Part shown: positions 1 to 32,327 of the stretch, one piece after another | Layout of the letters: each line of letters begins with the position of its first letter | How positions within the stretch are numbered: position 1 is the first letter of the stretch | NCBI GenBank assembly: GCA_002720485.1 | Contig: PBIQ01000005.1 | Span: 1-32,327, forward strand | Direction of reading: 5' to 3' | DNA: 32,327 nt | From: Acidimicrobiaceae bacterium | GTDB taxonomy: Bacteria > Actinomycetota > Acidimicrobiia > Acidimicrobiales > UBA8592 | Notes under the pieces: model-generated | Seen by the model: only the letters and a program-made list of their open reading frames with translations | Databases searched by the model: none | What the model was told of the DNA's origin: nothing | Made by a program: the position numbers and the translations under genes

Positions 1-84
1 AGAATTGAACGAAATTTTTACCACCGTTTTCTAGGGTCGCCATGACTAAAGGTAAAGTGGGACCAGTAAAGAAGGAGAGACGAT

Positions 85-1827
85 TTGTCCTACGACCTCA
101 TAATCACCGGCGGAAAGGTCGTTGATGGAACCGGCTCCGCCCCATATGGCGCCGACGTAGCTATCAAAGATGGGGTGATTGCAAAAGTCGGTGATCTATC
201 CGGAGCTGAATCAGCAGATGCTATTAACGCGGAGAACCGAATCGTCACACCGGGCTTTGTCGACATTCATACCCACTATGACGGACAAGTCACCTGGGAC
301 AGTCAACTCGAACCATCATCAGGTCATGGAGTAACAACAGTCGTAATGGGAAACTGCGGAGTAGGATTCGCACCCGTACGCCCAGGTAAAGAAGAATGGC
401 TAATCCAATTGATGGAAGGAGTCGAAGACATCCCCGGCACCGCACTATCGGAAGGTATGGATTGGCAGTGGGAAACATTCCCCGAGTATTTAGACGCACT
501 TGATGGAAAAGAGTTCGCCATCGACGTCGGTACTCAGATAGCTCACGGAGCCGTACGCGCCTACGTCATGGGAGAACGGGGAGCAAAAAATGATCCAGCG
601 ACACCTGAAGATATCGCAGAAATAAAAACCATCGTACGCGAAGCTATCGAAGCAGGAGCTCTGGGCGTATCTACATCGCGTGTCCTCGGCCATAGAGCAA
701 TGGACGGCGAACCAGTCCCCGGGACCTTTGCTGCAGAAGATGAACTGTACGGGTTGGGTCGAGCCCTTCAAGAAGCCGGAACAGGAGTATTCGAACTAGC
801 ACCAGCCGGAGCCGACGGACAAGACCTCATCAAAGCGCCATCGGAGATGGAATGGATGAAAAAACTTTCATCTGACATAGGCCGTCCGGTCACTTTTGCC
901 ATGCTTCAAAATGAGGCAGAACCAGACCTCTGGGAACAACTCCTCGAAGAGTCCCTCCGGTCAAGCGAACAGGGCAGCCAATGTTTCCCCCAAGTCGCCG
1001 GCCGCCCCTTCGGGCTTCTCATAGGCCTCCAAACCCACCACGCGTTCGCGAAGAGGCCAACCTTCGCAGCCCATGCCCACTTGCCGCACGAAGAGCTGGT
1101 TGCCAAACTCAAAGAACCTAAAGTCCGAAGCTCAATTTTGGACGAAGAAGACACCCCTACAGATCCAGCGATCCTGTTCGATGGAATGGCCCGACTCGTT
1201 CAAGCCATGACACACCGCCTATACCCCCTCGGAAAAATCCCAGATTATGAACCAGCACCCGACCAAAGCATCGTCGCTATTGCCGAACGCACAGGCGCTT
1301 CACCTCTCGAAGTGCTCTACGACTACATGCTCGAAGACGGAGGGCATGCCATGGCTATGATGCCGATCTTCAACTATGTCAACGGCAACCATGACGCCAT
1401 TCGAGAAATGCTCCTCCACCCACAAGCCGTTTCAGGCCTCTCAGATGGCGGAGCGCATTGTGGGATGATCTGTGATGCTTCCATACCTACCTTTATGCTC
1501 AGCCACTGGGCAAGAGATAGATCTCGCGGAGAGAAACTTCCCTTGGAATGGGTCGTCAAGAAGCAAACTAATGACACCGCCACCCTTTACGGACTCACCG
1601 ACAGGGGACTGATACAAGAAGGAAAACGCGCAGATCTAAACGTGATCAACTTTCCCACATTGAATCTCTCTGGGCCGAAAATGGTTCACGATCTCCCAGC
1701 AGGCGGCCGACGACTCTTACAAGAAGCTACAGGGTACGACTATACGATCGTTGCCGGCCAAATAACCAGAAAACAGGGCCAAGACACCGGACTGCGCCCC
1801 GGCAGACTCATCCGAGGCGCGAAGTAA
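85..1827 (+). CDS. N-acyl-D-amino-acid deacylase-type amidohydrolase
   Basis: This 580-residue protein belongs to the amidohydrolase_3 / D-aminoacylase family, zinc enzymes that hydrolyse the amide of N-acyl-D-amino acids or related cyclic amides. The N-terminal strand and 'GGKVVDGTG' are typical, followed by metal ligands H62 and H64 in 'DIHTHYDGQ', C91 in 'GNCGVGF', and a late 'SDGGAHCG' stretch carrying the expected catalytic Asp. The C-terminus ends with the usual composite beta-sandwich ('GLIQEGKRADLNVINF'). The start is TTG at 85, chosen because an AAGGAGAG ribosome-binding site lies just upstream and the family N-terminus begins there. The next gene starts five bases after the stop, so co-transcription is likely. 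Actinobacterial members of this family are numerous and often act on unknown substrates; D-aminoacylase activity is a family guess, the fold assignment is firm. Confidence 0.9.
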   Translation: MSYDLIITGGKVVDGTGSAPYGADVAIKDGVIAKVGDLSGAESADAINAENRIVTPGFVDIHTHYDGQVTWDSQLEPSSGHGVTTVVMGNCGVGFAPVRPGKEEWLIQLMEGVEDIPGTALSEGMDWQWETFPEYLDALDGKEFAIDVGTQIAHGAVRAYVMGERGAKNDPATPEDIAEIKTIVREAIEAGALGVSTSRVLGHRAMDGEPVPGTFAAEDELYGLGRALQEAGTGVFELAPAGADGQDLIKAPSEMEWMKKLSSDIGRPVTFAMLQNEAEPDLWEQLLEESLRSSEQGSQCFPQVAGRPFGLLIGLQTHHAFAKRPTFAAHAHLPHEELVAKLKEPKVRSSILDEEDTPTDPAILFDGMARLVQAMTHRLYPLGKIPDYEPAPDQSIVAIAERTGASPLEVLYDYMLEDGGHAMAMMPIFNYVNGNHDAIREMLLHPQAVSGLSDGGAHCGMICDASIPTFMLSHWARDRSRGEKLPLEWVVKKQTNDTATLYGLTDRGLIQEGKRADLNVINFPTLNLSGPKMVHDLPAGGRRLLQEATGYDYTIVAGQITRKQGQDTGLRPGRLIRGAK

Positions 1828-1832
1828 CCACA

Positions 1833-2300
1833 ATGGACGCCATGCAGCGATTCACCCAGGCGGCAGAACAGTCCGGCTTCTCAGTAGTAGCTGAACAATT
1901 TCCTGAAGGTACACGAACAGCTAAAGATGCCGCTGCCGCCGTCGGATGTGAACTCGCACAAATAGTCAAATCATTAGTCTTTATCCACGAAGAGAATCCA
2001 TACCTAGTTTTAGCTTCAGGGAAAAACCGGGTAGATGAATCTCTCGTAGCCAAAGTAATGGGTATCGACTCACTTTCCATAGCGACCCCAGAGCAAGTCC
2101 GGGAAGCAACAGGTTTCGCAATCGGAGGAACCCCGCCCTTTGGCCACCCAACGCCGATTCCGACCACTCTCGACAAAGATTTACTTGAATACGAAACAGT
2201 ATGGGCAGCAGCTGGAACACCAGACACATGTTTCCCAATCAGCCCACAAGACCTCGAGAAAATAACCTCTGCAGTCGTTACTGATATCGCTGCAGCATAA
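1833..2300 (+). CDS. YbaK/EbsC-type aminoacyl-tRNA deacylase
   Basis: A 155-residue stand-alone editing domain of the YbaK/ProX/EbsC family, which hydrolyses misacylated tRNA such as Cys-tRNA(Pro) or Ala-tRNA(Pro) in the cytoplasm. The conserved lysine sits at K46 ('QIVKSLVF'), exactly where the family's functional lysine is expected, and the family loop 'GFAIGGTPPFGH' lies near residues 103-114. Length matches single-domain members. It follows the amidohydrolase by five bases and precedes an SDR gene by about 33 bases, so it probably rides in the same transcript without a pathway link. Which aminoacyl-tRNA it edits cannot be told from the sequence. Confidence 0.88.
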   Translation: MDAMQRFTQAAEQSGFSVVAEQFPEGTRTAKDAAAAVGCELAQIVKSLVFIHEENPYLVLASGKNRVDESLVAKVMGIDSLSIATPEQVREATGFAIGGTPPFGHPTPIPTTLDKDLLEYETVWAAAGTPDTCFPISPQDLEKITSAVVTDIAAA

Positions 2301-2333
2301 AGTAAAAGTACGAAAGATAAGGCAGGTAACGAT

Positions 2334-3239
2334 ATGGGCATGTGTGAAGGGAAAGTAATCATCGTCACTGGGGCAGCCCGAGGCTTAGGGCGAGCCCATG
2401 CTCTAGCGTTAGCCCAACAAGGAGCTCGCGTCGTGGTAAACGACCTTGGGGTTGAACGTGATGGAACCGCAGCAGCTTCAGGGCCAGCCCAAGCAGTTGT
2501 CGATGAAATCGTAACTGCTGGCGGGGAGGCCATCGCCAACAATGCCGATGTTGCCGATTGGAACCAGGCAGAAGCGATGATACAACAAGCCATTGACCAG
2601 TGGGGAGTACTCGACGGCCTCATTTGCAACGCCGGTTTCCTCCGAGACAGGATGCTCGCAAGCATGAGCGAAGAAGAATGGGACACTGTTGTACGCGTAC
2701 ACCTAAAAGGACATTTCGCTCCTGCACGGCATGCCATAACGCATTGGAGGGAACGAGCCAAACAAGGCGAAAATATCCAAGCAAGAATAGTTAACACAAG
2801 CTCAGGTGCTGGACTCATGGGATCGATAGGTCAGGGAAACTACGCAGCTGCAAAAGCAGCGATAGCACAACTAACAATTCAACAAGCAAGCGAATGGGGG
2901 CGATACGGAGTGCTCGTGAACGCAATAGCCCCCGACGCGAGAACACGCATGACGGAAGGAATCTTCTACTCTTCTGACGACATTCAAGAGGGACAATTCG
3001 ATGAAAAAGCCCCTGAAAATGTCTCCCCCTTAGTCGTATGGCTCGCCAGCCCAGAATGCGACGTAACCGGCAGAACCTTTGAAGCAACAGGAGGGCAACT
3101 CAATGTCTGCGATGGATGGCAACATGGGCCGGTCCAATCAGTAGGAGATCGACAAATAAAGGTTGAAGAAATCAGCGACCTAGTTCATGCAAGCATAGAA
3201 AACGCTCCTCCGCCAGAAAGCGTATACGGAGCCCAATAG
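2334..3239 (+). CDS. SDR family dehydrogenase, MFE-2/Hsd4A-like
   Basis: A 301-residue short-chain dehydrogenase. The Rossmann motif 'VTGAARGLGRAHA' is at residues 11-23, followed by 'NDLGVERDG', 'CNAGFLRD' and the catalytic Ser-Tyr-Lys set in 'NTSSGAGLMGSIGQGNYAAAKAA'. The aspartate after the second strand favours NAD(H). This arrangement, with a long C-terminal tail after the active site, is characteristic of the 3-hydroxyacyl-CoA dehydrogenase part of multifunctional enzyme type 2 and of mycobacterial Hsd4A, which oxidises hydroxyacyl-CoA intermediates of steroid side-chain beta-oxidation. The acyl-CoA dehydrogenase pair and synthetase downstream support a beta-oxidation role; the precise substrate is inference. 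ATG 2334 follows an AGG-containing site; ATG 2340 is an alternative start. Confidence 0.87.
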   Translation: MGMCEGKVIIVTGAARGLGRAHALALAQQGARVVVNDLGVERDGTAAASGPAQAVVDEIVTAGGEAIANNADVADWNQAEAMIQQAIDQWGVLDGLICNAGFLRDRMLASMSEEEWDTVVRVHLKGHFAPARHAITHWRERAKQGENIQARIVNTSSGAGLMGSIGQGNYAAAKAAIAQLTIQQASEWGRYGVLVNAIAPDARTRMTEGIFYSSDDIQEGQFDEKAPENVSPLVVWLASPECDVTGRTFEATGGQLNVCDGWQHGPVQSVGDRQIKVEEISDLVHASIENAPPPESVYGAQ

Positions 3240-3271
3240 CACGCTACAGCTCACTAGCCTCTCTCAGTCTC

Positions 3272-3298
3272 GTAACGCGATGTTAACAATCTAGAAAC
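3272..3298 (+). promoter_or_regulatory. GlnR-like operator, three 5-mers at 11-bp period
   Basis: GTAAC (3272-3276), TTAAC (3283-3287) and GAAAC (3294-3298) are each separated by exactly six bases. The actinobacterial nitrogen regulator GlnR binds GTnAC-n6-GnAAC half-site pairs, so the outer units match and the middle unit deviates at its first base. The site lies 74-100 bases before a P-II gene, a classic GlnR target. Binding is inference. Confidence 0.5.
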
Positions 3299-3333
3299 AC
3301 AAACACCCGGCGGATAGATTAGGGTAATAGTAA

Positions 3334-3710
<377 letters not shown>

Positions 3711-3838
3711 AGCTTCATCCGCCCGCTGGAACTGTAACTAGATTCCCTTTATCACGATTTTCTTGTAAAAAAATCCGCTCCTGTTTCTAAGAGGGGTATC
3801 GTAAAATCCAAGTAGATCTTTAATGCATGGAGCGGCAC

Positions 3839-5017
3839 GTGTTTCTCGAGGAAACCCCTGAACAACAATCCTTTCGAAAAGAAGTCCGAGAATATTTCGC
3901 TGGACTGATGACAGATGACATCCGCGAAGGTCTCCGCGGAGCTCATGAAACCTCCCCGATACGACGGCAGCTATTCCTCCAAATGGGGAAGGATGGAATG
4001 TTAGGTGTTGGCTGGCCAAAGGAATACGGCGGGCAGGGCCGCACACCAACCGACCAGTTCATCTTTTATGATGAATCTGTCCGCGCAAATGCACCGATGC
4101 CATTTGTGACCCTCAATACTGTCGGACCAACACTTATGGAGATGGGAAGCCAAGAACATAAGGATTTTTTCCTCCCGAAAATTCTCTCCGGAGAAATCAC
4201 ATTCGCAATCGGGTATAGCGAAGCAGGAGCAGGAACAGACCTTCTATCTCTGAGCACACGAGCTGAGCGTGACGGAGATGAATGGGTCATTAACGGCCAA
4301 AAAATGTGGACGAGCGGAGCCAATGAAGCCGACTATGTCTGGTTAGCGTGCCGGACAAACCCCGAAGCTAAGAAGCACAAGGGAATTTCAATCATTATTG
4401 TCCCAACAGACACGAAAGGCTTTAGTTATACCCCAATCGTGACAGTGGGGAATGCTACAACAACAGCAACCTACTATGACGAAGTCCGGGTTCCGTATAC
4501 GAACCTAGTCGGTGACCTAGATGGAGGGTGGGGGCTGATCGCAAGCCAATTGAACCACGAACGAGTTGGGCTAGCAGCCGTGAGCGTCCTCTCTTTCCGA
4601 CTATATGACGATGTGGTGAGGTGGGCTACGGCGACGGAAACCAGCAACGGACAATATGTCATAGACCTTCCATGGGTACAAATGGACCTTGCTAAATGCA
4701 GGGCAAAGCTAGATGCGCTGAACCTGATGAACTGGAGAATGACTACAGCTGTGGAAGCTGGCGAGTTGCAGCCATATCACGCGTCAACAGCGAAAGTGTA
4801 TGGGACTGAAAGCGTATCAGACGTATATCACTTACTTCTCGGAGTTGTCGGGGCAGCCGGTCACGTACGTGGCGGTTCACCGGGAGCGATTCTGCGTGGT
4901 GAGCTTGAAGCCGCAGGCCGGTCAGCGCAGATCAATACCTTCGGTGGAGGAGTAAATGAAATCCAACGAGAAATCATAGCCTGGATGGGACTAGGGATGA
5001 GCAGAGGGAAGCGCTGA
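3839..5017 (+). CDS. Acyl-CoA dehydrogenase, FadE26/ChsE4-like subunit
   Basis: A flavin acyl-CoA dehydrogenase that introduces an alpha-beta double bond into acyl-CoA. An open frame reaches ATG 3827, but GTG 3839 is preferred: GGAG at 3829-3832 sits six bases before it and the family N-terminus is 'MFLEETPEQQ'; this gives 392 residues. 'AIGYSEAGAGTDL' is the FAD-contact strand and 'INGQKMWTSGA' follows. The usual late catalytic Glu position reads 'FGGGVNEIQ' with Gly, while a Glu is found at 241 in 'LNHERVGLA', the isovaleryl-CoA-type site used in FadE26/ChsE4. The next gene starts four bases after the stop and encodes a second, complementary dehydrogenase, which matches the alpha2beta2 heterotetramers described for mycobacterial steroid side-chain catabolism. 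Substrate assignment is inference. Confidence 0.92.
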   Translation: MFLEETPEQQSFRKEVREYFAGLMTDDIREGLRGAHETSPIRRQLFLQMGKDGMLGVGWPKEYGGQGRTPTDQFIFYDESVRANAPMPFVTLNTVGPTLMEMGSQEHKDFFLPKILSGEITFAIGYSEAGAGTDLLSLSTRAERDGDEWVINGQKMWTSGANEADYVWLACRTNPEAKKHKGISIIIVPTDTKGFSYTPIVTVGNATTTATYYDEVRVPYTNLVGDLDGGWGLIASQLNHERVGLAAVSVLSFRLYDDVVRWATATETSNGQYVIDLPWVQMDLAKCRAKLDALNLMNWRMTTAVEAGELQPYHASTAKVYGTESVSDVYHLLLGVVGAAGHVRGGSPGAILRGELEAAGRSAQINTFGGGVNEIQREIIAWMGLGMSRGKR

Positions 5018-5021
5018 ACAC

Positions 5022-6155
5022 ATGAACTTCGACCTCACCGAAGAGCAGCAAGCACTACTGGAACTCAGCAACCAAATATTCGAAGGATCATCACCATCGG
5101 ACCGCGTAGAAGAAATCGAAACGACAGAAGATCGCTTCGACCGTGACCTATGGAAAGAACTCGCAAACGCTAACATTCTGGGAGTAGCGATACCCGAAGA
5201 GCACGGAGGCCTCGGGTTCGGAATTTTTGAACTCTGTCTTGTTCTGGAACAGCAAGGAAGAACAGTCGCTCCGGTCCCACTCCTCCCAACACTTGTCATG
5301 GGGGCGCTTCCCATCGTCGAATTCGGAACAGCGGAACAACAATCACGCCTCCTCCCAGCTATCGCATCAGGGAAATGTATTGTGACCGGAGGATTTCAAG
5401 AATGGGGAGCCAACAACCCACTCGACACCTCATTGGAAGCACAGTGCAAAGACGGACAATGGACACTAAACGGGGCTAAACCCGCCGTCCCAGCAGCCCA
5501 CATCGCCGATTATCTAGTCGTGCCAGCCAAAACAGACGCAGAAAACACTCACTTGTTTCTCATAGAAAGAGAAGCAACCGGTTTAACTGTCACGACAAAC
5601 ATCACCACGAACAGGGAACTTCAATCCCAAATCGATTGTGGTGCTGTGCCTGCAGAACCTTTAGGAGAACTCGGGCAAGGAAACCTCCCAATTCTCTGGA
5701 TACTCGAAAGAATCAATGTGGCGACCTCAGCTATAGCAGTTGGATGCTGTACCAAGGCAACTGAAATGGCGGCAGAATACACCAGCGAACGCGAACAATT
5801 CGGAAGGCCCCTTTCACACAACCAAGCGGTAACGCAGCGTGCAGCAGACTGCTACATAGGGACAGACGCGATGCGCCTTGTTCTTTGGCAGGCAGCCTGG
5901 CGTCTAGACGCAGGCTACCCAGCCTCCGAAGAAGTACGCATAGCGAAATGGTGGGCTTCAGAAGTTGGGCAGAAGGTAGTCCATGATGTTCAACACCTGC
6001 ACGGGGGAATGGGAGCAGATGTTGATTACCCCGTGCATAGATATTTTCTGTGGGTCAAACAATTAGAAAACTTTCTAGGTGGAGGATCCGCACAACTAGC
6101 TGAACTAGGGTCACTCATAACGACAAAGGCCAAAGCAAACACCTTTACGTATTGA
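5022..6155 (+). CDS. Acyl-CoA dehydrogenase, FadE27/ChsE5-like subunit
   Basis: A 377-residue acyl-CoA dehydrogenase family protein, more divergent than its upstream neighbour. N-terminal 'MNFDLTEEQQALLELSNQIFEG' and 'AIPEEHGGLGFG' are typical; the C-terminal domain has 'YTSEREQFGRPLSHNQAV' (flavin phosphate contact) and 'HLHGGMGADVDYPVHRYF', a motif seen in FadE27-type subunits. The middle beta domain is weakly conserved ('EWGANNPLDTSLEA' in place of the usual flavin-contact strand) and I see no obvious catalytic Glu at either standard position. This fits a partner subunit that supplies half of a shared active site with the protein encoded four bases upstream. Start ATG 5022 is the natural family N-terminus. 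Confidence 0.9.
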   Translation: MNFDLTEEQQALLELSNQIFEGSSPSDRVEEIETTEDRFDRDLWKELANANILGVAIPEEHGGLGFGIFELCLVLEQQGRTVAPVPLLPTLVMGALPIVEFGTAEQQSRLLPAIASGKCIVTGGFQEWGANNPLDTSLEAQCKDGQWTLNGAKPAVPAAHIADYLVVPAKTDAENTHLFLIEREATGLTVTTNITTNRELQSQIDCGAVPAEPLGELGQGNLPILWILERINVATSAIAVGCCTKATEMAAEYTSEREQFGRPLSHNQAVTQRAADCYIGTDAMRLVLWQAAWRLDAGYPASEEVRIAKWWASEVGQKVVHDVQHLHGGMGADVDYPVHRYFLWVKQLENFLGGGSAQLAELGSLITTKAKANTFTY

Positions 6156-6165
6156 AAAGAGGACT

Positions 6166-6747
6166 ATGAGCACACAGCACTCATACTTACCAGCAGGCAC
6201 TCTCGAAAAAACTTCTAGCTATAACCACGCCCGATACGGCCATACCCTGAAGATCTTTTCAGACGTAGCATCACGATCCAAGCACGATCAACAGACATGC
6301 TGCGAAGAGTGGAATGTCCAAGACGTACTTGAACATGCGACCATGGTCATGACTATGGTCGACCAGGTTGACTCAGATAACCCAAACTTCTCAACAGATT
6401 CTGACCCTGTAGCTCTCGCCGCCCACTATGCACAAGGGATTGAAGGCCGATGGAATGAAGAAAGCCTTAAAAAAATTGTCCAAACACCGTTCGGCGAGAT
6501 GACGGTAGACGATTTTCTCGGGATTATCTGGCTGGATACCATCACCCATGTGTGGGATATCGCTGATGCATCCGCAATTGATCATTGCATTCCCCAAGCT
6601 ATGGCTGAGGAAGCATACGACGTGATGAAACCGAGAGAAGCAGGGTTACGAGGACCGGGACGCTTCGGCCCCGCTCTTGAACCCACATCGGACGACGCTG
6701 TTGATCGCTACATTGCCCTCACCGGTCGAGCTTCAGTCAGAGGATAA
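6166..6747 (+). CDS. TIGR03086/maleylpyruvate-isomerase-type metal-binding protein
   Basis: A 193-residue protein of the DinB/mycothiol-dependent maleylpyruvate isomerase superfamily, four-helix proteins that bind a divalent metal through histidines. 'WNVQDVLEHATMVM' in the first half and 'WLDTITHVWDIADA' in the second carry the expected metal-ligand histidines, and 'TPFGEMTVDDFLG' between them is typical of the TIGR03086 subgroup. Members are common in actinobacteria that make mycothiol, but few have known reactions. It starts ten bases after the dehydrogenase pair behind a GAGG site, so it belongs to the same transcript. A thiol-dependent detoxification or isomerisation role is only suggested by family. 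Confidence 0.78.
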   Translation: MSTQHSYLPAGTLEKTSSYNHARYGHTLKIFSDVASRSKHDQQTCCEEWNVQDVLEHATMVMTMVDQVDSDNPNFSTDSDPVALAAHYAQGIEGRWNEESLKKIVQTPFGEMTVDDFLGIIWLDTITHVWDIADASAIDHCIPQAMAEEAYDVMKPREAGLRGPGRFGPALEPTSDDAVDRYIALTGRASVRG

Positions 6748-6752
6748 TCTCC

Positions 6753-7685
6753 CTAACACGAAAAGTTGAGTTCAAGCCCAGGCCGAGGCCAATCTAAAGC
6801 TAGTAACGACCCAGACCCAGATTCGGTTACATATGCGACATTGGCATCGTCTCGGCTAAAAGCAACATTCGTTGTTAACGGCCCGTCAATGGGCACATAC
6901 TCATGGGACTCATCGGGCCTGACGACAAGAAGACCATCAGGTAACGCGGCGACGACAACAGTTCCGTCTTCCTCAACAGCAAGAGAGTCGAGCGAGCCGA
7001 GAGTATTAGCTATACAGCGACCCCTTCTGCTCTTGAGAACCCCAGGCTCCTCGAGATCATACGCCCATAACCTTCCTGTCGTAGTCTGAGCAACGTACAG
7101 CGTCTTCCCATCAGGAGAAAGCCCACACCCATTCGGGTGGTCGATATTATCTATACACCGCTGAATAGACGACCCATCAGGCTGAGCGTAATAAACAGCC
7201 CCCTTATCGATCTCTCTCGGTCGCTGTTTCCCAAGGTCAGTAAACCAGAAACCACCGGTTGTGTCGAAAACAATATCATTCGGACCGCACAAATGGTCTC
7301 CTTCGAACTCATGATACACCTGCGTAATTTCCCCAGTCGTAAGATCAACACGGTCTACAGACCCAGAAACATAATTTGGAGCCTGATTTGCTCCTGTCGA
7401 ACGATCAAGCGGAAATCTCATTCCCTTATGCTCTGTCCAAATAAATCCCCCATTATTACAAACGTACATGCACCCATCTGGCCCGACAGCTGCACCATTC
7501 GGCCCTGCGGAACCCGGGTCCTCCCATTCAGCAATGGTCTCTCGTACCCCATCAGGTGTGACACGAGAAAGACGCGGCCCAGATATTTCTACCAGAACAA
7601 TACTGCCATCGTCCATGACAACAGGCCCCTCAGGGAAATCAAGGCCAGTAGCTAACACGGTTACATTTCTTTCCATACCAAACAT
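6753..7685 (-). CDS. SMP-30/gluconolactonase family protein
   Basis: A beta-propeller lactonase-type protein (SMP-30/LRE family) that typically hydrolyses sugar lactones or related esters with a bound divalent metal. Conserved pieces in order are 'GLDFPEGPVV' (metal Glu), 'GPNGAAVGPDGCMYVCNNGG', 'CGPNDIVFDTTGGFWFTDLG', 'HPNGCGLSPDGKTLYVAQT' and 'SLDSLAVEEDGTVVVAA'. The frame stays open up to GTG 7733, but that would abut the divergent gene at 7734; ATG 7685, with a weak AGGT upstream, or ATG 7676 gives a family-like N-terminus of about 310 residues. It is convergent with the preceding gene, only five bases separating the stops. Substrate unknown. Confidence 0.85.
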   Translation of the reverse strand: MFGMERNVTVLATGLDFPEGPVVMDDGSIVLVEISGPRLSRVTPDGVRETIAEWEDPGSAGPNGAAVGPDGCMYVCNNGGFIWTEHKGMRFPLDRSTGANQAPNYVSGSVDRVDLTTGEITQVYHEFEGDHLCGPNDIVFDTTGGFWFTDLGKQRPREIDKGAVYYAQPDGSSIQRCIDNIDHPNGCGLSPDGKTLYVAQTTTGRLWAYDLEEPGVLKSRRGRCIANTLGSLDSLAVEEDGTVVVAALPDGLLVVRPDESHEYVPIDGPLTTNVAFSRDDANVAYVTESGSGSLLALDWPRPGLELNFSC

Positions 7686-7733
7686 TACACGAGACCTATG
7701 CGCAGGGCATCCTGATCCGATTAGAATCTTCAC

Positions 7734-8039
7734 ATGTTTATTTCCATTGACCCAGATACGAAAACAGCTTCAATCCAAGAACCCGAAGTCCTAACTGCTT
7801 TCCACATTGAAAGCCCAGAACACAAAGAAGATCTAGTTGCTTCCACTATCGGAAACGGAGCAGAGCCAGCTGGAGACGCACATGTGTGGGTGAGTATTGA
7901 ATGGATTACCCACGATGTTAAAGGAAAAGTCTCCGATAACTGGGAAGAAGACTTCTCAGGAATGGTCCAATATGCGCAAGGCAAGGGATGGGTCAATGAA
8001 ACTGGAACACATTTAAAGGCGCATATCAAAATTGACTAA
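7734..8039 (+). CDS. Small conserved-looking protein of unknown function
   Basis: A 101-residue acidic protein without signal peptide, membrane segment or cysteine. I do not recognise the family. It has a mixed alpha/beta look with 'VWVSIEWITHDVKGK' and 'FSGMVQYAQGKGWVNETG' as the most structured stretches, and reads like a compact soluble domain. An equally long antisense frame (about 7730-8029) exists, but the + frame is preferred since it starts with ATG, its composition suits a real protein and the acyl-CoA synthetase follows 39 bases downstream on the same strand. The ribosome-binding site is weak. The lactonase gene is divergent from it with about 48 bases between preferred starts. Co-transcription with the synthetase is likely. 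Confidence 0.6.
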   Translation: MFISIDPDTKTASIQEPEVLTAFHIESPEHKEDLVASTIGNGAEPAGDAHVWVSIEWITHDVKGKVSDNWEEDFSGMVQYAQGKGWVNETGTHLKAHIKID

Positions 8040-8078
8040 CTCAACCACGAGCTATGTTCCCAATAGTCAGGGGAAAAT

Positions 8079-9629
8079 ATGGGAATAGAAACAACTGACC
8101 TATGGAATCTAGTTCTTAAACGTGCCGAACTCACCCCCGAGTCAGAAATGCTCATCGATGAACAAGGGCGAAGGCTAACATTCCTCGAATATAAGATCGC
8201 CTCCCAACAAATGGCAGCTGGTTTCCACGAACTAGGGGTCAAAGAAGGCGATGTAGTAACTTGGGAACTCCCCACATGGATAGAAACCATTGTCTTAGCC
8301 GCCGCTCTAAGCCGTTTAGGTGCAATCCAAAATCCGATCATTGCCATCTACCGAGAACGAGAGGTCGGATTCTGTGTAAAGCAAGCGAATGCATCATTTC
8401 TGATAACACCCAAAGAATACCGAGGATTTAATTTCGAAGAGATGGGCGCAAACATCGCCGCATCATCTGATCAGTTGACAGCTCTCGCTCTTGAACCTAA
8501 TAACTTTCCAACTGCTGACCCAGCGACACTTCCCACCTATACCGAAGGTGAAGAAAACGTATTACGGTGGCTCTGCTACACGTCGGGAACCACTTCGGAC
8601 CCTAAAGGCGCAAAGCATACCGACGCGTCTATTGCAGCGATAGGGAAAAGCATGGGGGAGAGGTTAGACGTCCAATTTGGAGACCGGCCGGCACTTGTTT
8701 TCCCATTCCCGCATATCGGAGGTCTGACATGGCTGTTTACGGCATTACAGACCGGAGCATCATTGATATGCGATGCCGCATTTGACCCTGTAAAGACAAC
8801 AGAGCTGCTCTCCCGAGAAGATTGCACACATCCCGGCGCAGGGACGCCCTTCCACATGGCGTACCTCAACGCCCAACGAGCAAACCCTTCAAAAAAACTT
8901 TTCCCGAATGTAAAAAACTTCCCTGGAGGAGGTGCGCCTAAACCCGTCACCCTCCATGCTGAAGTGAAAGCGGAACTAGGAGGAAGCGGCATCGTCTCCG
9001 GATGGGGACTCACGGAAGCCCCAATACTCACAATGGGGGCAGATACAGACCCTGATGACAAACTTGCCACATCAGAAGGAAAGCCCATGCCCGGAGTAGA
9101 CCTTATCGCCGTTAAGGCAGATGGATCTGTCGCCCGATCAGGAGAAGAAGGAGAGTTGCGAGCAAAAGCACCCCAACTTATGCTCGGCTACCTTGATGCA
9201 TCCCTCGATAAAGAAGCCTTTGATGACAATGGGTATTTCCGGACCGGTGATCTAGGAATTATCGACCAAGACGGATACGTCGTGATTTCTGGACGGCTAA
9301 AAGACGTCATCATACGCCACGGCGAAAATATTTCAGCCAAAGAAGTAGAAGACCTTCTCTTCGACCACCCACAGATCGCAGATGTAGCAGTCATCGGCCT
9401 ACCAGATCCGGTTACCGGTGAACGAGCATGCGCTGTGGTATCCATTGTCGAAGGACAAGACCCTATCACCCTGACTGAGCTTCATGCGTACTTGGAAAAC
9501 GCCGGCCTCAGAAAAAACGCCATACCCGAGCAGTTAGGTACTGTCGAATCGATTCCTAGAAACCCCTCAGGAAAAATCACCAAAAACGTCTTACAAGAAC
9601 AGTTCACGAATGTACCTTTCGAACGCTAA
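8079..9629 (+). CDS. AMP-forming acyl-CoA synthetase (FadD17-like)
   Basis: A 516-residue ANL-superfamily enzyme that activates a carboxylic acid to its CoA thioester through an acyl-adenylate. The P-loop 'YTSGTTSDPKGAKH' is at residues 167-180, 'GWGLTEAP' is the A5-type motif, 'RTGDLGIIDQDGYVVISGRLKD' holds the ribose-binding Asp and the hinge, and 'PRNPSGKITK' places the catalytic lysine at K499. Length and motifs suit medium- or ring-bearing acyl substrates such as FadD3/FadD17 or cyclohexanecarboxylate ligases. It starts behind an AGGGGA site. With SDR and dehydrogenase genes nearby it likely supplies their CoA ester; the steroid-type substrate is inference. Its stop touches the stop of the convergent next gene with no spacer. 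Confidence 0.92.
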   Translation: MGIETTDLWNLVLKRAELTPESEMLIDEQGRRLTFLEYKIASQQMAAGFHELGVKEGDVVTWELPTWIETIVLAAALSRLGAIQNPIIAIYREREVGFCVKQANASFLITPKEYRGFNFEEMGANIAASSDQLTALALEPNNFPTADPATLPTYTEGEENVLRWLCYTSGTTSDPKGAKHTDASIAAIGKSMGERLDVQFGDRPALVFPFPHIGGLTWLFTALQTGASLICDAAFDPVKTTELLSREDCTHPGAGTPFHMAYLNAQRANPSKKLFPNVKNFPGGGAPKPVTLHAEVKAELGGSGIVSGWGLTEAPILTMGADTDPDDKLATSEGKPMPGVDLIAVKADGSVARSGEEGELRAKAPQLMLGYLDASLDKEAFDDNGYFRTGDLGIIDQDGYVVISGRLKDVIIRHGENISAKEVEDLLFDHPQIADVAVIGLPDPVTGERACAVVSIVEGQDPITLTELHAYLENAGLRKNAIPEQLGTVESIPRNPSGKITKNVLQEQFTNVPFER

Positions 9630-10643
9630 TTAAGAATTTTTGACGCCCCGAACCAAGTCAGTAAGCCAAGAAGGGTCGATGCCCTGAGGAATAGATAAGG
9701 CAACCCGATCAGCGGTTTGTCCGAACCGTTCGGCAAGCTGCGCACCAACTTCGTAAGGTGTCCCGACAACCGACAGAGCCTGCAAATGCTCTCGGGTAAA
9801 GAGATCTCCCAACTTTTCCCACTTTCCTTCTTTAGTCATCTGACGCAGCTCAGGTTGAAGCTCACCCCATCCGTGAGTTTCTAGGACAGGTCGATACGCT
9901 GGCGTTGACCCATAGAACCCAAGCATCCCACGGACGGTAGATTCAGCTCGCTCCTTGCTTTCATCCGTTCCATCATGAACCCCGACGATAGCTCCAACAA
10001 TAAGCGTGAAACTGGAAGCATCCTTCCCTTGAGAACTCAATCCGGTCATCATGTTTGGAATTGTGTGCTTTGTAAGATGCTCCTGTGAGGTAAAGGGGTG
10101 AACGAGAAGCCCATCAGCGCACGCTCCTGCTAGCTGTGTCATTTTCGGCCCTAAAGCTGCAAGCCAGACTGGTGGAGGGCCGCATTGGAGAGGGCTCGGA
10201 GTCAGCATCGGAGATGAAAGGGTGTGTCGAGTCCATTCTCCTTCAAAGCTAAGTGGCGTCTCATGCTGCCATGAATCAAAAATCGCCTTAGTCGCCTCTA
10301 TTATTTCACGCATTTGACGAAGCGGACTCTCCCAGACAGAACCATACCGGTTCTCGATATGGGGCCGTATCTGAGATCCCAGCCCCAACGCAAACCGTCC
10401 ACCAGTCAATCGTTGCAAATCCCAAGCTTGATAGGCGAGGTGCATCGGGCTTCGAGGAATCGCGACAGCAATGTTCGTATACAGCATGCCATTGGTGGAA
10501 GTTCCAGCCCTCACCAGCGGAAAGAAAACATCGCCTTTCCCTTCATAGGTAAATAAACCATCAGCGCCGGAAGCGTCCAAATCCTTTGCAGTTTCCGCAT
10601 TGTTTTCCAAATTTGTGTTCAATAACACATCAACGGCAATCAT
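9630..10643 (-). CDS. LLM-class F420-dependent oxidoreductase (TIGR03617-like)
   Basis: A luciferase-like monooxygenase fold protein (TIM barrel) of the F420-dependent group. N-terminal 'MIAVDVLLNTNLENNAETAKDL', the strand 'GRFALGLGSQIRPHIENRYG', 'PPPVWLAALGPKMTQLAG' and 'ADGLLVHPFTS' are characteristic of the TIGR03617 subgroup. The frame extends upstream to 10679, but ATG 10643 matches the family N-terminus and yields 337 residues. F420 use is family knowledge. A similar protein (Rv3520c) sits beside the ltp4-ltp3 genes in mycobacteria, and here the DUF35/thiolase operon lies 1.7 kb to the right, which supports a role in the same catabolic route. The reaction is unknown. Confidence 0.88.
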   Translation of the reverse strand: MIAVDVLLNTNLENNAETAKDLDASGADGLFTYEGKGDVFFPLVRAGTSTNGMLYTNIAVAIPRSPMHLAYQAWDLQRLTGGRFALGLGSQIRPHIENRYGSVWESPLRQMREIIEATKAIFDSWQHETPLSFEGEWTRHTLSSPMLTPSPLQCGPPPVWLAALGPKMTQLAGACADGLLVHPFTSQEHLTKHTIPNMMTGLSSQGKDASSFTLIVGAIVGVHDGTDESKERAESTVRGMLGFYGSTPAYRPVLETHGWGELQPELRQMTKEGKWEKLGDLFTREHLQALSVVGTPYEVGAQLAERFGQTADRVALSIPQGIDPSWLTDLVRGVKNS

Positions 10644-10684
10644 TGAGCAAACACTACCGCCGGACTGAGAAGAGAACACACTTG

Positions 10685-11149
10685 TTAGAAATTTTCACTG
10701 CTCTCACCTGAAGTGGCCTTATGGCTATCATCGTTTCTCGTTGCTTCAAAGTCTCGTTCTTCTATCGGCCGCATCAGAATATCGATAGCGGTCCATAAGG
10801 TTTTCGAATTTGGATAAAAGAGAATTGGAACGACACCGAAAGAAGCAGCAAACCAAAAAACCCATATTCCTGTTGGAATATCCGGATAGGTAACATAGAA
10901 AAAAACGGAAAGTCCTGCGACAAGCAGAAGTACAGAAACAATGGTGTTAATCCCAACAGCACCTATCCAGTGGCCTTCAACCCGTTCAAAGTGAAGCCGA
11001 CAACGAGGGTAGTGCGTCGCCATATGGACCCACTTCTTAAATAACTTCCTCTGCCCACACAAAGGGCAAGCCTTTGTTGACCCTCGCCACAACAGCTTCA
11101 ATAACTCCCTTTCCCTAAAGGGGGCTTCATTGTTTCTTCTATCCCTCAT
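10685..11149 (-). CDS. DUF983 family membrane protein with degenerate zinc ribbon
   Basis: A DUF983-type protein of about 154 residues: a short cytoplasmic zinc-ribbon-like head followed by two membrane helices. 'KACPLCGQRKLFKKW' provides a CxxC pair (C28, C31 from ATG 11149), but the second pair reads 'YPRCRLHFERVEGHWIGA', keeping one cysteine and losing the other. Hydrophobic segments follow at roughly residues 66-85 and 92-112. ATG 11179 is an alternative start; neither has a ribosome-binding site, and TATACT at 11165-11160 on the minus strand could be a -10 element serving a nearly leaderless mRNA from 11149. Divergent from the alcohol dehydrogenase gene. Function of the family is unknown. 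Confidence 0.75.
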   Translation of the reverse strand: MRDRRNNEAPFRERELLKLLWRGSTKACPLCGQRKLFKKWVHMATHYPRCRLHFERVEGHWIGAVGINTIVSVLLLVAGLSVFFYVTYPDIPTGIWVFWFAASFGVVPILFYPNSKTLWTAIDILMRPIEERDFEATRNDDSHKATSGESSENF

Positions 11150-11253
11150 TAGTTCATAGAGTATAAATGCTGCTTTCATTAACGACGGTTTTTACATTTC
11201 GACTGCCAGAGCCTAACTTGTGCTTAGTAAGTCTGAACCAGATGGGAGCCCGC

Positions 11254-12336
11254 ATGCTTGCAGCAGTCCTTCGCAATACCGGCGATCAAGATCTAGATGT
11301 AACCGACACAATAGAAGTTAATGACCCAGGTCCCGATGACGTCGTAGTCAAGATTACCCATACTGGTGTATGCCATTCAGATGTCTCAGCTATGAACGGA
11401 ACAATCCCAACCGAATGCCCAGCAGTCCTAGGGCATGAGGGGGCTGGCATTATAGACGCTGTTGGCGACAACGTAACTGAAGTCGCAGTAGGTGACCACG
11501 TAATCGTAGTTTGGTCACCCCCATGTGGTGGATGCAGATTCTGCATCGATCACAAAAGCCCAAATTTATGCGTCACTGTCCAATTCGGTTCGATGATGCT
11601 GCCTCATTTCACCGAAGCAAATGTTCCCGTCCATGCAATGGCGGGCGCAGGAACATTCGCCGAAAAAACTCTTTTACCAAAACAAGCTGTCGTAAAAATC
11701 GACCCTGATATCCCGTTAGATATCGCATCATTAATTGGTTGCGGAGTCATGACAGGAGCAGGAGCTGCACTTAATACAGCAAAAATCACACCCGGATCTT
11801 CAGTGATCGTCTATGGCGCTGGCGGTGTAGGTGTTGCAGCTATCCAAGGCGCACGAATCGCAGGGGCTGCTGAAATTGTTGCAGTGGATCTTAACGACGC
11901 AAAACTTGATGATGCGAGAAGATTTGGTGCTACCCACGCAGTGAAACCTGAAGATGTTGACGGAGCTAAACTTGAAATAACTGGCGGAGATGGCTTTGAT
12001 TACGCCCTCGAATGTATCGGTAACCCTTTGACGATGCGAGCATCATTTGATGCGGTCCGGAGAGGCGGAACCGCATGTATCGTCGGCGTCGGAAGAATGG
12101 AAGAAATGGTTCAATTCAGCGCCTTCGAATTGTTCTTCAGCGAGAAAATCCTCGTTGGCTCCTACTATGGCGGAACTGACGTCAGAAGCGACTTCCACAA
12201 ACTGCTCAGATTATACAAACAGGGCAAACTAGACCTAGAAGGCATGATTACCCGACGGATAACGATAGATGAGATCAATCCAGCACTCGAAGCAGTACGA
12301 AACGGTGAAGTAATTCGACAAGTTATCGAGTTCTAA
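11254..12336 (+). CDS. Zinc-dependent alcohol dehydrogenase, class III-like
   Basis: A 360-residue medium-chain dehydrogenase. Catalytic zinc ligands are in 'GVCHSDVSAM' and 'GHEGAGII'; all four structural-zinc cysteines appear in 'PPCGGCRFCIDHKSPNLC'; the cofactor site is 'VYGAGGVGVAAIQGARIAG' followed by 'AVDLND', whose Asp indicates NAD(H). The frame is open from 11167, but ATG 11254 is chosen because GGGAG (11244-11248) lies five bases before it and the family starts 'MLAAVLRNTG'. Homologues include mycothiol- or glutathione-linked formaldehyde dehydrogenases and general aliphatic alcohol dehydrogenases. It sits 29 bases before the DUF35/thiolase operon, so it may oxidise an alcohol intermediate of that pathway; substrate unproven. 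Confidence 0.92.
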   Translation: MLAAVLRNTGDQDLDVTDTIEVNDPGPDDVVVKITHTGVCHSDVSAMNGTIPTECPAVLGHEGAGIIDAVGDNVTEVAVGDHVIVVWSPPCGGCRFCIDHKSPNLCVTVQFGSMMLPHFTEANVPVHAMAGAGTFAEKTLLPKQAVVKIDPDIPLDIASLIGCGVMTGAGAALNTAKITPGSSVIVYGAGGVGVAAIQGARIAGAAEIVAVDLNDAKLDDARRFGATHAVKPEDVDGAKLEITGGDGFDYALECIGNPLTMRASFDAVRRGGTACIVGVGRMEEMVQFSAFELFFSEKILVGSYYGGTDVRSDFHKLLRLYKQGKLDLEGMITRRITIDEINPALEAVRNGEVIRQVIEF

Positions 12337-12365
12337 CGAGAAGATACTTCACATAAGGAAATCAA

Positions 12366-12821
12366 GTGGAATCAACCGAACGTCTCAGCGCCCCACTCGT
12401 TCTCGAGTATCCCTTCACACGGACAACAGGCCCTGTGATCGGAGCGTTCCTAACTGGACTTCGTGAGAAAATCGTTCTCGGCATTAAACGACATGACGGA
12501 ACTGTCCTAGTCCCACCAACAGAATATGACCCGGAAACTTCCGAAACCCTAACGGAGATGGTCGAAGTAGCCCAACAAGGTGAAGTAACCACGTGGACAT
12601 GGGTCCAAGAACCACGCCCCCAGTCACCGTGGGACTCTCCACACGCACTAGCGATGATCAAGCTAGAAGGCGCCGACACTCCAATGTTACATGCCGTTCT
12701 CGCTGATGGCCCTGAAGAACTAGAAGTTGGAATGAAGGTGCGTATCAAATGGAGAGAAGTCACCGAGGGCCACATAAAAGACATTGAAGGCTTCATCCCT
12801 ATTGGAGAGAACAATGACTGA
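12366..12821 (+). CDS. DUF35-like OB-fold protein, first of tandem pair, no cysteines
   Basis: A 151-residue protein of the DUF35 (thiolase-associated OB-fold) type. The N-terminal helix 'LEYPFTRTTGPVIGAFLTGLREKIVLGIKRHDGTVLVPP' is the standard entry, where family members normally show a rubredoxin-like zinc ribbon (CxxC...CxxC). This protein has no cysteine at all; 'TVLVPPTEYDPET' occupies that place. The OB strands follow ('TWTWVQE', 'ALAMIKLEGADTPMLHAVL', 'GMKVRIKWRE'). GTG 12366 is the start, behind AAGGAA. Its end overlaps the next gene by eight bases. DUF35 proteins bind thiolase-like enzymes and can be needed for their activity, as with ChsH2-Ltp2; here the two thiolase-like genes lie directly downstream. 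Confidence 0.85.
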   Translation: MESTERLSAPLVLEYPFTRTTGPVIGAFLTGLREKIVLGIKRHDGTVLVPPTEYDPETSETLTEMVEVAQQGEVTTWTWVQEPRPQSPWDSPHALAMIKLEGADTPMLHAVLADGPEELEVGMKVRIKWREVTEGHIKDIEGFIPIGENND

Positions 12822-13368
12822 CGTCAGCGTACCGTCATCACTTGATGGGGTAGAGCCAGTTCAGTCTGTACGAACTCCGATCCGCTTGGAGTATACGTTC
12901 ACTCCCGGCGTGGCAGCCCAAACATACTTGCGGGAATTCGCTAACAAAAAAATTCTCGGCGTTGTTTCACCCGTCGATGGCGCAGTCCTTGTCCCTCCAA
13001 GAGGGGCCGATTCCAGACATGGTGCGCTTTGTGACGAGTTTATTGAAATGCCGCACACAGGCCACGTCGGATCGTTTTGTGTGACAAACGTTCCCATTCC
13101 AGGAAGAGATCTCGACCTCCCATATATTTCAGCGTGTATATTTCTTGATGGCGCAGACATCGGATTCCTAAACCTTGTTGCTGAATGCCCACCCGAGGAA
13201 TGCCGGATCGGGATGAGAGTCGAAGCAGTTTGGAAACCGGATGAAGAGATAGGAATGACAGCCGAAAATATTCTGTATTGGCGACCAACTGGTGAGCCAG
13301 ATATACCTTTTGGGGCCGCAGGAGTTCGAGGTTGGCATGTGCGGGAAGAAGGTGAAGCCAATGCGTAA
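12814..13368 (+). CDS. DUF35-like OB-fold protein, second of tandem pair
   Basis: A 184-residue second DUF35-type protein. 'RLEYTFTPGVAAQTYLREFANKKILGVVSPVDGAVLVPPRG' is the N-terminal helix and strand, again without the zinc-ribbon cysteines; OB strands include 'GSFCVTNVPIPG', 'YISACIFLDGADIGFLNLVAE' and 'GMRVEAVWKPDE'. The C-terminal tail ('ENILYWRPTGEPDIPFG') is longer than in the first copy. ATG 12814 is preferred over the upstream ATG 12784 because GGAGAG at 12804-12809 fits it; it overlaps the previous stop by eight bases, and its own stop overlaps the thiolase-like start by eight bases. The two neighbours may be the split equivalent of a single two-domain protein such as mycobacterial Rv3521 (about 300 residues, from memory). 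Confidence 0.85.
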   Translation: MTDVSVPSSLDGVEPVQSVRTPIRLEYTFTPGVAAQTYLREFANKKILGVVSPVDGAVLVPPRGADSRHGALCDEFIEMPHTGHVGSFCVTNVPIPGRDLDLPYISACIFLDGADIGFLNLVAECPPEECRIGMRVEAVWKPDEEIGMTAENILYWRPTGEPDIPFGAAGVRGWHVREEGEANA

Positions 13369-14377
13369 AGTCGCTGTTGTCGCAGCCGCCAGCCGCCAAG
13401 AAGAAAAAATGTTAGACAATGAAGTCGAGATGATGGTCCCACTCATTACTGACGTACGAACGCAAACAGGACTTGACCAAACCGATATCTGCTTTACCTG
13501 CTCAGGAAGTTCAGATTTTCTTGCCGGCCAGGCGTTCTCCTTTGTGATGACCCTCGACGCAGTTGGCCCTGTCCCCCCAATTGCTGAAAGCCACGTAGAA
13601 ATGGACGGGGCATGGGCGCTTTATGAAACATGGGTGAAATTCCAGATGGGCGTTATCGATACAGCCCTTGTGTACTCCTATGGCAAACCCTCTCCCGGAT
13701 CGCTGCAAGACGTTCTCTCTACCCAACTTGACCCATACTATGTAGCTCCCCTCTGGCCAGACGCACACTCAGTAGCAGCGTTACAAGCACGACTATTGCT
13801 TGAACAAGGGGCCATCACGCCAGACGAACTGGCAGATTGTGCCGTTAGAACAGGAACAGCCGAGAATAGAGAAGACTACTTTTCACAGCCCCTTCTATCA
13901 GATCCTCTTAGAGAAGCAGACTGTCCGACATACGCCGATGGGGGCGTAGCGCTCATCCTAGCCTCCGAAGAAAAAGCAGATGAACTCTGCGACCGGCCAG
14001 CATGGATCACTGGAATCGATCATCGTATCGATGCGCACCACTTCGGGGCAAGGGACTTCACCGCTGTTCCTTCAGTTCGACTTGCCGCCCAGAACGCAGG
14101 CGTACACGATGGCCCTATAGACTCCACTGAGTTACATGCGGCATATACCACCCATGACCTCCTTCTGAGGAAAGAAATGGGACTAGGTATACCCGACACC
14201 CCACAACGGTCATACCCCATCCAAGCTGACACGCTCATGGCTTCTGGACTTCTACGAATAGCCGAAGCGGCAAGATCTATTTGGGATGGCAGCGCAAACA
14301 GGGTCCTCGCCCACGCCACAGCCGGACCAATACTGCAACAGAATCTAGTTTGTGTTCTCGAAGGAAAAGAGAACTAA
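13361..14377 (+). CDS. Thiolase-like protein lacking catalytic cysteine (Ltp4-like)
   Basis: A 338-residue thiolase-fold protein. 'KVAVVAAASRQEEKMLDNEVEMMVPLI' is the N-terminal strand-helix; the loop where thiolases carry the nucleophilic Cys ('NxCxSG') reads 'SHVEMDGAWALYETW', with Glu or Met at that place. The C-terminal 'CxGGG' region reads 'LAHATAGPILQQN', also without Cys. 'SYGKPSPGS' and 'YADGGVALILAS' are family-typical. ATG 13361 is chosen because GAAGGTGAAG precedes it and the family N-terminus begins there; an open frame continues upstream to 13292. Ordinary thiolase chemistry is therefore unlikely. By size and order it resembles mycobacterial Ltp4, paired with the next gene. Retro-aldol cleavage or a non-catalytic partner role are possibilities. 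Confidence 0.87.
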   Translation: MRKVAVVAAASRQEEKMLDNEVEMMVPLITDVRTQTGLDQTDICFTCSGSSDFLAGQAFSFVMTLDAVGPVPPIAESHVEMDGAWALYETWVKFQMGVIDTALVYSYGKPSPGSLQDVLSTQLDPYYVAPLWPDAHSVAALQARLLLEQGAITPDELADCAVRTGTAENREDYFSQPLLSDPLREADCPTYADGGVALILASEEKADELCDRPAWITGIDHRIDAHHFGARDFTAVPSVRLAAQNAGVHDGPIDSTELHAAYTTHDLLLRKEMGLGIPDTPQRSYPIQADTLMASGLLRIAEAARSIWDGSANRVLAHATAGPILQQNLVCVLEGKEN

Positions 14378-15549
14378 TGGGCGCCGGAGGAGAAACTACA
14401 GCGGTTATCGGAATTGGGATGACAAATTTCTCAGCAACCCGAGGAGATGTCTCAATGCCTGGGCTCGTCCGAGAAGCAGCACTCAGAGCTTTAGAAGACG
14501 CTGGTATGGGATGGGACGACATCGATGCAGTAGTCATGGGGAAAGCACCGGACTTCTTCGAAGGTGTAATGATGCCAGAAATCTTTTTGGCAGAAGCCTT
14601 AGGATGCGTCGGGAAACCAATATTGCGCGTTCACACAGCCGGATCAGTCGGAGGATCAACAGCTCTCGTCGCCGCATCATTGGTTCATTCCGGAGTACAC
14701 AAAAAAGTGCTGACCGTAGCATGGGAAAAGCAGAGTGAATCAAATGCAATGTGGGCGCTAAGCCTCAAACAGCCCTTCCAAGTATCGATCAATGCCGGAG
14801 CAGGAGGATACTTCTCGCCCATTATTCGCCAATATATGGAAGAATCCAATGCCCCAGAGCTCATCGGCTGCATGGTCGCATTCAAAGATCGCCAACATGC
14901 CCTTTTGAACCCCTATGCCCACTTACACCAAACAGATTTAACGTTCGACCAAGTAGTGGAATCACCAATGCTTTGGGAGCCAATACGCTATTCCGAAACC
15001 TGCCCATCGTCCGACGGTGCAGCTGCGATGGTAATCGCACACGAGTCCATCGCAGACAAGTCACCAAACCCTGCATGGATACATGCAGGAGCAATGAGAA
15101 GCGAAGCGAACAACTTCCCCGGTCGAGATGAAGTCAACCCGCAGGCAAGCCGGGAATGCGCCGCAGACTTATGGGCCCAGGCAGGGATAACCAACCCGCG
15201 AGAAGAGATCGACGCGGCAGAACTGTACGTTCCTTTCAGCTGGTACGAACCAATGTGGTTAGAGAGTCTAGGATTCTGCGACAGGGGAGACGGTTGGAAA
15301 ATGGTCGAATCCGGTGCAACCCATATTGATGGCGGTGACCTCCCAGTCAATTGCTCCGGAGGCGTATTGTCTTCAAACCCAATCGGAGCATCAGGAATGA
15401 TTCGATTCGCAGAAGCAGCACTACAAGTACGAGGGATGGCTGGCGACCACCAAGTTAAGGACGCCAGAAAAGCACTCGGTCACGCATATGGTGGAGGAGC
15501 CCAATATTTCGCCATGTGGGTCGTAGGAGCCGATAAACCCACCAACTAG
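14377..15549 (+). CDS. Thiolase-like protein with C-terminal YGG motif (Ltp3-like)
   Basis: A 390-residue thiolase-superfamily protein sharing one base (TAATG) with the preceding gene. N-terminal 'TTAVIGIGMTNFSATRGDV' is typical of the SCP-x/lipid-transfer thiolases. The nucleophile loop is 'RVHTAGSVGGSTALVAA', with Gly or Ser instead of Cys. Near the end 'GHAYGGGAQYFAMWVV' has Tyr-Gly-Gly where thiolases have Cys-x-Gly-Gly; a YGG tyrosine is a feature of the Ltp2-type steroid side-chain aldolases. 'ELYVPFSWYEPMWLESLGFC' and 'GGVLSSNPIGASGM' match the family's late motifs. I infer a CoA-thioester retro-aldolase acting with the upstream thiolase-like and DUF35 proteins. The longer upstream frame from 14281 is discarded. 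Confidence 0.88.
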   Translation: MGAGGETTAVIGIGMTNFSATRGDVSMPGLVREAALRALEDAGMGWDDIDAVVMGKAPDFFEGVMMPEIFLAEALGCVGKPILRVHTAGSVGGSTALVAASLVHSGVHKKVLTVAWEKQSESNAMWALSLKQPFQVSINAGAGGYFSPIIRQYMEESNAPELIGCMVAFKDRQHALLNPYAHLHQTDLTFDQVVESPMLWEPIRYSETCPSSDGAAAMVIAHESIADKSPNPAWIHAGAMRSEANNFPGRDEVNPQASRECAADLWAQAGITNPREEIDAAELYVPFSWYEPMWLESLGFCDRGDGWKMVESGATHIDGGDLPVNCSGGVLSSNPIGASGMIRFAEAALQVRGMAGDHQVKDARKALGHAYGGGAQYFAMWVVGADKPTN

Positions 15550-15567
15550 CTGATGTAGACTAGAAAT

Positions 15568-16257
15568 GTGGCTAACGCACTGCATCGATTAAAGTTTCCC
15601 GTTACAACAGTAGCGGTTAGTTTCCTTATGGTTGTCGGGGCCCTTACTGCCTGTTCCGGAAGTACAAACGGCGACATAGACGCTTACTGCGCACTTGTAG
15701 AGGACAACTTCGAAATAGGGTTAGCCAACAGTGGAATAGAGCTAGAGGACTTAGAAGCATTACTCGAAGTTTCACCTGACGAAATAGCAAACATTGTAGA
15801 GAAACTAAGAAACACTCTCGCAGATATTGCAGAAATCGATGAATTGGATCAGTTATTCGCTGCGACATTCGATCCTGATGCGCTAGTAGCGCAACAAAAA
15901 TTTGAAATTTTCAATGCAGATGAATGTGGGATTAGCGTTGAAGCTATCGCTGCCGCCTTAAAGGCGAATCAGGACCTCATTCAAGGTGAGCTGGTTCAAT
16001 TCCTTGAAGACAACAATATTTCATCGTTATGGACCGGAGACGTGAATATTTCGCTCGTCTTTGACGGCCTCACTATCCAAGGAGCTCAAGTGACGTTCCT
16101 CACACCTTCGGAGCAAGGGCAAGCTCTGAGCGTTTGCCATGCAATAAGCCTCTGGATGTACGCCCTAAAAGAGGCAGAAGGATCGATACTCATATTTGAA
16201 GACTCACGAGAAATTGTCCGCAGAAATGCTTCAGATACTAAATGTGTCGAAGTTTAA
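15568..16257 (+). CDS. Secreted lipoprotein of unknown function
   Basis: A 229-residue protein starting at GTG 15568. Residues 1-28 form a lipoprotein signal peptide (basic 'LHRLKFP', hydrophobic core, lipobox 'LTAC' with C29), so it is probably anchored to the outer face of the cytoplasmic membrane. The mature part is acidic with helical stretches ('LEDLEALLEVSPDEIANIVEKL') and a few cysteines ('YCALVED', 'DECGIS', 'SVCHAIS', 'TKCVEV') that might form disulfides. I recognise no family. An ATG at 15566 is out of frame. It sits 18 bases after the thiolase operon, but base composition differs from the genes to its left and co-function is not implied. Confidence 0.75.
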   Translation: MANALHRLKFPVTTVAVSFLMVVGALTACSGSTNGDIDAYCALVEDNFEIGLANSGIELEDLEALLEVSPDEIANIVEKLRNTLADIAEIDELDQLFAATFDPDALVAQQKFEIFNADECGISVEAIAAALKANQDLIQGELVQFLEDNNISSLWTGDVNISLVFDGLTIQGAQVTFLTPSEQGQALSVCHAISLWMYALKEAEGSILIFEDSREIVRRNASDTKCVEV

Positions 16258-16321
16258 GCCGACTTACCATATGACCTGAAGAATAGGCTATCCTGTTGGC
16301 AGTCGGAATTTAGGAGGAATT

Positions 16322-16522
16322 GTGGGATTTCGTGTCGTAGTAGACTATGACCTATGTGAAAGTAACGCTATCTGTATGCAAGTTGCCCCTGAAGTGTTTG
16401 AAGTTCGTGATGACGACTTTCTTTATCTCCTCACGGAGGAGCCAGAAGAAGAACTTCGCGCAAAGGTCGAGGAATCAGCTCAACGCTGCCCGAAACAAGC
16501 CATCGCAATATCTGAGGGCTGA
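16322..16522 (+). CDS. [3Fe-4S]-type ferredoxin
   Basis: A 66-residue ferredoxin of the actinobacterial cytochrome P450-partner type. Cysteines are C12 and C18 in 'DLCESNAICMQVAPEVF' and C56 in 'RCPKQAI'; the position between the first two, where a fourth ligand would be in [4Fe-4S] forms, is N15. This C-x5-C...CP layout indicates a [3Fe-4S] cluster or an unusual variant. GTG 16322 is the start, behind a strong AGGAGG. The downstream FAD reductase lies in the same reading frame right after the TGA stop, giving a redox pair that could feed a P450 or other oxygenase. None is in this window. Mycobacterial FdxD (Rv3503c), next to fadE26, is a comparable protein. Confidence 0.9.
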   Translation: MGFRVVVDYDLCESNAICMQVAPEVFEVRDDDFLYLLTEEPEEELRAKVEESAQRCPKQAIAISEG

Positions 16523-16528
16523 CAGCTG
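16514..16528 (+). promoter_or_regulatory. Ribosome-binding site deciding a CTG start
   Basis: GAGGG at 16514-16518 overlaps the end of the ferredoxin gene and is seven bases before CTG 16526. In this frame there is no ATG, GTG or TTG between the ferredoxin stop (16520-16522) and the first Rossmann strand. Confidence 0.55.
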
Positions 16529-17734
16529 AAAAACATCGTAATTGCCGGTGCTTCTCTCGCGGGGCTTCGCGCAGCAGAGGAATTAAGAGCGCAGGGGTAC
16601 GATGGGTCGATCCATCTAATCGGGGATGAACCTCACCTTCCCTATGACAGGCCACCTCTTTCAAAACAAGTACTTGCGGGTGACTGGGAGCCTGATCGTG
16701 TTTCGTTGATCAATCCAGAGCGCCATGAAAGCCTCAACTTTGAATGGCACCTCGGCCAAAGAGCAGTTAACTTGAATCTGGATAGTCAAACTGTAACTCT
16801 CAGCTCAGGTGCCGACCTTGAATATGACGGACTGATTATTACAACCGGAGCTCGGTGCCGGACCCTTCCGGGCTCAGAGAACCTTCAGGGTGTTTATACA
16901 CTTCGTGGTTTAGATGATGCCTTAGCCATACGAACGGCGTTCGAATCTAATCCAAATAGGGTTGTTGTTGTAGGGGCCGGTTTCATCGGCGCTGAGGTTG
17001 CAGCAACTGCCCGAGAGCGAAACTTAGAAGTTTCAATGGTTGAGGTGGCACCTGTCCCATTTGAGAGAGTCTTAGGAGCGGAAATGGGGGAAGTTCTGGC
17101 AGATGTTCATCGAGACCATGGCGTGGAAGTTATCACTGGGATCGGAGTCGACTCTCTCAAAGGTGACCAAAAAGTCGAAAAAGTTGTCCTATCAGACGGA
17201 AGAGAAATCGATGCTGACGTTGTGGTTATCGGAATAGGCGTAATCCCAAATACTGAATGGCTCGAGGAAAGCGGTTTAGAGATCGACAATGGAATTGTTT
17301 GTGACGAGACATGTCTGGCTGCACCAAATGTTGTCGCAGCAGGAGATGTCGCTCGCTGGCCTAACGTGCTTTTCGACGAAGTAATGCGAGTAGAGCACTG
17401 GGATAACGCGGTGGAACAGGGCATGTATGCCGCCAGACGACTTCTATCTGGAGATACTCCGATTGACCCGTATACGCCGACGCCATGGTTTTGGACTGAT
17501 CAATTTGATAGGAAAATCCAGTTAGCTGGCCGTACACGCCCAGACGATGAAATAAGAATAATCACTGGGTCCACAGAAGAACGAAGGTTTGCAACCATCT
17601 ACGGCCGAGAGGACCGTTTAGTGGGTATTCTCGGCTTTAACCGCCCCAGGCATGTGATGCAGTACAAGCAGATGATCGCTGATCGCGTAAGTTGGGCTGA
17701 CGCGATAGCGCATGCTGAAGAGCAAGCAAGCTAA
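16526..17734 (+). CDS. FAD-dependent ferredoxin reductase (probable CTG start)
   Basis: A NAD(P)H-dependent flavoprotein of the BphA4/rubredoxin-reductase family that passes electrons to the ferredoxin encoded just upstream. From CTG 16526 it has 402 residues, the normal family length. The FAD motif 'NIVIAGASLAGLRAAEELR' begins at residue 3, 'PYDRPPLSKQVL' follows, then 'ITTGARCRTLPG', the NAD(P) motif 'VVVGAGFIGAEVAATARE', 'NVVAAGDVARWPN' (second FAD contact) and 'FWTDQFDRKIQLAG' in the interface domain. A TTG at 16706 would cut off the whole first FAD motif and is rejected. Either CTG is used, or the ferredoxin TGA is occasionally read through to give a fusion; CTG behind GAGGG is the simpler reading. 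Confidence 0.88.
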   Translation: MKNIVIAGASLAGLRAAEELRAQGYDGSIHLIGDEPHLPYDRPPLSKQVLAGDWEPDRVSLINPERHESLNFEWHLGQRAVNLNLDSQTVTLSSGADLEYDGLIITTGARCRTLPGSENLQGVYTLRGLDDALAIRTAFESNPNRVVVVGAGFIGAEVAATARERNLEVSMVEVAPVPFERVLGAEMGEVLADVHRDHGVEVITGIGVDSLKGDQKVEKVVLSDGREIDADVVVIGIGVIPNTEWLEESGLEIDNGIVCDETCLAAPNVVAAGDVARWPNVLFDEVMRVEHWDNAVEQGMYAARRLLSGDTPIDPYTPTPWFWTDQFDRKIQLAGRTRPDDEIRIITGSTEERRFATIYGREDRLVGILGFNRPRHVMQYKQMIADRVSWADAIAHAEEQAS

Positions 17735-17767
17735 CAAAATACATAACAAGCATTCTGGAGGTTTCGG

Positions 17768-18760
17768 TTGAGCAATTCAGATTTACGGTATGACATCATT
17801 GGAATAGGAAATGCAATCGTAGACATCATCAGTCACGAGACAGAAGATTTCCTCATTCGTCATCAGCTAGTAAAAGACTCTATGTCGCTTGTTGATGAGC
17901 AGGCAGCCTCAGCCATTTATGACGAAATGCACCCTGCTGTCCAAACTTCTGGGGGTTCGGCCGCAAACACGATGGCAGGTATCGCTTTACTAGGAGCTTC
18001 AACGGGATACATAGGAAAGGTCAAAGATGATGAACTCGGGAAGTTCTTCGTCCATGACATTGAAGCTATCGGTGTTGATCACCTTGTCAAGCCAACATCT
18101 TCTGGCCCTCCAACAGCACGTTCAATGGTTCTAGTGACACCAGATGGATCAAGAACAATGAATACCTATTTAGGGGCAAGCAGCACATTATATGTTGAAG
18201 AGATCAACTCTGAAGCAGTCGCATCTGCGGATTTTCTCTACTGTGAAGGCTACATATGGGATGTAGAAACAACTAAGAAGGCTATACGGCTAGCAATCTC
18301 CATAGCGAAAGAAGCAGGCAAGAAAGTGTCTTTCACCCTCTCCGATACTTTCTGCGTTGAACGACATCACCAGGAATGGCTAGAACTTATAGCCGGTCCT
18401 GTAGATATTCTCTTCGGTAATGAAGATGAATATCTCTCGCTTAGTGGTTGCCAGACGCTCGAAGGCGCCATCGATTGGATACGAGGACAGGTGGAAATAG
18501 CTTGTATTACCGAAGCACAGAATGGTTCGACAATAGTCACGGCAGAGCACATCATTGGGATAGATGCCCACGAAGTAGATAGAGTGGTTGACTCAACAGG
18601 TGCAGGAGATCTTTATGCATCAGGATTTCTTTTCGGGCTGATAAAAGGATTCGATCTTCAGATATGCGGAAAAATCGGTTCCCAGGTTGCTGCAGAAGTC
18701 ATTACCCACACTGGAGCTCGTCCGCAGTCTCCACTAGCAGAGATCACTCAGATGTACTGA
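17768..18760 (+). CDS. PfkB-family kinase, adenosine kinase-like
   Basis: A 330-residue ribokinase-fold enzyme. 'YDIIGIGNAIVDII' opens the protein, 'TSGGSAANTMAGIALLGASTGYIGKVKDDELG' is PfkB signature 1 and 'RVVDSTGAGDLYASGFLFGL' is signature 2 with the catalytic Asp. The overall pattern is that of bacterial proteins annotated as adenosine kinase, which phosphorylate nucleosides with ATP. The TTG start at 17768 follows GGAGG at 17757-17761. Given the nearby pseudouridine-5'-phosphate glycosidase, a pseudouridine kinase role is an alternative that the sequence does not exclude. It starts the nucleoside-salvage half of the window and is 20 bases before the mutase gene, so the two are probably co-transcribed. 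Confidence 0.87.
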   Translation: MSNSDLRYDIIGIGNAIVDIISHETEDFLIRHQLVKDSMSLVDEQAASAIYDEMHPAVQTSGGSAANTMAGIALLGASTGYIGKVKDDELGKFFVHDIEAIGVDHLVKPTSSGPPTARSMVLVTPDGSRTMNTYLGASSTLYVEEINSEAVASADFLYCEGYIWDVETTKKAIRLAISIAKEAGKKVSFTLSDTFCVERHHQEWLELIAGPVDILFGNEDEYLSLSGCQTLEGAIDWIRGQVEIACITEAQNGSTIVTAEHIIGIDAHEVDRVVDSTGAGDLYASGFLFGLIKGFDLQICGKIGSQVAAEVITHTGARPQSPLAEITQMY

Positions 18761-18780
18761 ATCTCAAAGACTGCTGAACT

Positions 18781-20472
18781 ATGGAACCAATCAACGCCAG
18801 TGAACTCCTTATCCAAGTCCAAGAGTGGATTGAGTATGATCCTGACCCAGAAACTCGCATAGAGCTTCAAAACTTACTTGAACAGAATGACCTAGATGCT
18901 CTTCATGACCGGTTCTCAGGACGTCTGACTTTCGGAACAGCCGGCATTCGCGGGGTTCAAGGTGGCGGACCAAACCGTATGAATCAGCTTACGCTTCGAA
19001 GGGTAGCAATATGTATCGCTAAATATCTAGGAAAGGATACGTCTGTCGTCATAGGATATGACGCTAGAAAAAACAGTCAGACATATGCGGCTGACATGGC
19101 CAATGTGCTATCCCACTATGGTGTTCATTCACAAATTTTCACGGAGGTAGTACCAACTCCGCTTGTATCCTTCGCTGTTCGACAACAGTCTGCGAATCTT
19201 GGGATTATGATCACGGCATCCCATAACCCAGCTACCGACAACGGATGCAAAGTGTTTCTCTCTGACGGAGCGCAGCTACGCTCTCCGGTTGACACTGAAA
19301 TTGATGAACGAATCGAAATGTCGCAACTCCCCCCACGAGAGATATCTACGGGCGCTGGGAAAGTCCAAGAGATCGAAACGAAAGTCTGGGACAAGTACTG
19401 TTCCACCATCGCAAATACAGTCAGGGGAGTATCTGGCTCTCTGACCATCGCATATACGCCCCTCCATGGGGTAAGTTGGAAAACAGTAGAGCGCATTTTC
19501 GAACTGGTTGGAGTCACTGACGTTGTCACAGTCCAATCCCAACTCCACCCAGATCCCGACTTCCCTTCGACGCCTTTCCCGAATCCTGAGGAAACAGGCT
19601 CATTAGATTTACTTTTCGAAGTTGCGCGAAATTCAAAGGCTGATATTGCCGTAGCTAACGATCCAGACGGTGACCGCTTAGCAATCGGAGTCCCAACGAC
19701 TAACGGCGAATGGCGAATACTCACTGGAGATGAGGTTGGAGCGCTTCTATGTAACAGAATACTGGAATCCACGACCGGCCAGAATCGCAAAGTCGTTTCT
19801 TCAGTGGTTTCCTCATCACTCATTGGGAAAATTGCTAAGGAAGCAGAAGTCGAACATTCCCAAACCCTCACAGGGTTCAAGTGGATTATTTCAGAAGCCT
19901 ATAGAGATCCAACGAAGAAAACAGTGTTCTCCTATGAAGAAGCTCTAGGGTACGCAGTTTGCGACTCAGTGCGCGATAAGGATGGGATTTCTGCTGCTCT
20001 ACTATTCATAGAAATGGCCGAAGACCTAGCAAGAAAAAATCTGACAGTTCTGGACCAAATCAATAATTTATCCCTTAAGCACGGTCTTCATCTTTCCCGT
20101 TCACAAGCTTTGCGAATCAGCGAACAGGGATCGCTATCTCAAATTGACTTTGCAGCTCGGTTGCTGGACCGGAAGCCCCCTGAATCCTTAGGAGGTTTAC
20201 ATATACTCGAATTTTGTGATTATGATCAAGCTGCAAGCACTGCAGGATTACTCCTACCACAATCTAATATGGTTCGGTTGATCCTAGAAACCGGAATACG
20301 GATCCTTATCCGGCCGAGTGGCACTGAACCAGTAGTGAAGGTATACCTTGAAAAGATCGTGAAAGTCGAAGAGGGGCAAGACATAGACCATGAGCGGAGT
20401 CTGACAAATTTTACCTTTGACAGCATCGAAGAAGGCCTTCAGAAATACCTTAAAGAAATTCTCACCGGTTGA
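18781..20472 (+). CDS. Alpha-D-phosphohexomutase family enzyme (PGM2/phosphopentomutase-like)
   Basis: A 563-residue phosphosugar mutase that moves a phosphate between C1 and C5 or C6 of a sugar through a phosphoserine. 'FGTAGIRGVQGGGPNRMN' is in domain 1, 'GIMITASHNPATDNG' places the phosphoserine at S147, 'NDPDGDRLAIG' binds the metal, 'GFKWI' and 'FSYEEALGYAV' select the sugar, and 'IRPSGTEPVVKVYLE' binds phosphate. Length and motifs suit the PGM2/PgcA group, which includes phosphoglucomutase and phosphopentomutase activity. In a nucleoside cluster a ribose-1-phosphate to ribose-5-phosphate role makes sense but glucose-1-phosphate is equally possible. Its stop abuts that of the convergent upp gene. 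Confidence 0.9.
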   Translation: MEPINASELLIQVQEWIEYDPDPETRIELQNLLEQNDLDALHDRFSGRLTFGTAGIRGVQGGGPNRMNQLTLRRVAICIAKYLGKDTSVVIGYDARKNSQTYAADMANVLSHYGVHSQIFTEVVPTPLVSFAVRQQSANLGIMITASHNPATDNGCKVFLSDGAQLRSPVDTEIDERIEMSQLPPREISTGAGKVQEIETKVWDKYCSTIANTVRGVSGSLTIAYTPLHGVSWKTVERIFELVGVTDVVTVQSQLHPDPDFPSTPFPNPEETGSLDLLFEVARNSKADIAVANDPDGDRLAIGVPTTNGEWRILTGDEVGALLCNRILESTTGQNRKVVSSVVSSSLIGKIAKEAEVEHSQTLTGFKWIISEAYRDPTKKTVFSYEEALGYAVCDSVRDKDGISAALLFIEMAEDLARKNLTVLDQINNLSLKHGLHLSRSQALRISEQGSLSQIDFAARLLDRKPPESLGGLHILEFCDYDQAASTAGLLLPQSNMVRLILETGIRILIRPSGTEPVVKVYLEKIVKVEEGQDIDHERSLTNFTFDSIEEGLQKYLKEILTG

Positions 20473-21096
20473 TCAATCAACCCCAAATTGTCGATCTCCA
20501 GCGTCTCCTAGTCCCGGGTAGATGAAGCCGACATCATTCAAGTTTGTATCAATAGCTGCCGTAACGACCTTCGCTGCTAGGCCAGATTGTTTTACTGCGC
20601 CGATTCCTTCCGGAGAGCAGAGGACAGTCACAATAATGATTTCACCTGCACCGGATTCAGCAACTAATTCTAAAGCTTGTTTTACTGATCCTCCTGTAGC
20701 TAACGCAGGATCTAAGAGCACGACTCTTGAGCCGTCAAGATCGTTTGGGATGGTATTGAGGTAAATCTCTGGGAGAAGTGTCTCCTCATCTCGTTTTGCT
20801 CCTATAAACCCAACAGTGGCATCTGGAAACATCAATAAACCAGCATCTAACATGCCGAGTCCGGCTCGAAGAATTGGCACAAACATAGGCTGCGTTGCCA
20901 CGGTGAAGGAATCTGATTGACCAAGAGGAGTATCGACGACTATCTGGTCTAGCTGAGAATCACAGAGTGCTTCGTAAATGAGAAAGATTGAAATCTCATG
21001 GAGATTTTGCCGGAATAAAGCGTTTGAAGTTGTAGCTCGCCGGATATTGGTTAGTCTCTCTGCCACAACTGGGTGCTCAACTACCAGAACTTCCAT
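20473..21096 (-). CDS. upp: Uracil phosphoribosyltransferase
   Basis: Converts uracil and PRPP to UMP in pyrimidine salvage. The 207-residue length is normal. Diagnostic pieces are 'FVPILRAGLGMLDAGLLMFPDA', 'VVLLDPALATGGSVKQAL' (PRPP loop) and 'YPGLGDAGDRQFG' at the C-terminus, the uracil-binding end. ATG 21096 gives the family N-terminus 'MEVLVVEHP', with AAGG close upstream; TTG 21123 would add nine atypical residues. Divergent from the deoxyribonucleotidase-like gene with about 80 bases between. With PsuG encoded 0.75 kb away, it can recapture uracil released from pseudouridine-5'-phosphate. Confidence 0.95.
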   Translation of the reverse strand: MEVLVVEHPVVAERLTNIRRATTSNALFRQNLHEISIFLIYEALCDSQLDQIVVDTPLGQSDSFTVATQPMFVPILRAGLGMLDAGLLMFPDATVGFIGAKRDEETLLPEIYLNTIPNDLDGSRVVLLDPALATGGSVKQALELVAESGAGEIIIVTVLCSPEGIGAVKQSGLAAKVVTAAIDTNLNDVGFIYPGLGDAGDRQFGVD

Positions 21097-21151
21097 TTCC
21101 TTAGCCCTTCCATTCCCAACCAAACATTATCCAGAAGCTATCTTAGACTTA

Positions 21152-21175
21152 ATGAACTGCGAGCAAGGAGCTTAG
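21152..21175 (+). other. Seven-codon leader ORF before ATT start
   Basis: ATG 21152 opens a short frame MNCEQGA ending with TAG at 21173-21175, two bases before the proposed ATT start at 21178. It overlaps the AAGGAG site. It could couple or limit initiation downstream, or be chance. Confidence 0.25.
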
Positions 21176-21180
21176 CTATT
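21165..21180 (+). promoter_or_regulatory. Ribosome-binding site deciding an ATT start
   Basis: AAGGAG at 21165-21170 is followed after seven bases by ATT at 21178. The frame from ATT gives 'MKKPFVLGVDLDGV', a textbook start for this phosphatase family, while no ATG, GTG or TTG lies in frame nearby upstream. Confidence 0.5.
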
Positions 21181-21828
21181 AAGAAACCTTTCGTGCTTGG
21201 TGTAGATTTGGACGGCGTATGCGGCGACCATAATCGAATATTTCGCGACATTGTGGCAACTGAACTATCTGTAGATCCCGATTCACTTCCTTTGGAGAGA
21301 AGTTGGGGCTTTAAAGAATGGGGGCTAGGCCCAGATGATTTTGAACGACTGCATCAACGAGCTGTAGTAGAACACAGAATGTTTCGAGACATGGCAGTCA
21401 TTGAAGGCGCTGCAGAAGCGCTTTGGCGACTTTCTGATCAGGGGATTTGGATCCGAATTATTAGCCACCGGTTATATGTTAATTGGGGCCATGCAATCGC
21501 AGCTGGGGATACGGCTGATTGGCTAGATCGAGCGCAGATCCCCTACAGGGACCTATGTTTTATCGGAGCAAAATCTGCTCTCCATGCCGATCTCTACATA
21601 GATGATGGCCCTCACAATATAGAAGCCTTTCAAGAGGATGGCCGAGAAGTGATCATCTATGATCAGCCGTACAACCGCCACTTGCAAGGTAGACGAGCTC
21701 ATAACTGGAAAGAAGTAGAGCAGCTAACTCTCGAAGAAATTGCACGTCAGAGAGGCGGAGTTGAATTGCAGCTTCCCGGTCTAGATGCCGGGGTAGATAG
21801 AATCGAGCGTCGGAAGAAATCCAACTAA
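21178..21828 (+). CDS. HAD phosphatase, 5'(3')-deoxyribonucleotidase (NT5C)-like
   Basis: A HAD-superfamily phosphatase related to NT5C-type deoxyribonucleotidases, which remove phosphate from (deoxy)nucleoside monophosphates. From ATT 21178 it has 216 residues. Motif I is 'VDLDGVCGDHN' (nucleophile D10, acid D12), motif II is in 'WIRIISHRLY', and the late motif with the metal Asp is 'DLYIDDGPHNIEAF'. The nearest canonical start is GTG 21073, which would add about 35 unconserved-looking residues and overlap the divergent upp start, so a non-canonical ATT behind AAGGAG is preferred; CTG 21157 is another option without a ribosome-binding site. It sits among nucleoside-salvage genes. A frameshift or sequence error near the start could also explain the missing ATG. 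Confidence 0.82.
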   Translation: MKKPFVLGVDLDGVCGDHNRIFRDIVATELSVDPDSLPLERSWGFKEWGLGPDDFERLHQRAVVEHRMFRDMAVIEGAAEALWRLSDQGIWIRIISHRLYVNWGHAIAAGDTADWLDRAQIPYRDLCFIGAKSALHADLYIDDGPHNIEAFQEDGREVIIYDQPYNRHLQGRRAHNWKEVEQLTLEEIARQRGGVELQLPGLDAGVDRIERRKKSN

Positions 21829-21847
21829 TTAGAGCGAATGAGTTCCA

Positions 21848-22768
21848 TCAAACCAGCCGCTGCTGAAAAGCTTTCGCTATCTCAACGGCGACTATCGCAT
21901 TATTCTCAAGAAGTGCTAGGTTAGCCGGCACACTTTTACCGTGACTTTCTCTTGCTACAGTTTCAAGAATCAATGGAGTGACTTCTGGGCCGCTGATTCC
22001 AGTCTCCTTTGCTTCAGCTAATGCACGCTCAATGAGCGCCCAGCTTGTCTTTGGATCAAGTTCGTGCTCTTCGGGGATGGGGACACCAACCAGAATTCCC
22101 TGAGGAAGTCCTAGAGTAGAGGCATTTCTAAAAATATTGACAATAGTCGCTGGGTCTTTGACCGAAGGAATTGGCAATTTACTACTTCGAAGGTAGAAAG
22201 CTGGAAAGTCAGAGGTATTCCAGCCAAGGACAGGAACTCCTAAGCTCTCTAACATTTCTAATGTCCGGGGTAGATCCAAAAAGGCTTTAGCTCCAGCACA
22301 TACGCACACGACTTTGTGTCGCGCAAGAGCGTACAAGTCAGCGCTGAGGTCCCCAGATTCTGAATATCCATGATGCACTCCTCCTATTCCTCCTGTGCAG
22401 AAGACTTTTATACCTGCTGCTGCAGCTATTGCAAGAGAAGCAGAGACTGTCGTGGCTCCAACGCTCTTTCCTTCCGCCATAGAAAGAACTAAGTCACGTG
22501 AAGCCACTTTCGTCTCGCAGCTAAGAATTCGATCCCATTCGTTGCTGTCAATTCCTAAGCGAGCTTCTCCATCTATGACAGCCGTTACTGCTGCTACAGC
22601 TCCATTTTCATGAATTGTGGAAATACAACGTTGAAGAGCATCGCGATTCGAAGGCTCTGGTAGTCCAAGGGTGCTAAATACTGTTGACTCCAAAGCAACG
22701 ACGGGCGATCCGTTAGAGATAGCGTCTGAGACTTCCCCTGAAATTCGAATTTTCCCTACGTGGGTCAT
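21848..22768 (-). CDS. psuG: Pseudouridine-5'-phosphate glycosidase
   Basis: A 306-residue PsuG (IndA-type) enzyme that reversibly cleaves the C-glycosidic bond of pseudouridine-5'-phosphate to uracil and ribose-5-phosphate, a manganese-dependent lyase. Family segments are 'PVVALESTVFSTLGLPEP', 'KVASRDLVLSMAEGKSVGATTVSASL' (Schiff-base Lys region), 'VFCTGGIGGVHHG', 'VVCVCAGAKAFLDLPRTLEMLE' and 'GKSVPANLALLENNAIVAVEIA'. No clear ribosome-binding site precedes ATG 22768; translation may depend on coupling from the HAD gene 45 bases upstream. A separate PsuK-type kinase is not adjacent; the adenosine-kinase-like protein (17768-18760) is the only PfkB candidate in the window. Confidence 0.94.
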   Translation of the reverse strand: MTHVGKIRISGEVSDAISNGSPVVALESTVFSTLGLPEPSNRDALQRCISTIHENGAVAAVTAVIDGEARLGIDSNEWDRILSCETKVASRDLVLSMAEGKSVGATTVSASLAIAAAAGIKVFCTGGIGGVHHGYSESGDLSADLYALARHKVVCVCAGAKAFLDLPRTLEMLESLGVPVLGWNTSDFPAFYLRSSKLPIPSVKDPATIVNIFRNASTLGLPQGILVGVPIPEEHELDPKTSWALIERALAEAKETGISGPEVTPLILETVARESHGKSVPANLALLENNAIVAVEIAKAFQQRLV

Positions 22769-22813
22769 ATCAGCAGTGTAGAGGAGGATTTACGACGGTG
22801 ATTAAGTCAGATC

Positions 22814-23515
22814 TCAAGAATCGAAGCTAGCCAGAAACTCAGGGAGCCCTCGAATGGATTCTAAGATTGTGTAGGTATCTCCGCTAGTTCCTGCATGTTC
22901 AGTTTCATACTGCCAAGTTGTTTCATGGGGTATATGCACGGCATGACTTCCGATCTCAATAACAGGAAGAATATCGCTCCGGATACTATTGCCTACCATC
23001 AGGAACTGCTCAGGCGCTACGCCGATGCTCGCAAGGATTTTCCTGTAGGCTTCGTTATCTTTTTCCTGCAGAATCTCTATATCTGTTACGAAAGTAGATA
23101 GGCCCGAATCATTGAATTTCTGCTGTTGATGGAAGGGGTCGCCTTTCGTAATTACATATATGGTGAAGCGACTTTGCAACTCGGACATTACGTCTAGTAC
23201 TCCGGAAAGCAACTTTACAGGATGATGAAGTAGTTCTTTCCCCCACTGAACGATTTCTATCATGTCGCCGCTGCTTATGTTGCCTTGAGTTAGGTGATGG
23301 GCTGACTCAACCATTGAGATTGTAAAAGATTTCACACCATAGCCGAGTTTAGGCAGGTTCCTTTTTTCAGTTTCGTATAATTCTTTGCCGATATCGGCTT
23401 CAACTCCGTAGGAATTGATCAGATCAGAGAACTTTTTCTCCACTTCTCCGAAAAACACCTCACTTTCCCACAACGTATCGTCAGCATCGAACCCGATAGT
23501 ACTAATTGTGCTCAT
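22814..23515 (-). CDS. HAD-family hydrolase, probable nucleotide phosphatase
   Basis: A 233-residue HAD subfamily I hydrolase. Motif I is 'GFDADDTLWESE' (nucleophile D10, acid D12), a large helical cap follows (residues 20-100), motif II is 'YVITKGDP', motif III Lys lies around 'EKDNEAY', and motif IV is 'FLMVGNSIRSDILP'. This layout resembles YjjG-type nucleotidases and pseudouridine-5'-phosphatase-like proteins. Its start overlaps the adenosine deaminase stop by one base (TAATG on the minus strand), and psuG follows by 45 bases, so it is part of the nucleoside operon. Dephosphorylation of a nucleoside or pseudouridine monophosphate is inference. Confidence 0.83.
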   Translation of the reverse strand: MSTISTIGFDADDTLWESEVFFGEVEKKFSDLINSYGVEADIGKELYETEKRNLPKLGYGVKSFTISMVESAHHLTQGNISSGDMIEIVQWGKELLHHPVKLLSGVLDVMSELQSRFTIYVITKGDPFHQQQKFNDSGLSTFVTDIEILQEKDNEAYRKILASIGVAPEQFLMVGNSIRSDILPVIEIGSHAVHIPHETTWQYETEHAGTSGDTYTILESIRGLPEFLASFDS

Positions 23516-24591
23516 TATGTATTTCCATGAACTCGGCTAGGAGTAAGGTACCAATCCGATAGAACCGAATTTAAATCCTCTTTGAGGTCCGTAGGTATAA
23601 ATGAGCTAGATAAGGCATTTCTCATTAGCGTATAGACCGTAGATATGTCCCATCCGAATGTTTCTGTACATATTTGAAGTTCTTTCGTAAGGCAGGTGTT
23701 TGACATAAGGCGATTATCCGTATTGATGGTAGCGCAGAGCCCTAATTCTAGAAAACGGCTTATGGGGTGTTCAGCGAATGAATCCACTGCACCTATGTGA
23801 AGATTTGAAGTGGGGCACAATTCCAATGCAATTTGGTCATCGAGAAAAAGTGAAACAAGCTTACTTTCCCCTAAGCCTGCGTCCTCGTTGCTGGGTATCT
23901 CATATTGCAATCCAAGACCATGTCCGATTCTAGACGCCCCGCATTCTTCAACTGCTTCCTGAATATAGATGGCACCTCCTACCTCTCCGGCATGGATCGT
24001 CACAGGGAAATCTGATTCCATTGCTAAATGAAAGGCTTCCAAATGGTCAGACGGCGGATATCCGATTTCTGGCCCGGCAATGTCAAAGCCGACAACCCCT
24101 TTCGATCGGAATTGCAAAGCAAATTCCATCATTTCCTTGCTTCGGCTGTTAGAACGGATGGCGCAAATCAAGGCATTTACGATGATTCCTCGTCCCTCCG
24201 AACCCGACTGGAAACCCGCTAAGACACTCTCAATAACTTGAGGAACTGAAAGTCTATTAGCAAGATGCAATTCAGGAGCAAATCGAACTTCCGCATAAAT
24301 AATCCCATCATCAGCAAGATCCTCAGCACATTCAGCAGCAACTCTGTATATGGCATCCTGATTCTGCATTACCGAGAGAGTATGCGCAAAAGCCTCCAAG
24401 TAAAGCTCAAGGTCCTTCCTGTCTGCAGTCGCAGTCATCCAATCGCCAAGCTCGTTTGCGTTGTATGTTGGGAGACTTTTAATCTCTGAGTCTTTTGCTA
24501 GTTGAACAATCGTTGACGGTCGGAGCCCTCCATCTAGATGGTCATGCAGAAGAATTTTAGGAGCAGTTTGAATAATTTCGGGAGACAGCAT
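23515..24591 (-). CDS. add: Adenosine deaminase
   Basis: A 358-residue zinc enzyme that deaminates adenosine (and deoxyadenosine) to inosine. Zinc ligands H16 and H18 are in 'LLHDHLDGGL', then 'TIHAGEVGG' (zinc His and catalytic Glu), 'RIGHGLGL' (catalytic His), 'ELCPTSNLHIG' and 'ATINTDNRLMS' (zinc/catalytic Asp). ATG 24591 yields the family N-terminus 'MLSPEIIQTAPKILLHDHL'; the frame is open to 24684 but that would overlap the dioxygenase gene. There is no good ribosome-binding site before 24591 and the upstream stop is about ten bases away, so translational coupling is likely. Family members with slightly altered specificity exist (adenine, aminodeoxyfutalosine), but gene context favours adenosine. 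Confidence 0.92.
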   Translation of the reverse strand: MLSPEIIQTAPKILLHDHLDGGLRPSTIVQLAKDSEIKSLPTYNANELGDWMTATADRKDLELYLEAFAHTLSVMQNQDAIYRVAAECAEDLADDGIIYAEVRFAPELHLANRLSVPQVIESVLAGFQSGSEGRGIIVNALICAIRSNSRSKEMMEFALQFRSKGVVGFDIAGPEIGYPPSDHLEAFHLAMESDFPVTIHAGEVGGAIYIQEAVEECGASRIGHGLGLQYEIPSNEDAGLGESKLVSLFLDDQIALELCPTSNLHIGAVDSFAEHPISRFLELGLCATINTDNRLMSNTCLTKELQICTETFGWDISTVYTLMRNALSSSFIPTDLKEDLNSVLSDWYLTPSRVHGNT

Positions 24592-24601
24592 GCGTGTTTT
24601 A

Positions 24602-25453
24602 CTAATCGGCCACTTGTATCTCGAATCCACGAAGCGGCATATCATCAGATCGCTGAAGCCAGTTATCCTCGGGGTATTTGGCACTCTTTTCTATCAGGTG
24701 GAGCGTAAATGCATGCCGCGAATGAGAAGACGTGTTCGGTCCAGACCAGTGGGGTAGAAGCCCATGGAGAACAACTAAGGTCCCCTTCTTCGCTTCGAGT
24801 GGAACTCTCTTCTCCGTCGAAAAAGGATCAGAGTTAAGAGTAACCATTTCCGTACCTCCTGAGGAGTTCCTTCGGAAACGCTGACGAGGCTGTTCTTTGT
24901 GGAGTCCAGGGAGGCACCACAAACACCCATTGTCGATAGTGGCATCTTCTAAGGCAACCCAGAAGCCCTTTACTGACGGAGGATCTGTCCATAGAAAGGG
25001 ATGGTCGGTGTGCCACACAACTTCTCCACCTATCTGCGGGGGCTTAAAGATATACATCGATTGAAGTAACAAGGGGCTTGTGAAACCCACGTCAGCAGCG
25101 AGTTGTGCAAGTTTTGGTTGCCTCACAAAATTAGAAAATACGGGGTCCAAGTCGTGCAAGGCATGTCCTACCTTGTTTAGTGACAGTTCAAGTGGCTGGG
25201 ATGGATCAATAGCTTCAGAGTCTTCGTAGAAGAACCTGATTTTGTCTCCGGATGTCAGAAAGTAGTCTTCTTGAGTGTGCGTGTTGTCTGTCGTTGAAAA
25301 AACAGTTTCCTTCTCTCCAGGTTGATACTCGTTCAATAGTTGTGTCATGCGCGTTTGAATGGTGTCGCATTCATCTTCCGTAAAGAATTCTGGCAGGACC
25401 AGAACACCTTGATCGTCGAAGTCTTGAATTTGAGTATCGGTGAGCTGAGGCAT
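24602..25453 (-). CDS. PhyH/PHYHD1-like Fe(II)/2-oxoglutarate dioxygenase
   Basis: A 283-residue member of the phytanoyl-CoA dioxygenase family. The facial triad is visible: H148 and D150 in 'VVWHTDHPFLW', H235 in 'LLPHWSGPN', with R246 in 'SSHSRHAFTLH' as the 2-oxoglutarate anchor. 'GFWVALEDATIDNGCLWCLPGLH' is a hallmark close to animal PHYHD1 and its bacterial relatives. The enzyme would hydroxylate a small substrate using O2 and 2-oxoglutarate. It sits three bases after the permease gene and about ten bases before adenosine deaminase, inside a nucleoside transport and salvage operon. A modified nucleoside or nucleotide as substrate is a contextual guess; no substrate can be read from sequence. 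Confidence 0.9.
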   Translation of the reverse strand: MPQLTDTQIQDFDDQGVLVLPEFFTEDECDTIQTRMTQLLNEYQPGEKETVFSTTDNTHTQEDYFLTSGDKIRFFYEDSEAIDPSQPLELSLNKVGHALHDLDPVFSNFVRQPKLAQLAADVGFTSPLLLQSMYIFKPPQIGGEVVWHTDHPFLWTDPPSVKGFWVALEDATIDNGCLWCLPGLHKEQPRQRFRRNSSGGTEMVTLNSDPFSTEKRVPLEAKKGTLVVLHGLLPHWSGPNTSSHSRHAFTLHLIEKSAKYPEDNWLQRSDDMPLRGFEIQVAD

Positions 25454-25456
25454 GAG

Positions 25457-26710
25457 TTATGTCTGTCCGCGTCGATAAATTTGCCCATTGGCTGCTGGCA
25501 TACGAAGACGCTGTGCAAAGAAAATTAAGACAACGATGACAATCACGTAAGGGAGTATCTTGACCCACCAGTCTGGAACCGTGTCAGCTATGAAATACCA
25601 GACAGCTGACAATGTGGCCAAGACAAATGCGATGACAGCATCGGCATGCTTGCTTCTCCGAATAGCCCAGATGGTCACTCCGAAGAGGGCGATTGCGTTA
25701 ACAAGTAACAATGCATGTGAAGCAAAGCCATCGAAATCACCGAATTGGAGGGCATATGGGTATCCAAATAGCAGGGCAGCTGCCAGTATTCCCCCTGGCC
25801 TCCAATTTCCAAATATCAGAGCTGCTAAGCCGATGAATCCTCGGCCAGTAGTTCCGCCTTCTTGGTAAATCGATGACATTTCTATAGTGATAAAGGCTCC
25901 TCCAAAGCCGGCTAGCCCGCCGCTGATCATAACCGCAATGAATTTGTACCTGTATATGTTGACACCTTGAGATTCGCCTGCCCATGGATCTTCACCACTG
26001 ATTCGTACCCGCAGACCAAAACGCGTTCTCCACAGTAACCATGCGGACAGTGGAACTAGAAGTAATGCGATAATTGTCGCCCAAGAAGTTTGAGTGAGTA
26101 CACCTCGAAAGATATTTCCGGTATCGCTCAGTATTGGGATGTCTTTGTCTCCTAACCACTTCAAGAAATTAGGCGTATCATAGCCCCCTGCCAGGAAAGG
26201 CATTGTGAACTTGTCGACGCTTTCAACCCTAGGAGATTGGGTCACGGAACCTCCTTGATATCCCGTGAAAATTTCGGAAGACAAAAAGCGTGCAGCAAAT
26301 GGTCCGAGAATGTTAATCGCTACACCTGAAATAATATGGTCCACGCCAAATCCCACTGTTGCGATGGCGTGAATGAGGCCTCCGATAGCCCCTCCAATGA
26401 TCCCGATTAGTATTCCCGAGTACGGCCCATAGTTAAAAGCACCCCAAGCTCCAAACCAAGTTCCGAGTATCATCATGCCTTCCAAGCCAATATTTATAAT
26501 TCCGGCTCTTTCAGCGAATAGGCCACCAAGTCCAGCTAGGAGTATCGGGATGCTCCACTTAAGCGCTGTTTGTGACGTGGTCATTGCAGTGAGATGACTT
26601 GTTTCGTTTTGCCCGAGTTCTTGGACCAGCGTCAAGACAAGGATTCCTAGGGTTGCGAATGAAGCCCACCTAGCCCACGTGGGAAGCCGCCGGATCTGCT
26701 TTAGTATCAT
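25457..26710 (-). CDS. Nucleoside ABC transporter permease, NupQ/RnsD-like
   Basis: A 417-residue multi-spanning membrane protein of the BPD/LIV-H-type permease group used by BMP-family nucleoside importers. The family signature is 'LFAERAGIINIGLEGMMILGTWFGAW' near residue 65, followed by alternating hydrophobic spans; 'TIEMSSIYQEGGTTGRGFIGLAALIFGNWRPGG' near the centre-right is typical of the NupQ subunit. It is longer than common members because of about 60 N-terminal residues and an extended C-terminal pair of spans ('YVIVIVVLIFFAQRLRMP'). It overlaps the upstream permease gene by four bases (ATGA), and with it forms the membrane channel for the lipoprotein and ATPase encoded further upstream. 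Confidence 0.92.
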   Translation of the reverse strand: MILKQIRRLPTWARWASFATLGILVLTLVQELGQNETSHLTAMTTSQTALKWSIPILLAGLGGLFAERAGIINIGLEGMMILGTWFGAWGAFNYGPYSGILIGIIGGAIGGLIHAIATVGFGVDHIISGVAINILGPFAARFLSSEIFTGYQGGSVTQSPRVESVDKFTMPFLAGGYDTPNFLKWLGDKDIPILSDTGNIFRGVLTQTSWATIIALLLVPLSAWLLWRTRFGLRVRISGEDPWAGESQGVNIYRYKFIAVMISGGLAGFGGAFITIEMSSIYQEGGTTGRGFIGLAALIFGNWRPGGILAAALLFGYPYALQFGDFDGFASHALLLVNAIALFGVTIWAIRRSKHADAVIAFVLATLSAVWYFIADTVPDWWVKILPYVIVIVVLIFFAQRLRMPAANGQIYRRGQT

Positions 26711-27834
26711 TGGGCATCTCCTTCAAGGAGAGCGGAGGCAAGTCGGGCTTCTTCACGTATTCTAAATCGTTGAACCACCTCGTATGCGATGACGGCAGCT
26801 AGAAGGATTATGCCTTGCATAATAAAGACTATTTCACGTGACGCTGAACCGGTGACTTGAAGAACGCCAGAAGCAGTATCTAGGAAAGCGAAAAGAAGCG
26901 CACCGATGGCTATACCTCCTGGATGATTTCTTCCTAGGAGAGCTACAGCGATTCCAGCGAAACCTAATCCACCGACGAAGTTAGGGTTAAATCTCCCAAG
27001 TTTCGCGATCTCGGCCATTCCTACTAATCCAGCAACCACTCCAGAGAGTACCATTGCTCCGAGTACCATTTTCTTGTCAGATACGCCCCCAACACGGGCA
27101 GCGAAAGGATTGATTCCTGTTGCTCTGAGATCAAAGCCAAATCTGGTTCTATTAATCAGAATGTGGTAGAGAATCCCTACAGCTACCGCAACTAAGAACA
27201 CTCCAGTAAGTTCCTTGCCCTTTCCGATTTCGCGCGTGAAAAGCTCAAGCCAGCTATTTATATTAGGAATCAGGCCAGATTCATCAATGGGTTCTGTTCC
27301 AACTCCCAGATTCGTGGCAGTAGCGTCGACGGAGCCCCCAGCCTGCCATTCTCGAACAAGCCATGCTATAAGTCCAGAGATAGCGATCGCATTTAACATG
27401 ATGGTTGATATAACTTCGTTAACTCCTCTGGTTACTTTAAGGACTCCAGCAACTCCGGAGTAAGCTCCACCGACCAACATTGCTACTATCAGGATCAAGC
27501 CGACATGAAGAACCCCGGGCAGCGAAACAGAGGCGCCAACGTATGCTGCAACAATTGCTGCTAGCCGGTATTGGCCTTCGACCCCGATATTAAAGAGGTT
27601 CATTCGGAAACCTATAGCTGCGGCCACTCCAGAGATGTATAGGGGAGTAGCCCTATTGAGAATATCCACTTGGATCTCTAACCTGCTGCCATATTCAAAC
27701 ATATCTCCATATGCGGTAAAGGGATTACTGCCGGCGATAAGGAGAAAAATAGAGGAAGCAATAGTTGCGAAAACAACCGCTGCGAATGGTGCGGCCAAGG
27801 CAAGCATAATTCGGCGAATGGTTTCGTTCTTCAC
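26707..27834 (-). CDS. Nucleoside ABC transporter permease, NupP/RnsC-like
   Basis: A 375-residue permease with about ten hydrophobic spans. 'AAAIGFRMNLFNIGVEGQYRLAAIVAAYVGA' is the subunit signature, 'RGVNEVISTIMLNAIAISGLIAWLV' the cytoplasmic coupling region, and 'FGFDLRATGINPFAARVGGVSDKKM' the typical loop near the middle. The GTG start at 27834 overlaps the ATPase stop by four bases (GTGA) and the gene overlaps the next permease by four, a strictly coupled operon. It would pair with the NupQ-like subunit to import purine or pyrimidine nucleosides. Confidence 0.92.
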   Translation of the reverse strand: MKNETIRRIMLALAAPFAAVVFATIASSIFLLIAGSNPFTAYGDMFEYGSRLEIQVDILNRATPLYISGVAAAIGFRMNLFNIGVEGQYRLAAIVAAYVGASVSLPGVLHVGLILIVAMLVGGAYSGVAGVLKVTRGVNEVISTIMLNAIAISGLIAWLVREWQAGGSVDATATNLGVGTEPIDESGLIPNINSWLELFTREIGKGKELTGVFLVAVAVGILYHILINRTRFGFDLRATGINPFAARVGGVSDKKMVLGAMVLSGVVAGLVGMAEIAKLGRFNPNFVGGLGFAGIAVALLGRNHPGGIAIGALLFAFLDTASGVLQVTGSASREIVFIMQGIILLAAVIAYEVVQRFRIREEARLASALLEGDAQ

Positions 27835-29366
27835 GCAGACCCCTCGTCAGTAGTTGCGCCTGTCATGTATGCGCCGAGGCTCCTTGGGGTTATTTCTGAG
27901 GGGTCAAGTTGTGCAACAATTCGTCCTCGAAACATCACGACTATACGGTCTGATAATCCGATAAGTTCATCGAGATCAGCGGAAATCAATAGAGTAGCTA
28001 GTCCCTGTGATCGGGCTTGGCGTATTTGTTCCCACACTGAGGCTTGTGCCCCAACGTCTATTCCGCGAGTTGGATGAGAAGCTACCAGAACTGAGGGTTC
28101 TGATACCATTTCACGACCGACGATAAGTTTCTGTTGGTTACCGCCTGAGAGGGCATGGGCTGAGACCTCTACGTTTGGTGTCCGCACATCAAATTCGCTC
28201 CTTATGCGCTCGGTTTGTGATCGTGATCCTTCCCTGTCGATGAACCATTGGTTCCATCCGCCGGAGAACGGCTTTACGGTCTGGTGACCCAGCGCAGCAT
28301 TTTCCCAGAGTGGGGCTGTTAGGAGAAGTCCTTCTTCTTGCCTATCTTGCGGGATGTACCCTAAACCGTTTTCCCGCCGTGATCGGACAGAGGTGTTTGA
28401 AATATCGTCACCAGTCATGAATATGCTGCCAGTACTTATTTTTTGAGTTCCTAGGATCGCACCGACGAGTTCGTGTTGACCGTTTCCTTCTACGCCAGCA
28501 ATGCCTAGGATTTCTCCCTGTCGTACTTCTAGAGATACTGCATCGACAATTGGCCGTTCGTCCTCGTCAAGGACGGTGACATTGTCTAGCTGTATTCCTA
28601 TCGCCTCACTGATTTTGGTATCGGTAATCTGTGGCTTAGGAAGTTCTGAACCTACCATTAACTCTGCAAGGTCAGTAGCTGAAACGTCAGATGGTTTGAC
28701 CGTGGCGACAGTTTTTCCCTGTCGAAGTACGGTGATTGTGTCGGCAATTTCTAAAACTTCTTCGAGTTTATGATCAATGAAAATGATGGTTGCGCCGTTT
28801 GCTTTGAGCTCTCTCATATTTCTGAAGAGTTCTTCCACTTCTTGAGGAACGAGGACAGCGGTTGGTTCATCAAAAATGAGAATTTTTGCCCCTCTAAAAA
28901 GTACCTTGATTATTTCAACTCGTTGGCGTTCACCGACTGACAGGCTTTCTACTAAGTCGAATGGGTCAACGGTCAGTCCGTACGCTTTTCCAACTTCTTC
29001 AAGGTGTTCGCTTGCCGAATCAAAATCGATTAAGCCGCCTCTCTGGGTCGGTTCTGCGCCGAGGATAACGTTTTCGAGGACTGTTAGTTGGTTCGCCAGC
29101 ATGAAGTGCTGGTGCACCATTCCTATTCCTGCCTCAATAGCTTCATTTGGTGACTGGAAAGTGCGTCGTTCGCTGAAAAGGTTCATTGTTCCTTCGTCAG
29201 CGGGCTGCATACCATAAAGGATCTTCATGAGCGTTGACTTGCCAGCTCCGTTTTCACCGCATACAGCATGGATTTCACCCTCTTCAACAGTGAGATTTAC
29301 GTTGTCGTTCGCGAGAACTCCTGGGAATCTTTTCGTTATCCCGATGAGTTCTATTGCTGGCGCCAA
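27831..29366 (-). CDS. Nucleoside ABC transporter ATPase, NupO/RnsB-like
   Basis: A 511-residue protein with two fused ABC domains. Domain 1 has Walker A 'GENGAGKSTLMKILYG', signature 'LSVGERQRVEIIKVLF' and Walker B 'ILIFDEPTAVL'. Domain 2 has a degenerate Walker A ('GVEGNGQHELVGAI'), signature 'LSGGNQQKLIVGRE' and a Walker-B-like 'VLVASHPTRGID' lacking the catalytic Glu, the usual asymmetry of sugar/nucleoside ATPases. TTG 29366 is the start: AAGGAG (29377-29372, minus strand) sits five bases before it and the protein then begins 'MAPAIELIGITKRFPGV'. A longer frame to 29408 would run into an inverted repeat and is rejected. It energises the permeases encoded directly downstream. Confidence 0.94.
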   Translation of the reverse strand: MAPAIELIGITKRFPGVLANDNVNLTVEEGEIHAVCGENGAGKSTLMKILYGMQPADEGTMNLFSERRTFQSPNEAIEAGIGMVHQHFMLANQLTVLENVILGAEPTQRGGLIDFDSASEHLEEVGKAYGLTVDPFDLVESLSVGERQRVEIIKVLFRGAKILIFDEPTAVLVPQEVEELFRNMRELKANGATIIFIDHKLEEVLEIADTITVLRQGKTVATVKPSDVSATDLAELMVGSELPKPQITDTKISEAIGIQLDNVTVLDEDERPIVDAVSLEVRQGEILGIAGVEGNGQHELVGAILGTQKISTGSIFMTGDDISNTSVRSRRENGLGYIPQDRQEEGLLLTAPLWENAALGHQTVKPFSGGWNQWFIDREGSRSQTERIRSEFDVRTPNVEVSAHALSGGNQQKLIVGREMVSEPSVLVASHPTRGIDVGAQASVWEQIRQARSQGLATLLISADLDELIGLSDRIVVMFRGRIVAQLDPSEITPRSLGAYMTGATTDEGSA

Positions 29367-29385
29367 GGCTTCTCCTTGTATATGC

Positions 29386-29455
29386 AACGAGTGAGGCTGG
29401 TATCCCACACCCTATCCAGTTTTACAACCGTGGTGAAGGACCAGCCTCACTCGTT
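29386..29455. repeat. 16-bp perfect inverted repeat between BMP lipoprotein and ATPase genes
   Basis: The arms are 29386-29401 (AACGAGTGAGGCTGGT) and 29440-29455 (its exact complement), with a 38-base loop. In the minus-strand transcript the stem lies about 28 bases after the lipoprotein stop and ends about nine bases before the ATPase ribosome-binding site. No U-run follows in that direction. It could stabilise the 3' end of the lipoprotein mRNA or attenuate read-through. On the + strand a run of six T follows, but no + gene reads into it. Confidence 0.75.
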
Positions 29456-29482
29456 ATGAGTTTTTTCTATTTCCTAACTCAA

Positions 29483-30580
29483 TTACTCCATTGAGTCTGG
29501 GACTGAAATATTCCCGGCAACGATGTCAGCTTTGAAAGCTTCTAGTTCGTCGACAATATCATCGACGTATCCGCCTGATGTTGAATATCCGACGCCATCA
29601 TCACTAAGGCCGAATGCTGTTTGGCCTGCTTGGAATGTTCCATTGATGTGACTTTGAATAGCGAGGAAGACCGCATTATCAACCCTCTTGAGCATTGAAG
29701 TAAGGACGTATTCTCTTACAGCTTCATCAACAGTGTTGTACTGATCAGAGTCAACGCCGATACCCCATACCTTTGAGCCTGAGCTCTGGCTTACTTCCAT
29801 TGCTGCTTCAAACAGACCTGCGCCCGATCCACCAGCCGCATGGTAAACAATATCTGCACCGTCAGCGTACATGGCTAGAGCAATTTCTTTGGCACGGTCT
29901 GGAGCGTTAAACCCATCAAAATCTGGGAACTCCGTGATGTATTGGGAAATGATAGTGATATCAGGGTTCACAGCTTTGACACCAGCGATGAATCCAGCTT
30001 CGAACTTCTCAATCAGGCCAAAGCAGCATACACCACCAATAAACCCGACAGTTCCTGTTTCTGTCTTCAAAGCTGCAGCAGCTCCGACGAGGAATGAACC
30101 CTCATGCTCGGCGAAAGTTAGACCCGCTGCGTTTTCAGCAATTGGCCCTCCAGCTTCCCAGTCCATCATTGCGTCATCAATAACGGCAAAGTTTGTATCC
30201 GGATTATTAGCTGCAACTGTCGCTGCGTCTCCAGCGAACAAGAACCCTACCGCTATAACAATCGGGTTGTTGTCAGCTTGTAGTTGCAGAAGCTCTGCAC
30301 GGTTTGACCCATCGTCATTAGGCGATGATTCACTAAATTCAATTCCGAGCACAGATTTCGCACATTCGATTCCTGCTGCTGCGGAGTCATTGAACGACTG
30401 ATCTCCACGTCCACCGATATCAAAAACAAGTCCTGCGGTGACACCGTCTCCGTTGTTTTCTCCATCTGGGCATGCAGCAGCCTGTCCGGCATCTTTATTA
30501 ATTCCACTGCCTCCGCAAGCGGCAAGAAAGAGCCCTAGGATTGCCGCAAGAGTGGCAATCAACTTCAAATTTTTACGCAT
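29483..30580 (-). CDS. BMP-family nucleoside-binding lipoprotein (BmpA/PnrA/TmpC-like)
   Basis: A 365-residue substrate-binding lipoprotein for a nucleoside ABC importer. Residues 1-21 are a lipoprotein signal peptide with lipobox 'LAAC' and lipidated C22, followed by a short 'GGSG' linker. The BMP fold begins with 'GLVFDIGGRGDQSFNDSAAAGIECA', the family's hallmark including the Asp and Asn near the ligand; 'FAEHEGSFLVGAAAALKTETGTVGFIGG' and 'YHAAGGSGAGLFEAAMEVSQ' follow. Homologues bind purine nucleosides such as inosine and guanosine. The ATG follows a strong GGAGGGG (30591-30585, minus strand). It is first in a run that continues with the ATPase and two permeases; a stem-loop after it may raise its share of the mRNA. 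Confidence 0.95.
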   Translation of the reverse strand: MRKNLKLIATLAAILGLFLAACGGSGINKDAGQAAACPDGENNGDGVTAGLVFDIGGRGDQSFNDSAAAGIECAKSVLGIEFSESSPNDDGSNRAELLQLQADNNPIVIAVGFLFAGDAATVAANNPDTNFAVIDDAMMDWEAGGPIAENAAGLTFAEHEGSFLVGAAAALKTETGTVGFIGGVCCFGLIEKFEAGFIAGVKAVNPDITIISQYITEFPDFDGFNAPDRAKEIALAMYADGADIVYHAAGGSGAGLFEAAMEVSQSSGSKVWGIGVDSDQYNTVDEAVREYVLTSMLKRVDNAVFLAIQSHINGTFQAGQTAFGLSDDGVGYSTSGGYVDDIVDELEAFKADIVAGNISVPDSME

Positions 30581-30739
30581 TATTCCCCTCCACTGGTGAA
30601 TATCTGTCGGAAGAATTCCCGACTGGATGAAACACTAGTCGCAACATTTGCTACGCGCTCATTAAATGGACAAATAAAGGGAAAATAAACTATGAAATTT
30701 AACTATTCACAGTGATTTCAGTGTTATTTCGAAAGTTTT
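30581..30739 (-). promoter_or_regulatory. Intergenic region, probable promoter of the BMP transporter operon
   Basis: This 159-base A+T-rich gap separates the right-hand permease gene from the lipoprotein gene, the widest in the window. It carries the lipoprotein's ribosome-binding site and a small inverted repeat, GTCGG (30606-30610) with CCGAC (30619-30623). I see no convincing -35/-10 pair or intrinsic terminator, so promoter placement is inference from spacing. Confidence 0.35.
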
Positions 30740-31672
30740 TCATCTTTCTTCTCTGCGGTACGCCTGACCTAGAGCTGCTGGCGCAGAAGAAGGCCGATTT
30801 CTCGCCCTAATAGAAATAGCAATAAGAACGCCGATAGTAAGGACATACGGGATCATAGAAAGCAGAATTGGAGAAAAATCGACACCAAATGTTTGTAATC
30901 TGGTCTTCAAAGCTAGTAACCCGCCGAAAAGAAGCGCTCCAATGGCGCACCTACCCGGACGCCATGCACCGAAGATAACAAGCGCTACTGCTATCCAGCC
31001 CCGTCCAGCTGTAACTCCTTCAGTCCACTGAGGAGTTAGGCTCAGAGTTAAGTAAGCACCAGATGCTCCGGCTAGAGCACCACCCATAGCGACAGCACCT
31101 AGACGGAGTTGAACCACTGAATGCCCTGAAGCATCAACGGTTGATGCAGATTCACCAGCCCCTCTAAGGGCTAATCCGGTTCGAGTTCTGGTAAGAACAA
31201 AAGATGTTGCAATTCCACATACAACAGCGAAATAAACAATCGGAGATTGAGTGAACAGAATCGGCCCGACCCACGGAATATCCGATAGAAACCCCCAATC
31301 GACAGGAGCGAGAACCGCTCCGGGAGGTCTCCCCACCGCACTCTTTCCGACAAATGCTGCCATCCCGAGGCCGAGAATAGTCAGTGATAGTCCCGAAACT
31401 ACCTGTTCTGCCCCAAGAACAACAGTGAATAGTCCATGGATGAGAGCGAATAATGCACCAACCAGCATGGCTACTATAAGCCCCAGCCACGCATTCTCGG
31501 TTTCGAGAGCCACCATAAATCCCGTCACCGCCCCCATAGCCATCATTCCCTCAACCCCAAGATTCAGAATGCCAGCTTTTTCTGCTATGAGCTCACCAAG
31601 AGCAGCGAGATACAACAAGGCTCCAAAGGAAACGGCGGCCGTTAGTAAACCAATCATTGACGCTTCACTCAC
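30740..31672 (-). CDS. Nucleoside ABC transporter permease, NupQ-like (second set)
   Basis: A 310-residue permease of the same family as the 25457-26710 gene but of ordinary length. The signature 'LGELIAEKAGILNLGVEGMMAMGAVTGF' lies at residues 25-52, and 'TLSLTPQWTEGVTAGRGWIAVALVIFGAWRPG' matches the later family segment. GTG 31672 is the start, overlapping the upstream permease by eight bases. It forms a second NupP/NupQ pair with that partner. No ATPase or binding protein for this pair lies between it and the BMP gene; they may be outside the window to the right, or the pair may share the neighbouring ATPase. Confidence 0.91.
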   Translation of the reverse strand: MSEASMIGLLTAAVSFGALLYLAALGELIAEKAGILNLGVEGMMAMGAVTGFMVALETENAWLGLIVAMLVGALFALIHGLFTVVLGAEQVVSGLSLTILGLGMAAFVGKSAVGRPPGAVLAPVDWGFLSDIPWVGPILFTQSPIVYFAVVCGIATSFVLTRTRTGLALRGAGESASTVDASGHSVVQLRLGAVAMGGALAGASGAYLTLSLTPQWTEGVTAGRGWIAVALVIFGAWRPGRCAIGALLFGGLLALKTRLQTFGVDFSPILLSMIPYVLTIGVLIAISIRARNRPSSAPAALGQAYRREER

Positions 31673-32327
31673 TGAGGCCCTCCTTATCTATCTGCTTTTC
31701 TTTCTGGATACGTTTCAGGCTGTAGCGACTGAAAACGCCTGCGCCGATCGCACCAAAGAGAATTAGAGCTTGCAGGATCGTAGAGACAGATGATGAAACC
31801 CCCATTGTCTGGATACTGAGTCCTCCAACTTGCACTGCCCCAAAGAGTAGGGCAACCGCTGCCACTCCAGATGGCCTCATAAGGGCAAGCGCTGCAACAA
31901 TAATACCGGCAAAGCCATATCCAGCTGATATACCTTCGACTATCCGATCTGCATTGCCGGAAAGTTCTATGCCTCCCGCAAGGCCAGCAATACCTCCGCT
32001 TAACACTAAGACAGTCATAATTTTACGTTTTAATGAAATGCCTGCATACCTTGCTGTCTCTCCCGATGATCCAGCTACGCGAAGCTCATACCCCCATGCT
32101 GTCCTGCTTGCTACAAGGCCGAAAAGAGCAATTACTACGAGAGCAATTATCGCACCCCAATGCGCTCGTTCAAATAAATTAGGTAACCGAGCTTCTCCAG
32201 GTAGCATCGGAGCTAAAGGAAATCCTTTTGAATCTGGATCTTTCCATGGTCCATGGATAAGCCACTGCAGTAATCGGAGCGCTACCTCGTTCAGCATCAA
32301 GGTTGTAATAATTTCATTAACACCTAT
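31665..32327 (-). CDS. Nucleoside ABC transporter permease, NupP-like (second set), partial
   Basis: The 3' part of a permease gene whose 5' end lies beyond the right edge; the frame is open to base 32327. The visible C-terminal portion (about 220 residues) starts within the coupling region, 'GVNEIITTLMLNEVAL', which parallels 'GVNEVISTIMLNAIA' in the 26707-27834 permease, then continues with 'WGYELRVAGSSGETARYAGISLKRK' and three to five membrane spans including 'SAGYGFAGIIVAALALMRPSGVAAVALLFG'. It ends in a charged tail. The gene overlaps the following NupQ-like gene by eight bases (GTGAGTGA), indicating coupled translation. Confidence 0.9.
   Translation of the reverse strand: MGVNEIITTLMLNEVALRLLQWLIHGPWKDPDSKGFPLAPMLPGEARLPNLFERAHWGAIIALVVIALFGLVASRTAWGYELRVAGSSGETARYAGISLKRKIMTVLVLSGGIAGLAGGIELSGNADRIVEGISAGYGFAGIIVAALALMRPSGVAAVALLFGAVQVGGLSIQTMGVSSSVSTILQALILFGAIGAGVFSRYSLKRIQKEKQIDKEGLSE

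Follow-up and report, generated by a model that had tools for sequence, protein, structure and literature searches.

According to one review, Ltp3 and Ltp4 together make up a heteromeric aldol-lyase whose target in C24-branched sterols is the C24-C25 bond (PMC6678751), and the heteromer is also presented as essential for C24-branched sterols elsewhere (PMC8708139; PMC6273163; PMC4761994). A structure of Ltp3-Ltp4 was not found. All review statements on the pair go back to Wilbrink et al. 2012. Papers citing that work describe the need for Ltp3 and Ltp4 in the degradation of C24-branched sterol side chains in Rhodococcus only. Two related aldolases are better characterized at the level of their active sites. 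In TcLtp2, Tyr294 of the YDHF motif acts as the base and Tyr344 as the acid, while CtSal uses Tyr302 and Cys304 of its YDCY motif and carries a Gly at the position of the nucleophilic Cys (PMC12329534). Ltp2 and Sal are both dimers with two flanking DUF35 domains (PMC12329534).

The window, by which we refer to the whole stretch of 32,327 nucleotides that was analyzed from an Acidimicrobiaceae bacterium, encodes two adjacent thiolase-like proteins, named A and B here, which are preceded by two DUF35/OB-fold genes, named D1 and D2. Features of these genes and of their upstream neighbors are as follows:

2334..3239, forward strand: SDR of the Hsd4A type (PRK07791, 428 bits, cut-off 373)
3827..6155, forward strand: two acyl-CoA dehydrogenase genes of the FadE26-FadE27 (ChsE4-ChsE5) type
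8079..9629, forward strand: acyl-CoA ligase (PF00501)
11254..12336, forward strand: Zn-dependent alcohol dehydrogenase (PF00107/PF08240) directly upstream of D1, with an ORF that opens at 11167
12366..12821, forward strand: D1, a DUF35/OB-fold partner (PF01796, 46.9 bits) without zinc-ribbon Cys
12814..13368, forward strand: D2, a second DUF35/OB-fold partner (PF01796, 42.8 bits)
13361..14377, forward strand: A, an Ltp4-type thiolase-like subunit of 338 amino acids (ATG at 13361, TAA at 14375-14377)
14377..15549, forward strand: B, an Ltp3-type thiolase-like subunit of 390 amino acids (start ATG at 14377)
14632..14655, forward strand: nucleophile loop HTAGSVGG of B, where Gly89 replaces Cys (unchanged in 99 of 99 orthologs)
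15226..15237, forward strand: YVPF of B at the HDCF/YDHF position, with Tyr284 as the proposed catalytic base

An earlier sequence-only reading of this DNA had described a TAATG junction between the two genes, and both ORFs were found as described, with the stop codon of A (14375-14377) overlapping the start codon of B (ATG 14377). The motifs that it named were likewise read in the ORFs: ESHVEMDG (HVEMDG at ~13592-13609) and LAHATAGP (ATAGP at ~14315-14329) in A, and RVHTAGSVGGST (HTAGSVGG at ~14632-14655) and HAYGGG (AYGGG at ~15484-15498) in B. Both the reading of the sequence and the alignment of orthologs agreed with its claim that the nucleophilic Cys is missing from the nucleophile loops of A and B. 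Its choice of CxGGG as the second catalytic motif was wrong for this branch of thiolases, where the HDCF position counts instead: alignment revealed HDCF, YDHF, or YDCY as the second catalytic position of SCP2-type thiolases and Ltp2/Sal. At this position, A has HAAY (~14135-14146) and B has YVPF (~15226-15237), and hence the second catalytic Cys is gone from both proteins as well.

Searches of family models assigned both proteins to thiolase-like families. B matched the NCBIfam model PRK08313 (659 bits, cut-off 514) as well as PF22691, and A matched PRK07937 (437 bits, cut-off 419); B scored 147 bits against PRK07855, the Ltp2 family model, which is below the cut-off of 469. No Pfam match was found for A, and the possibility raised by this absence, that A is unrelated to thiolases, was ruled out by PRK07937 and by the structure model. 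The AlphaFold model of A (mean pLDDT 86) displayed a thiolase fold, with Foldseek matches to 6et9, 7pxp, 6ok1, and 9myr. The model of B (mean pLDDT 85) matched 6ok1 and 9myr with VIA Z of 44.2 and 42.3, respectively, and the SCP2-type or DUF35-bound thiolases (6hsj, BbsAB 7pxp, and 6esq) with VIA Z of 43 to 50. Solved thiolases matched the models of A and B across nearly their entire length, which identifies the fold of the thiolase superfamily in both. The name of PRK07937 in NCBIfam, in line with the "lipid-transfer protein" of annotations, might suggest that A and B are non-catalytic lipid carriers, but this is highly improbable, as the name derives from SCP2 homology and Ltp2, under the same name, is a proven aldolase (6ok1; PMC12329534).

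The loss of catalytic Cys was observed throughout the orthologs. Among B orthologs, all 99 were Cys-free at both catalytic sites, and the HTAGSVGGST loop, Y-V-P-F-S-W, and AYG were invariant. Similarly, a Cys was absent from the nucleophile site in 100 of 100 A orthologs, a count biased by the use of ESHVEMD as one of the two patterns that recruited the loci; E-S-H-V and the next Asp were invariant in this set, and the third HDCF position had no Cys. The 19 loci found by an unbiased search with family models demonstrated the same Cys loss, in agreement with the larger A set. The combination typical of SCP2-type thiolases, a nucleophilic Cys together with the HDCF Cys, was found neither in the window nor in the orthologs. 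The loss of Cys in A and B is real and conserved rather than a chance event. An authentic thiolase or acyltransferase could in principle employ another cysteine, and B does contain an invariant Cys209 as well as the common Cys216 and Cys261. However, Cys209 lies in CPSSDGA, a motif also present in Ltp2 and in SCP2 thiolases whose catalytic Cys is at a different place, and no B ortholog has a Cys at either catalytic position, so that we give this explanation hardly any credence.

A genome that was labeled mycobacterial from its gene content (G038) included a counterpart of the locus. Its gene order started with a FadD19-type ligase, EchA19, a P450-like gene, an unknown gene, and an Rv3520c-type F420 oxidoreductase, followed by a cassette of a tandem DUF35, PRK07937, and PRK08313 and then by a KshA-like gene. 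Beyond the latter were an Ltp2-like gene and what are presumably HsaF/G/E-, KstD-, ChsH2-, and CYP125-like genes, labeled by their order and the start of their sequences. The same order has been published around Rv3515c to Rv3546, where Rv3522 is ltp4 and Rv3523 is ltp3 (PMC6429209). Because the PRK07937-PRK08313 pair of this genome stands in the published order Rv3520c-Rv3521-ltp4-ltp3-kshA, A and B were assigned to Ltp4 and Ltp3, and it appears fairly probable that they are the corresponding subunits of a DUF35-bound heteromeric sterol side-chain aldol-lyase. The matches to the Ltp4 and Ltp3 families, along with the reviews, lend support to the earlier suggestion of a CoA-thioester lyase, which would resemble Ltp2 instead of a thiolase and would probably be a heteromer with DUF35 partners (PMC6678751; PMC8708139).

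The conserved unit consists of four genes, D1-D2-A-B, in which the DUF35 pair precedes A. In the window, D2 shares a few bases with each of its neighbors, D1 and A. Of the 99 loci, 71 had the two DUF35s fused and 26 had them as separate genes, and two were partial. In the PDB, D1 had a single match, ChsH2(DUF35) from the complex with Ltp2 (E 0.0013). The zinc-ribbon Cys of D1 were absent in all aligned orthologs, while the four of D2 (CPxC...CPxCG) were kept in Streptomyces and others and lost in the window lineage and mycobacteria. Because the Ltp2 and Sal dimers carry two DUF35 domains, A and B may by analogy form a thiolase-fold dimer with D1 and D2 at its flanks. Directly 3' of B, a putative lipoprotein without a Pfam match is encoded at 15568-16257, and lipoprotein-like ORFs were also found downstream of B in the related loci L041 and L159.

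The sequence-only reading had further proposed one catalytic and one structural subunit, which remains plausible, with B favored as the candidate catalytic one. Tyr284 of B aligns with Tyr294 of Ltp2 and was a Tyr in 99 of 99 B orthologs. In contrast, the base position of A was occupied by His, not Tyr, in 86 of 100 orthologs. Conservation in the same loci was 60-81% for B versus 44-60% for A (92% versus 76% in the nearest relative). In addition, the NPSGG loop of A (residues ~279-290, among the least confident parts of its model) was replaced by QRSYP variants in the genus of the window. Since B keeps the base Tyr, whereas A has a His, is less conserved, and has lost NPSGG, B was taken as the catalytic subunit and A as its partner. 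It is also conceivable that A is catalytic, or that both are, in which case B or neither would be purely structural. Strongly conserved polar residues in A (E76, S77, H78, D82, E257, Q326, Q327, and N328) point in this direction, but the three features of A just listed argue against it and make it quite unlikely.

The favored role of B would involve only part of the known catalytic residues. The Tyr344 of Ltp2, which was located by counting 50 residues from Tyr294, lies in GEAY and aligns with SNP in B, and neither His296 nor Tyr344 of Ltp2 is retained (YVPF and SNP in B). As judged from these alignments, B retains the base Tyr284 and the Gly loop but neither of the known acids. Tyr371 of B, in AYGGG, was considered as a second catalytic residue and found to be a weak candidate, with Trp or Phe in its place in the sister pairs described below and no equivalent in Ltp2. 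The earlier remark that the YGG form recalls Ltp2 had to be abandoned, as Ltp2 (6ok1 and orthologs) has VTAGTG there. In the mechanism that we propose, B would bind the C24-branched side chain in the form of a beta-hydroxyacyl-CoA, and Tyr284 would take the hydroxyl proton. The C24-C25 bond would be cleaved without a covalent Cys intermediate, after which the acyl-CoA enolate would be protonated and released and the remainder would depart as a carbonyl product. A would complete the dimer and the pocket while being non-catalytic itself.

The neighbors of the cassette are of the steroid type. The best PDB matches of the two acyl-CoA dehydrogenases were the subunits of 6wy8 (467 and 306 bits), which we take to be a steroid acyl-CoA dehydrogenase, and those of 4x28 (429 and 202 bits), which we take to be FadE26-FadE27 (ChsE4-ChsE5) of M. 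tuberculosis; the next matches had 135 and 132 bits. Their best matches in G038 were adjoining genes in the FadE26-FadE27 position beside mce4-like genes, and the SDR of the window was 46% identical to a G038 SDR in the Hsd4A position, which has mce4 on one side and fadE26-fadE27 on the other. Additionally, the genome of the window encoded a CYP125 relative (best PDB matches CYP125, 494 bits) and an Ltp2 relative (576 bits to 6ok1, 62% identical to the G038 copy). The latter is a stand-alone gene at G000:C17:23820-24980 (L124, L134), on a contig without a DUF35 match. A Zn-dependent alcohol dehydrogenase preceded D1 in most of the Acidimicrobiia loci with sufficient flank and in none of the Streptomyces loci, and the one in the window is probably co-transcribed with the cassette.

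Given this gene content, the cassette likely acts on a sterol-like substrate. The same lyase chemistry might be directed at a non-sterol substrate, such as another branched isoprenoid acyl-CoA, in which case only mycobacteria and rhodococci would use the pair on sterols. In favor of this reading, KshA, which is needed for the usual ring opening, had no close match in the genome or in 12 congeners, and the ligase of the window is not of the FadD19 type (PRK07798 was absent from its best NCBIfam matches). The cassette is also common in Streptomyces, where the upstream alcohol dehydrogenase of the Acidimicrobiia is missing, and it extends to single bins from the Myxococcales and the Deltaproteobacteria. 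These points are countered by the FadE26-FadE27-type pair and the Hsd4A-type SDR in the window, the CYP125 and Ltp2 relatives in the genome, the FadD19-type ligase at the Streptomyces cassette, and KstD-like genes, which were found at ~40% in congeners only and not in the 69%-complete genome itself. A non-sterol substrate is therefore considered unlikely, though it deserves more weight than the other alternatives. The CYP125, Ltp2, FadE26-FadE27, and Hsd4A relatives similarly weaken the conclusion, drawn from the missing KshA, that the organism is not a sterol degrader.

Other genes were noted in the window. An F420-dependent LLM oxidoreductase (TIGR03617) is encoded at 9630-10679 on the reverse strand, between the ligase and the alcohol dehydrogenase. 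LLM proteins of TIGR03617 were also found near the cassette in other Acidimicrobiia, and mycobacteria have a different LLM (TIGR03559) in a similar place. The ORF at 3372-3710, considered as a ferredoxin like FdxD, turned out to be a P-II protein. A separate block on the reverse strand (21848-32300) included an ABC transporter with a PnrA-like (Bmp) binding protein, an adenosine deaminase, a PhyH dioxygenase, a HAD hydrolase, and an indigoidine-synthase-A-like gene of the pseudouridine glycosidase type.

The distribution of the cassette included many Acidimicrobiia bins, Streptomyces, a Microtetraspora, and single bins of Myxococcales and Deltaproteobacteria, and plasmids of Tsukamurella and Streptomyces carried it as well. 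Within the genus of the window, it was found in nine of 13 genomes, one of which was counted just under the cut-off. The Streptomyces and Tsukamurella cassettes adjoin an acyl-CoA synthetase, which is of the FadD19 type in Streptomyces (PRK07798, 743 bits, cut-off 543). Beyond the cassette, other paired thiolase-like families of the phylum were represented by ten sister pairs (L026-L035), which score under the Ltp3 and Ltp4 cut-offs. In all ten, neither partner has a Cys in the nucleophile loop or at the third HDCF position. They are adjacent gene pairs (e.g., L029:895-2037 and 2037-3230), most with one DUF35 nearby. The sister pairs may represent a larger class of heteromeric lyases. More tentatively, and with somewhat less than even confidence, Ltp3-Ltp4 could belong, as a single branch, to a widespread class of Cys-free lyases of the thiolase fold that are obligate heteromers, in which an A-type subunit, marked by a V-E-x-D loop, stands beside a B-type one, marked by a T(A/G)G(S/T) loop. 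In the Ltp3-Ltp4 branch, the DUF35s would be paired too, such that the symmetric DUF35-Ltp2-Ltp2-DUF35 arrangement would have turned into an enzyme of four different subunits or domains.

Mutants are the main source of knowledge on the enzyme that removes the branched side chains of plant and algal sterols, and the pair in the window is a new example of this known, poorly understood type, with a predicted biochemistry. The conserved unit is one of four genes or domains, not two, and the sequences point to B and its Tyr284 as the putative catalytic site. The presence of the cassette in uncultured Acidimicrobiia, marine ones included, makes them candidate sterol side-chain degraders. The comparison also suggests that the label "thiolase" is incorrect for many proteins annotated in such pairs.

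Among known systems, the SCP2-type or DUF35-bound thiolases (6hsj, BbsAB 7pxp, and 6esq) share the fold and in some cases a DUF35, but unlike A and B they possess the catalytic Cys. The Sal-Shy(DUF35) bile acid aldolase (9myr) shares the thiolase fold, the Gly in place of Cys, the Tyr of YDCY, and a DUF35 partner; however, it is a homodimer with its DUF35 fused to a hydratase, and the essential Cys of YDCY is missing in A (HAAY) and B (YVPF). The Ltp2-ChsH2(DUF35) aldolase (6ok1) resembles B in its thiolase fold, Cys-free loop, DUF35 partner, and base Tyr, but it is a homodimer with one type of DUF35. It is ~29% identical to B and has YDHF and Tyr344 where B has YVPF and SNP, with only Tyr294 of these features retained in B. 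Ltp3-Ltp4 of Rhodococcus rhodochrous and M. tuberculosis (Rv3523-Rv3522, with Rv3521) differs in the fusion of its DUF35s in one gene in mycobacteria, as opposed to the separate D1 and D2. The window also differs in its ligase, which is not of the FadD19 type, in a genus without a close KshA, and in an A that is further decayed. Nevertheless, the two have in common the DUF35-A-B order, both family models, the steroid-type neighbors, and the loss of catalytic Cys, as seen in the mycobacterial orthologs.
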